Below, in pieces: positions 1 through 64,000 of a stretch of 64,000 nt of DNA (the first letter of the stretch is position 1; every line of letters starts with the position of its first letter). The DNA is taken from positions 2,480,001 through 2,544,000 of the forward strand of contig CP137319.1 of assembly GCA_033182465.1 (NCBI GenBank), written 5' to 3'. Made by a program: the position numbers and the translations under genes. Source of the stretch: Sanghuangporus weigelae (lineage: Eukaryota > Basidiomycota > Agaricomycetes > Hymenochaetales > Hymenochaetaceae). Under the pieces are notes generated by a model. The model was not told the origin of the DNA and did no database searches. It worked only from the letters and a program-made list of their open reading frames with translations.

Positions 1-155
1 GAGTTGCGCAGTACATCCCCAGGAATGCGCATAATTGGATCGCAACTCTCGGAATCAATACGTGGTATAGACTTCTCCTTCAGGCAGGATGGAATCCACA
101 GGTCTCTTGAACGGCCAAAGGGGGAAATCGTACCAGTTCGAGTGTCTTCAATGTA
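1..155 (-). CDS. Partial exon of unidentified gene running off the left edge
   Basis: Read on the minus strand, a clean open frame runs from a CAG acceptor (156-158) to the window edge. It begins YIEDTRTG and contains FGRSRDLWIPSCLKEKS. Composition looks coding (mixed charged and aromatic residues, no stops), but I recognise no family and neither the start nor the stop is inside the window. The opposing plus-strand frame over the same bases is low in plausibility. Confidence 0.35.
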
Positions 156-548
156 CTGTGTACACTTGAAAGCGTTGCCGCAAATTTTAGCCTCTGTTTT
201 CCTTATCCCGACGCTGTTCTCAAACAAGCCCCATCCAATCATTATAAAGCTGTCCCGAAGCAAGTTTTTCTCCGCGCTACATCTTCCATGTAAGCCTTGA
301 ATGCAGGCTTCAATATGCGTGACATAAAAAGTAAACGACAAGATGAAGCCGGGTATTGCCGAGATATGTGTGATCGGCATCCCGACATCCGAATCGGAAA
401 GAACGATCATGATGACATCATTTATGGTTTCAGTTGGATATCTCATAAGTCACAACGCGAAATATTGAAGTTTTAATTCTGATTCCGACTCTCAGCATCC
501 ATCTACTCTATTCTTCGCAAGTTGCTGTACTTGATACCGAAAAACACC
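156..548. other. Intergenic stretch, nothing recognised
   Basis: Between the left-edge exon and the gene starting at 549 there is no convincing coding frame or repeat. It presumably holds the promoter of the 549 gene. Confidence 0.4.
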
Positions 549-1189
549 ATGTCATCGACGCTCATCAGCGCAGTTCGTCAGATTACCTCAAGGGCAGTGG
601 CACGTCCGTTGGCAGCGGCGAGGCTTGAGTCAACCAGGTATTTAAAGTGCTATTCTCCGATCTAATGAATTGCTGCGGTCCTAATAGTGAAAGACTTTAC
701 TCCAGGTATATGCGCAATCCAGATTCCATTAGGAACTATTGATTGTGATGCAGAACATCCTCAGTACCGTGCATGATAATGATCCGGACGTATGGCGAAA
801 ATATTTCTTCCCTGCTCATTGGTGCTCTTGCTAATTCGTCACAGACGCTCGAACGTGAAAAGCGGAAGAACCTTTCAGGGAAGCAATACAAGACTTCGTC
901 GCCACACGAACATGCTCCCGGCTGGAACGAATATCTCGCCTCAGCGTCGGAGGCAGCTGTGAAGGCCGACGGCGACCGTTCTGACGGCGGTCCTGAGGTC
1001 CTTCAGAAGAAAACTACCGAGCACATCCGAGCACGTTATGAGGCAGACGAGGATGACAGCACGGATGGAAATACGCAAGCAGGCCAAGGATTTCAGAAAG
1101 AGACTGTTCGGGGTCCCTTAGGGAGTGCTAAGGGCAATGTCGCAAAGCCAAAAAGCAGGACTGAAGGTGTTGCGGGCGGAAAACCGTGA
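549..1189 (+). CDS. Small conserved basidiomycete protein with mitochondrial-type presequence
   Basis: Three exons are inferred: 549-637, 765-789 (25 nt) and 845-1189, giving 152 residues with a closed frame. The N-terminus (MSSTLISAVRQITSRAVARP) is rich in Arg, Ser and Ala and lacks acidic residues, as in mitochondrial presequences. The body starts TLEREKRKNLSGKQ and contains HEHAPGWNEYLASASE, a pattern I associate with conserved fungal hypotheticals of unknown function. The C-terminal third is polar and probably disordered. The first intron is 127 nt, about twice the local norm, and contains an internal ag|gt at 705/706, so it may be two adjacent introns. Biochemical function is unknown; mitochondrial location is an inference from the presequence. 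Confidence 0.7.
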
Positions 1190-1472
1190 AAGATGTCAAA
1201 CCTGATATATCCTTGCATGTACGTATCGCTTTACGGCCAGAACTTCTCAATATTCATGTATTCATTCGCAGATTTTCATCCAATAGCTCTGCTTCATTCA
1301 TTCGATTAATATTCACAGATCAAAACATGATTGCTTTCTTTGTACATGAATCGAGATCGTTTTCTCGTTCTATTTTTGGTTTGTGGGCGAGAACATCCAA
1401 CGGCAATATTGCTTTAAAGAAAATCTTCACCTGTTACCTGTTCCCTCGACTCGCTCGCTTTCTTTCACGAGC
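1190..1472. other. Convergent 3' intergenic region
   Basis: Lies between the plus-strand gene ending at 1189 and the minus-strand gene ending at 1473. AT-rich, no credible coding frame; both transcripts should terminate here. Confidence 0.4.
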
Positions 1473-2139
1473 TCAAATAGATCTTGCGCGTCTCCGAAGT
1501 TGACGTGAAGTTCCGAGATTCACATTATTTGTCGCGCAGTCGTCTACGGCGTATAGTGATGACTCTCCGTCAGTGCCTTCGAAGGTCTCGATTGTGAACG
1601 GCTGACGGTGCTGCACGGCATGAATCATCCAGCTTTCGGAATTTGACTGCTGTAAATTCTGCTGAGAAACCCAGAGGGATTTCAATACCGATAGAAGTCG
1701 AAGGATACCTACCTGATGCAGAATGAGCAGCAGACTTCTCAGCTGTCTCTGGGTATCCAGAAGCATTTCTCGCGCGTTGTCGATCTTCTCCTGAACGTCA
1801 TCAAGTTTCTGCGAAATTGTGGCGGACAAGTTCAGCGCGTCATCCTCGTCTGCGAGGCCACCCTTTTCGTCTTCGAACGTCTTCTCCTTTCTGGATTGGG
1901 ATTCTCCGTTTATCTCGTCATAGCTGTCCCGCACACCGTCTGGTGAATCCGTCTCGATACTTCTTACGATCTCCTCCATGCCTTTGTCGTTTACGATCTT
2001 CTCTGTATCTGCACCCAACATTAATGAAATGGTGCATGAGCGACGGACGGGAATACATATGCCATATGAAGTAAAACATACCGGTGGGGCACGGAGATTC
2101 AGAGAAGGAATATTCTGTGTCTGAAGGGGTCAAGACCAT
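1473..2139 (-). CDS. Coiled-coil protein, unidentified family
   Basis: Three exons are inferred: 2139-2082, 2008-1713 and 1661-1473, giving 180 residues with a closed frame. Residues ~45-95 (around DALNLSATISQKLDDVQEKI and on) form a strong heptad-like coiled coil after an acidic, Ser-rich N-terminal part. The second intron ends in tandem CAG acceptors (1662-1664 and 1659-1661), so a one-glutamine NAGNAG alternative is possible. The short phase-1 first exon followed by an Asp codon resembles the first exon of the gene at 4096-4922, and the three minus-strand genes here are similar in size and layout, but I cannot show sequence homology of this one to the other two. No function assigned. Confidence 0.6.
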
Positions 2140-2365
2140 TGAATTGATCAGATCTGAGTTACGGGGAGATGCTGGAACGAGAGTCTACACCGACGACTGA
2201 AATTTGAACTAGGGGATAGGGGAAGCCCTCACTGCGCTCACATTCTTCATAATGTTCAAATATAGTCAACCAGTGATGACGAGCGCAGAAGTGCCTGAGT
2301 GACTCACAGCGTAATGATGGGCTTTCAAGACGAGTTTATTTCATCAAAATAGACATGTACAGATT
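2140..2365. other. Intergenic region
   Basis: Promoter region of the 2139 gene and 3' region of the gene at 2366-3250. No features recognised. Confidence 0.4.
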
Positions 2366-3250
2366 TTACCGCTTTCTGGTTTGGGTTTGACTCTGCAGTA
2401 CAAGTTGCCAGAGCTCCTGATCCTGAAGCAGCGCTATAGCTTGTTGAGCTTCTCGGGCCTCCTGTACGCGTTTCGCATAATCAGCTTCCGATACCTCCCT
2501 CGCCTTCCTCTCCTCCTTCGATCTACATCTCGTCAGCGTCTTCCATACCGAGTCAGACTGAACTTGTGGCGGGATCTGCGCTCGTGCTTCCAACTCCGGA
2601 CACATGGCTCTTGCTAATGATTCTAGGGTTCTGCCCGCAACACCAGGGGCCTCACCGTCCGGGAAAGAGGCAAGATACGAATGCCAATCTGAGTATCCTC
2701 CGAGCGTGAACAACTTTACAAGGTCGTTTCTGCGCTCTTCAAGAGTGACTCTGCGAGAAACGCGAGCTCTAGCGTCCGAATTCTGAAAAGCAAGAATGCG
2801 TAAGTGGATACCGCAGCAAATAGGAACAGGCGGGATATAACAGATACTTACTCCGACGACAGCCGCAGACATATCACCAAGGCGTACCTGTACTTCCCTG
2901 AGTTCCGCTCGCAGGGACGCATTCTCAGCTTTTAAGCGCTGGTTTTCTTTCATCAGGGTGCGATAACAGCCCCATAGCGTATGCATCTCTGACACTTCGG
3001 GGTCCTCTAATTGATGATTGCAGAGCTCCTGGTTGGGGTGGTCTACATCCTTTTCACTGTCTTCCTCTCCCAACAGTTCGTTCCATTCGGCTTCTGTCAT
3101 GAAAACCCCGTCCGGCGTGATTAGATGATCTAATTCGAAAGGCTTCAGTTTTCTTTCTTCAGAGGAAACAAGAAATATACCTGTTGAATGCGCGGAATGA
3201 TGGAACGACAATCCGGTACCATCGCAAACGGAACAGTCTGATAAGTCCAT
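2366..3250 (-). CDS. Coiled-coil protein, tandem paralogue A
   Basis: Two exons, 3250-2852 and 2782-2366, give 271 residues. The intron (2783-2851) is 69 nt, a multiple of three, so the unspliced frame is also open. The N-terminus has a DCSVCDGTG Cys pair; the middle (KENQRLKAENASLRAELREV) is a classic coiled coil, and the C-terminal half carries the block also found in the neighbour at 4096-4922: WHSYLASFP, LEARAQIPP and EADYAKRVQEA. Both paralogues have a final exon of exactly 417 nt and an intron at the same position after a small Ala/Val-Gly segment. An in-frame Met six codons upstream (3268) is an alternative start. No known domain recognised. Probably a lineage-restricted family. Confidence 0.65.
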   Translation of the reverse strand: MDLSDCSVCDGTGLSFHHSAHSTGIFLVSSEERKLKPFELDHLITPDGVFMTEAEWNELLGEEDSEKDVDHPNQELCNHQLEDPEVSEMHTLWGCYRTLMKENQRLKAENASLRAELREVQVRLGDMSAAVVGVSICYIPPVPICCGIHLRILAFQNSDARARVSRRVTLEERRNDLVKLFTLGGYSDWHSYLASFPDGEAPGVAGRTLESLARAMCPELEARAQIPPQVQSDSVWKTLTRCRSKEERKAREVSEADYAKRVQEAREAQQAIALLQDQELWQLVLQSQTQTRKR

Positions 3251-4095
3251 GGCGAATGAGCCCCGCAACGACGCTCACATCCCGGAGATGACAGTTTTAT
3301 ACCCTACTGCGGTCACGCATTCAACACAGCAAGTCAGATTTTCTGAGCAGTCCATTCGAAGAGGAGTCACAGACCACAAATATATAGTCCCATTTCTCCT
3401 CGTTACAGTCATTTCCGCCCAAGGCTCTTTGACGCTTCTGTGTCTTTCATCGAGACGAAATTTTATCCGGAATTCTCTGTATCGGAATGAACGGTCGGCA
3501 CTCCGGCGGGCGAGTAAGAGAAGCTTTAGGCTTGATGACCTGGTCCTTCACGAAAAGAGGAGCACATTTAGTCCCCGTGCCAAAGTAGGCCTTGATTGGG
3601 TAAGACGGTCCACTGGAGATGAGCCATGACAGTCTAGATGAGGTGAAATTTTGGGTTGAAGGCTTGAAGCTGGAAGACTCGAAGGCAAATAGCCGACACA
3701 CTACATAGTAGAAGACCGACCATTGCAGTAAAAAAAGCCGGCGAGTCCTTTTTTTTTTCTAAAATGCATACGTCCCGAGGTTCCGCCGCCCGAAGCCACG
3801 CTTCTCCATTTACAGGCGCAAGCTTTTTCGTGAAATAAATATTACAAACCATATGTGTCTGAGTCAGCGCGTACCCATATCGCATATCGATTGGGCGGCC
3901 GTTGGGTACAGTCACACCACGTGACTTTATTCACACCTATATCTCGCTCGCTGCATATATTGTTCCTTATCTCTCAAACCCCTGAAACTGTCTGATACTA
4001 GGGATTTCAACATTGTGAAAATCATTCGTCGTCTCCGTCACAGAACGTACTAGCATTCACATCGTGCAGTTCATCAGTTATTGCAGCAAGTCTCT
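3251..4095. other. Intergenic region, no gene recognised
   Basis: Promoter side of the gene at 2366-3250 and 3' side of its paralogue. Open frames on both strands (for example 3249-3629 plus and 3634-3915 minus) have no recognisable motif and overlap obvious promoter sequence, so I do not call them. Confidence 0.4.
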
Positions 4096-4922
4096 CTACT
4101 TGAATAACTCCCAAATCTCCTCGTCCTCCAAGAGCTCAAGAACACGCTGCGCCTCCAGAGCCTCACACATTCTGTTGGCATACTCTGTCTTATCCATTTC
4201 ACTTTCTCTTCTAGCACCGTAACCCTTCGCTCTGTTCTTCACAAATTTCTTCCAGATCTTTGGTCGAGTCCAGATCTTTGGTCGAACAGAGATAGGAGGT
4301 GGGAGTATGGCTCTTTCTTCGTACACTGGTATGACTTCCTTTGCAATTTGAAGGAGATGATCTCGTGCTTCAGAGGGATGGGAATCTTCTGGGAATGAAT
4401 TGGCGTATGTTTCCCACGTCAAGAAGGTTCCCTCTGTAAGGATTTGTACTATCGAATCACGATGTCTCCTGAGTTCGAGTCTTTTGCAGACCTCGATATT
4501 TGCAACCTCGTCCTGTGGATTGAAGATTTCAGCTTATGCTGAAAGATGCAACTGGAAAGAGTGTTACCCCTGCAATAGCAGCGCTGAGATCTTCCAGCCT
4601 CGCAATAATCTCTCGATTCTCTCGTTGCACGTCCGTTATGTTCGACCACAGTGCTCGGATTTGTTCTTGTAGGCAGAGGACCTGGTTGTTATGGCTCTCT
4701 TGCCAGCCGATCAGACGCGTTGCCTTTTGCACTATTACTCGAATCAGTCCATCGATCTCAGCTCCCAGCTCCTCTGTCGGTCCATCTGCTAGCCAATAGA
4801 GTGAATCAATGGCATGCATACATGATGCATCATATAGAGCACATACCATTGGTAGCAGAATGGACCGAAGGAGCTGGAGTACTACCAGTGATTGACGAAA
4901 AGGTCGGTGCAGAGATAGGCAT
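4096..4922 (-). CDS. Coiled-coil protein, tandem paralogue B
   Basis: Three exons, 4922-4847, 4785-4568 and 4512-4096, give 236 residues with a closed frame. Exon 1 (MPISAPTFSSITGSTPAP) is low complexity. Exon 2 is a coiled coil containing DVQRENREIIARLEDLSAAI. Exon 3 aligns along its length with exon 2 of the gene at 2366: WETYANSFP against WHSYLASFP, YEERAILPP against LEARAQIPP, KTEYANRMCEALEAQ against EADYAKRVQEAREAQ. Exon length (417 nt) and the preceding intron position are shared. This is direct evidence of a local duplication. The N-terminal Cys motif of paralogue A is absent. Function unknown; the coiled coil suggests self-association. Confidence 0.65.
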
Positions 4923-5466
4923 AACTATGCTATGAGTCGTTTGGCGAACAGAAATGAATCAGTGCGGGTTACTGGACTGCACAGCGACTCTGACGGCGAG
5001 ATTTTATACTGCAGCCAGTCAGTATGGAAATTAGTCGTGCCCTACGGTGGACGGTGACCGCAGCAACTTGTCTTGCGCCTCAACTTCACTATGGCACAGG
5101 ACTAATGCACTGAGAATGCCGAAACTTCACGATAATCTGTTGCCCGATCATTCGTTGAAATTACTATTGAGATCCAGTTGAAGACGGCATGCGTATATCA
5201 TTACTGCAATATATGTGCAGATGCTGATCGTGTATATCTAATTGCGATTCAGTAAAGCGATATCGGGTTGAAGGTGAAAAGCGAAACGAATTCAATGTAA
5301 CATTAGCCTGGCCCAAATCAAGCGAATTCACGAAAAGCAGTGGGTGACCAGTCACCGGGGTATTCCAACAATAGAAAAGTTGCGAAGACAGACGTCTATG
5401 TATGTCGTCCGTAAGTACAATACTCATACCAGTGCGCCGCGGGTATGCAGCTCCTTCCGTTGATTC
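4923..5466. other. Intergenic region, nothing recognised
   Basis: Lies between the start of the 4922 gene and the stop of the dehydrogenase gene. No coding frame with recognisable motifs; holds the promoter of the former and the 3' end of the latter. Confidence 0.4.
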
Positions 5467-7194
5467 TCAAGTAAGGCAATATCCACCGTCCACTAATAGC
5501 TCTGCACCCGTAATGAAGCGCGCTGCATCACTGCTTAAGAAAACCACAGCACCCTACAAATGTTTTCTCTATTAGATAATTGTGAAAGAAAGTTTGTCAG
5601 AACAAAAACGCACATCAAGATCATCTGGCTCTCCAAGCTGTCAATTTGTGAGATCACTATGATGACGAAGGAAATCAAGCAGGACAGAACATACCCGATC
5701 CATAGGAGTAAGTGACTTCCATTTGCGCTGTAATCAAAACCGTAATATGTAAGGATTTGTAAATCATATGATATCAGTGAAGATAAAACGCACATTTAGA
5801 TCGTCATCTTGATCAAGGACTTTGCGAGTCAAGCGGGTTCGCATGTATCCGGGGCTACAGAACCAAATTCAGAGATTCGTATTAGAGACAGTACGGAGTT
5901 GTTACCTCAGCGTGTTCACTCGAATGTTCCTTGATGCCCATTCGACAGCCAAACTTGCTGCTAATTGTTTCACGGCTAGAAACAAGGTCAGAAACAAACT
6001 TTGCCAAGTGATGTTAGACAAGATTACCAGCTTTCGATGCATTGTAAGGCGCTTGGGGCTAGAGGCTTTCATCAAAATCTCTCCCAATGCTCTATCATAT
6101 TTAACACACCTGAGGTACATTGACGACCTGTTTCATATGAGATAAATGACTTGCATAGTATGGTTCATGGCATGGCCTGAGAAATTACGTACATCTGCAC
6201 TCATACTGGAAATGAGTACGACTGAGCCTCCTCCGTTGGGTATCATGCGCTTCGCGGCAGCTCGGGCTGTAAAGAATGCCCCGTGATAATTGACGTCAAA
6301 TAACAGTTTCGCCCCTGCAATCAAATAAGTTACAGTTATGACCATCTTTCCTCATGACTCACGGTCCGCGGGGTAGCTGCAGGTGTGGACGAATACCAGT
6401 GAGCCCAACGAGATTTCTCGCAGACGAAACTTTGCTTACTCCAGAGCAGGGAAATTCTCCACGACACCTGTAGGAAAGAGAAGTGTTAAATCAGTATTAG
6501 ATCAACAGAACAAAATTATAAAGCGTAATTCTGACCCGCAGATGCCACGACGGCATCGATTCTCCCGAAATGGCTAAGCACATTATCAAAAGTCTCCTCA
6601 ACCGACCGTTCAGATGCAACGTTGCAGCCAAACCCGACAACATCGAGATCTTCCATATTATCTAATCGACGTTCTGCATAGGAGAACAAGGGAAGTGGTA
6701 TCAAATCGTGGCAAGTTGACATTTTTGACTGATAAAAAAAGCAACTTACTAGACGCTTCCGTTATCTCCTTCGCGGCTTCACGAGCTGCACTCTCTTGCA
6801 TGTCCAAAAGTGCTATAGATTTGCTTCCCCTGTTCGAGCGAAAGACGTGAGCCGATCGACAAAGAAACAAGAAATGAGCAGCTTACATCTCTATGAACGC
6901 CCGACAAAATTCGTAACCCAAGCCTCTAGCAGCCCCAGTGACAAGACAGACCTTATCCTTCATGGAAAAACGATCTGGTAAAGTAACACTACGTGGACTT
7001 TGTGGACTCGCACGGTCCTTTGACTCTTTCTTCACCTGTTCGTGGGCTGGGATACTCATGTTCCTGACTTGTACATTGGGTGTACGCCGGTGTATCACAG
7101 AAGAAAATAGGGATCCTGAGAGACGGAGAGAATAAGGCAAGTTATTGCGAGCTGCAGCTGCCAGAGTGACAGCCGTACGAGAAGTTGTATACAT
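5467..7194 (-). CDS. Short-chain dehydrogenase/reductase, polyol dehydrogenase-like
   Basis: Thirteen exons sum to 1014 nt (337 residues): 7194-6887, 6829-6750, 6673-6536, 6467-6440, 6376-6363, 6314-6193, 6127-6110, 6058-6028, 5975-5906, 5854-5794, 5727-5695, 5637-5614, 5553-5467. The core is a classical SDR: cofactor motif TGAARGLG, NVA after beta-3, ASAG, LISSMS with the catalytic Ser, and YNASK with catalytic Tyr and Lys, then NTLSPGYMRT and a terminal LVDGGYCLT. Linkage of the dinucleotide motif to an N-terminal extension of ~75 residues rich in Arg suggests organelle import. Relatives include fungal mannitol and D-arabinitol 2-dehydrogenases and sorbose reductases, NAD(P)-dependent polyol/ketose interconverters; the exact substrate is an inference. 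Exons of 14 and 18 nt are unusually small. Confidence 0.88.
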
Positions 7195-7756
7195 TGTGGG
7201 TTGTGAACAAGCAAGGAGCAGCTAACACAAACAGGGTATAAGGGAGGGAAGAACCGCGGCCATTTCGGTCGGAAATGATGGCCTTGCAAGCGCGGTCAAA
7301 AAGGAAGTGGAGTTGAGGCAGACAGAATAATTATGGGCGCAAGAGAATGACAGTTCTGTGACGTCACGAATCTCAAGCCTTGGCTTTCCACGCGTGTCTT
7401 ATGTAATCCTTTCACACTTCTTCGAACGTCCATGATCCAAGTGTTATTGATCATGACCACCGCTGTTGCACCACATCACCATCATTAAGGGAACAAAATG
7501 ATAAGCCAGATTTAGAGTTGACGTTCGGCATCCTCACAAAGCCCGTGAACAGTCTTAACGCATAGCAAGCAGCACAGAAACGAGGCAAGAATGCGTATGG
7601 TACAGTACATGTACACTGTTGATTTCGAGGCCGGGCTCGCTGCTGACTTCGGCTGACATATTCCAAACGTTGTAAGTTTGATGCTGCCAAATAATCAAAG
7701 ACCAATCATACAGATTCCGCTACTAAATTTTGCGGATAGGAGATATTGTTGCATTC
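7195..7756. other. Intergenic region
   Basis: Upstream of the dehydrogenase gene. No credible coding frame; a plausible promoter region. Confidence 0.4.
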
Positions 7757-8083
7757 CTACCGGCGAACTCGTGGAGAAGTCTCCGGAAGATTTACACATT
7801 GTTGCTCTAGCTCCGTCGACAAAAAAGCATAGGATTTTGAGCTTGTCATAGATATTGCCACGGTGACAACCTTGAGCAGATTGGTCGCATTATCAATTTT
7901 CGCTCCTATTGCATTTACATATGTGACAAAAGCTTCGTAAGGCCATGCATAGAAGACCAAGTCATTTATGTCGTATCTTATGGAACTTCCAAGGCTGACC
8001 ATGAATGTTAATGTAGGGTCGGTGTTAACATTGCCGAGGTCGAATCCAATTTCTTCTCTCCTGCCGCGAGAATTTTTCTTCAT
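7757..8083 (-). pseudogene. Decayed fragment of an aspartic peptidase gene
   Basis: A minus-strand frame contains FVTYVNAIGAKIDNATNLLK, which matches the A1 peptidase at 28.3-29.8 kb in its segment FNAYTNVTGAKIDSDTGLLK. Downstream, similarity continues only at the nucleotide level with shifts of frame, and neither catalytic Asp motif is present nearby. I read it as a relic of one internal exon of a paralogue. The call rests on one short protein match, so a chance or convergent similarity cannot be excluded. Confidence 0.45.
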
Positions 8084-8539
8084 TCACGGCACCAAGCCTT
8101 TCCATCCTGTTCCGTCGTCGATGTAATGAAAAGAAGTAGTGGCACCGGTAACCGTTGCAGAAATCGGTTAATATCATGGACCGGGTCTAGCACTTGGGAA
8201 CTTACCGTGCGTAGGTAAAGTCAGCAGACTTCACTCTTCCAAGCATGGCGCGTTCTAGTGGATCTCAGGCTCCAGGTCGAACAATAGTCTTCAGGATCTG
8301 TTTCCAGAAGGCCGAGGATGGTTCCATCCATGCAGATAAAGAAGACTTTTGGCATCAACAGATTGGCGCCTTGCTTGACGGAGAACGCAATAGCCCTTCT
8401 CAATTTAAGAGGCAGTGGGCAATGGGTCAGTCGGCATGGGTGTTTTCCCACAGTTTACCGTTGTGCTGGGGCATGCCGAGGATCCACTGCCTCTCTAATT
8501 GAGAAGGTCTATTGGTGGCTTCGCAATCACGGAACTGTA
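8084..8539. other. Gene-poor region left of the transposon nest
   Basis: Contains overlapping frames on both strands (8221-8451 minus, 8318-8812 plus) with no recognisable domain. Probably decayed sequence. Confidence 0.3.
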
Positions 8540-8875
8540 CAGTCATTAACCGGTCCTTTAAACAGTACCATTCCTTTAAACACCTTACGTTTTCTCACTC
8601 AATTCTTCGTCCCTCACCACAAGAAAAATGTTGCAGATGCAAAGTGTATATCTGAATTGATATCTAAATTTTTAAGCAAATCGGGCAAGTTGTTGGGTCA
8701 GGAAAAATTAGACACTGGTCAAATTTATGTGAAACCAGTAAACCTCACTCTGATCAAATTGGTCCTGTGCATTTTCTGTCGACCAATGTGGATTCTGAGT
8801 TTTTTTAGCTAATATCACTCTATTATGAGTGTCTTATCTTATATTTTCATGGAGGAATATGCTTTCAGTAAATTA

Positions 8876-9261
8876 CAGCGTGTTCAGAAAACCTTGACAG
8901 TGTCAACTTTTCATATATTTTTTTTGCTTAGCCTCAGCTGTCCGGTTTAGGAAAGCCACACACTCACAACTTCCGCATGAACCTGAATGATTGACACTAT
9001 CTACTATGTTTAAGAGACACAATATAATACAATTCAGACTGGGAACTCTGTGTCCTGCACAGTGCATGACCTACTTAATACCAACATGGCTTGCAATGCT
9101 TGTCTCTGCCAGTATTGCAAGAGGGATAATAAGCTGTGGTGGGAAGTGTAATAGCATAACTGCACACAAAAATGGGCAGCCAAGGTTTTCCCATAAGGCA
9201 GGACCCTGAGCAAAAAATATATATGAAAAGTTGACACTGTCAAGGTTTTCTGAACATGCTG
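8876..9261. mobile_element. Tc1/mariner-type MITE, 386 bp
   Basis: Inverted repeats of about 53 bp bound the element. The left end starts CAGCGTGTTCAGAAAACC and includes TTGACAGTGTCAACTTTTCA; the right end is its reverse complement with one substitution in the first ten bases (CAGCATG). TA lies immediately outside both ends (8874-8875 and 9262-9263). There is no coding capacity for a transposase, so it is non-autonomous and would need a mariner-family transposase in trans. The right repeat is very close to the left one, suggesting a fairly recent insertion. Confidence 0.85.
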
Positions 9262-9501
9262 TAATGCAAGCCAAACAAGCAAAAAATGTGACAGATGCAC
9301 AAGCTGTTTTTTACGTAATGTGATCGATGTTGTTATGCCAAGTCAGCAAATTAGCTGATATTAGGCGTTTTGTAATGTCACATGGTGTTCAAAGGAGCCG
9401 TATTATGTGACAGTCACCTATAATTTTCTATTGGCCATATTAAATTTTCCTGTCTATGTGACAATCTTCGGTGTGGCAAGTCAGACCGAAGATTTAGGTC
9501 T

Positions 9502-9560
9502 GCGTCGGAGGTGATGGAAGAAGCCGAAGCTTCTTTCGTTCCTACCATCACCTCCGACGC
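9502..9560. repeat. Perfect 16-bp-arm hairpin at the left end of the retroelement
   Basis: Arms GCGTCGGAGGTGATGG (9502-9517) and its exact reverse complement (9545-9560) flank a 27-nt loop that itself contains a GAAGCTTC palindrome. The left arm and loop recur in the second element copy (around 27,980-28,015, minus strand), where the right arm has diverged. Probably a terminal cis element of the retroelement. Confidence 0.7.
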
Positions 9561-11006
9561 GTCACCTCGTAGCTAAGAAACTTTGTCGCAAATTTCATTT
9601 CAAATACCGAAACTCTCATTGCTCATTGAAACTCCTTGGTACTTTCTGTTAGCAGAGGAGTGTCACAGTTCTGTTGGGGGCTGTTCTGTAGGATCAAGAC
9701 GAATGGAATGGCGGAAGGATGACTATAGGCTAAAGCTGGGATGATTTCCGAAGGGTTAAGCTAAGTTCCGAAGCGGTTTCGGAGGCGATGAGTAAGTTTG
9801 AGATTTAAGGCTGCTGAAAGTATGCGGGGGTGGGGATTTGATCGGACAAGAGATGCTAAGAAGCAAGCGGGAGAAGTCGAAGCGAGGGGGATCGGCGGTG
9901 GCGATACGATGGTACGAACGATATCCTCACAGGTAACCCTTCAATGGATTCGAACCCTGGGGACTAGAAGACGATGAGACGAAGCTTGGGACGATATTCC
10001 CAAGGCTTAGAACGAAGCTAGAGTGATCTTACAAGGATCCGATATGATGCGACGGGATGCGACGAAACGCGAGGTATTTCGCAGCGTAACGATGCGAAAC
10101 GACGCGGAAACGGAGCGGGGAGACGAGAGCTGATTAGGGAGACGAGTAGTTTTCGAGTGAAGAATCTCTAACAGCAACGCGAGTTGAACTGAGCACACTA
10201 ATCTCGGAACGCGACTGTTAAGCAGAGGTTTCGGGACGTGTGAAGCAGAACTATCGTATATTTGATAGAGGCAGGGGAGTCGAAGTGAGTACAGCGAGAG
10301 TTGAAGTGATTCGACTATAGCAACGAGAGAAGACGAGCAGGACTAGAAATGGGCTTTCAGATCCGGACTCAACTCCTGTACTGAACTGAACTGTCTCCTC
10401 TACGCGAATAGATTGTCTATTTATAACATTGTCCATCCTGAGCCTTCGAAGCATCAGGGAGCATAAACGAAGAGAAGTCGGAAGGCATATCATAAAAAGG
10501 GGAGCATGGAGAACAAAAGATGAGGTGAACATATCTGGAAAGTGGCGAGCATATAGATCATAGGGCATAAAACAAAATATGAGCGCATATAGAACATAAA
10601 GGGGAAAAGTCGGAGCACAATGCATCGGTTCGAAGCTTGGGAGGCGTCGGTGGTCGAGTCCGAGTTTCTCAATTCAAACCTCGAGATTGGGACTGATAGG
10701 ACGAATCAGCTGAGCCTTCCTTTGTGGAGTCGACTGGGTGGCTCAGGTGTCCGATCTGCTACCCTTGTGTGATTTCCAACGTCGTAAGTCCTCTTCAGGC
10801 GGCAGTCCGATGCGCGAGGCTGTAATAGACCATTCCGCTTCGAATCTTGTTGATCCGCACTGGGTTAAGCTGTTACGACGCGGAACGTGGCGGAATATGT
10901 GTCACGTGCGTGATTTCGGACTTAGCGTGTCGGTGCTTCTTACATCGTGTTCCGTATCTCCGTTTTATACATTCGTTTAGTTTGCTCTTCTTCAAACTCT
11001 GTCAGT

Positions 11007-13029
11007 ATGGCCATCAGCACACGTCGTAATGCTGTGCCACCTCACCCTGACCGAATTCCGTGCGACCCGGACCTCATACCCATGCCCGATTTCTCCTTGG
11101 CTCTTTACGACGACGCTCGGCGAGACTACAAACGAACTCTGAGTAACTTGGATGATGCTGAAATTAAGTGGTTTATGGAACAGACTTGGCGGATTTGGAC
11201 AGCTCAGGCTAAGATATGGTGGAACACATACGGTTCTAATCAGGCAAGTCACTCTCTCTCGGCTCCCGCCTCTTCTGCTCCCGTCGCTGGTCCGTCCTCG
11301 GCTGTTGATCTTGGTGCCGCTGCAAATCAGGCACCAGAAAACTCTGGTGCTTCTCTGGCTCCGTCAGCTGGCTCTTGTGCAAACTCACGCCCCGCGTCGC
11401 CGATCCCCCTCATCCAGATTGCGGCCCCTGCACCTGCTGATATCGCCATCGCACCATCTGCTGCTGCTGCTGCTTCTACTGCTGCTCTCACCGCTGCTCC
11501 TGCTCCGGCCCCAGCTCCGTTACCGCGCGTCCCCGTTCCGGCTGCCGCTCCAGTATTCCCTCCTCCGGCAGCTGCTGCTGCCACCCACCTTCCCTTTGTT
11601 GCTGCCGCTCCTATCGTTGCGCCTCCCGTCATTGCTGCTGCTGCTGCTGCTCCGGTTCCCGATGCTTTTCAGTTTGGTCCTGATCTTCTTCAAGACCGTC
11701 GGTCGACTTATGTCTTGCATTCCTCCATTGAGGCCCGGCTTCGTAAGCTTCAACACGTCCCTCTTTTCCATTTCACAACTCGCGGTCTCAAGAGCCAAGT
11801 TGACTCACACCAGCAGTCTCTGACTGACCACTCCTATCGTCTGGAGGTTGTCGATGGCGCTTCTGCTCTGGTTCCAGCTACCTCGTCATTTCTCTCCAAG
11901 AAGGTTCCCTCAGACGACATGCTCGACCTACACCAGTTCAGGGAAGCTCAACTCAACTTTCTTGATGCTATTCGCAATGCTCAGTGGCCACCCGAAGTCA
12001 TTGATATGTGGGATGACCTTTTTCACAATATTCTTTCCCATCCATCCAACCTTCATCCGACTATCAATGGCCAGCACCCTCTGTTGGTCTACCTTGCTCG
12101 CATTCGCACTATGTGGCACAATGACCTCGAAAAGACCGGTGCCCACCCTTTTGTCAATCGGGTTGATGAGATTATGTTCAATCAGATCCTACAGGAACTC
12201 CAAGCGGCTCAGCATCTAAAGCAATGCACCGAACTCCAACAACTCATGGCCTCCATGTCCGTAAGTTGTCGTCTCATCTCTGCCTCTCCTGTACATGGTC
12301 TCATCATCCTTCATATGTACGATATACTCTTCTTTTCCCCTTTTATCACCTATATATATCTATCTTGTTCCGCAATCCTTTCTGATTGTGATGCCGCCTT
12401 TCTGCGATGCCACCTTTTGGTGATGATCTTCTTGTTCCACAACTCTGTCTGGTTGTGATGCCGCTTTTCTGCGATGCCGCTGTCCTATCTGACTGTGATG
12501 CTGCCTTTCTGCGATGATTCACTCCTCTGTTGCAAACATGTCTGTTTGTATTTCTCTCTGTCTGTCTATCTGTCTGTCTGTCTGTCTGTCCGTCTGTCTG
12601 TATGCCCATGCATCTTTCCATCAGGCTTCGAGCTCAGCTGCCCCACCCAGGGTCACTGGTTCTCGAAAGCGTCGTTTCGGCACAGACACTGTAAACTCCC
12701 CGCCGCTCACATCTTCTTCCTTTTGGCCTCGAAAGGCCGAGCCTTTTCGGCATGGCACAAACGCGATCCCCATCGTTTGTGCCGTCTGCCTTGGTTTTGG
12801 GGACCATGATGTCCAGTCATGCTCCAGAGTGAAGCTCTGGGATGGCTCCCAGCCCACCCGCTGTCATCGAGGACCTGGGGCTGCCCTGCTCAACCGAGCA
12901 GGCCAACCTGTCTGTATCCGCTTCCAACTTCTTGTTGGATGTTCCACTCGACACCCTTACCTACACGAATGTTCCGGGTGTGGGTCTCCAACCCATGGAG
13001 CAACAGGATGCAAACTCGCTCAGAAATAG
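11007..13029 (+). CDS. Gag-like protein of the YR retrotransposon (spliced)
   Basis: Exons 11007-12260 and 12625-13029 give 552 residues. The start MAISTRRNAVPPHPDR is shared with copy 2. Residues ~85-245 are an Ala/Pro/Ser-rich low-complexity tract. The centre (DLLQDRRSTYVLHSSIEARL, DMWDDLFHNILSHPSN) is a conserved helical region. The second exon has two Cys/His clusters, CAVCLGFGDHDVQSC and HECSGCGSPTHGATGC, resembling zinc knuckles that could bind the element RNA. Donor GTAAGT at 12261 and acceptor CAG at 12622-12624 are matched in copy 2 (GTGAGT and CAG), so splicing is a conserved property. Without splicing, the protein loses the zinc-binding exon. The last 188 nt overlap the RT frame. 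Confidence 0.8.
12261..12624 (+). repeat. Gag intron with a TCTG microsatellite and degenerate ~50-bp repeats
   Basis: The intron contains about ten TCTG units (roughly 12,556-12,602) and, upstream, three or four imperfect copies of a unit built around TTCTGCGATGCCGC and GATTGTGATGCCGC. The equivalent intron of copy 2 (about 26,319-26,745) has related GCGATG/CATCGC-type repeats. Typical introns in this window are 50-70 nt, so this 364-nt intron is exceptional. Confidence 0.7.
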
Positions 13030-14980
13030 ATTCCCTCCTTCCTCCCCATATAATTATTCTGAGTGGCATTCTGACTTGCTTCGTTTTGACCTCCTTTCTC
13101 GCTACCTCACCCTTATACCTTTTCTTTATAATGGATTTCAAGCGGGTGTCCCTGCGATTACTCATTCTTTCTGTCCCTCGAACTCCGCTTCGCTATACAA
13201 ACATCAAGATATATTTGACTCCATTGTTTCTGTGGAATTCTCGGCCGGCCGTTATTTTGGCCCTTTTTCACGCTCTCAACTGGAAGCCCTTATTGGGCCA
13301 TTTCAATCATCCCCTCTCTCCCTTGTGCCCAAACCCAATTCGGACAAATTTTGTCTGGTACAGAACCTATCCTTTCCTTACAACCAGAGGCTTATTTCGC
13401 CTTCCATTTCCGTCTCGTCTATTAACTCTCATATTGATTCAGACCTCTTCCCTTGTACCTGGGGCTCATTCCTCACGGCTTCCCTACTCTTACTTCGACT
13501 TCCTCCTAATTCTCAAGGGTCCTGTCGCGATGTTGCTGATGCTTTTCGCACCATTTCTTTGGCCCCAGACCAATGGCCGGGTGTTGTCATCCGTCTATCA
13601 GAGAATGATCGCTTCGCACTCAATGTTGCGAATTCCTTTGGTCTCTCTTCTGCAGGTGGAGTCTGGGGACTCCTGGCAGATGCCTTTTGTGATATCCTAT
13701 CAGGTTATGGAGTCGGACCCATCATCAAATGGGTCGACGATTTTCTTTTTCTTCGTGTTCTATGGTCTGAGTTACATTCATATAATCAAAAGCGTACCGT
13801 ATGGGCTGGCCGAGTCAAACAAATCGGATGCTTACAAGTCCGATCTCGTTTTCTTTTCATTGGTGATTCTCTTTCTGATGGCCGTCTCGAGGAATTTTCC
13901 GACAGTATGGAGTTTCCACTCAGATCGCTTGCTGCTCTCTCTTCTCAAACCCCTTCTCTTCCTGAATCAACGATTTATTCAAACGATTCTTTGTATGCTT
14001 ATTCGTCAGGTCATGTTGACCAGATTTCCCTTCGTCTTGGTGTCCCTTGGAAACCTGAGAAAACTACCCCCTTTGCTTCGACAGTCACGTACCTGGGTTT
14101 CCTCTGGGACTTGGACACCAAAACTGTTGCGCTTAGTGCTGCGAAAACCTCAAAATACATGTTGGCCATCCAACAGTGGCATTCCAGACGGCGACACACT
14201 CTCAAAGACGTCCAAGAACTTTATGGAAAGCTACTCCATGCTAGTCATGTCCTCCCTGCGGGCCGGGCTTACCTGTTCGGCCTGGAATCCATGCTACCAA
14301 CTTACGGTAGTCGTCCAGACTGTCTTCACCGACCTGCGAAGTCAGTCCGGGACGAACTTGACTGGTGGACAGCCCAGCTCTCCTCTCCAACGCTCTCCCG
14401 TCGAATCCCCTCCACTGACGAGTTCCCTGAACTCTATGCATACTCAGACGCAAGTTCGGGCTTTGGAATCGGCCTCTTCCAACTCCACTCTTGGGGCGCA
14501 TACCGTTTACGGCCGGGCTGGAAGAAAGATGGTCGCAAGATTGCGTGGGCTGAAGCTGTCGGAGTTGAGCTCCTCCTCCGCACTCTCCTACTCACCTTAC
14601 CCTATGGCAGCAAGGTCAAGATCTACTGTGACAATACAGTCGTCCTTGGTGGATGGCGGGCTGGGCGGAGTCGAAACAAGGCTGTCAACGACGTCCTCAA
14701 GCGTGTCCACGCGCTTGTTTCGGAGAATGACCTCTCGCTCATTCTCCGATACATTCAATCAGCCTCCAACCCTGCTGACCAGCCCTCTCGGGGCATCTAC
14801 ACTCCAGGGCCTCGCCTCCCCATCATCTCTCTCCCATCGGTGCTCACTCCCTTCCTCGAGCCAGTTCTCTTTGGTGAGATCTCTGACCAGCCGGCTCCCA
14901 GCATGCTCCCCAAGCCGAAGAAGGCCCCCATCTCGAGCCCCCTGGATGAGCTCTTTGATAATGAGGATCGATCGCTCTGA
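12842..14980 (+). CDS. Reverse transcriptase-RNase H of the YR retrotransposon
   Basis: The 712-residue frame is uninterrupted. RT motifs: SPLSLVPKPNSDKFCLVQNL, then CRDVADAFRTI with the first catalytic Asp (residue ~228) and KWVDDFLFLR with the Asp pair (~300). RNase H follows: AYSDASSGFG (Asp), WAEAVGVELL (Glu), IYCDNTVVLGGW (Asp) and SNPADQPSRG, so the metal-binding residues are present. The first Met (12842) lies inside the Gag second exon, in the +1 frame; translation could start there or arise by frameshift. No protease domain is seen. The frame ends 20 nt into the recombinase frame. Catalytic motifs look intact. Confidence 0.9.
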   Translation: MAPSPPAVIEDLGLPCSTEQANLSVSASNFLLDVPLDTLTYTNVPGVGLQPMEQQDANSLRNRFPPSSPYNYSEWHSDLLRFDLLSRYLTLIPFLYNGFQAGVPAITHSFCPSNSASLYKHQDIFDSIVSVEFSAGRYFGPFSRSQLEALIGPFQSSPLSLVPKPNSDKFCLVQNLSFPYNQRLISPSISVSSINSHIDSDLFPCTWGSFLTASLLLLRLPPNSQGSCRDVADAFRTISLAPDQWPGVVIRLSENDRFALNVANSFGLSSAGGVWGLLADAFCDILSGYGVGPIIKWVDDFLFLRVLWSELHSYNQKRTVWAGRVKQIGCLQVRSRFLFIGDSLSDGRLEEFSDSMEFPLRSLAALSSQTPSLPESTIYSNDSLYAYSSGHVDQISLRLGVPWKPEKTTPFASTVTYLGFLWDLDTKTVALSAAKTSKYMLAIQQWHSRRRHTLKDVQELYGKLLHASHVLPAGRAYLFGLESMLPTYGSRPDCLHRPAKSVRDELDWWTAQLSSPTLSRRIPSTDEFPELYAYSDASSGFGIGLFQLHSWGAYRLRPGWKKDGRKIAWAEAVGVELLLRTLLLTLPYGSKVKIYCDNTVVLGGWRAGRSRNKAVNDVLKRVHALVSENDLSLILRYIQSASNPADQPSRGIYTPGPRLPIISLPSVLTPFLEPVLFGEISDQPAPSMLPKPKKAPISSPLDELFDNEDRSL

Positions 14981-16100
14981 GACTTCGAACAGTTCTGGTG
15001 CTCTTGACCCCCAAACTCTGCGTCCTGATGTCCCGGCAAAATCAAGGCTGAAGCTTTGGAAGCCAGCTCCTTCAACGGTCTCTCTCTCTGTCATTCCCCT
15101 TGGTCTACAAAACCGTGTGGTTGACGTACTTGCGTCGTCACTCAAAGAATCAACATTGCAAACTTATGGCTCTGGGCTTGCCCAATTTCATCGGTTTTGC
15201 GATGACTTAAATATCACTGAGGAACTTCGAGCACCCTGTTCCCCTGATCTGTTAGCTGGTTTTATTGCCTCCCTGGCTGGTTCTTACTCAGCATCCTCAA
15301 TTGCGAACTACGTGTTTGGCATTCGAGCCTGGCATGTTCTCCATCATGTCCCATGGGAAATAAATGAAATTGAACTCAAGTCGCTCCTGCGCGGTGCAGG
15401 TGCTCTTACCCCTGAAACCTCCAAACATCCACTGCGTGCGCCATACACGCCTGCAATAATTGAATCCCTTCATGCTTGCCTTGACCTCTCAGATCCTCTA
15501 GACGCTGCCGTCTTTGCCTGCCTGACAACATCCTTTTATGCTTGTGCTCGCCTTGGAGAATTCACTGTTCCAAATCAGTCAGCATTTGTCTCTCGTCTTC
15601 ATGTCAAGCCATCAGACGTCTCTGAGCGAACAGACCACCAAGGACATCAAGTACGTGCCTTCTCTCTGCCTACCACCAAAACAGCACCAAACGGAGAAGA
15701 AGTCTTTTGGGCCGCCCAAGATGGGCCTAGCGACCCTTTCTCTGCATTTCAAAACCATCTGGCCATAAATTTCCCTCCCCCCGACGGTCCTCTCTTTGCT
15801 TTTCGGACTGACAGCGGTCACCAGGCACTTACCAAGTCCATGTTCCTTAAGCGCCTTGAGCGAGTGGCCCACGAGGCTGGCCTCAATCCTTTGCACGGCC
15901 ATAGTATTCATATAGGCGCCACATTGGAATATCTCCTTCGTGGGGTTCCCTTTGATGTTGTCAAGGCGATCGGACGTTGGGCATCTGATGCCTTTACTTT
16001 ATATCTGCGCAAACATGCCCAAATTCTGGCCCCTTACCTTCAGGCTATCCCTGAAGTGCATGATCAGTTCGTTCGATTAACCATGCCCCCTCCAAGATAA
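14961..16100 (+). CDS. Tyrosine recombinase of the retrotransposon, with HxxR changed to HxxH
   Basis: From the ATG at 14961 the frame gives 379 residues; it overlaps the RT stop by 20 nt. The N-terminal SAM-like part (LKESTLQTYGSGLAQFHRFC) is typical of phage-integrase folds. The catalytic domain has the first Arg in CARLGEF, then HGHSIHIGATLEYLLRG, GRWASDAFTLYLRKHAQ with the nucleophilic Tyr, and LAPYLQ. The HxxR box reads HSIH, so the second catalytic Arg is His. The codon is CAT, one G-to-A step from CGT. Relatives I know of read HxIRIGATLEY at this place. The enzyme is therefore probably impaired, although the frame is otherwise intact. In this family the recombinase inserts the circular or linear cDNA. 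Confidence 0.85.
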   Translation: MRIDRSETSNSSGALDPQTLRPDVPAKSRLKLWKPAPSTVSLSVIPLGLQNRVVDVLASSLKESTLQTYGSGLAQFHRFCDDLNITEELRAPCSPDLLAGFIASLAGSYSASSIANYVFGIRAWHVLHHVPWEINEIELKSLLRGAGALTPETSKHPLRAPYTPAIIESLHACLDLSDPLDAAVFACLTTSFYACARLGEFTVPNQSAFVSRLHVKPSDVSERTDHQGHQVRAFSLPTTKTAPNGEEVFWAAQDGPSDPFSAFQNHLAINFPPPDGPLFAFRTDSGHQALTKSMFLKRLERVAHEAGLNPLHGHSIHIGATLEYLLRGVPFDVVKAIGRWASDAFTLYLRKHAQILAPYLQAIPEVHDQFVRLTMPPPR

Positions 16101-16300
16101 TTGCCTAATTCTCTTTGGCTCGAACTGGTCTTGCACTTCTGCGGCATTGGCCTCCTTTACTTTTCCGTGAAATCTGTGAGTGTTTCCGCCCGCCTCCTAC
16201 TCATGTGGGTTCTCGCTACGTCTCGTCGCGTCGCAGGCTCCTACACTCTGGGTGACGACCCGTAGCTGATTGTTCTGCCACTTGTAGGTCCGGGCATGAC

Positions 16301-16339
16301 GATGGGAGCCGGAGCCGCTTTCAGCGGCTGGCACCCATC
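16301..16339. repeat. 3'-terminal hairpin of the retroelement
   Basis: GATGGGAGCCGGAGCCGC pairs with the following GCGGCTGGCACCCATC around a short loop. The structure is conserved in copy 2 at 25217-25255, where it is one of the best-preserved parts. It is followed by a polypyrimidine run. Confidence 0.65.
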
Positions 16340-16600
16340 TCCTCTTCTCTTCTCCTCTCTTCTTTCTCTTGATAATGCAATGTATATTATTACGACACTA
16401 GTACAGAGAACAAAACAAATGTTGTCTTTCTTGTACAGCGAGTACGGAATGAAGGACGCAGATTATGACTTGGAAAAAAAATCAGCAGGCATGTCTCATG
16501 GTATACAATTGGATCATGCACTCAGTTTTGAGAAAATTGCTACGTGGTGAGCTACAAAAGTGGATCTGTAATAGGTGTTCAAAGGACCGGTTAATGACTG

Positions 16601-18999
16601 TATCTCGCGAAAGTATTTATTCGACCAATCCCTTATCTTGGTCGTCGAAAATGCGCAACTATCGTGTCGGAAGTCTTCTTTGGTCTCGGCTACTAATTTC
16701 GATTTCGAAGGCCCGACTGTGTTTCTTTCCTTGGGTTTCCCCTTGTCTCGTTTTTTCAAATTTCTCGTACGACTCTCTTTCTCGACGTGTATAAATAGAT
16801 GATGGTTACGTATGTTCACGAGCCAATTATCCAGACCTTTCCTTTCGTATTATCTTCGTCTGTTATATCAGATTCGGGCACCGTTTTAGAGACGGGAGTC
16901 TTCGTCTTCAATTGTCTTTTCTCTTTAAAGCTGTGAAGGATAATTCAGATCACTTTGATTCCATCGAGTGGCCCCCAACGGCACAAAATGATGTTGTGAT
17001 GTTACAATTATCCACCGTCGCTGGATCAGCAGTACGGCGGACATAAGTAGTATGCAGCATGGGAGGTTTGAGAGAAAGTATGGTCACCAGCTGAGGAATC
17101 AACCCGAGAAGGACGGAACACGTACAGGGGACGAAAGTGCGATACAGACTGAGCATTAATTGACCCGGACAATGAATTGTGTGTTGACAGCATTCCCACA
17201 ATACTTGTATGCATTAAGTCGGTACTGGTGGTTGTCCGTGAGTCCATAGTCTGCACTATTGGTCGTTCTCGCAAATTCAGAAGAGTCGCTCCGTCGTTAA
17301 TGTTTACAATGGGTACGGTCATTATGTCTACTTTATATAACCATCAAGAAAAGAGGATATGGCCATTTAGGAAGAGAACGAGCTCAACTGATGTCCACTT
17401 GCGGCGAGGATGCACTGCTCAGAGTGAGGAAGAGCCACGATGTCGGCAAACGGCATGCGCAGCCGGCTTGTAGTGACAAAGCCATCTACTAGTAGACGAC
17501 ATTGGCACATTGCACATAAAAGCTTGGTCTTGACATAGCTACAGTCTCGCTATGGTTAACACTGGATCCAAGAGAAATCGCAGCGTGCTGGGGAGAGTGA
17601 GGAACACGGTCGTTCAAGTTGAAGCTGCGCAGATCGACAACCTGCTTATCTAAGTTATCTTGGTAACCAATATTTGAGAAGTCGTAATTTTTCCCGTCTC
17701 GTGCTGCCTCACAATGTCGACCCATTGTCCGATAGGACTCAGCCTGATGCCGTTCTATCCAATCATATATAAACGTTATGCCTGTCTGGTCTATTGATTT
17801 TGCTTTCCTTGGTTGTGTTCCGCCTGCAAAACATTTGGGGTGCTAGGTGACCATTTGTAGATGTGCTGTACGAGACGGCACGGTATTCTAGTACTGACTA
17901 GCGTAAACACAGATTTTCACGGGGTGGCGAAGTCATGCGTCCTTCGATTCTCAAGCACACTAATCCGCGGGGCGGCATTATTCATTTCCGCACTGCTCTT
18001 CTTCGCGACTGTCAAGTGTTCCCCTATCATTCCGCACGGTGTTCTCGTCAAGATCTTTTGTCATCATTCGTTCGTAGCAGGTATCTATCACGTTCTGGGC
18101 TGTAATATGCTCGTGGGTCAGTCTAACTCCGACGCTCTCTCAGTATTAATCTTTCTTGCAATACTTCGATTCTTGAAAATTGGATGCATATCCGAGTTTG
18201 TCACTGAAGGAACGAAAAGTTTGACGCTTCAGGTAAAGACAATAAAGCTAGGCTCTTTATAATGCGCAGAACAGGCCGACCACCTCGGACAGCGTTTTAT
18301 GTCGGGCATTAGACACGTCAGTAGGACAGTTAGCTCTTATTGGTCAGAGCAGTAAACTACGATGATAACGACATTATTGGTATGGTCGGACAATGGAAGC
18401 TTACAGTGCTTGTCGAGGACCGAGGGCAAACAAGGCCGCTCTGAGTACAACTTTCTTTCGAGAAACGGACTGCGGGAGCCAGTAATGAATCTATCTTCTG
18501 AGCGCTTCCCGCCGTTTCGTATCACTGATGCAGGTGCAATGCGATGCTGGTTACGTGAACAGAACAGACCGCTAAACGATGGATTCGGAACACGGTCGAA
18601 CCAGTACCATCCAGGGCCAAACGCAATAAAATTTTCAGGCGTCTCTCCACGTTTTAGCTACCAATCCCCGGACCATCCCTTTCGTTACTTGCAGGAAACG
18701 CTTGAGAGCAATAACAAAGATTCGGGATAACGTGAAAGGCCATAATTTATGCACGTCAAGATAAGCCTCTCTGGGGTGCATGTGTCACTATTTGAGTGGT
18801 CGAAGTGAGACCCGGCAGATTTACACTTCCATATGCGATCATTTCCTATGATCAGGGCACTCAAGAAGTCCCTGCTTTTGAAGGAAGGCGGCGACCAACA
18901 TTCCCTGACGCTCTGAACTCGACATTCAATTCTTAATGGCCACAATGATTAAGTCCAGATGCTGTTCCCTCTCGGTGCTTTCCTCCTCTCAGAACACTA
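16601..18999. other. 2.4 kb without a recognisable gene
   Basis: Several frames of 60-130 codons exist (17026-17322 minus, 17861-18262 plus, 18362-18730 plus), but none shows a domain, signal peptide with plausible body, or consistent exon pattern. I see no repeat apart from the outer transposon end. Confidence 0.35.
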
Positions 19000-19625
19000 A
19001 TGGACAACGACAATTTTGACTGGCTCACCCATATGAGTGAGTATATTCATCCCATAGTTTTATTATTTTTCACAGCTTCTTCCTCTCTACCAGCCGAGGA
19101 AGACTTTGATCGCTATATTGCTGAAAACATCCCATTAGACAACGAGGTGGCAAGTCTGCTTTTGGGGGAAACAAACACGGGGACCCGGACCTCGCAGAAG
19201 TTGGCATTGATTGAGCACTCGGCGAACAAGGCGCAAGAGTCGGGCAACAATAACGTCACCGTACAAGGCGGCAAAGCCCCTGTACCAGAGACACAAAGAA
19301 ACGAAACCCCATGCGGTCCTTGCAAATCTCGCAAGAAAAAGGTGAGATCCACCGTGAAGTCACCACTGGACAAAATTTTCCTCACCTATGTTTATCAAGT
19401 GTACAACTATTTCTCTTCAGCCACGGCTTTGCGAGTTTTGTTCAAAACGAGGCGAAAAGGAGTGTCCGTCTCGATTCGTCAAGATTGCTGGAGCAGGTAC
19501 ATCGTCAACTGTAAGCGAGCCTCAAGCATTTCCGATCTAAGAGACGATGTTGATTATGCGCCTCGGATAAGAAAATGAGCAAAGACAAAGACGGCTTTGT
19601 CTATGAATACATGGATGTCGATTGA
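19000..19625 (+). CDS. Small Zn(II)2Cys6 protein, copy 1
   Basis: Four exons, 19000-19036, 19076-19341, 19400-19510 and 19572-19625, give 155 residues with a closed frame (an alternative acceptor at 19093 would drop six residues). An acidic N-terminal region (EEDFDRYIAENIPLD) precedes a fungal binuclear zinc cluster: CGPCKSRKKK, then C across the intron, TTISLQPRL, CEFC, SKRGEKEC. Spacing C-x2-C-x6-C-x9-C-x2-C-x7-C fits the Gal4-type rule. The third intron ends just before Cys3. The last exon encodes a conserved tail, DKDGFVYEYMDVD. There is no fungal-specific transcription factor domain and the whole protein is far shorter than usual for this class. Probably a DNA-binding or decoy regulator; the role is an inference. 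Confidence 0.75.
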
Positions 19626-20848
19626 ACGTTGCATTCCACATTACGTCCCAGCGTGTCCGAAAGTCGATTACGCGATGCTCTCTACAGACAGAACAGATTC
19701 CTCTGCTCATGTCGGCACTTCGTCCATGTCTGTAAATTTCGGGTCAAACTGAGATAAACGTCACTTATACCATCCGTCCTCTGTGTCTGTACCTTCTTAG
19801 TAGTAGAAGTTGTTAGCAATCGGTTTGTGAGACGCCTAATTTTTGGTCTCGTGAGGTTACATAATAAGAATGATTAACCTATGATCGATGAAAGATCGAC
19901 GGAGGATACTAAATTCTCATTTCGGGTAACCCGATTTCCGTTGGAAAGAGTAGTGTCTACAGTAATTAACACACCGGGCAAAAACTCATTCCGCGCCCTT
20001 AGAAATTTTGATCGGAACGGGTGAGCTCTCATCCGATTGGCTCTTTTTCCATTCTGGGTAACATTTTCACGGTTCGAAAATGAGTTTTTGCCCGGTGTGT
20101 AAGTTTTATTATCACATAATCCAACAAAGTACGGTTAACTACCAGGTTCCGTATGCATCACAAACTTTTCTAGAACTTAATCGGAAGGGTTATCTGTACC
20201 GGGTTCACCGGTGATTCGGCAGTGGCTTCCTGAATAAGATCGCGGGAATGTCTGAGCGACACCCTGCAACATCGCTGTGGTACGAACACGTAGAATTCAG
20301 CAAGAAACGCCTAACAGGCATGGAAGCCATTGTTTTTTCTTCACCTCGTCTATCAACTTCTTGATGTAAGACATAGTTTCAGATGTTCTCGCTTTGATGT
20401 ACTGGTACTCGGGCCGATGTTCAGTTGTCGTTTGACGTTGTTTGCATAGTGGACGATGGTTCACATCAGCTACGTAAGATGGACACGAGCAGAACTCATG
20501 GGCATCGCCTTAGAGAGTAACATACTGGTCTCGTTATTATCCATCCGTTTGCCGCGGAGTATACTCAGACTCGAGGAGAACACCAGTGAGGGCCCGCCGG
20601 CGTGGCAAATTTCACTTTGATATGGACGTCCAGAGCAGTGCTTTTTGTCCTGTTCCTAGTATGCGTGCATGTAATTCCGCTTTGTCCGATTGATCCTAAA
20701 CGAAGTTTCTCCTCCTTTAAGCCGAAAGCACCGACAGACATCCTTACGCTGACCTCAACGTCTGGCTTTAAACGAGCTTGAATGTTGCTCGTTACTTACG
20801 ACAGTCATACCCTCTGCCTGCTTCGAGCCTCTACTAGCGGAAGCATCG
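19626..20848. other. Intergenic region between Zn2Cys6 copies 1 and 2
   Basis: Contains a short inverted-repeat element (19969-20100) and no credible gene. The last ~300 bases should hold the promoter of copy 2. Confidence 0.4.
19969..20100. mobile_element. 132-bp MITE with perfect 22-bp inverted repeats
   Basis: The sequence ACACACCGGGCAAAAACTCA (continuing TT) at 19969-19990 is repeated inverted and without mismatch at 20079-20100. The 88-bp interior has no coding potential. TA occurs near each end (19967-19968 and 20100-20101), but the exact target duplication is unclear, so I do not assign a superfamily. Confidence 0.75.
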
Positions 20849-21457
20849 ATGGAGGAAGGCTTTCTTGAGTGGCTTGCTCAGCTTTGTGGGTGATCTTTGT
20901 CCTCCGATTCTCATAAGGCTCATGATTTTCTGTGTCGCAGCGGAAGAAGAATTCTTTCGTTACCTAACGGAGGGTTTGGACGTGACTGATCTATTTCTTG
21001 AAGAAACGGGTGGTCCAACTAACCGCGATCAACTAACTGGACTGATTATGGACATGACATGCAGGCCACAAGGTCCGGGGGATGGTGTCGCGCGCGACAT
21101 CCCAGGTGGTAATGCGCCTATACGCGAGACTCAGAAAAACGAATCACCGTGCGGACCTTGCAAGTCTCGGAAGAAAAAGGTCAGCACGGTCTCGTTTCTT
21201 TCAAGTTCTCTCCTCTTAGTATTGTTTCATCAAGTGCACACTCATCTCTCTGCAACCGAGGCTTTGTGAGCTTTGTTCTAAACGCGGAAGGAAAGAATGT
21301 TCATCTCAGCTCACCTTGGTCAACAAGACAAGTTCATCCTCGAAAGTGAGCGAGCTCCAGAATGTTGTGGATAATTCTGACTATCTTTGCTTCTTTGTAA
21401 CAGAGGACAAGGAAGGATAAGGACGGCTTCATTTATGAATACATGAGCATGGGATGA
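20849..21457 (+). CDS. Small Zn(II)2Cys6 protein, copy 2
   Basis: Paralogue of the gene at 19000. The likely start is MEEGFLEWLAQL at 20849, a short first exon that splices to EEEFFRYLTEGLDV. The cluster is CGPCKSRKKK (exon ends 21179), then C-TLISLQPRL-CELC-SKRGRKEC starting at 21235, with the intron again directly before Cys3. Exon 3 ends at 21346, and exon 4 (21404-21457) encodes DKDGFIYEYMSMG, matching the tail of copy 1. The exact donor of the first intron is ambiguous (two GT within four bases). Frame and motifs are otherwise intact. It lies in the same orientation ~1.2 kb downstream of copy 1, consistent with tandem duplication. Confidence 0.7.
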
Positions 21458-22022
21458 GCGTCACTTTTTCGCCGCATCGGTTTCGGTTTATATATTTTTC
21501 ATGGTCCTTGAAGTTTCTTAGCCCCCAACAAGCTTTCTTGATCTTTAGGCGAAAGCCTGAGTCTAACATCTGGTATTCATTGAATGTTCAACTCCACGAA
21601 GAAGTCATTATGGCCGCGCAGCATAATAGAACCAATCGGTACGCACACATGGACTTTCGCTTCCGGAACCACAAATATGGCACTCAAAGGCAGATACGCG
21701 ATGATCCTGATAAACATAATCCTGGTGACGCAATGAATCTTCGCAGTTTATTCCCCCCCCCACGACGACGACGACACTCCCGGGGCGTGGAGCGATGTAT
21801 TGGATTGTTCTGTTGAATGTTCAAGGGATACCGACTGCCAGTGACACTCGCATTCGAAGCAATGAGATGAGATCCTATAGGAATTCATTTCTTACAGAGT
21901 ACAGAGAGACATAATAAACGTACCCAGATTGATTTCACCGAACGAACAGGAGCATTTTGCGCCGTTGACGTTCCCCACGAGACAAGATCATGCCAATAGA
22001 CGGCAAAGTGAAAGCGAAAAGC
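21458..22022. other. Intergenic region
   Basis: A plus-strand frame at 21454-21816 has no recognisable motif. Nothing else seen. Confidence 0.35.
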
Positions 22023-22955
22023 TTACTCAGATTGTCGCAACCTGTTAGTGAGCAAAGTGACGTACAGAAATGATTGGAATGTGTACAGATTTGTAACAAA
22101 TAGCATCCACGACGATACAGGGAAGACACTCATCCATCGGAGCATTTTACACGAATGCAACATCAATAGCGTATGTAGGAACACTTGGAGGCCGTTTCGG
22201 TCCAACACGAGTACAGTACATAAGATAAAGATAAACTTCCAGTTCATCTTTTGGTAGGTTACATCTACAACGGGAACGGCCAACTGCACTTTAGTCCACT
22301 TATCCAGAACAAGGGAAAGTACATACGTTTTCGACATATCCTTAACGAGTTTTCGAATATCGACCCTGGCATAACGCCGCGTTTGCCGGGGAACTGACCT
22401 TAGCATGCCGGCAAGAGCTTGACCAGGCGTGTACGTTTTGCGATTGTACTACGTGAATACGGAGGATACCGTGGTCCAACCGGAACTTACCGGAAGAATG
22501 CCTAATTTGGCAATCAGACGACTTTTTTCTTTCTCTACTTACTTCCTACACTAGTGACTCACAACCACTCCGCTATCAACAATGCTATCATACCTGACGT
22601 TGAGCTCCTTGAACTCTCGCATCGCATACCTTGCCACGATCAAAATTATCTTGATACTTAATCTGTGAGTCGGCAAGCCGGAATCAGCTCCTATCAGTAG
22701 ATTAGAATACACATGTCTCGTATGGCCTCTGGCTAGAGAACAGTAAGTAAGGACGTCCAGCTTCTCGATTTTCTTCTTATGGAAGCTTGTCATATACCAC
22801 ATAAAAATGTCACGTAATACGTCGCAAGTATTTCGGCAGCGGTGCTGGACCTCGACTGCATTATGCGTCTCTGCATCGTAAGCCACTCGATCGGAACCTT
22901 CGTATTTAAAATCAATGAATCTCTTGTATGCACGTCTTATGTGAAGTGTAGTCAA
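22023..22955 (-). CDS. Candidate exons of an unidentified gene
   Basis: Two minus-strand frames, 22955-22551 and 22406-22023, have plausible coding composition. The first contains RRAYKRFIDFKYEGSD and RNTCDVLRDIFMWYMTSFHK; the second LRSVPRQTRRYARVDIRKLV and YVLSLVLDKWTKVQLAVPVV. Possible splice donors (GTATGA at ~22,590, GTAACC at ~22,263) interrupt them. I could not build one closed frame and recognise no domain. It could be a decayed gene between the second and third Zn2Cys6 copies. Confidence 0.3.
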
Positions 22956-23652
22956 TCACTGCGATGAAGGACGGGACGGTAAGCTTGGTAGGACCGGGAG
23001 CATGGAAGCGCGGCAGATCTCATTACGCCTAAAGATCGGGGTTCAGTTCAACGGCTAATCAATGTCTATTACTCAGCGGGAACCACAACGGCGGGTGTCA
23101 CGGGGTACCGGTGGCTTAGAAGGATAACAGTCAACACCTGAGGAATTCTCTCTCTCACTCCACTCCACTATGGGATTCTTTCGCTCTAACAGTCGGAGCC
23201 TTTTCTGCAGGAGCCAAATTGCAGGTATCCAAAATGCACTATGCCACCGACATGATTACTTCCTCACGAATGGGCCGCGTTACGTTCTATCGTCAAGGAG
23301 ATAGGGAAAGCTTCGCTCATTCCATAATGAGTCTCGATCGTCAAATCACCGTTTCGGGAATTGAGCTCCGTTCTCTCCAAGGTCGAATCAAGAACAGATA
23401 GGATTTGTTTTTATTTGTAACGACAAACTATGCTTTTGATCATGACAATATTTCAGCGTGCGGGGACTTTGTGTTTTATGATTTTCTTCGAGTCGAATAT
23501 TTGTCAATATCAGATTCTTCTCCTTTAGCTTGCAATCACCGACGCATAAGTCAACATCATCAAGCTCAAGCCTGATTCTTGATGGCCAGGGGAATTTCCT
23601 TCAAATTACATCCGCTCCCTCTACTTTCTACTTTTGCCAAAAGACAGCAGCG
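22956..23652. other. Intergenic region
   Basis: No convincing gene. Includes the putative promoter of the third Zn2Cys6 copy. Confidence 0.35.
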
Positions 23653-24279
23653 ATGACCGGGGATTATAGCAACTGGCTTGCCCACCTCAGTGCGTACTTT
23701 CTTCCTCTTGTACGTGAATTTTATGGCATCCCTCCTTTTGACGGCCGGAGAAGAATTTGCGCGTTACATTGCGGGATATGTCCCTTTGGACGCCGGGATA
23801 TCCAGTTTACTGTTCGAAGAATCAAACTGGTCGGATTATCACTCGGAATCCTTCATCGAGTGTAAACTGGTCAAACGAGACCCAGGTTTCTGCGAACGAT
23901 GGCGATAAGAATACGCTTGTCTCAAGCGCGACGCCTGCCGTACGACGAAATGAGACCCCATGTACCTTTTGCAAAGCTCATAAGAAAAAGGTGAGCCCGT
24001 TCTATTACTAGGCTTTTTTTCATCCCCAGGAATCCAAATCCAAATAGTGCACACTATTGATGTAGAATCTGAGACTATGCAAGCTTTGTTTCAAAGGAGG
24101 AGAAAAGGTGTGTCCTTTTCAACTCTTCCAAAAAAAAAAAATCAAGCCTACTGCAACGGCTTCATCATCGAGTGTGAGTAAGACGCGCATATATGCTCTA
24201 AGATATATGCCAATCACCTGACATATTGCAGAAGCCCAAGGATGATCGTTTTGTCTATGAGTACATGGATGTGAATTGA
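23653..24279 (+). pseudogene. Small Zn(II)2Cys6 gene, copy 3, broken
   Basis: Homology to copies 1 and 2 runs end to end: MTGDYSNWLAHL, GEEFARYIAGYVPLD, RRNETPCTFCKAHKKK, RLCKLC, GGEKVCPF and the tail DDRFVYEYMDVN. Three lesions are visible. The first-intron acceptor equivalent reads ACG instead of CAG or AG near 23,741. The frame shifts between FEESNW and NETPC (about 23,850-23,900). The exon that should start TGCACA at Cys3 meets an in-frame TAG after five codons; using the next AG as acceptor avoids the stop but deletes Cys3. A nine-adenine run follows the cluster. This looks like a pseudogene unless the assembly has errors. Confidence 0.65.
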
Positions 24280-24706
24280 ACGGCACTTCGTGCTGTGTGG
24301 ACCAGTCCTACTCGTATCGGCAATGGACGGTCGACTGTATCTCATACGATGTTCCCAGTACACTCTATACTAACTGTTGGTTCAAGCCCCTGACTGGGGG
24401 AAAACAAATAACAGTGAACTTGACCCGTAAACCGCTTTTACCAGAAGACAAACATAATAAGGAAGACCAGATGCGGTTAGGAAAGATAAACAGGCCAGTA
24501 GTTTATTGCCGTCAAGATGCAATGGAATTCCACTGATGTAAACATGGACGTCTCAAGGTTTTTTTGATTTCGCATTTCTGTGCTCCGCGAAAAAATTGAG
24601 TAGCTATGCAATGAACTGTTCATAACAGAAGACACAAAACTAATTTCTAATAGTGTTCAAGGACTGTGTCATCTAAGTCGAAAACAGATTCCTTCTCCTT
24701 CGTTAC
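24280..24706. other. Intergenic region
   Basis: Only an unremarkable 86-codon frame (24276-24536); nothing recognised. Confidence 0.35.
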
Positions 24707-24949
24707 TTAGCACGTCCGTTTTGGATCTTTCAATCGCCGAACCGTGAGAGATTCGTCTTCTGCAGACGAATCTTCCTCCGTCCTTGTTGTCCCCAAATGT
24801 CTGTGCAGAAAGCTTCCGGGAGTCTCCCAGGTATCCTGGAATTTTTCAGGTACTTGCCCTTCTCTCAGAAATGCCGTCCGGAATGTTGCTAGTCCCGTAA
24901 CTCGATACTTTTCGTGAAACTTCAAGTTGTGCAGAAGCATCGTTCGCAA
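24707..24949 (-). CDS. Candidate 3' exon of an unidentified gene
   Basis: An 80-codon frame with good coding character (LLHNLKFHEKYRVTGLATFR, EGQVPEKFQDTWETPGSFLH, acidic C-terminus). A second frame upstream (around 24,965-25,070, minus) contains NLDDLEQRHSKYVGVHARGV and ends at a possible GTGAGA donor, so the two may be exons of one gene. No family recognised. It ends against the deleted retroelement copy, which may have truncated its 5' part. Confidence 0.35.
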   Translation of the reverse strand: MRTMLLHNLKFHEKYRVTGLATFRTAFLREGQVPEKFQDTWETPGSFLHRHLGTTRTEEDSSAEDESLTVRRLKDPKRTC

Positions 24950-25183
24950 AGACGCAAGGCCTTTGAAGCCTTCTCACACGATTAATGTACTCATAACAGT
25001 TAAGTCCGTGACTCCCCTGGCATGCACGCCAACGTATTTCGAGTGTCGCTGCTCCAGGTCGTCCAAGTTTTGGTAAGTGTTATTTCTGCGTCTTTCATTC
25101 CGGACTTGCTGTACAAGAAAATATGACCTTTTGTTTTGTTCTGCACATTTCGCAATTCGTTATTATCATATACATTGCATTAT

Positions 25184-26164
25184 TTAAAGAAAACAGAGAA
25201 GGGAAAGAGAAGAGGAGATGGGTGCCAGCCGCTGAAGGCGGCTCCGGCTCCCATCGTCACGCTTGAACCTACAAGTGGCAAGGCCAGCTACGGCTCGACA
25301 CCCATAACAGTTTGCGTTATTAAGCGCAAACTGATCATTTTCAGAGAGACGAACAACAATGCCAGGCCATTGATCTGGAGCCAGAGGAATGGTCCGAAAA
25401 GCATCAGCAACATCACGACAGGATCCTTGAGACCCAGAGGGTAGGTGGAGAATACGAAGGGAGGCTGTGAGAAAAGATCCCCATGTGCATGGGAAGAGAT
25501 CGGAGTCGATATGAGAATTGATGGAGGAAACAGAGGATGATGGTGAGCGCAGCCTTTGCTTGTAAGGAAAAGAAAGATTCTGTACCAAACGAGACTTATT
25601 TGAGTCGGGTTTGGGCACAAGAGAGAGTGGAGAAGATTGAAAGGGTCCAATGTGAGCTTCCAGCTCCGAGCAGGAGAAATGGCCAAAATACCGGCCAGCT
25701 GTAAATTCTGCATATACAATAGAATCAAACACTCCCTGGTGTTCATAAAGCGAAGCAGAATTGGAGGGATAGAAGGACTCAGTAATTGAGGGAACACCAG
25801 CATGGAACCCATTATAAAGGGAAGCGACAAGGGTAGGATAGCGAGAGAAGTCCGAAGCGATGCAAGTGAGAATGCCATTCGGAAGGATTATATGGAGAAG
25901 AAAAAGGAAAACTATTTCTGAGTGAGTTTGCATCCAATCGCCCCGTGAGATGGGGAACCACATCCAGAGCACTCGTGAAGGTAGGAGTGTTGTTCGGAGC
26001 AGCCGATGATGAGCTGGAAGCGAATGCAAACGGCCCGGCCTGTCTGATTGAGCAAGGCATTCCCAGGCCCGCGGTAACACCGGGAGGGCTGGGAACCATC
26101 CCAGATCTTGATATGTGAGCACGACTGAATGTCGTGGTCCCCAGAGCCAAGGTAGATGGCACAA
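25184..26164 (-). pseudogene. Truncated RT fragment of retrotransposon copy 2
   Basis: Contains SSPLSLVPKPDSNKSRLVQN and CRDVADAFRTIPLAPDQWPG but stops resembling RT after RLSENDQFALN, where the internal deletion fuses it to the 3' noncoding end. It retains the first catalytic Asp and lacks the Asp pair, so it cannot polymerise. Confidence 0.85.
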
Positions 26165-27945
26165 ATGGTGGGGAGCACACTTGCGCCTTGGTGAAAAGGC
26201 TCGGTCTTACGAAACTGGGAGGATGAGGATTGGGCAGGGAGGGAGTTTGCTGCATCAATGCCAAACCGATGCTTGCGAGCACCAGGTGCCCGAGAAGGGA
26301 CTACTGAGCTCGAGGACTGAATAAAACAAATGGCACACATATTGCCCGAGGGAGCAGCATCATGGACAGAAGATATAACAGAACAGAAGCAAGTCATCGC
26401 AAAAAGCGACATCACAGTCAGAAAGGACCATGTAATAGAAGCAGATCATCGCCTGTGAGAGAGAAGGTGGCATCGCGATCAAAAGGTCTTGCAGGACAGA
26501 TGCAGATCATTGCAGAAAAGCGGCATAGTTGCGGAACAGTAGCAGATCATCACACAGTCGGCATCATGGTCAGACAGAACTACGGAACAGAAGCAGATCA
26601 TCGCCCATGAGAGGCGGCATCGCGATCAGAAAGTATCGCAGGACAGACAGACAGATGCAAGACTGCAAACATAGAGTAGAATGGCATTTCATGTATACAA
26701 AATTGTAAGATAATGCAGAGAAGATTCAAATTGACGTGACATGACTCACAGTTGTGGAAGCCATAAGCTGGTTAAATTCATTAACTTGCTTTTGGTGTTG
26801 AGCCGCCTGCGGTTCCTGAAGTATCTGGTTGAGTATGGTTTCATCGACACAATTGATGTAAGGGTGGGAATTAGTCTTCTCGAGATCATTGTGCCACATG
26901 TGCGGATGCGAGCGAGATAGACCATCAGAGGGTGCTGACCATTAATTGGCGGGTTGAGATTTGATGGATGGGAAAGCATGCTGTGGAAGAAGTCGTCCCA
27001 CATATCAATGACTTCCAGTGGCCACTGAGCGTTACGAATAGCTTCGAGGAAGTTGAGGTGTGCCTGTCGAAACTGGTGCAGGTCAAGTAAATTGTCAGAC
27101 GGGACCTTCTTGGATAAAATGGTTGAGCTGGCGGGCACAAGCGTAGAGGCTCTGTTTACGACTTCGAAATGATAAGAGTTGTCTTGGTGAGACTCAAGCT
27201 GGTTCTTGAGACTGCGAGTGGTGAAATGAAAGAGAGGGACGTGTTGGAGCTTACAAAGGCGGTTCTCAATTGAAGGATGTAGAACATGAGTCGAACGACG
27301 GTCTTGAAGGAGATCTGGGCCGAATTGAAAAATATCGGGGTCTGGGACGGCAGGAACAACAGCAGCAGCAGGAGGTGGAATGGGAGCCAGAGCAATAGGT
27401 GCGATAGGACCGCGAGGGGCAATCAGCAGAAGCAACAGCAGAGGCGACAGTGGGTGGAGCAGGTGTAGCTGGCATCGGGGTTGGGCCTAGGGCTGGAAGA
27501 CGGGCCGAAACACGAGTAGCAGTAGCAGTGAGTGCCGGTGCAGGAGGTACGACTGGACATTTGGAACTGGGGAAGGGGTCCGCGAGGCGACAGGCGAGAG
27601 GGCTGGCGCAGCCAGTGAAGACCTGCCACTGCTCGCTTGTGCCTGATTTGCAGCCGTTCCGTGATCGACGCCGACGGCGGAGGACGGACCAGCAACAGGG
27701 TCTACGGAAGCAGAGTGGGGTAGTGCGGGCCACCATATCTTAGCCTGAGCTGTCCAAATCCGCCAAGTCTGTTCCATAAACCACTTGATTTCAGCATCAT
27801 CCAAGTCACTTAGAGTTTGTTTGTACTCTCGCCGAGCGACGTCGTAAAGAGCCAAGGAGAAATCCGGCATGGGTATGAGATCCGGGTCGCACGGAATTCG
27901 GTGAGGTTGAGGTGGCACAGCATTACGACGTGTGCTGATGGCCAT
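25912..27945 (-). pseudogene. Gag pseudogene of retrotransposon copy 2
   Basis: Starts MAISTRRNAVPPQPHRIP like copy 1, but the frame breaks in the Ala/Pro-rich tract: the body continues in two other frames, through DIFQFGPDLLQDRRSTHVLH. The splice donor after MAST (GTGAGT, ~26,745) and the CAG acceptor at ~26,319 are preserved, as is the zinc-knuckle exon (HECSGCGSPSHGAIGC), ending at 25912. In the first cluster, CAVCLG has become CAIYLG, losing one Cys. Confidence 0.8.
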
Positions 27946-28285
27946 ATTGACAGGTGACGCGTACTAGTGTAGTATGGTAGGAACGAAAGAAGCTTCGGCT
28001 TCTTCCGTCACCTCCGGAAGGAAGATTGTCAAATCACTTTGTGACTATTTCCGTGACGTCAGGCACCTCTTCGATATGAATAAGTTTGGGCACACGCGTG
28101 CCTTGTCTTTTGGCCTTTTCTCCATCTCATCTCTCTTGTGTCTTCTGTACGCTTTCTCCGTTTGTAACAGGCACACGTTTGGATTGGTCACGCTTATTAT
28201 TACTCGCTTGCCGGGTCCAATCTCCCACATCGAGCATATTATTACTGTTTTACTTGGTACGTGTGAAGTTCTCAATTGATCATGA

Positions 28286-29769
28286 TCAGTTGGATGTGGA
28301 GTTGGTGTTCGGCGTCGTCGCAAATCCGACTCGCTGGTTTGTCGCGTCGTACACTGTGAAGAAGCGCTCCAGGAACGCATAGCCGTTGATAAAATCCAGG
28401 CCTGCCCCGATGTTGATTCCGAGCTACAATTCGTACAATTGCAGAAACATTAGCTTGGTCCCCCTAGACATGGTAGAATGAGGTCAGCCACTCACGTCGC
28501 CGACTATAAGATAAGTTGCATTCTTGTCCCCGCCAATGAACTCGTTGAGGGGTCTTGGGAAGGTTTGCGCATTTTTGGTGAGCTCAAAAGTGGTTCCGCC
28601 GATAGAAAAGTACAGGCTTTCGAGTTTCTCGTAGGCGTCGCTTTCGATCTTAAGCAGACCAGTATCACTATCAATCTTCGCTCCTGTCACGTTTGTATAT
28701 GCGTTAAATGCATCGGTGGCCTGCTCGCCCGCGAAGGGTCAGTTCTGCACTGCACAATGTTTGAGCATCTGCAATACTGACCAGGAGGAATAATGTAGAG
28801 CCGGTATCTACTATGCCCGAAGCTGAATCAATTATATTCTTTGCAGACGCGCCATACGTTACGCTCATATCTATTCCCCAGTATTTCGAAGCCGGCGATG
28901 CCTTGGTGATCGGAACGTAAGTGACATCGCCGATATACTTGCTTTCATCAACTCCGCCAAACGTAATTACACCGTTTCCGTTGGGTTCAATTGTCGTTGG
29001 AGCGAAGGAAACAGCGAAAACTTCGTTTTGAATTTTTCTCTGTGCATATAAGTTGTCCATCACCGTTGGAACAGTTGAAGTATTCTGCACGGTATTCGCC
29101 GTGGTAGCTATGGGACCTAAACCCAGGATGCCATCATATCCAGCGAATCCGGACGTGGTATTCGCTACACCTATGCTCTGTTCCTTGATGACAAGATCTG
29201 GTGAAAGTGTGATAGTGTCATTATCTAGGGCCAAGTCAAGACCAAATTAGCCAGAGCCTTCACAGTAACGACGAAACGTACATTCAACGCCTAACATCCT
29301 ACCTGAACCGTAGCTGACGGATACGTTTTTCCCCAGATTTACGCTAGAACTTGTCGGCTGGTACTTCTTATCGGCACCTATAATTTATCCCCAATCAGCT
29401 ACCTAGCAACTCGCAACGTAGAAATGACTTTCCTATCCATGTGTTCGAGCTTCCGGTGTCAACGACGAGCGAGTATGTTGTAGCAGGCTCGCCAACACCC
29501 ACATCCGCAACATAGGTTACACCAGTATTTGTTGCAGAAATTGATCCATCTCGCCGACCGAGTCCCGCAAACCACGTGGTTGCGCGTGCACGATCAAGAT
29601 CAGCAATCTTCGAGCCTCCGAGTGACAGGTTAAGATGGACTGCAAAATCAAACGACAGAATTGAAGATGGTGGATCGCGGATCTGTACAATTGGTTTTCC
29701 GAAGACGAGAGTGCAGCTTCTAGCGGAAGCTGCGAGCAAAAGAATGGCCTTTTCAAGAGTGCATAGCAT
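28286..29769 (-). CDS. Secreted A1-family aspartic peptidase
   Basis: Five exons are inferred, starting MLCTLEKAILLLAASARSCT, a good signal peptide. Both catalytic motifs are present: VVDTGSSNTWIG in exon 1 and GIVDTGSTLFLL in exon 3. Other family blocks: VSYGSGRMLGVE, GYDGILGLGP, NEVFAVSF, GVITFGGVD, YLIVGDLG and a final RFFTVYDATNQRVGFA. It resembles polyporopepsin-type basidiomycete peptidases. Introns 2, 3 and 4 (GTACGT, GTCAGT, GTGAGT donors) are canonical. The first intron, between WIG and ADKKY, needs a donor at 29431-29432 that reads GA (GAAAGT) instead of GT; every GT alternative breaks the frame or makes a 25-nt intron. The enzyme would digest extracellular protein. A relic paralogue lies at 7757-8083. 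Confidence 0.85.
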
Positions 29770-30419
29770 AGCGAGGGAAACTTAAAGAAGGAGTGTGTTG
29801 TAAAGAATGGAAGAGAATGAGAGTGAGGATGAGAGAATGGAGAGGACGTGAGTAGACGTCCTCTCTGACTTGAGTATTGAGTGTCAAGTCTTCAAACAAG
29901 GGAGTGCGAGGATATAAGTACCATCTGGCGCTCCAAGCGGTGTTCGGTTGCTGCCAACTTGCTGAGCCGAAAAAAGGGACATTCGCTACAGAAGACCCGA
30001 TTTTTCTTAGCCGTCAATGCCGCTAAGGCGGAAATATCGGCTGGAAAAACACAATTACACCGAAGGGCAAAGCCATGGACTACCGTGATTCTAAAGAGCA
30101 ACTGCTGCAAAGCATCGACGTTTACACGACCACACAGACTACGTAGAGTAGACTCACTTTGTATTTGACGCTTCATCTTCTCGCGCTTTACCATATCGGC
30201 TTCTTATATACATTCGTCGGACCAGCAAACATAATTTCACCTCGCTTGTCCTATATTGCTTGTTTCCTACGATCTACATCCTAATAAATTATATACCGTG
30301 GTGAATCCTCGTGAGTCGAGAAGGCGATGGCGATTGCGTTCGATCTGCATTACGGCCATTTTATCCCTGGCTGCCGGCGTAACTGAAGCATCTGCGCGAC
30401 CTATTACTGGCACAGGAGG
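29770..30419. other. Intergenic region
   Basis: Between the peptidase start and the 3' end of the DUF6533 gene. A 100-codon minus frame (29892-30194) beginning MVKREKMKRQ has no recognisable motif and I do not call it. Confidence 0.35.
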
Positions 30420-32018
30420 CTACAGCTCAATCGAATCGGTTGCTGCGGTGGTATTATTTGACGAAGACGACGAATCATTTGATGCCTCGAGCGACTCAGT
30501 AGCTTGTGACCAGGATTCTTGAGCAGTTGAGATGACACCTCGGACATTTAATAGGATGCGAGCACCGGTGATGGACATTGTCGAACGCAGAACCTGAAGC
30601 ATCGAGTTTAGTAGCGAGTTGTGGGAAGCGCGGTGTAGATGATGAGATTACCGATGCTCGTCGCTGAAAGTATTGGTCAATTCTCAGCTGAACGAAACAG
30701 AATTAGACTCACCGAGCATGAAAGTATAATAAGTAAATCCTAGAATATCATTATCAATATAAAAATCTAATTCAGGTGGGATAAATAGCTTACCATCCCT
30801 GACAAGTACTGTAAGGAGAGGTGTACGTCCGTGTCGAACTGGAATGGTATTAGTAGTTGGCTCTCTTGCCCATCCGAGGCCAACTGACTCACTTTTTGCG
30901 ATAACTTTCGTCAGAGTCAACAAGAAAATAACGGTGTCGAAAACCATCAATGCTGCCCAAGCGGGTGTTGTAATGGTTGTATTCAGAGAAACGAGACCGC
31001 TATCGCATCCGAAGACTGGTTGTATTCTGCGAACTAAGTGAGTGATTTGAACGCGAAGACGATCAGCCACTCACAAAGGATTTGCTTTGACTAGAGGAAT
31101 ATGATTTTGCAACCACTTTTCGTCAGATTATGAAATGTTACGCACAAACAAGAGATTTGGAGACAAGGGCGATGGAGGTCGCCATTGTGATATCTGTCGC
31201 CTGTGAATATTAGCAGAGGCGTTGTCACGAAACACGTATTACCCACTATGGTCACGATTATCAAGGCTACGACGACAAGCCGCCTTTTATCCCACAACGC
31301 GATGGTTCGTAACACGACTATGACTATTCTCTCGATTCAGCCAAGCTGGGTCGGAAAAGACAAAAATTGAAAGTTATTACGTTGTACCGGGATGATGAAC
31401 ACCAGCGTGGACCAACTATCCAGGTAGGCTGCAACCGAGCAGAACTAGAAGCAAGCTGAGGCAACATTCAGAGAAGAGAATGAGATAGACTCACAGTACT
31501 GCTCGCGGAGAAATCTAGTGTGTCTTGAAGAGCACGATTACCTCCGTCAACAAACATTGGTCAGATTGTACTCACAAGTTAGCCATATCACAGCCTCCAT
31601 CAAGATCGGATACCTGCAGGCAAGATACAGAACTTTTCCAGCAGACCATTTAGCCTTCCAAATAAGATAAACCTGGAAAAACGTAAGGGGAAAATAGGAT
31701 TCTGGATGGACATAAGTGACTTGTACCTCGCTTGAACAAAGAAAAATCACAGTTAGACGAGGAAAGGAACAAACTCAATAGCTACATACTCTTGTAATGA
31801 TATCAAGATGTCCCAAGCCAAGACCACGAAAGATGCGACTAATGAAAGCATATGAGGCAGGGAAAAGAGATTCAAAGCGGTGGTGCGGCAAACCTGTGAG
31901 ATACTGAGAGGAGTTAACGGACTTCACTTTAGACAATAAACTGGAAGCATACCCTGGAAGTCTGTAAGTCAAGTGCAACTTGCTGCAGGAGCTGGATCTC
32001 TTCCCCGAGAGTGCTCAT
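30420..32018 (-). CDS. DUF6533-type seven-transmembrane protein
   Basis: A many-exon membrane protein. The diagnostic N-terminal block is YLTVASFVVLAWDILISLQ, then DEVYLIWKAKWSAGKVLYL and ACRYPILMEAVIWLTY. Later exons give FCSVAAYLDSWSTLVFII, IVVLRTIALWDKRRLVVVAL and VFDTVIFLLTLTKVIAKSES as further membrane segments. The end, LLNVRGVISTAQES, is a typical post-helix-7 tail followed by a Ser/Asn-rich cytoplasmic end. To join LQ to the WKAKW exon in frame, a 4-nt exon CGAG (31727-31730) is required, giving LQDEVYLIW. The first exon (MSTLGEEIQLLQQ) is tentative because its donor phase is ambiguous. The family is expanded in Agaricomycetes; a receptor-like role has been suggested but is not established. 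Confidence 0.75.
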
Positions 32019-33273
32019 TGTTCCGATGATGGGGTGATGACACGGACGACGCGTATTTTATAGGGTCGGAGGAGACGCTCAAAACACAGTGTTGAAATTG
32101 GTCCCATTGAGAGCCCTATAAGCGAATAGGGCGAAGTAGCGCTTGTTTGTGTGAGCGACGCCGGCACCTCAATTTCCAAACAATCGCTGCGATTCGCAGG
32201 CCAATGCGCCAACCTGTGCAAGATGGGGAGCAAGGCGAGCTCGTGGCGCTCACCGGAGGTTCGTTTATTTAACGACGTTATGATAGCGATTAGAATAGCC
32301 CAATAAGGGTGAAAATTCGCGTAGGGAGGTCAAGGAAGCCGCATTGTTTGAAAGTACGATCCATCAACGTTTGATCATCAATAACATCTTGGGAATCGTT
32401 GTGGACAAGGCGCGGAGAAGTGGTTGCAGCATCCCACGGCACGAACAACGCGGAGATCAATCAGCCCTCTAAGAGATAGCTTAACAAAAAATACACTTCT
32501 CCATGAACGAGAGCCCGTCTTACCGTAGACGTCTGAGAGTATTGAGTTGTGGCAAACGATCTGTGGCAATTTCTAAATACAGCATTGCATGATGATGTCA
32601 GCATGTTTTCAGCGTCGATCATTTCGCGCCCTTGTTTCTTTAACTTGCCACCCTAACTGCGAAAAGGGAATCTAATTCAATTCTCTTGGTCTCTAGACCA
32701 GCCATAACATAGCGCAAAATAATCAAGCCCTTTCCTTAATGATAGAGCCATAAAGCAATCCTAGTACTGATTGTTGGGAACTGATTCCTCCACCTCACTT
32801 GGGTCCTCAGAGAAGCCGATAAGCCATGCGACCATGAAAGGGACTCGGACTAATCTGGCCGTTTCGTGACGTACGAGTCCTAAACTGTAACGGCGTACTT
32901 TACAAGAGTGATTATGACTTGCGTCAGACCTTCTGATTATCGTGCTGTTGCTTCTTGCTTCTTTGATCTGCAGAATACGTGTCTGTGAACCATCTTCTTC
33001 TATCTTCCGAGGACTCACTTAATCCTACTCAGCCTTGGTTTGACCATGGCTGCTCGCAACGAACGTGCCACAGTCTAGTGGTCGATGCGCGCGCGTGCTG
33101 AAGAATGAAGCTCGCCACATTAATATTCACTTGCGTGGCTCTGATTCTAGGAGTTATGCATGCCTTAATTAAGTGGCCACAGCTATTTCTTTCGTATATA
33201 AATAGTCTGGCTCTCTCCATCTCTCCCTCCTTAGAACCGTTCAACCATCTCCGTGTATTTGCTACGATTCTTA
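32019..33273. other. 1.25 kb without a recognisable gene
   Basis: Minus-strand frames at 32378-32569 and 32761-33018 lack motifs. The region just before 33274 (GTATATAAATAG near 33,195) looks like a TATA-type promoter for the plus-strand gene. Confidence 0.35.
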
Positions 33274-34573
33274 ATGAGTGAAACGTAAGTACTGCGTCAA
33301 CTAGTGTTCCGACCGTATGCGTATAATGCGTATACGGCTTTCCGTATACGGGATACGGCCGTATCGTATAAGAGAAAAAGAAGAAAATATACGGCCCGTA
33401 TATATACGGCCGTATCCCGTATAGAGTTGGGAAAGAAATGCCGTATACGGTATATGCGCCATATACGGAACTCCGCTTCGCATGCCCTTTGGAAGGGTAT
33501 TTGTCCCTGCCTTCCATGCGGGGAGCATATTATTTTCTTTGGAAATCATAATTTGAGTGTTACCAAGCACGGCAGGACTGGTGCCAGCAAAAATTTTGGC
33601 AATATGCAACCAGGTAAGCGATTATTCACTCACATCCGGTGATCACAAATACGCTGATCTGCTGGACTGCTATGAAAATCATCCCTAAGCACCATTATCA
33701 GTGAACAGAACCTTCATTGTATCGAGATAGACTTTGAACACTTTGAAAAGATATTTGTTAGTATGTCCTGATGTGGTAGAGTTACGGAACCTCCGTATAC
33801 GCCGTATTCCCGTATACGGGTGTTCCGTATCCGTATGAGACCTTGACCACCAAATATACGGCCGTATTTCATACGGTCGTATCCGTATAAGACTCGAGTT
33901 ATACGGCCGTATCCGTATACGATACGGTCGGAACCCTAGCGTCAACCCGATGTTATCTCAAGTACGCACTGTTTTTAGTTCCTTGACCGTCCGGACTGTA
34001 ATGATACCCATGGGTGACCACGAACCACAACGGATCCCAAGGAACAACCTTCCGTATATCCATTTCTGTCATCGCGATGGAACTCCGATAGGCTTGTCAT
34101 ACACTGGGCGCGCTGACCTTATCTCCGGGGCCAATGATTCTGCTATTCTCCTTGTTGGAGGAGTGAAAGACACAAAGGTCGTTATTATTTACGTAAGAAC
34201 CCATTATGTCGACTCACAAATGACAAAGGTCTTACTCGTTAGTCAGTTTCCAGGTTATCCATGTTTCCACGAGCGAAAGATTATTAATATTGAACAGGGG
34301 CACGACTCGTTCACGCTGTTGCAACGAAAGTTATCATATATGTGAGTCCGGTGCCAGAATCTCCTCTCTTGTCTACATCATAACCTCACGTTCGTCTCTC
34401 TACAGCTATTTACTAGATGTGCACATGACTGTTCGGATAGAAATTGGTTGCTTGCGCATAAGCGCATCTATCCCTACAACATGTATCTTCACGGTATGAA
34501 GAGCACGTTCCACGGTTATCGGAAAGTGGATCCTTCTACGTCGTACATACCGAAAGCGCTTCGTCGCGAATAA
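33274..34573 (+). CDS. Unidentified gene carrying a MITE in intron 1
   Basis: A tiny first exon (MSE, 33274-33284) ends at GTAAGT, and the next exon starts after TTTTTAG at ~33,980 with SLTVRTVMIPMGDHEPQRIP. It continues NNLPYIHFCHRDGTPIGLSY and ANDSAILLVGGVKDTKVVII. A later exon, after a clear GTGAGT...CTACAG intron (34,342-34,405), reads best as RNWLLAHKRIYPYNMYLHGM and ends IPKALRRE. I could not join the middle exon to this last exon in one frame, so either an intron is misplaced or the gene is damaged. The first intron is 50 nt once the transposon is removed. No domain recognised. Confidence 0.45.
33302..33938. mobile_element. hAT-type MITE, 637 bp, inside an intron
   Basis: Ends are TAGTGTTCCGACCGTAT on the left and the reverse complement of TAGGGTTCCGACCGTAT on the right. 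The 8-bp GCGTCAAC occurs directly outside both ends (33294-33301 and 33939-33946), a perfect hAT-size target duplication. The terminal TAGNG fits the hAT consensus. Both subterminal ~150 bp are packed with CCGTAT/ATACGG motifs, many as CCGTATACGG palindromes. No transposase is encoded. Confidence 0.9.
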
Positions 34574-35994
34574 TGTGAGTTCCGTGCTGAGTCTCACATC
34601 AAACATTCAGCTAACGTTTGTTGTGATTTCTCAGAGTCATGACTTCCACTCATGCGCATCCTTATGTAAATTGTCAAATTTGTGCATGTCCTCCTTCTAA
34701 TGTAGTACATAAATGATCTGCCTTAGCAGAGACTATTGAAGTATTCGTCATTTTGTTGTGATTGATTCGCCCAGTACTATGATCAGTGCTATGATGCACC
34801 ACCTCTGCTCTCTGTACTTGGTCCAACCACAACCACAGAGAGATGAGAATAGGAGACTTCGTGATAACTTCCATCCCCTCAAGCGTTCTCGTAGCAGACA
34901 ACTAGATATTCAGCTGCTGAACGCCTTTGATGGGAAACAAAGGTCTTAGCAGGTATGACAGACTCGTCGAGATGTCCTGTATCTGCAGGAAATCTTCCTC
35001 CAATTCGGTTTGCTCTACCCAATGGTAGAGATAAGCGCCATGGACGCGAAAAGCATCCTACATCCGATGCGGCAGAGAACCTATTATTCCTCGCGCCTTA
35101 CGATAGCCTCCGCTTTACGGAATCATCCAAGCAAGAAGCTTCCGCCCTGCTTTTACGAGTTTTCGAGCTACCTTTCCGATTTGCCATGCGCTAGCCCGGA
35201 TATGCAGGAATCTCTTCGATCACAGCTATTCCACTTTTCTCTCCAAGCTGGCCTTTACACGCGTAATGCTCTCAGGATTCAGCACTAAGCAATCATCAAT
35301 ACCTCTAAGGATATGCAATTCAACGTGCTTGTATTTGCATCATCTACTAATCGATGTTCGTATTTCTTAATATAGAAATGTAGCACCTTACCATGCAGTC
35401 GGAGATACGCCATGTATCAGATCGGAGCGAACGAGAGAGGCGGCATATCTGCGAGAAACGTCTGTTACCGGGTAACTGCAACACATTTGACGGGATCTGG
35501 CAGATCGACGCGGGCATTCGCGTCTCTGTTTCGCTGAGGCCGTATTTATGACTCTATATCGTTAGTTCCCATCTTTATCGAGGGCATACCTGGGTACCCC
35601 GGTCGATCAGTTTAGGGCGGAGCTTGTATTGCTAGGTCGCTCCCCCCCTCAGACGCGTTGTGATCTCGTGAACGGTTCGACGAACGATCCATTGCATGTT
35701 CGGAAAGAATCGAAGCTCCTCTTTCTAGATTTTCCTATTAAAGAATCGGTTACTTCATTCGTCGTAATCTAGCAGGATGTCAACATAGTATCTCGGATAC
35801 GCGCATTGCCTAGTCTTTAAGTTTTGCGCCAAGAAGATTTGAAAGCCGAAGGAATCCCATTGTTAGCCAAGTAATCTATACTACAAAAACAACACTGATA
35901 CTGCGTATACTGGATTCGATTGTCAGTTCCCGGGGAAGATTTCAACATCAGTACATGGCGCATTGCTTATGTCAATAATTCATGAAGGAAGAAG
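34574..35994. other. 1.4 kb without a recognisable gene
   Basis: Two overlapping plus-strand frames (34955-35194 and 35010-35288) are open but show no domain. The part next to 35995 is the 3' region of the sedolisin gene. Confidence 0.35.
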
Positions 35995-38696
35995 TCAAGG
36001 AAGGAGCAACCAGAGCGCGAGAAGACGCTCAAAGTTTGGAGTCCCGAGGCCCGTCACCTACCAAGAACAGCTTCAGTTCCGTCAAGGCCAGCAAAACTGG
36101 ATCGAACTTTACTCACCGGATCCCATCCAGTTGTCGCAGTGAATCCCGGAGTACCTGTCATATCATCGGTGAGACGGGAAGAAACGGATGATCGAAACCG
36201 CAAAAGAGACGATGACGTACCACAGCCCTGATTACCACCACTCGTGATATCATTGAATGCCGAACGGAACGGCGAGCTATAGATCGCGGGGTTGATAAAA
36301 CCTACGACGTCAACGCCACATTGACACATTAACATGAATTAGTCATGACAGACGACAGCAGAGAAGCGGACGCACCGACAGGGCGTTTCCCGACCGCAAG
36401 CCGGGCATCATTTATCAGCGTGATGATTGACGCTGTCGTCGGTGCAGACGCAGACGTGCCAAATACAAGGTTGAATTCTATTTGCTGACGCAATTAGTGA
36501 TGAGCGGCCGAGGTATAAAAACCACCCACCTCCGTCAACTATCCAGTGCAATCTAAGGTCAGTCCACTTGATCAAGATAGGCCCGTCGGCTACTTACTCG
36601 CAATCACATAGTTCGCCCTGAAATGCCAACCTACATCAGGAACCCCGTATTTACAGTACTTGCATATTATGGAACGCACCCATTAGCACTCAAGTCTGGG
36701 AACGCCCGACTAGTACCCGAGTTATTGAACTGCTCTCCAGAGAACGGTGGAGGGTGATTCTTTAAGAAACTCGCAACATCTGCCTTCTGGTAACTTGGTA
36801 TACTGAAGATGTTTGAGAATCCACCTCCGGAAAAGATGACTTGCTCGCACGCTCCTTCTGGGTCGTGTACAGTGCTGTTTGGGTTGACCTGCGTTGCTCC
36901 GACACTTCACAACAAATGCATCAACAAGAGCGACAATCAATTCGGAGCGGCTTACGAGGTGATGAATGGACAACCACTGGGGAATGACTTTGTAATTACA
37001 TATCAGAAACAGCCTGGATATAGTAAAACGAGCCCTTACTGGATTGAACCGGATCCCATCGGGTGTTTCGTTTCCTGTTGAATAAGCGAGTCTGGACCTT
37101 GAGTACGCATAGATACCAAAGACACTACGCACCATCAGCATCAAGGCAGACATTTCCGAAACCCGCAACACCGAAATCACCGGAGCTATATAACACGGTT
37201 GTCTATCCTACTTCTTCAGAACAACACATCGTAAACGCAGGGAAAGGACACTGACACCCGTGAGTCCGATCTTGCCATACTCCGTGCATTGGCGCATCGC
37301 GGATCGTGCAGAAATAGTGATTTCATCTTGACCATAGGAGACAGAAACAACGTTTGGCGGCTAATAACCAAGGATCAGTTACGCTCTAAACCGCGACCAG
37401 TAAGAAATGCTTACCTTGATGATGCCACAACTCTCCGGACCTATGTTTCATCAAGTTAGGCCAGAGACCGTGTGACAACCAAGCACGTACCCTTGAATCC
37501 GCCTGCCAGAGGATCTGGATAGATGCCATCCTGTGGATAAGGTTAGTTTCAAGGAATGATTTACCTTTCAGATATGATCGGCATACCTGCTCGGGGTCAT
37601 CGCCACCTTCAAATGTACAGAATGATGCATCAACCGCATCGAGCCAATTATCAAAACCAGCACCTTCAACCAAGTCACCCGTTTGAAGAAGCAGAACTGG
37701 CTGCGGGTTCGTAAGCGCCATCGCATACTCCAAATCGAGATCGCTTTCGCCATTAAAGTCAAAAGACTGGTTCGTCGTCTGCGCAATACCTCCATCTATG
37801 CTCACTAGCTGAGGTTTTTGCCCAACCTGGCGCGCAGAGAAGTTATGGAAGAACATGTCAAGATCGGATTGCAGGAATGCCTGAGGTGTGAACTCGACTA
37901 CGCCAAATGTGTTTCGGTGAGTCGACACGGGTTTATGGTTGATATTGTACAATGTTTGCAAGCAGATAGGTGTGATGAAGCGATCACAATCTGCGAGACC
38001 GAGAGTTGTGCTACCATCAACCTTACGCCCATTTGTCTTGGGTCCGTTGAAGCTGGACGGACTGCCCAGTTTGACTGGCGGATTGATCGTCGTTGCGGCA
38101 CGCTTGTCCAGATTGTTAGGCTCAGGAACGGGAATCCGCGCGTTGAAGGCCGTCGTCGGCTTAATGAGGTCAATGTGTGGAACCAGATGCTCAGGGACAT
38201 GATACGCTTCACAGCCCACGCGTTCCACGCCATCCGTATCCTCAAAAACATGGTACTCCGCATGAAGTAAACTCTCCACCTCTGAAACGCTTGCATTGAA
38301 CTCGAGCCAACTGCGGCTGTTACTTATGCGTAAACGTTCATGCGACACGCCATTTGAGGTGAGCCAGTCAGTGACAGCATTGACGGTCTCACTGGCCGGG
38401 GCGAACTGTTCGACGACACGCTGAGCAGACCAATGTTTGCCGTAGTCGGGCGAATCGGGATGTGAGACTGCGTTGAGGGCGTCCTCGAGTGTGTGCGTGT
38501 TCTGATGCGCGAGACCGATGCGCACCGGGAGGATAGCTTCCGCTTCTAGTCGACGTGCGAATCGCCAACCGCGTGCATGCGGGGTGAAAGACCGACGTTC
38601 ATGCAGGACTGGTGGAGACAGTTGCGGGATCCCACCTACAACACCTGCAAGGACAGAGACAGCGACGAGAGCGAGGAGATTGTAAAGCGCGAGCAT
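35995..38696 (-). CDS. Sedolisin (S53) serine-carboxyl peptidase, secreted
   Basis: Starts [18 protein letters not shown], a signal peptide, at 38696; an upstream in-frame Met at 38732 would bury it. A ~190-residue prodomain ([40 protein letters not shown]) precedes the catalytic unit. The Glu/Asp pair lies in [12 protein letters not shown], the oxyanion Asp region in [12 protein letters not shown], then [31 protein letters not shown] and [11 protein letters not shown]. The nucleophile lies in [15 protein letters not shown], and the Ca2+ site region ends [13 protein letters not shown]. About ten introns of normal size interrupt it. All catalytic residues are present, so it should be active. 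The family includes fungal tripeptidyl peptidases and aorsin, acting at acid pH outside the cell. Confidence 0.9.
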
Positions 38697-39299
38697 GACC
38701 GACCTGTTGCCTGGGCGAGCCCTGTCACCCAACAGACGCTGGACACCATGGCTTTAAAGAGCGGGAATTTTGGAAGTGTAGCACGCGGATACAGAATGGA
38801 AATAGCATTATTAGTATAGTAAATCCCAGGCGTATGCTTCGCAACCTATAGTAGCATAGGGATTCGCATAAGCAGAACGAATAAAAGAAGGCGGCACTCC
38901 TGATGGGCCTCTATTCGTGCGAACAGCGGCCGTATTTCGGATAGAACCCCCATGTGTTGCGTCGCACGGGCTTGATAAGAAGGCTGCGACGCGTCGACCG
39001 AACTGCCCGCTCATCAGCGATCCGCGACCGCGTCGTATGGTGGTCGGCTTTAGAGGACTTTCATTTGTACTTTCTGAAAAATAAGAATAACGCAACCGTT
39101 CTGATTGAGAAGCAACACTCGGTCCAAGGTAGAAAGCGGATGGTAGCTATCCATCAATAGGTTAGGAATCCAGTACTTGATTGGAATCCATCCTTATTGA
39201 TGACGTGCCCTCTGGCGACAATTTGACGCGTAAGACGCTGAGCTGGCGACAGCCGCCCCGCGTTGACATTCGACGTCTGTCTGGCACGTCACGTCAGGC
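38697..39299. other. Intergenic region
   Basis: Promoter side of the sedolisin gene; a TTTAAAG box lies ~55 bp upstream of the start on the minus strand. No gene seen up to the duplicated block at 39,300. Confidence 0.4.
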
Positions 39300-39612
39300 A
39301 AGTTATTTCCACAATCGCCATCACGTGTATCGTCCAACCGCGTCTCGTCTCGTCTCATTTGAACGCGTACCGTACCCCTTGCCACCGCGTCGATGCTTTT
39401 CCGTCCCCTCCGTCTCGTGACATCATCCCCGATGCGCCTTTTTTCAGCCAACACAAGAGCCTTTCATTCTTTGTCCAGCTCGGACGACAGTACTGATAAC
39501 CCCTTCGATTCAGAGTGGCCACCAAAACAGCTGTTAAAGAGGGAGAAGAGTCAGGCATTGCAGAATACAAGGTGCGCCCTGCCCTGGGCTACTCAAAGTC
39601 GCTTATCTAGAT
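39300..39612 (+). pseudogene. Truncated duplicate of the exonuclease gene 5' end
   Basis: About 310 bp matches 49,217-49,530 at roughly 90% by eye: ~95 bp of upstream sequence, the first exon (MLFRPLRLVTSSPMRLFSAN, ending LLKREKSQALQNT) and the start of intron 1 up to TCGCTTATCTA. After that, similarity ends and none of the downstream exonuclease exons is present. The reading frame of exon 1 is intact, and because the copied segment includes upstream sequence it could still be transcribed. Confidence 0.8.
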
Positions 39613-40244
39613 CTTCGACGCGTTGCGGAGTTTACGCGTCTTCGGATGATCTATCTATAAATTATTTACGCGGACCTCGTGTTTGGCCATAGAGCATATT
39701 GGCAACAGTCAATAATCTAGACCATATCAAAAAAATGATACCTGTGCTATCGAAAAATGACAATTACCTAAATCGCTATGCGGTAGCCTAGCCACGTCTC
39801 ACTTACATTGAGTCTCAGTTCGATGACTGAGCTTCTGCTTGTATTGCAGATTTGTCCCCTCCAATATGTAAACTAACATTACATAAAGAGCAGTATAGTG
39901 AATGCTAAGTGAATCACAGAGCTGCCCACATATACAGCGTTTTCTATGAGTTTGGGTGTGGTCGCTTACTATTCCTCGAAAGGCTATCATAAATTAGAGC
40001 CCCACCTTCCTTACAGGGCTTACGAAACTATGAGCCGACACCTTATCAAATTTTGAAACACGTCATCAATATGCTCTAATATCAAATCTCCCTTTCGGCT
40101 GCCATTGATAGTATGTGTAGATTTCTCGATAGCACAAACTACTAATTTTCATGAAATTCGCATACTCAAGCAAGGTAATTATTCTCAAGGCGTTTCTTTG
40201 ACAAAAAATAACTAAGAACACTTCTCTTCTAGTCCAAGCCCTTC
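39613..40244. other. Intergenic region
   Basis: AT-rich; no gene or repeat recognised between the truncated duplicate and the P450 3' end. Confidence 0.4.
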
Positions 40245-42429
40245 TCAGTTCCCCTTGAATAGTGACACCTTCAAGGGAAACTGTGGAGTTTTATCCTCAG
40301 AGTTCTTCAAAACGGACCTGGCTATTCCGGACATCTCCCATTCCAACTCCAGACCCGGAGCGAAAACCAATGACTCGAGCAGAACGGTCAACACAAGTTC
40401 CATTTATACACGGAAGGAGATAGTCTGGGCGAATCACAGGTGAACAATGCTTTCAATGAAATGGAGTGCAAACAGTCCTTACTCATTTCCATTTCGGCGA
40501 ATTTGAATCCGCTGCAACAAGGGATAACCGGTCAGCTGAAAGTGGCACTGATGAGAGTATGGAATTACTAACATGCATGTTCGACCGCCTCCAAGGAAGG
40601 TCATCCTGCACACGGATTAATAAATAGATTAGCTCTAATAAATCATGTTCACAGAAAGCCTCATCTTACATCGATGAGTAGACTCCAGGTAAATGCGCCT
40701 TGCTCACGCTCTCCGGAAGAGGATTCAACCATCGCTCAGGCTTCCACTCCTCCGCATCCTCACCCCAGATCTTCTTGCTCCTGTTCACACCGTAGATCAA
40801 TATATATATGTTCGTGTTATTCTTCACCGGTATCTCCGTGATTTCTGTCTTTCCGTTTGCGCTAAGGATAGGCCAGGTGAGAGGCATGATCACATCCTTT
40901 CTTGTCCTGTACACGATGTCGTATGAGTACGGGTGCACGCACAAGTACAATAAAGAGAACTATCTGGAAAAAGTTTGCTCACGTGCGTGCTTGAAAAATA
41001 ACAGGAGGGAACACGCGCAGAGTCTCACGGCAGAAAGCGTCGAGGTACGGAAGGTCCATGAGGGTATCATAGTCAAAATCTGCTCCTCCACGCTCCTTTC
41101 TAGCGGCAATTATATCATCTCGGAGGCACTTCTGTACGTCTGGGTGCAGAGCAAGTAGGTGTAGAGCCCTGCTTAGAGCATTGGAAGTAGTGTCTTGACC
41201 TGCTACGGTGAACGTGCTTTACGATAAAGAGTTGGTAAAGCGATCCAAAAGGTTTGACATATGCAGAAGCTTACTTTAATTGCCCAGTGATTTCTTCCTC
41301 CGGTAGTCTGTCCTTTTCATCTGCAGACATGTTTGCTTTGACTAGGAGTCCATCTGAGCAAATGCTTCGGCCGTGGAATTATCATGTCACTTACGCAGTA
41401 CACTTAAAATATCCTTTCCCATGCCGACCCTCTTGAGTACTTCTTTATCCCCCTTCTCCGACGCCCTTTTGCTTTCTTCATAAATGGACTTGGAGTAATT
41501 ATCGAGCTTGTCGGTGGTCCCGATCAACTCTTTGATGGGCTTGGACGGAACAAACTCCAGAACTTTGCGGCGAAATGCTGGAGGACCGAGTTTTACCAGC
41601 CAAGGTAGAAACCGCCTCGGGAATTCGGTCTTGAAAACCAGTAAGCTGTAGCATACCAGGATCTGAATTGAATTCTTATAGTAAAGAAACCGTAATACTC
41701 ACAACAATTTCTCGGTGTATTTGCCATATTCACTCGACTTTTCATCATGAAGGGCATTGAACGTGTAACCAAACCCAGCCTGACCGATGTACTCAAGGGC
41801 TGCTCTGGAAAGCAATGACATAAGGTCAATCTCCCTTGGTCCGTCCGTTACTGGTTTCGAAAGGATATCACGGAGCTGCAACGCTATATTATTAGATTGA
41901 AAAGTAATGTCTTTGATGCAACGTACGTCATATGCGATTGGATAGAACATCGGAATGAGGTTTCGCATGTGTTTCATCGAGAACACAGGGTTTAGTATCT
42001 TGCGTTGTCGCCGGTGATGGTCTCCCGAACAAGGATAATCATCAGAATATCAGTTTCTTTAAGAATAAAAATGTGAATAAACAAGAGACACACCAAGGGT
42101 TGATAAAAGGCTCGTGCCGGTAGTCAAGCCATGTGTGCTTCATAAGAGATGTGTATGAATGTTGGACAATCACGACTTGAAATTCACCTACACTAGGAAC
42201 GAGCTAGTCTCTTCATAGATGTACTGATCCTTGACGAGAATATGATGTAGAGCTAGTGGATCAGATACGTATAGGTCATCTTTCTAAGGAGCCAAGGTTA
42301 CCAATGGAGACCAGAGCTAGAGACTTGATTTGTACTCACCCCAAACAACATGGGCAACTTGACTACGCCAGCGGACCTCTTAGCGAATACATCCTCACAG
42401 ATGGGAAGGAATTCACAGGCAGGCATAGG
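40245..42429 (-). CDS. Cytochrome P450, 5' end unresolved, last acceptor lost
   Basis: P450 hallmarks are all readable across the exons: GDHHRRQRK-like C-helix region (here DHHRRQRKILNP), I-helix AGQDTTSN, K-helix ETLRVFPPV, the meander EEWKPERWL, and heme loop FLGGGRTCIGFKFAEMEM with the Cys ligand. The C-terminus LVLTVLLESLVFAP...SLFKGN ends at 40245. To reach it from EMEM, an acceptor is needed at 40400-40401, which reads GG on the minus strand (AATGG) instead of AG; no other AG keeps the frame, and read-through stops early. The exon encoding SAGVVKLPMLFG is the most 5' one I trust; no N-terminal membrane anchor was found upstream. Probably a clan of fungal monooxygenases in secondary metabolism or detoxification; possibly non-functional. 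Confidence 0.75.
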
Positions 42430-42895
42430 CTCCCGTCAATAAAGATCATCCGGATCTATAGAAGCATTGACGATAACTACTATGCAGAGTGGTTTGCCGT
42501 AAGATAGTTGAGCCAATTGTGAACGACTGGGAATGTAAAATGAAAAGACATCACCAAAACATGCACGGGGTGACATTCCGTTGTAGTTGTATCATGCATA
42601 ACATAAGCAAATATAAGAAGCAACATACCGTTATACTGGATCCAAACCGTCACAGTAAGACATGATCTCTAATGATTGCTGAGGAAGCGACTAATGCACA
42701 AACCTTGAGAAAGTGGACTCACCGACACCCGAGCTTTCTACTAAATAAGCATCCAGCCTCAATCAAAACCAGTAAAAATAACAACTTCTCTCGCTTTTTC
42801 CTCAACAACAATCTATCCTCCCTGGAAACATCCATAAAGAGCTAAAAAACATCCTAACCTCGAGACACAAAAGAAAAACTACAAGTACAATAAAT
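42430..42895. other. Upstream of the P450; anchor exon not found
   Basis: The P450 first exon(s) should lie here on the minus strand, but I see no Met-hydrophobic anchor joined by good splice sites. Confidence 0.35.
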
Positions 42896-42986
42896 GGGCG
42901 CAACCGGGAATTGAACCCGGGACCTCTCGCAACACCAAGATGCGACTCTTCCCGAAGCGAGAATCATACGACTAGACCATTGCGCC
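42896..42986 (-). tRNA. tRNA-Pro (anticodon CGG) with a 19-nt intron
   Basis: The minus strand folds as a full cloverleaf: acceptor stem GGCGCAA/TTGCGCC, D arm with TGGTCTAGTCG, anticodon stem CTCGC/GCGAG, and T arm CCGGG-TTCAATT-CCCGG. The anticodon is at 42954-42952. A 19-nt intron (42950-42932) sits one base 3' of the anticodon, the canonical eukaryotic position. Confidence 0.95.
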
Positions 42987-43566
42987 TTAACAAAGCGTGC
43001 TTCAACATCGCACTATCAGTACAGCCCAAGTCTGGAAGTGATCTCACCTAGACAAGAATGAATTTTTCGATTGCCAAATAACATTGAGGCCATCTAGCGT
43101 CGATCCTTTCCAGTCCTTCCTTTAGTCCGTGAGTTTATTTCGCTGTCACACCCATCAGAAATGAGATTCGCTGACATACACTTCCTTGGTCCATGTCGAA
43201 ACTCAAGAACTTAGAACCCTGAGAAGACCCAGCGCTTAGTCTTCAGGGCTCCCTGGGACGAACACAACAGAGCTGCTTACACAGAGGCTAGGTAGTGCAT
43301 TACAATGCGTTGCATTACAGCGCTATGCGCGTAGATTAGCGAGAGTACAGCAAGGTATGGAAAACAAGATACTTGATTCACTATGAGTGTGACAAGACGG
43401 GCGTGGTTTGCATTATGCAAGAGAGCGCGTATCCGAGTGCAATAGATGGGCTGTGAAATTTATGGGGAAGATGATGGTGCGGAGGACACGGATTCGAAAT
43501 GCGACAAAAAAGCGCCGGTTAGAGTGGGTTCGTGCGGCGTGCTCCTTTACGTGGTAATCTCAATGT
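42987..43566. other. Intergenic region upstream of the tRNA
   Basis: No gene recognised between the tRNA and the 3' end of the acyltransferase gene. A run of GCATTACA-type short repeats occurs at ~43,295-43,320. Confidence 0.4.
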
Positions 43567-45160
43567 TCATAACGGGTATACTCCAAGATCAATCCCAGTC
43601 AATCCTGTTATAATCGGGAAGATGACTCTCCGTGTCGGACTTATAAGAGGCGGGATGACCATCCCTCCAGCAAGTCCTTTCTTATGCCAGGCATCCACTA
43701 CAAAAATAAATTAAAATAAAATAACACAAAAGTCAGTTACCTGATAAAACCCAAGACGTCGAGATGCATACCTAAAGGCTGGCCAAGCACCCCAATGACG
43801 AAATACACCCAAACGGTTCCCGGCCATCCACCAACCCTCCTTCCGGTAACAATCCTCCAAACTCTCTCCAGAATAACAAGCACACCCTGGAACATGAAGA
43901 ACAGCACCACGCGATAATCCATGCCATGGCCCATCGAAGTGGAAGACAACTCGTGGTACGCCGCAGACGCAGCGAACGTGCCTAGCACCATTCCGAGCTT
44001 CCCTAACGTTCCGTTTCCGAGCAGCTTTTGTGCTGGATGGCCGCCGAAGACGAGGAACGTCTGTCTGAGAAGCTGGTGCCATCGCTTGGCCCAGAACTCA
44101 TGCAGGCTCGTAGCTGCCCAGGGCCGATCCATAACAGGCGGCCAGCTCGTCGAGTCGTGTCCCAGCAGGCCCACACCGATCAGCGTAGCCAGATCATAAC
44201 ACATCTGGAACCCCGCCAGCAGCGAAAACCCACTTGCGAAATGGACCGCCGTGCTCAGTGCGAAACGCTTTATCGGAGGGAGGTGAGGGAGGAAGATCGT
44301 CCCTCCTGTAGGCAGGCCCACGCCCGGTACGAGCTTGAGGCACGACTCGAGGAAGTCGAGTAAGAGGAAGCTCCATAGGAACGATGACAGCGTCGCCAGT
44401 AAGAACGGTCTCCTCGCGAGGGGCTTCCGTTCTGGCGGGATGTATACGTTCTTGCCCCAATCCCATCCTACACCCCTCGCAGCACAGAATAGCTCCAACC
44501 CATCTTGCAACCAAAGCGGTAGTAACTTCGAGCCTGGGCGGTTCGCACCTGTAACAGGTATAGAATGCGGAGACGCATTTCCGTTGGAAATCGAGTGCGA
44601 CGGGTCTTTAGGATCGTAGTCTTTCTTGCTAATCGCCGGTCTACTATCCTGTCCAGGCTGCTTCTCGCCTACTTTGTAATGACCGTTCGGAACGAGGGCG
44701 TAGTCGATCACTTTGCCCGCAACCATCATTCCCACCAGCGCTGCTTACAAAAAAGAAACAAATGACATTTTACTATCGGCTCATAGACTCGCTGAAAGCC
44801 AGTTGTGCGCACCTTCGCCCCAGTTATACACATGAAGCCCCCTCCCGACCCATACGTACCCATAACACGAATGCAGTGTCACAGCAATCGTACTCGGGAG
44901 CATCAGCAGCCTGATTAGCTGCGTGTCAGGTCTCCGCGCCAGGTACGCCATGAACAGCACCGGGAGGAAGAATGCGAGCGTATTGGGAAACGTCCGCCAT
45001 GTTATTCGTATTCGGTCTTGGAGAGGCGGGACGAGGAGGTGAGAGAAACGTGTCGCGGCCAAGGCGATTCTAGAATATGTGGTGAAGGCACATGTAAGAC
45101 GCGCGTATGCTATTTCGTTTGCGAAACTCACTCGTCAAAAAGCCAGCTACCCGACTTCAT
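43567..45160 (-). CDS. Wax synthase-like membrane O-acyltransferase
   Basis: Four exons, 45160-45132, 45069-44813, 44743-43772 and 43697-43567, give 462 residues with a closed frame. Hydrophobic segments include TLAFFLPVLFMAYLA and FLLATLSSFLWSFLLLDFLE, and the protein is multi-spanning. The signature SLHEFWAKRWHQLLRQTFLV followed by AYHELSS with the expected catalytic His fits the wax-synthase/MBOAT-like family of fungal membrane acyltransferases, some of which acetylate terpenoid or alkaloid products. A ~50-residue polar loop (SISNGNASPHSIPVTG) lies between helices. Substrate unknown. No biosynthetic partner except the P450 at 40.2-42.4 kb is adjacent. Confidence 0.82.
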
Positions 45161-45665
45161 AGTAGTCGATAAGCAAGAGACGAGGAGTGGATGTACTGCG
45201 GTCGTGTGCGCTCTTATGACGTCCGCGCCTCCCGTTTTCTCGCTGATGATCAGAACTTGATGAGTCAAAACGACTGATAATGGACGACAGCTACTCGACT
45301 CGAATTACAGTTACTATCATTATCATTACACACAAGTACGAATAAGCGGGACGGCGTCCCGAAGAGAGCGAAACATACATAAGGATAATGAAACATCGAA
45401 AGTTCGAGCGGTCAGTAAAATGAGCAAAACAATTTCACCATGTCCAAGATAAATCAAATCGGCGCAATCAAAAAAAGAGTCCGAGTCCGATGGGAACGTG
45501 GGTCTGTGTCAACTAAAGTGCGAGCAAAAGTCCTGAAAATAAATAACACAATTAATCCCAAGAATAAGTCCAGGATGCAAGTCCGAAGGCGGAGGAGTAT
45601 CCGATACAAAGTTCTTTTCATGCTATTACTATCCAGATCAAGAATTCGTCGAAGCGTTCGTAGCG
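45161..45665. other. Intergenic region
   Basis: Promoter of the acyltransferase gene. The plus-strand Arg/Lys-rich frame at 45440-45775 is antisense to a better minus-strand exon and is not called. Confidence 0.35.
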
Positions 45666-46240
45666 TTATACATAATCATATTCGCAGCCAAACTGATTTG
45701 ATTGCCAATCGTCGGCTGCTCCAGCCAGTGAGGAAAAAAAGGTCTAAAAAAGAAAAGAAAAGAATCCGTCAGTAAACGTATTAATATTGAACAATTAGAA
45801 TCCTTACCTCGCAAGCATTCCATTCCTCCATAACGGCGAGATACATCGGCGTCGAGGATACGTTTTATCTGATGCTATTTACGCCCACCGATTTTGAGCA
45901 GGCATCGTCAATTGGCTCGGTGCGGGGTTCGGTGGGTAATGATTGTCTATGAAAGTAAGTAAACAATCGCCAAATTCAGAATATGGAAAATCCGGAAGAA
46001 TAATGCAATAACTCACTATAACTCGAATACCTCCCAAAATACCATCCCGTCACTTTCGCACCACCATTCATAATCCCCGACAGACTCGACGACGGACTCG
46101 TCAAGAGCCACACGGTAAAGTTCGAACTTGAGACGCAGTAATCCGAGTGTGCGAGAGGATATTAGATGGACGGACCCGAGCGGGATATCCGGTATGGTTC
46201 GGCACGGCGACCGGAGCGCGATCTGATGTTCGTTTAGCAC
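45666..46240 (-). CDS. Unidentified gene, exons only partly resolved
   Basis: Several minus-strand exon-like frames occur: SSSNFTVWLLTSPSSSLSGI followed by NGGAKVTGWYFGRYSSY (to ~46,020); QSLPTEPRTEPIDDACSKSV (~45,945-45,870); VSSTPMYLAVMEEWNACE ending at a GTAAGG donor (~45,808); and FFSSLAGAADDWQSNQFGCE after a TTTTTTTAG acceptor, ending at 45666. The last two join in frame. The earlier joins fail by frame or by one TAA codon near 45,860. No family recognised; it may be decayed. Confidence 0.35.
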
Positions 46241-47570
46241 ATGGCGCGGATCCAGCCGACAAAACGCAGATTCGTAAATTCAATCACACACTAGAACACC
46301 AGAGCAGAACAACAAGGGCCACATGCTTGTGTGAAGATCGGCGGTCTTTATACACTGGCAGTCCTATTGAACGATCCTCTCCAGTTCATTTCGCATCGCG
46401 GCGAGCACTGTTTATCGCCGCGAATTCGACATAACCGGTAATTCCCGCTACTCCCAGACAGGCCCAAACATATTGCTTGCCGATATTCATCCGTCGATAG
46501 CCGCCTCCTGAAACCAATTTCAAGCCGACAGCACATCAACAAATCACGGCTACTCTCTCTCTCAGAAACATCGTGCTTGGGCCTATACGAGGTTTTTCAA
46601 AGAGATTGGTGTATGGAACTTTACCCGTAAGGTCCGTAAGTAGTTGAAGGACGAACGTGCGGGCAGGGGATGTGGTGCGAATAACCATTCCCAACATAAG
46701 ATGGCTCTTTTGCCCTACCGGACCTCTCTCTGTGTATCAAAGAAGAAAGAGAAGAAGCTGAACAGCCTGCGTGGTGAAAAAGACGAGCCGAGCACTGTCA
46801 GCAGTTCATCATCAACAACTAATATGCATGTTGATTGAAAGTGTACCAGCACGCACTCAACCTCCGCCATACGAAAATCGTTTTCCATCGAGTCCCAATA
46901 CCTTCAATCCTTTGATTATAAAGGATTCAAATCCGACGAACAATAGGGCAATATGGAATATGGGCTACTGAATGAGTTTGCGGTCCTGGTTGGAGGAGCT
47001 GAGCACCAACATACGCATAAACGATGAAGTCAACCACTCCCTAAATACTGAAAAGCACCACCATCTCGGTTTCCCGCAGTAACTGACAGAGGAGCGCAAG
47101 AAAGTCAATCTAAGCAAAGGTAGTAGAGTTGACGACCTCGAAGCAGGTCTCCTGCTGGAGGCATCCCAGACAGCACGACTGCATTGAGAAATAAGTAGAG
47201 TAGGTGTTTGTTTGCCCGCCCAACAGTATACCATCTTCATTAAGAAAGGGAAATTGTCCGTCAGACAATCAGTTTAAAAGCGTTGGAATATTGGACAGAG
47301 AGAAAGAAAATGAGTTTTCTCTATGCGAAATGAAAGCAGGGAAACATATTTTTCAATGCGAAACGTAAAGTTCTGCTGTTGCGCACAGCGATCCCCTCCT
47401 CTTCGCTCGAACTCAGCTTTCCATTGAGGAAAGTCTCCGCTCATCAGATATAACCAACCAATAAACCGGCTTCATAGATTTAACCGCTTGGTCCAAATCA
47501 CCAGAAAGGAGACAAAGAAAACTTAAATGCGTCCAGCAGTACGCTGCAGAAAGACACTACGAAGACGTCC
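46241..47570. other. 1.3 kb without a recognisable gene
   Basis: Frames such as 46644-46838 plus and 46965-47240 minus have no motif. Nothing repetitive seen. Confidence 0.35.
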
Positions 47571-49035
47571 TTAACTGGCTCCAATAAACCCTTCAGGCCT
47601 AAACATGAACCTCACAGTCCCTTCGTTCTTCCCAACTCCCTCCGTATCGATCGCCCCGCTCCGGTTGAGTACGTCTTCCACACCCGCCCACGAGCCAAAA
47701 GCACCATGGTCACCGGATATTCTAGATCCCCACGATGTCGCATCCCGCGGTCTTGGAGGGTGCTCGCGCTCCCGTAAGTGGATCTTCAACCGCATGAGCC
47801 AGTCTTGTTTGTACGGCGCCGGAGGAGGGAAGGATTGTTGTTGCTGAGCATGCGGGTGTGGATGCGGATGGGAGTGATGCGGGTGGGGAGTTCGTGGAGA
47901 AGGAACGTGTGAGGAGGGCGAGGATGGCGTACTGGGTGAAGTTGTCGCAGATGGATTTTGGGCGGCGTGGATAAGGAGGTCGAGTAGGAGGTGGCATATC
48001 TCTAATAGCAAAATATAGGAACAAAAGCTTAATTAAAAACTGGCAAGGTACGGACCCTCTAAGTCCTCGACGCAGGCTTTGTACGTCTTTTCCCACTCTT
48101 CGTGACCTCCGAGGAGGGTGATCAGTTCGAGAGTCAGATCCAGATGCAACTTCCTCTGCGGCAGGAGGCTGCGGTTGCTCGAAAGTCCAGAGCAGCGCAA
48201 CAAGGTAGATACATGCAAGCGCAACGTCGTGTGGGGGATATTGCAGAGGTGCTAGAGTTCAATTACTAGGAGTGTAATAATCAGTTAGTATCAGAGTAAG
48301 AGGACTTCCGATAAGGCCGTACCTATCAACAGCCAACCTCCATGCAAAGCGTGTGAGAGATTTCGACGCGCGCAAAACGCGACCGATCTTGATTACATAT
48401 GGAAACGACATGCGCACGGTAAAGTTGAAGCAGACCGTCTCGAGGATGGGACGCTCGATACCCAGGAGGTTTTGTCGGTCTTGTTCGTCCGTCTACGCAA
48501 TAGAATTATTGAAGTTCCCGGCTGAGGTTTGGTGTGTGGAAACGTACAGTGGGATCGATCTCCACCTCGCCTCCCATCGCCTTCGAGAGTGCTGCAAGTT
48601 CTGGAAAGCGTACAGTGTAGGCTACCATTAAGATATCGTGCGGCTTCTTGAGAGTATCGTGCATTTTGGTTGAGACGTATAGACATGCCATCGTTACATC
48701 CTACAGAATGACACAAGTTATCAGACTAAGTTATGTTATAGGAAATATAATGTCATTTACGCACGTAATAGTTGAAGTCCTTCCATGGAAAGAACAAATG
48801 AAACCGATGATACAGCGTTTGAGCTGTTGCAATAGTCTTCCTTGGACTTCACACTGTCGTCCAGACCACTACTACAAAACTATCAACCGAATAGCTACAC
48901 GCACAACCCAGCCTTGAGCCCAACAGCCTCAATAGACCCACTCGTCTGCTGACGGAGTCTCTCCTGCGGCATAGACAACTTTCCGCGTTGCTTGTCCGAC
49001 AGATACTCGACTTCTGCAAGCGAGAAGGTGCTTGA
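47571..49035 (-). CDS. Ctk2-like cyclin (CTD kinase beta subunit), with an apparent frameshift
   Basis: Cyclin-box exons read EVEYLSDKQRGKLSMPQERL, KTIATAQTLYHRFHLFFPWK, DVTMACLYVSTKMHDTLKKP, PHDILMVAYTVRFPELAALS, DEQDRQNLLGIERPILETVC and FTVRMSFPYVIKIGRVLRAS. Exon order and motifs match fungal Ctk2, the cyclin partner of the Ctk1 kinase that phosphorylates the RNA polymerase II CTD. The second cyclin fold begins VALACIYLVALLWTFE and should continue into LDLTLELITLLGGHEEWEKT, but the two lie in different frames (break within 48,127-48,186) and no intron resolves it. The C-terminus is a Ser/Pro/His-rich tail (PHPHHSHPHPHPH). The 5' exon with the start codon is not resolved. It is divergent from the exonuclease gene, sharing ~250 bp of promoter. 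Confidence 0.8.
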
Positions 49036-49297
49036 CGTGAGATGCAGGTAGTTGTGAGGGTGACTGAGGTGCGATGAGGCGATCTGGATCCCCTGGCGGT
49101 AGATTCATGTTCGGGTGTTCGCCGTAAGAATTGAAGTAACATTAGGCGCAGATCATGATCATCTCGCAGATCAGGCGAGATAAAGTAAGCAAGGGATGGA
49201 TGTCGGCCCGGATCGTTTATTTCCACAATCGCCATCACGTGTACCGTCCAAGCGCGACTCGTCTCATTTTGAACGCGTACCCTTTGCCACCGCGTCG

Positions 49298-51930
49298 ATG
49301 CTTTTCCGTCCCCTCCGTATCGTGGCATCATCCTCGATGCGCCTTTTTTCAGCCAACACAAGAGCTCTTCATTCTTTGGATAGCTCTTTGTCCAGCTCGG
49401 ACGACAGTATTGACAACCCCTTCGGTTCAGAGTGGCCGCCAAACCAGCTATTGAAGAGGGAGAAGAGTCAGGCATTGCAGAATACAAGGTGCGCCTTGCC
49501 CCCGGGCCATTCAAAGTCGCTTATCTAAATCTGTTCCCAGCTCCTCGGGCCCGTCATCATCTCAGACGTCATGCCAATTGCCTTCGGCAGAACACCAGGC
49601 CAAATCTGGCCAGATAGTAGCTGACAGCACGTCCAAATCGAAAGAGTATATATCGGGCCATATGCTGAATTTAGGTTTCGCCCTGATTTTGCTTCCTATA
49701 GAGTACTTAAAAGCAGCACATCCCAGTTGTCCTCTTCGCTTTCCTCTTCCACGACCATTCCACAGGCCACCTCAAAGCATTCAAAGGAGAATGCTCCTGT
49801 AGACCCGGCTCCAAAAGTGGTCCTTGATCCGCCAATTGTATTTCCACTGAAAACATACTCGTATAAGAATCATGACCCTTCTCCATCCTGCGTGTACGTT
49901 CGAACTGAAGAGGAGGCGGACAAACTTGTGGAAGGTCTTACTGGGTATGTTGTAGTACTTGTCTCGATCCAATTCCTCATCCGCTTCGACTTCTCTCTCC
50001 AGCGCTGTAGGGTTCGACATAGAGTGGAAGGTTATTTTCCGCAGAGGCGTCAATATGCGGCCAGCAGCGACCGTTCAGCTCAGCGATCAAAGAACGATCC
50101 TGGTCATTCAGATCAGCGCAATGAAAGGTAAGTCGAACTTTCATCTTTGACTCCCTTTTATTGTCTCATTTCCTGCCATCTGAAGCATTTCCCAAAAAAT
50201 TGAAGGCATGTACAAGCATCAAGTAACTTTGCCAAATTCCTGACCTCTCTCAGGAGCTGCTTGAGAATACCCACGTGGCAAAAGTCGGGGTTAACATCCT
50301 AAGTGGGTTTACTCAAGTTTCTTTCGAATCTTCATGAACTGACATGCTTGTAGATGATGGAAAAAAACTTGCGAGAGACTATGGTGTTCATGCGCAGGGA
50401 CTCATCGAGCTAGGTGGACTGGCACGCCAAGCCGACGCAGACTATGTCGAACGCTATTTTCGTGCATCTGAAGTTATCCAGAAGACGGCATGTACGATTG
50501 CCGTTCCTAACCCCAAAATGCGCAAGCCAGGGGTAAGGATCAACCTCGCGACTGTCACGGCCATGTACACTGGTTGCGAGCTCCCGAAGGGGCCCGTTCG
50601 TACGAGCGATTGGGAGATACAACCACTCAATGCGACACAGTTAGACTGTATAGTGCATATTTCTTTGAAGTCTCGTCTCGAGATATTGACTCTGGTTTTA
50701 TTGACAGACGCAGCAAACGATGCGCATAGCGCACTGATCATCTACGACCGCCTGATGTCGATGGCGAAAACGAAGAATGTGACACTTACGCCGACTAAAT
50801 ATACATCTAGTGTTGAGCCACAATATGGTATCTTATCACGCGGGGAGCCAAAACCTCCTCCCCCGAAAATGGCTCCGATTTTCCAAGCTCCAGCGCTATC
50901 TAGCAAAACGTCTTCCTCATCTTCCGTGTCAACCTTTATTTCTACGTCAGGGCACAGTTCCGCCGATGGCGCGGTCTCGTCTATGTCCACCTCTTCTCAT
51001 TCTCAAACCATAAGTCGGAAATCAGTTGATCTCAAAGGATCGTACGTATCAAAGTCAAGATTGAAGCCGGCACCTCCGATCTCTTATGCGACTGCAAGCG
51101 ATGGTGATGTTGAAGTACTCGAGACGCGCAACTGTAGCTCGGGTAGTCATGTTATAGCTCAGAAACTTGTCTCGGTCCCAATTTATACCCATGAAACGGA
51201 GGTACTTTCTAGCGACTTGGTCATCAGAGGCAGGATCGGACCGAGATTCAAACCGAGATTCAAACCGAGTTACAACAATTTTCCACGACCGAATCTCGGT
51301 TCGGTAAATACTGCGACAAGTGAAACAAGGCCAATTCCTACAGAGGATGGCAGCAGGTCGTCTTCGGCGTCCAACAATCCATCCCCAGAACGAAGTCCTA
51401 GATTTAAACCGAATTATAACACCACGCTATCAAGGCCCCCATCTCCAATGAAGCCGACTCCTACTGTTGATCATGCCCCATCTTCACGGTCTGCAGCGCC
51501 TCCACTTCAGGCCTCCTATCAGCCAACTTCTCAACGAACGCAACACATTCGTGCGTACAACCTGTGGCATGTTCGTCAGCTTCCGCTGGGTGAGATTTGC
51601 GGTATTCTGCGCTCGCATGATAACCCTCTCAAGGCCAGTACCGTCATGTGCGTAGCCTTCTTCTCTAATATGCTTCGATGTCTTCTCTGACACGGCACCT
51701 CCATCGCATAATTGATTTGTCTATACAGAAGCTACGTCGTCACGGCCCTTCAGACCGATCCCAGATTACGCTTCTCACGAGAACGTCTACGGGCTCTTCT
51801 CACCTCCGAACCGAAATCATGGTTATATTATAGGGATTGGTTCCGTACACTTAACGTGACGAGGCATGTCAATATGGACATTGGGATTGGGGAACATGGA
51901 AGTAAACAAGGACAGAATTTAAAGAACTGA
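49298..51930 (+). CDS. WRN-type 3'-5' exonuclease (DEDD fold)
   Basis: Starts MLFRPLRIVASSSMRLFSAN, Arg/Ser-rich and mitochondrial-like. After Ser-rich linkers, the exonuclease domain reads VYVRTEEEADKLVEGLTG, GFDIEWKV with the Asp and Glu ligands, MRPAATVQLSDQRTILVIQI, VAKVGVNILNDGKKLARDYG with the third ligand, and LDYAANDAHSALIIYDRL with the fourth. This is the complete DEDD set. A long low-complexity region follows, with three copies of a RFKP(N/S)YN-type unit. The C-terminal block ends SWLYYRDWFRTLNVTRHVN. One intron, after KKLK, has a GC donor (GCATGT, ~50,205). Likely role: nucleic acid processing in mitochondria or nucleus. A truncated duplicate of its 5' end lies at 39.3 kb. Confidence 0.88.
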
Positions 51931-52147
51931 CACATAGATGGAAGGAACTTTTCGCAGTGTATCTTTATTTTGTATATAGAACATAATTATGACAGAACCG
52001 CGCCCTCATCTCGTTGAAGAAGTGTGATATAACAGAAATTAGACCTATGGATATATGCTCTTTCTCAGCTTCTGGAATTCTATGGGTATTCTGAGATGGA
52101 AGGAAACAGAGTATAGAATTCCGTCGGAAGTGAACGTGCTATGCAGA

Positions 52148-53975
52148 TCACAACTTTGGCTTCGAAGAAGCTTTCGCGTCTGTCTTCCCAGAGGGGCTCA
52201 AGCCCGCCAACATCAACCGAACACCAAGATCATCTAGGATTTCTTCACTGCCTCCTCCTACCACCCATATCCGCATGTCTCGGCTGATCTGCTCGACCAC
52301 GGCTCCGACACCTTCTCGCGTAGTTCCAGCTCCTCCGAAAACTTGCTGGGCTTCTCGGACAAGGAGCTCAAGAGTCTGAGAGACCAAAATAATCCATGAG
52401 CAGAATGCCCTACAAAGGAGATGTAGATGTGACGTACTCTCGTCGCTTGAACTTTCAGCAAAGCAATTCGAGATGCAATGGATGGATCCGCAAATGCAGT
52501 CGCATAATTCTTTCCGTTGGGACCAGAGTTCCTTACAGCCGCTTGCTCAATCTCCCATACAATGGACTCATACCACGCCCTAGTGGACTCCAGAGCTCGG
52601 GTCATATCCGCAATTTTCGCGCGGATGACTTGATTCTTGATGAGTGGCATTCCGAACGTCTGACGTCTAGCAGTGTGATTGAGCGCCTCGGATAGACACG
52701 TCTGCGATAAAACGAGACCTGAACAGGCTAATGCCAGACGCTCGGGATTGAAGTCGCGCATAACCATCGCAAAACCGTTTCCTTCTCGTCCGATGATGTT
52801 CCTTCGTGGAACGCGCACGTCTTTGAAGGAGATGAGAGCCGTCCCGGATGCTTTCAGTCCGCTGACCGGTATCCATCGGATACTCACACCTGGTGGTCGC
52901 GAGCCCGACGCAGTCTTCAAAGGGATAACGAGTAAGGAAAGCCCGCGAGTGTCCTTAGAAGGTGACACGGACGTTCGGACGAGAGTCGTTGCGAAGTCCG
53001 CGAACAGTCCGTTCGTGATCCATTTCTTCCGACCGTTGACGATCAGGTAAGAAGGATCCGACGGATCCGGGGACGCTGTAGTCGAGATATTCGCGACGTC
53101 CGAACCAGCTGCATGGCAAACCCTCAATCAAAGCTCAAGCCAAATATACATCGATTACGCACCCCCTGGTTCTGTAATGGCAAGACAGAACGAAATTCGT
53201 CCGTTGTATACTTTGGGAAGATACTCCGAGCGTTGTTCTTCACTTCCGAAATCTTGTATCGGAGGACCGCCGATTTTATTTCCCGAGGACAGAGCTCAAA
53301 TAGGTCCATTTGCAGGAGATCGAGCACATTCCTCGATTATCTGTCGGAAAAGAAATCATGTCGAAATAACAAAACTATGAGCGGCAGGAGACTTGCAATC
53401 ATCGAGTGGAACAGGTCCCATTCTAAAATCAGAGAGGTATAAGGCCACCGACGGTACACTCCATGCACTGGAACATCACCCTCGTCCTCAATATTTGCAG
53501 GCAATGGCCTCCCGCCTCTATACTTCTTGTCCAGAGTAGGAAACAGAAGGCCCTTCTGAGCCAATAGGTCGTATGCCTAATTACATGCTAGTCGGTGAGA
53601 TGACCTGCGCAGAAACCAACACATGTTTTGGCAAATATATCCGCATAGGCACCCTTCCTTCCAACATTTGGACCTCAGACTTCACCGTAGAAGACAGACA
53701 GGAGAATTGTACGAACCTTGCTCCTCCCATTCTTGCGCGTGAGGGAAAATATTGGTGTTAAGAAGTTCTCGCAACCAAGCTCGAAGGCGACGATGAGAAG
53801 GTCGATAGTATCTGCAAAGAGTGAGCGCGATATAATGAGTTAGTTAGTAGCCGAATCGTCCACATTCAAAAAGCATTATGCGTACGGGGATCGAGGCGCG
53901 TCGCCGTCACCATCAACTCTGGCTAGAACATTCTGAACGAGGAAATGCGCCTCAGAATCGCTCTTTATCGCGAAA
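52148..53975 (-). CDS. Acyl-CoA dehydrogenase family flavoprotein, with an in-frame TGA
   Basis: Blocks in order: FLVQNVLARVDGDGD, YYRPSHRRLRAWLRELLNTN, IFPHAQEWEEQ, YDLLAQKGLLFPTLDKKYRG, IIEECARSPANGPI, ALSSGNKIGGPPIQDFGSEE, CLAITEPGAGSDVANI, YLIVNGRKKWITNG, NPERLALACSGLVLSQTCLS, RQTFGMPLIKNQVIRAKIAD and QVFGGAGTTREGVGAVVEQI. The flavin-binding TEPGAGSD and C-terminal helical domain are clear. Between GPI and ALSS the codon is TGA (53300-53298), where relatives have Trp. The preceding intron uses a GC donor (ATT|GCAAGT, ~53,393). The start codon is not resolved. The extended C-terminus ends ASSKPKL. Expected activity: FAD-dependent alpha,beta-dehydrogenation of an acyl-CoA. Confidence 0.8.
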
Positions 53976-54371
53976 GAAGACGATACAAAGAAGGACTGAC
54001 TCTCATTCCGACTGAATTATGATGGTGAAGTCAAAAGTTGAGTTTTGAGTGGCGTTTGAGGTCATGGAGGTTTGAGACGGAGTTAGAAAAGTGATCTGCA
54101 CGTCGCGTGTTGGCGCGGCGCAGATCCACTGGCAGTAGGACCCACGACCTCCAGTTCATGAAAACATTTATCTTAAATTGGGAGCTACCTTCTTTCAGTC
54201 CGGCCCGCCATCGGACGGTGATCTAGACTCAAATGTCTCCATGCAGGCTCTCATGGTCGGTTTCGACTCAGCTGACCTAAAACCAATTGCAAAATATCAC
54301 TTTCACCTCCAGGTAAACTATCGGACGGCAAGGACCACTCAGCTGGGGTCTTGAAGCCACCTTTCTTTTCC
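53976..54371. other. Divergent promoter region
   Basis: Lies between the acyl-CoA dehydrogenase 5' end (unresolved) and the carboxylesterase start. No other gene seen. Confidence 0.4.
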
Positions 54372-57039
54372 ATGAAGTATTTGCGCTGTCTATGTCTTTT
54401 GGCACTTCTTTCCGAGATACTGTCGATGCAAATAGTGTCGGCCGAGGATACTCAGGTTGTCGATCTCGGATACGCGAAATACAAGAGTGTGCGCAATGCA
54501 ACGCTAAACATTTCGTCATTCCTGGGCATGCGCTATGCAAGCCCTCCCTTAGGTATGAGCACTCTGCTTTCATTTGTTCTGAATACTTCTGAAATTTCCG
54601 TGGCACATGTGCATCGAAGGTGAACTACGTTTCCAAGCACCTCAGCCACCGACTCCGGTCTCTGAGGTCCAGATAGCAGATACGATGCCTCAACGATGCC
54701 CACAGGCTGGATCGGGACAGGCAACCGTAAACCCTTTCGCTGCACATGTCTCATCGAGAGAGACTTATAAAATAGAGGACTGTCTTTTCATCAAGTATGT
54801 CTTATTTTTCTCACCTTTTTTTATTACTTGACACAGTTTGCAGTGTCTTCGTGCCGAATAGTGTGAAGGCAACTTCAAAGCTGCCGGTTGTTGTTTTCAT
54901 CCATGGTGGAGGGTATGTTCTCGCTGTCAAAATCTTTAGTCGCACTTGACTCGCTGGTTCGTAAAGATATGTTGCCGGAGGTATGACACAGACCCATGGA
55001 TCTGACCTTATTCGGGACGGACAAGGCCATGTCATTGCAGTAGAAATGCAATATCGCTTTGGACTTTTTGGTACTAAGCATCATTTGATGTCCCTGAGGA
55101 GAGTAACGAAGGATTTCCAGGCTTTCTTGCCGGAAGACAAGTCAAGGATAAAGGCACTTTGAATGCTGGGCTTTGTAAGAAGCGATCTTTATTAGATTAG
55201 AGTTACAATTGTTTCTATCTTGAGGAATCTATTCTTATCTAGTGGACCAAGAGTTCGCCCTAAAATGGATCCAAAAACATGTAAGGCCCTGATCGGTAAA
55301 AAAAATAACGGGTGGATAAGGGCGGATAACTGGATAACGAGTTAACGACGTGGGATCCGGCATTTTCCCTCTTTATTTGTTCCTATTTGTTCAGATAGTG
55401 TAATCATCACTTCCGTAATGTTCCGGTACCAAAATGGCAGGGATCTGCCTCAATCATACATTTGCAATAAATCATCCAGTTGGGATATGTAGACTTTGAC
55501 TTGCATGCTGACAGAGTAAAGCTACTTTTATTATTACCAAGTAATTCTAAGTCACCATCAGCTGTTGGGACATGTAACTTCTAAATGTGGCAAGTGTGTC
55601 GATCGCATTTGTAATCCAGTGATCAGCAGATGCCGAGTGCTGCCGACTAAATTACCTCACAACAGCCTCCGAGTCGCACGATCTTAATCTTTGGATAAGC
55701 TATCCGCCGTTATTTTTTTTACCGATCAGGCCCTAAGCAAATACCCTGTTATGTACTCGTGACAGGTCAGCAATATTATGACGTGTCTAGATATCTTCCT
55801 TTGGTGGAGACCCTTCAAAAGTAACGATTTGGGGGCAGTCTGCTGGTATGGCCAATAAATGTTTAAAATAATTACCTTTGACTGATGTTATGCTAGGTGC
55901 TGGTTCTGTATATCAGCACATCGTTGCTCATGGAGGGGCAACGGAACCTCCCTTGTTCCGTGCAGGAATGACCAGCTCTACATTTGTGCCTCCTCAGTAT
56001 AATTACAATGATCTCTTCCCAGAGGTACGCTATAATTGTAATTCCGTCGTCGAAACGAGCTAAGTGGCCAAATTGGTGTAGTCTGTTTTCCAGAACGTTG
56101 TCAAACAGACAGGGTAAGTGTCTTCCAGATTGTAATGCTATGGTTTTTTACAATTTAGTCCTAGATGTTCAAACTCATCATCCTTCGAATGTCTCGTTTC
56201 ATTAGATGCGTCCGTCCTTCAAGAAGTCAATGTACTTGTCTGTAATAGTACATTCTACGGCACCATGGCATTTACGCCCGTTATTGACGGAGTGCTAATT
56301 ATTGAACGGCCGATTGACACAATAAGAAAAGGAAGATTGAACAGTGTAAGAATCGACTCCTTGTTCAAAATATGTTTATTCGTTACTCATCTCGTTATTA
56401 TACTTGAAGCAAACTCTCCTGTCCGTCACAAACTCATTTGAAGGCAAATCCTTCGTAAACAGGGATACTACGGCGCAGATGACTCTTTCGCAATACGTAA
56501 AGCAGCTATTCCCCACACTCACAAATACCCAGATCGCCACAGCTGTCAAGTTGTATGCAAATCTAGACCTAGTTGACGTTTATGAACAAGCTGCGCAAGT
56601 ATATGAAGAAGGTACACACAAATCAAAACATTCCAAACCAAACTAACAGATTTGGTGATCAATGCAGCTATCCTTTTCTGCTCAACATACTTTTTGCTGG
56701 ATGCTTTCCCGCATGGATGGGCTTTCAAGGCACGCTTAACGAGTGGGCGTCAAACGCAAACATTCAAAATTCTTTCAGGGAGAATTCGCTGTTCCCCCAG
56801 CTCTGCATGCTTCGGATGTCGGTTATTACTTCCCGAGTAGCTCGTACGTATCGAGTTTCTTCTGCCGGTGAAAGCCCAACCTTGATCTCAACGTTTCTAG
56901 GACACCTCCTATACCAAACTCGATTCTCGCCGCAGCATTTTCCAGGTCTTTTTTGAGCATGGTGCAAACCGAGTCGCCAAGGTCCAATGGACTCCAGGAT
57001 AACGTCCTTAAGCATTCACTGCGTTCCGTGAGATTCTAG
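54372..57039 (+). CDS. Type-B carboxylesterase/lipase, secreted
   Basis: MKYLRCLCLLALLSEILS is a signal peptide; an upstream Met at 54351 is possible. The alpha/beta-hydrolase blocks are in order: FLGMRYASPPLGELRFQAPQ, EDCLFINVFVPNS, VVVFIHGGG (oxyanion hole), EMQYRFGLFG, EFALKWIQKHISSFGGDPSK, TIWGQSAGAGSVY with the nucleophilic Ser, VTNSFEGKSF with the acid Glu, and VPPALHASDVGYYFP with the His. About twelve introns are inferred. The one after WAFK has a GC donor (GCACGC, 56,731). The intron between IQKH and ISSF carries a 449-bp transposon; without it, the intron would be 58 nt. The triad is complete. Likely an extracellular esterase of broad specificity. Confidence 0.88.
55285..55733. mobile_element. 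Tourist-like (PIF/Harbinger) MITE inside a carboxylesterase intron
   Basis: Ends are GGCCCTGATCGGTAAAAAAA (continuing ATAACGG) and its reverse complement with one mismatch near the tip. TAA flanks both sides (55282-55284 and 55734-55736), the target duplication of PIF/Harbinger. No transposase is encoded. It lies four bases into the intron, between GTAA and GCAAAT. Confidence 0.9.
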
Positions 57040-57342
57040 AGGATGTCCGATAGATTACAGTAGTTGTGATAGCAAGAATATACAAGATCGTTCAGTCGGG
57101 TCAGAAAACTGAATCTACCGTAGCTTTGTGTATGTCATGTGTAAAGATACTACATGAAAATAAAATAGACAGACAGACTGAACAACTGAGTAGATTAATG
57201 TAGCAACACTAGAAGAGATTCACCAGAGGATACTATATCATCTACTGTAATATTAAGCCGGTCATGACTTCAAGTTGTCCATTTCACTTCTCACCTTGAC
57301 CATCACCCTTGCATCATCACGTCTCTCTTTCTTCCTCCACCA
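57040..57342. other. Intergenic region
   Basis: 3' region between the carboxylesterase and the Argonaute relic, convergent. Nothing recognised. Confidence 0.4.
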
Positions 57343-58584
57343 TCATCCTCTGCCACCTGAGACTCCATCCCTCCAGAGTCCCTTCGCCCTACCAATGACA
57401 TCCTGAGCCGACACCCTGGCCTCCTGACTTCTCTTGGCAGCCAACATCACTTTGTGCAAGTATAAGCGTGCGCGAGCGCATGCCCGACTTGCCCAGTAGG
57501 CTGGTGGTACCAAGCTCATGCTGTTCGTCGACACCTCCCAGAGGTATGAAATGTCGTTGATAACTTGCTGCAGAGCATCGGGAGAGAATTCCTCGTCCTC
57601 ACGGAGGACCGTGCAGTGAGCCGCATGAGCAATACCTTGCGTGCTCACGTGAGCAGTGAGCCTGCACCTGCAAGTAGAATACTAGAAATTGTAGTCAATA
57701 ATGCTCATCTGGTCTACGACCGACCCCACCAGAGAGTACGAGGTCCTGTCCACATCTTCTGCCTTCATCGGGTAGAACCAAGTCTGGTGACCCCTGCTAC
57801 AAGAGACGTAAGTCAGCTTTGGCTTGTATTTCTTCAACTCACTGACTGCTTCAGCTGCTTGATCTCAGCGGTCATGATCCGTGCATGCTGGCCATCCGAA
57901 ATACCTGCATTAGTCACTTGCATCAGAGTGTAAGAAAATGCACTCACTTCCTCCTCCAGCCCCTGCAACTTGAAGGAGACGCTTGCATGGTATTGCACGA
58001 AGTCCATGTCGCACGACGCTGTGACTGCCGCGGTACCAGGTGTACCCTTGACTGCTTTCCCATCTAGCTTAATCACCTTGAACCCAACCACCATCGTGTT
58101 TGCCAGCCATTTCAGAGAAGCAGGCTCTAGCCAGTAGTTGATCCCGTTGAGCTTTATGTTAATCTTAAGCACGAGATTGGCCGGATACTAACCATGGCCT
58201 TCTTTGTTAAATGTGTTCTCAATAAGGCCAGATACTGATCTCAGAGTACCGGCGGAGTCCCACGTAGATGTTACTATCTTTGTTTGACATGAGGGTGAGA
58301 ACAACTGGGGCCTGCCCAGAAGCAACTCGAACAAGCTTGATACTTTGTCCACATCCTCGTGCAGATCCTCTCGACTCGGGCGGTGGAGCTGGATCACTTG
58401 TATGATGAAGTCTGGATTGACGCATGCCACATGCTCGGCATTTTCCAAGTGGTCCCTTGACTGTCTTGTGCACCTGCACCTCAAGCGAGCTGTCGGACTC
58501 TTCTATATTTCCATCCTTTAAGACCACGAATGCAAGACATTTAAGCTCTGAACTCTGAAGGCTTTGCGAACTGGATGCCCCCAT
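57343..58584 (-). pseudogene. Argonaute PIWI-domain relic
   Basis: Minus-strand segments follow the Argonaute PIWI order: NIKLNGINYWLEPASLKWLA, a CDMDFVQYHASVSFKLQG strand, NAGISDGQHARIMTAEIKQL, KKYKPKLTYVSCSRGHQTWF, SLVGSVVDQMSIIDYNF, YLQVQAH, AAHCTVLREDEEFSPDALQQ and VPPAYWASRACARARLYL. The catalytic Asp of the usual GFDVTHP is replaced (GFKVIKL) and the second Asp of the YRDGVSEGQ loop is absent (VTNAGISDGQ); the His of AHYSVL remains as AHCTVL. The frame breaks at least twice (around 57,690 and 57,650), and N-terminal, PAZ and MID regions are not recognisable. It reads as a decayed, catalytically dead copy of an RNA-silencing gene. Confidence 0.7.
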
Positions 58585-59451
58585 ATCTCAGTATCTTATT
58601 TGCGTTTGCTCAGCTCGGTGGTGACAAGAAGGTGAAGGTGCTGCTTTACAATTTGCGTGTGCTACAATCTCTCTCATTTTTTTCATTTTTTTTGCACACA
58701 GTGATCTCCACCTTCACCTCCACCATTACATACTATGTATGCCATGCATTAAATGATTATGGTATGCTTGCTAGACTGGTTGATAGTGGTGAAAAGCAAT
58801 ATGTAATTATATGGGGTAATTAATGTAAATCCAAGATTTTTTTGCGCTCCGAATATGGAAACAAAGATCACGCTATATCATCTACAATGAATCTAGTTGG
58901 CTACGGAAATGAACCTCAGATAGAACATATAGATCATATAGAAGATGCTACTGTACGTCAGATCTGCTCAGCTACAAGAAATCATCTAGGATACGAGATG
59001 CCATCTACTTGAATCATCTAGCTTATGATATTATGATTTTAAGAGACTACAAGATCTACAGTGATTTGCGCTACAAACTCGTCTTGTAGGCATGTGTAGC
59101 TTAAATAATGTATTCTAAAGGACATTTCTGTACAAACCCATGGAACACAGTGATTGGCCAGCATATGACGTCCGTCGATCCGAGATGTTGTTCAACATTA
59201 CCGAGAACGGCACAGCGGTTGTCAAAGTGATCCACACCAATCCTGGACTAGTGGAACGATGCAGGTAGGGCTCATCATGCATGACTCCGTATATATAGTG
59301 AAATTACTTCAGTTCAGGTTCTGGATGGACACGGGATTGTAAGGATGGTATCGCAAAGTATCATCAATCAGTATCGCAAAGTATCATCAATCATTCCTTC
59401 TATCTCTTTTACACGATGCCACAGATATTGATTTAGCTACAAGCATATTAT
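58585..59451. other. AT-rich intergenic region
   Basis: No gene recognised. Contains dispersed ATCATCTA-type short motifs at ~58,870-59,050 and a GGTGAAGGTG/CACCTTCACC inverted pair at ~58,633 and ~58,708. Confidence 0.4.
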
Positions 59452-60374
59452 CTAAATTTCCGGCCATTCTAATAACTCCCTGATGAACTTGCCAGTATCT
59501 TCAGCTCGCATCAGCGCTTCGCCAACCAGCACAGCATTGACGCCCTGTTCCTTGTACACGCGCACGTCTTTTGGTCCTGAAATCCCACTCAGTGCACAGA
59601 ACACAACCTCCCTTCCTTGCACCATGTCCACCAATCGACTCGTGGTTCCTAGATCGACGTTGAAGTCATGAAGGTTTCTATTATTGACGCCAATGACTTT
59701 AGCTCCAACCTCGAGAGCCCTTTCCATTTCGCTCGCATTATTAACTTCAACGAGAGGTTCCATGCCCAAAGAAACCGAGTATGTGTACAGTCTCTTCAGG
59801 AGATCTTGGTTGAGCATCGCAACGATTAAGAGCACAGTATCGGCCCCATGTAAGCGCGCTTCAGCGATTTGATATTCGTCGAAGATGAATTCCTTGCGGA
59901 GGATAGCTGGTCTGTTGGGCACAGAATCGACGGCCTGGCGCACGAGGCGCATATCAAGAAGAGAACCCTTGAACCAAGTCGGCTCCGTAAGCACCGAAAT
60001 AACAGATGCCCCCGATTTTGCGTAGATGAGAGCTTGTTTCGCTGGATTTACCGTCATCGCAATCGGCCCTTTGCTAGGGCTGGCACGCTTGATCTCAATT
60101 AAAAATACACCCAAACTTGTAAGACCCAGAGCTAGCATACCTTTATCTCTGCCATGAGCGAAAGCGATGGGTTTGAAGTGGAGATAGACGGATTTGATTT
60201 GAGGCGCGGAACGAGGGGAATGAGCGGAGGTGCAAGTTGCATTTCGAGGTAGGTTTTCAGATCGTCTGGACTCGTGCCAGGCGTCGCCTTCGCCTGTTCA
60301 ACATCCTTCTGGCGTTGCGCGTATATTTTCTCGAGGATAGTTGGGGGCTTCGGGTTTGCACCGTTGACGGACAT
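59452..60374 (-). CDS. Stand-alone indole-3-glycerol-phosphate synthase
   Basis: Exons 60374-60141 and 60087-59452 give 289 residues with a closed frame. TIM-barrel IGPS motifs: [13 protein letters not shown] (substrate Lys), [26 protein letters not shown] (catalytic Lys), [10 protein letters not shown] (Glu), [15 protein letters not shown] (Asn), [11 protein letters not shown] and [13 protein letters not shown]. It catalyses ring closure of carboxyphenylamino-deoxyribulose phosphate in tryptophan synthesis. In filamentous fungi this domain is usually the middle of a trifunctional glutaminase-IGPS-PRAI protein. Here it starts [20 protein letters not shown], directly in what is normally the linker, and stops at LLEWPEI, with neither flanking domain within reach. 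Active-site residues are intact. Confidence 0.9.
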
Positions 60375-60508
60375 GCTGGCAAAAGGATAAGGTTGAAAGT
60401 CAGGCTCACTGATTGTATGCGGCGAATCTTTAAGTACACGTGAATCAGAGGATGCCGATTGGGATTACATCATCACCCGATCTAGTACAGTACATCAAAC
60501 TTCTGCTT

Positions 60509-61849
60509 CTACACTACAACAACTATACCGCCTTCTACCATGTTCCAGCCAAGCTGATCATATGTCCAGCCAAAACAGGAGCCACCAAACTCAGATGAAT
60601 GGAAGCCACATACACTGCGATGCATGCCGGGCTTTTGATGGATCTGATTCAGGACCGACATTTCGGAAGAGCCGAGATCAATAAACTGGAAAGTAGAAGA
60701 TAAAAAACAATTCAGTTGATTCCGCGCCGCGGAGTCCGATGGACTGGAATGTATGGAAGAAACTCACAGCGTTGTTTTCCTTCAGGCGCTCTTCATTCAG
60801 AGTTTTTGGGATGACTGATGTACCTCTCTGGATCGCCCAGCTTAGCAGAATTTGAGCGCTAGTTACTCCATGCGACTTGGCAATCTCCAGAATCGCTGGA
60901 TCATTCGCGAATTTGTGCTTTCCGACAGGAGAATAGGCGGTGAGATGGATATCATGAGATTGGCAAAACTCAAGCAAGTCGTGCTGAGGAAGGCACGGGT
61001 GCATCTCTACTTGGTTCACGGCTGGAACAATGCTGGCGTGCTCGAGAAGTTTCGTCAGTGTCTTGATGCTGAAGTTTGATACTCCGATGCTCTTGGTCAT
61101 GCCTGGATAGAAACACTTCAATCATACCTCTAGGAGTGAGGTAAAGAAGTCTTACCTTTGCGCACCAGTAATTCCATCTGCTTCCAGGTTTCAACGAACG
61201 TAGGGCTTTCTTCTGGTTGCAACACTCGTCCTTGGAAGATGTTAAAACATTCCAACAGCTGACTTATTGGACCGGGCATACCATCCTCCCCGAAAGCCAT
61301 CGGCCAGTGCATAAGATATAGATCGACATAGTTGACTCCCAGCTTCTTCAAGCTGGTCTCCAGGGCATCTTGAACTCTCCCGTGATCTTTCTGACTGAGT
61401 TTGTTTAAGGAAAGTAAACCAGACGTCTGGCATGAAATGACGAACTCTAATTTGGTCGTGAGGAAGATTTCCCCTCGAGGTATGTTTGTCTCTTTCAAGG
61501 CCACTCCGACAGATCTTTCATTACCTTAAAAATTTATTCAGTGTGGAGCCAAGTACCGGAACATGAAGTTTTCTGTACCATAGTTAGCCGCCTGAAAGTT
61601 TCGATTTCAGCCCACAATCACTCGTGCGCACGAAAATGATCATCGTACAGTATCCACATGTCGATACCCAATGTTTAGTGCTTTCTTGACCATCTGGGAG
61701 ACGTGGTCTCCATCGCCGACAGAGCCCATCCAGCATCTGTGACAAGTCAAAAATCAGATGAGCAAGTTATCTGGATGCTTGGAAACGAACCCTATGCCGA
61801 CAGCGGGAATAGACAGATCGTTGTTGAGTTGGAAGGATTTTGAAGTCAT
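60509..61849 (-). CDS. Aldo-keto reductase
   Basis: Starts MTSKSFQLNNDLSIPAVGIG. AKR landmarks: NIGYRHVDTAANYGNE with the catalytic Asp and Tyr, FLTTKL with the Lys, YVDLYLMHWPMAFGE with the His, KSIGVSNFSIKTL, PAVNQVEMHPCLPQHDLLEF, HLTAYSPVGKHKFANDP and SVIPKTLNEERLKENN. The end, KPGMHRSVCGF...FGWTYDQLGWNMVE, is typical of fungal glycerol-dehydrogenase-like AKRs. About seven introns of 45-80 nt. All four catalytic residues are present. Likely an NADPH-dependent carbonyl or sugar reductase. Confidence 0.88.
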
Positions 61850-62337
61850 ATCGCCAATCAAAGAAAGATAAAACAGTTGAATAAGAATAAATACAAAAAA
61901 ATTACATAAGCGGATCAGATGAAATTCCGGGTCGGAAGTATAAAGGGTCATATCACCGTGGTTTACGGAAGCTGATTAATTGTCGACGACTTGGTTGAGT
62001 TCAAGATTGCTTCCGTCCTGACTGGAAGACCATGTGCTCTGGCCTGTGCTTCCCACTGCCTTCCTACTCAAGCAATGCACTTGGGCGGTCTCTGCAAACC
62101 GGTTTTCACCCTCATTCAGTCCACGTCTTCCTTTCGCTGATTGATTGATGGGCTTCAGCTATCCATTCTCATCATTCTGACCATTCGACGTAGACTTGGA
62201 AGCCCGTCTGGCACAAGACATTTAGGTTATTTGGTTTCCACGCGCCTTTCTTCCACTCCATTCGCCTTTATAAACGCCTCTTATGCCGTTCATGCCCCTC
62301 CTCCAACCTGATCCTCCCCTGTGACGCCGTCTGAGCC
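61850..62337. other. Divergent promoter region
   Basis: Between the aldo-keto reductase and the seven-helix gene. TATAAACG (~62,268 onward) lies ~70 bp upstream of the plus-strand start and is a plausible TATA element. Confidence 0.4.
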
Positions 62338-63917
62338 ATGGCATTTCCTGCTGACGAGGTGAGCAAACGAAGGATTTTCAGGGGGAACGGTGGCTGATAG
62401 GACGAATTCCTAGTCTAAGCTCGTCTCGATCTTTATTCAGACACTTTTGTATGGTAGGCAAGGTCTTCCTCGTCTCTTTCAATCGCAATTCATCTTCACC
62501 TTGGCATCAGGGGCGTACACTGTTGTCTTCATCTTGACCGTCTGGGTCCTGTTATTCAAGCGAGCACCCCGAGAACCAATCAACAAGACGATGCTTGCAA
62601 TTTCAATCGTCCTCTTTGTACTTGCGACGATGGTGGGTACTTGGCTTGGCTTTTCCCGGGAAGATAAGCTAATTTGAATTGGGCATCCAGCACATAGGAG
62701 TCAACTACACTAGAATTATCAAGGCATTTATTACCCATAGGGATGCTCCTGGAGGGCCAGCGGCGTTCTTCAATCAGCTTTCCGAATTCACACAGATCTT
62801 TGGCAGCACGATCTATGTGGCGCAAACTTTAGTTGGGGACGGCGTTGTGGTGTGTGCTTCCTCAGCTAGATGATGACATTGACGTTGACGGATGTCGACT
62901 GACACCTTCCAGCTTTACAGGAGCTACCTCGTTTGGGAATGTAAATTTCGAGTTGTCGCATTTCCTTGTCTCCTCTTGCTCGGCAGCACAGGTCAGCTCA
63001 CCCTTCCTTTAACCAATTCACGAAAGTGTAATGGCATCTCCTGTAGTATGCGGCATTGGAATTCTGTATTCTTTTGCAAAGGTCGTGCCTGAAGCCGAAA
63101 TCTTTGTCAATGAACTTCAAAACTGGATCGTTTCCTTCTTTTCTTTGACTCTCGCAACGAATATAGTTTGTACAGGTAATAATGATATGCCAATCTTGTG
63201 CTACTACTGTTTCTGATTCTTGTGCTTCATTGATTTCGACAGCCCTCGTTGCAGCGCGTATATGGAAGCTGAATCGCTCCATCATGAACTTTGCCAGTCA
63301 TAGTTACAGGCCTATAATAATTCTCGTGATAGAGTCGGGCGCCGTATATTCGGTGACATTACTCGCACTTCTTATCTTGTACAAGGCACAGTCGTGGTTC
63401 CAGTATGTTCTTTTAGACGCGGTAAGCATCAATTCCCTCGCTTCTTGGATGCGAATATGCGCTCATATGGCCATGCTTCTACAATAGATATCTCCGATCG
63501 TCGTCAGTTCTTTTCTTCAAAATCAATCAAACTTGGGTGCTAACATTCAAGGCGCTTGCTTTTTCATGTTTCAGGGTCTCGTGTTTTCTATGATCATTGT
63601 GCGAATTGGCCTGGGAATCACATCAGTAGGAGGCCGAACGGTGAAGACTACGGATAGCTATTCCACGTCTCGCGACATGTCGAATCAAACACAATCACAA
63701 TCGAACGCATTTGGCAGGGTGCGCTTACAGTTCAGCCGCAGACATATGTTGAGTGGACAGGAAGAGTCTATCGAACTTGAGGAGAACGAGAGTGTTAAGG
63801 ACGAATCGAGACCAAAACTTGTGAGTCCAAATTAATTCTTCTTTCTGACAGAACGATCGACTCATTCTAACATTTGCTTTATAGACCTTCGTGGAGTCCA
63901 CGTCGTCAACAGTATGA
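62338..63917 (+). CDS. Seven-transmembrane protein of an Agaricomycete-expanded family
   Basis: Begins MAFPADE and splices to SKLVSIFIQTLLYGAYTVVF. Helices follow in separate exons: TVVFILTVWVLLF, MLAISIVLFVLATMHIGVNY, IYVAQTLVGDGVV, LYRSYLVWECKFRVVAFPCL, WIVSFFSLTLATNIVCT, VIESGAVYSVTLLALLILY and GLVFSMIIVRIGLGI. The motifs HIGVNYTR and a D before the LYRSYLVW helix recur in a large family of mushroom proteins with unknown ligand. The cytoplasmic tail is Ser/Gln-rich, and the last exon (after a GTGAGT...TATAG intron) adds TFVESTSSTV. A receptor role is speculative. Confidence 0.8.
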
Positions 63918-64000
63918 TTGTTATACTGCATTCCTATGCATGATAGAAAATGTTTCTTCTAGTTTTGTTGACATCATACAGGTTCATAACTGCATTTTTG

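Follow-up and report, generated by a model that had tools for sequence, protein, structure and literature searches.

A locus of Sanghuangporus weigelae is likely to hold two minimal DNA-binding regulators of the Zn2Cys6 (Gal4-type) class, an old tandem pair, and a decayed third copy, with the second intron of the genes being spliced constitutively. It lies in the window, by which we mean the whole 64,000-nucleotide stretch of contig CP137319.1 that was analysed (Table 1). An earlier note on this DNA had counted three genes; copies 1 and 2 are intact, whereas copy 3 is frameshifted and without a readable full cluster, and the most likely count is two genes and one probable pseudogene.

Table 1. 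Features of the three-copy locus and Pfam-annotated neighbours, in positions of the window
Feature	Position	Strand	Description
Copy 1, intact 4-exon model, 149 aa	19000-19625	+	exons 19000-19036, 19094-19341, 19400-19510, 19572-19625; open spliced frame, GT-AG introns, purifying selection vs copy 2
Copy 1 intron 2, 58 nt	19342-19399	+	CAAG end abuts Cys3 codon TGT
Copy 1 segment CTTISLQ	19400-19420	+	from Cys3 acceptor to in-frame downstream CAG acceptor; skipping deletes Cys3 and gives a 142-aa frame
Copy 2, intact 4-exon model, 146 aa	20849-21457	+	exons 20849-20885, 20941-21179, 21235-21345, 21404-21457; open spliced frame
Copy 2 intron 2, 55 nt	21180-21234	+	donor GTCAGC; CAAG end abuts Cys3 codon TGC
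Copy 3, probable pseudogene	23653-24279	+	frameshifted exon 2; ancestral Cys3 acceptor followed by in-frame TAG; GG in place of AG at the corresponding intron 1 acceptor; tail exon remains open
Copy 3 stretch matching exon 3 start	24048-24065	+	reads CTLLM-stop; its terminal TAG is also a potential acceptor
Aspartyl protease	28707-29246	-	Pfam
Pro-kumamolisin activation domain	37389-38753	-	Pfam
MBOAT	43740-44744	-	Pfam
Acyl-CoA dehydrogenase	52261-53127	-	Pfam
Indole-3-glycerol phosphate synthase	59455-60297	-	Pfam
Aldo/keto reductase	60681-61121	-	Pfam

The models of copies 1 and 2, made from the sequence alone, share introns at matching places, all of them GT-AG and 55-61 nt long, and in both genes intron 2 follows AAAAAG and stands exactly before the Cys3 codon TGY. 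The two proteins are 50 percent identical, most strongly from NE(T/S)PCGPCKSRKKKC to Cys6 and in the conserved tail KDKDGF(V/I)YEYM. They share the cysteine spacing C-x2-C-x6-C-x9-C-x2-C-x7-C with a basic stretch, KSRKKK, between Cys2 and Cys3, end 32 residues past Cys6, and begin with an N-terminus that is acidic (among its first 40 residues each protein has 11 D/E vs 1 K/R) and also aromatic. The acidic N-terminus and DGFVYEYMDVD-like tail of the earlier note are thereby borne out, as is the short size, the proposed length of about 155 residues being slightly too high. That note had further placed a full Gal4-type cluster and an intron exactly before Cys3 in all copies; both hold for copies 1 and 2, but copy 3 has no full cluster and its corresponding acceptor leads straight to a stop.

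Copies 1 and 2 probably bind DNA. KSRKKK would contact a CGG-like half site, and with no coiled coil visible by eye after Cys6 in either protein, binding may be monomeric as in AlcR. The acidic N-terminus could serve as an activation segment and the conserved tail as a short interaction motif, while intron 2 would be an ordinary, constitutively spliced intron in a class of clusters that are often split, and not a regulatory switch.

The absence of a transcription factor middle domain, likewise claimed earlier, is confirmed in that a search for PF04082 (Fungal_trans) at E 0.1 finds nothing in the window; on the contig, the closest match is about 65 kb beyond the window edge. Elsewhere in the genome, the 55 exon-level matches to PF00172 found at E 10 fall into 48 loci, 26 of which have a match to PF04082 (E 0.1) no more than 5 kb downstream and 22 of which do not. 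This share is rough, since the PF04082 search also went exon by exon and chance may account for some of the weak cluster matches. A very short protein that has a cluster of DNA-binding type and no middle domain might also work as a competitor or repressor, occupying CGG-type sites and so blocking longer Zn2Cys6 regulators, or acting through partners bound by its tail. We regard this as unlikely, since the acidic, aromatic N-terminus looks more like an activation segment and there is no known partner.

The cysteine spacing typical of Zn2Cys6 clusters was written as C-x2-C-x6-C-x5-12-C-x2-C-x6-8-C, a pattern matched by copies 1 and 2 and by none of 20000 shuffles of copy 1 residues 21-149; the 142-aa form of copy 1 spliced at the downstream acceptor does not match it and gives no Pfam match at all. 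The curated cut-off of 21 for Pfam PF00172 (Zn_clus), which is a detection limit and not a definition of a Zn2Cys6 cluster, is not reached by either protein (10.1 bits for copy 1, 14.9 for copy 2), and all three loci were missed by exon-by-exon PF00172 searches of the genome. For copy 2 Zn_clus is nonetheless the best Pfam match, while copy 1 scores slightly higher with a FYVE-type zinc model (11.6, also under its own cut-off). NCBIfam gave no match for the short proteins, and the four matches among solved structures (best E 0.26) include no convincing relative. The Pfam scores would suit a cysteine-rich protein that binds zinc but not DNA, such as a zinc module for protein interaction. Such a reading is improbable in view of the exact six-cysteine pattern, the basic stretch between Cys2 and Cys3 and the intra-cluster intron, a feature shared with many Zn2Cys6 genes in this genome.

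Comparison of copies 1 and 2 points to long-standing selection on the proteins. Overall, synonymous differences are near saturation (pS 0.73) and nonsynonymous ones are fewer (pN 0.31). Selection is strongest on the cluster, with pS 0.76 and pN 0.07 (Fisher p, from rounded counts throughout, about 3e-11; the N-terminus plus linker gives 6e-5 and the part following the cluster 0.001). With synonymous sites near saturation and the cluster almost unchanged, the two copies must have evolved as proteins. The same holds locally for the seven CTTISLQ codons, which look like coding sequence in both copies because their changes are mostly silent (five synonymous, two nonsynonymous).

The family of short zinc-cluster proteins is known from a single locus in one genome. 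When a 77-aa piece of copy 1 was searched against its own genome, seven matches resulted: six lie in this locus, and the weak seventh, on C9 (E 0.287), was rejected as a fourth copy since its translation reads AN1-like by eye. The tail pattern with up to two mismatches occurs at 17 sites, against 116 for the reversed control pattern: the three copies without mismatch, one site with one mismatch and 13 with two, the last being counted only while the translations of the other four were read. The single-mismatch site, on C10 (DAFIYEYI), belongs by eye to a SET-domain-like protein and was discarded as a relative. No further copy in the genome thus emerged from the protein search or from the tail pattern, the 13 two-mismatch sites aside. 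A first genome-wide DNA pattern for CxxC clusters was dropped, giving 239 sites against 210 for its reversed control. Contigs of IMG/VR and GTDB, databases that are uninformative on fungi, held no relatives, and titles and abstract openings of open-access literature, among the matches listed, mention no short Zn2Cys6 family with this tail.

Copy 3 retains traces of the same architecture. In its exon 2 the frame that starts like those of copies 1 and 2 runs into a stop, with the NETPC stretch in another frame. At the acceptor of intron 1 the matching bases are GG and not AG, although an AG six bases further would serve, and at the acceptor matching Cys3 AAATAG precedes TGC. Two acceptors of exon 3 were tested, and the exon stays open only with the TAG that ends at 24065. 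Against copy 1, codons 1-7 of this exon look unconstrained (pN 0.61, pS 0.60) and codons 8-22 constrained (pN 0.19, pS 0.52), a weak contrast (Fisher p 0.019 vs copy 1, 0.076 vs copy 2) that is as expected either from a moved acceptor or from plain decay with the stop in that place. An additional intron in exon 2 could in principle rescue copy 3 as a gene. The frame stays open with any of nine trial introns there, the least bad being 67 nt long with donor GTGTAA and acceptor GTCTCAAG, but this reading was judged unlikely because exon 2 is uninterrupted in copies 1 and 2.

The earlier note had taken the split cluster as a sign that splicing could switch DNA binding, an implication that is not supported once other zinc-cluster genes of the genome are considered. 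The survey covered 54 of the 55 PF00172 matches, one lying beyond the stretches of DNA taken. Cys1 to Cys3 share a single exon in 16 of the 54, and in 29 an intron is predicted between Cys1 and Cys3, with a GC donor in three; seven are unresolved and two start after Cys3. These introns are predictions from sequence and not RNA-based. In eight of the 29 split clusters (8/54 overall) the intron falls exactly before Cys3. Two of the eight are in the multi-cluster loci L019 and L020, being paralogue-like with weak splice scores, and another (L056) has only two basic residues; a stricter count is five, one of which (L054) uses a GC donor. Shuffling the 260 bases upstream for the same 29, with the two bases before Cys3 kept, gave 2900 trials; the intron solver reached any solution in 9 of them and one placed exactly before Cys3 in 2. 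Intra-cluster introns are, as far as predicted gene structures tell, common in other zinc-cluster genes of this genome, and may be undercounted because the PF00172 search favours clusters keeping long exons. The gene nirA is cited as being of GAL4 type, its highly conserved regions holding four introns (an entry in the reference list of PMC3998117). L020 (C2:1817854-1818744) and L019 (C13:544663-545524), which are similar in sequence, each carry four consecutive PF00172 matches on the same strand, with a fifth cluster visible by eye in L020, and it is possible that these loci encode a poly-cluster protein.

A switch would act through use of a downstream acceptor or retention of intron 2, either of which breaks the cluster and would turn DNA binding off. 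Copy 1 offers the means, with AAG as acceptor before Cys3 and an in-frame, pyrimidine-preceded CAG 21 nt downstream. Copy 2 has CAA at that place, a silent difference that removes the acceptor, so the earlier claim that a shifted acceptor breaks the cluster applies to copy 1 only. The claim that a retained intron does so is correct for both models: when intron 2 alone stays in, the resulting frames of 151 and 121 aa lose Cys3-Cys6 together with the tail, a loss that speaks against a switch. The open exon 3 and the codon contrast of copy 3 would fit an acceptor that has moved, but that copy is frameshifted and the contrast weak. Intron 2 of copies 1 and 2 aligns above all 200 shuffles (5.5 vs a best of 4.5), while introns 1 and 3 (3.5 and 6.5) do not beat their best shuffles (5.5 and 8.0). 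This similarity is slightly against an ordinary intron and makes some constraint inside intron 2 possible, yet it may only reflect the old duplication. Intron retention is described as commonly found in A. nidulans transcription factors, the Zn2Cys6 gene AN1569 serving as an example (in the part of PMC8396895 consulted). Since intra-cluster introns are common in the genome's other zinc-cluster genes, the split cluster is weak evidence for a switch, and we give a switch little credence, a Cys3-less isoform of copy 1 being a minor possibility. That copy 1 makes six-cysteine binding and five-cysteine non-binding forms through acceptors 21 nt apart, with copy 3 as a descendant fixed in the five-cysteine form, is more doubtful still.

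Between copies 1 and 2 (19964-20105) lies a MITE-like element with 27-nt inverted ends. Including this site, at least 40 places in the genome match it at 95-100 percent over 131-161 bases (40 of 71 candidates scored). Inverted stretches at 16276-16462 and 25085-25280, 80-92 percent complementary, flank the three-copy region and adjoin long open frames at 10926-12455 (+), 12810-16097 (+) and 25187-26206 (-), none of which has a Pfam match at E 0.01; stretches and frames are possibly two opposed copies of one retroelement. No tandem repeats were found in 16000-30000. The Pfam neighbours in Table 1 come from a scan of 30 of 106 long open frames.

Taken together, an intron that splits the zinc cluster does not on its own indicate regulation and appears here as a common feature of the class. 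Split clusters can also hide genes from exon-by-exon searches, as they did for these three loci with PF00172. The preferred reading, a pair of minimal regulators with an ordinary intron 2, would make copies 1 and 2 a small case from nature of a Zn2Cys6-type protein reduced to about 150 residues, and asks what such a regulator minimally needs.

With Gal4-type Zn2Cys6 regulators (PF00172) the pair shares the six-cysteine spacing, the basic stretch between Cys2 and Cys3 and an intra-cluster intron as in many genes of this genome, but differs in its length of only 146-149 aa, the lack of Fungal_trans, the conserved short tail and the Pfam score below cut-off. Zn2Cys6 clusters usually stand near the N-terminus, as in Gal4-type regulators, whereas that of copies 1 and 2 is in the middle of the protein. 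AlcR of Aspergillus nidulans, also a Zn2Cys6 protein, is far longer than copies 1 and 2 and is likened to them by description, not by sequence. It has been reported to bind DNA as a monomer (in the portion of PMC5559640 consulted), to which the lack of a visible coiled coil in copies 1 and 2 corresponds. RhaR of A. nidulans resembles the pair in that an intron interrupts its Zn2Cys6-coding region, which led to its earlier misannotation, but there the intron lies between Cys3 and Cys4 and the protein has 830 aa with a predicted coiled coil (as given in an excerpt of PMC4245848).
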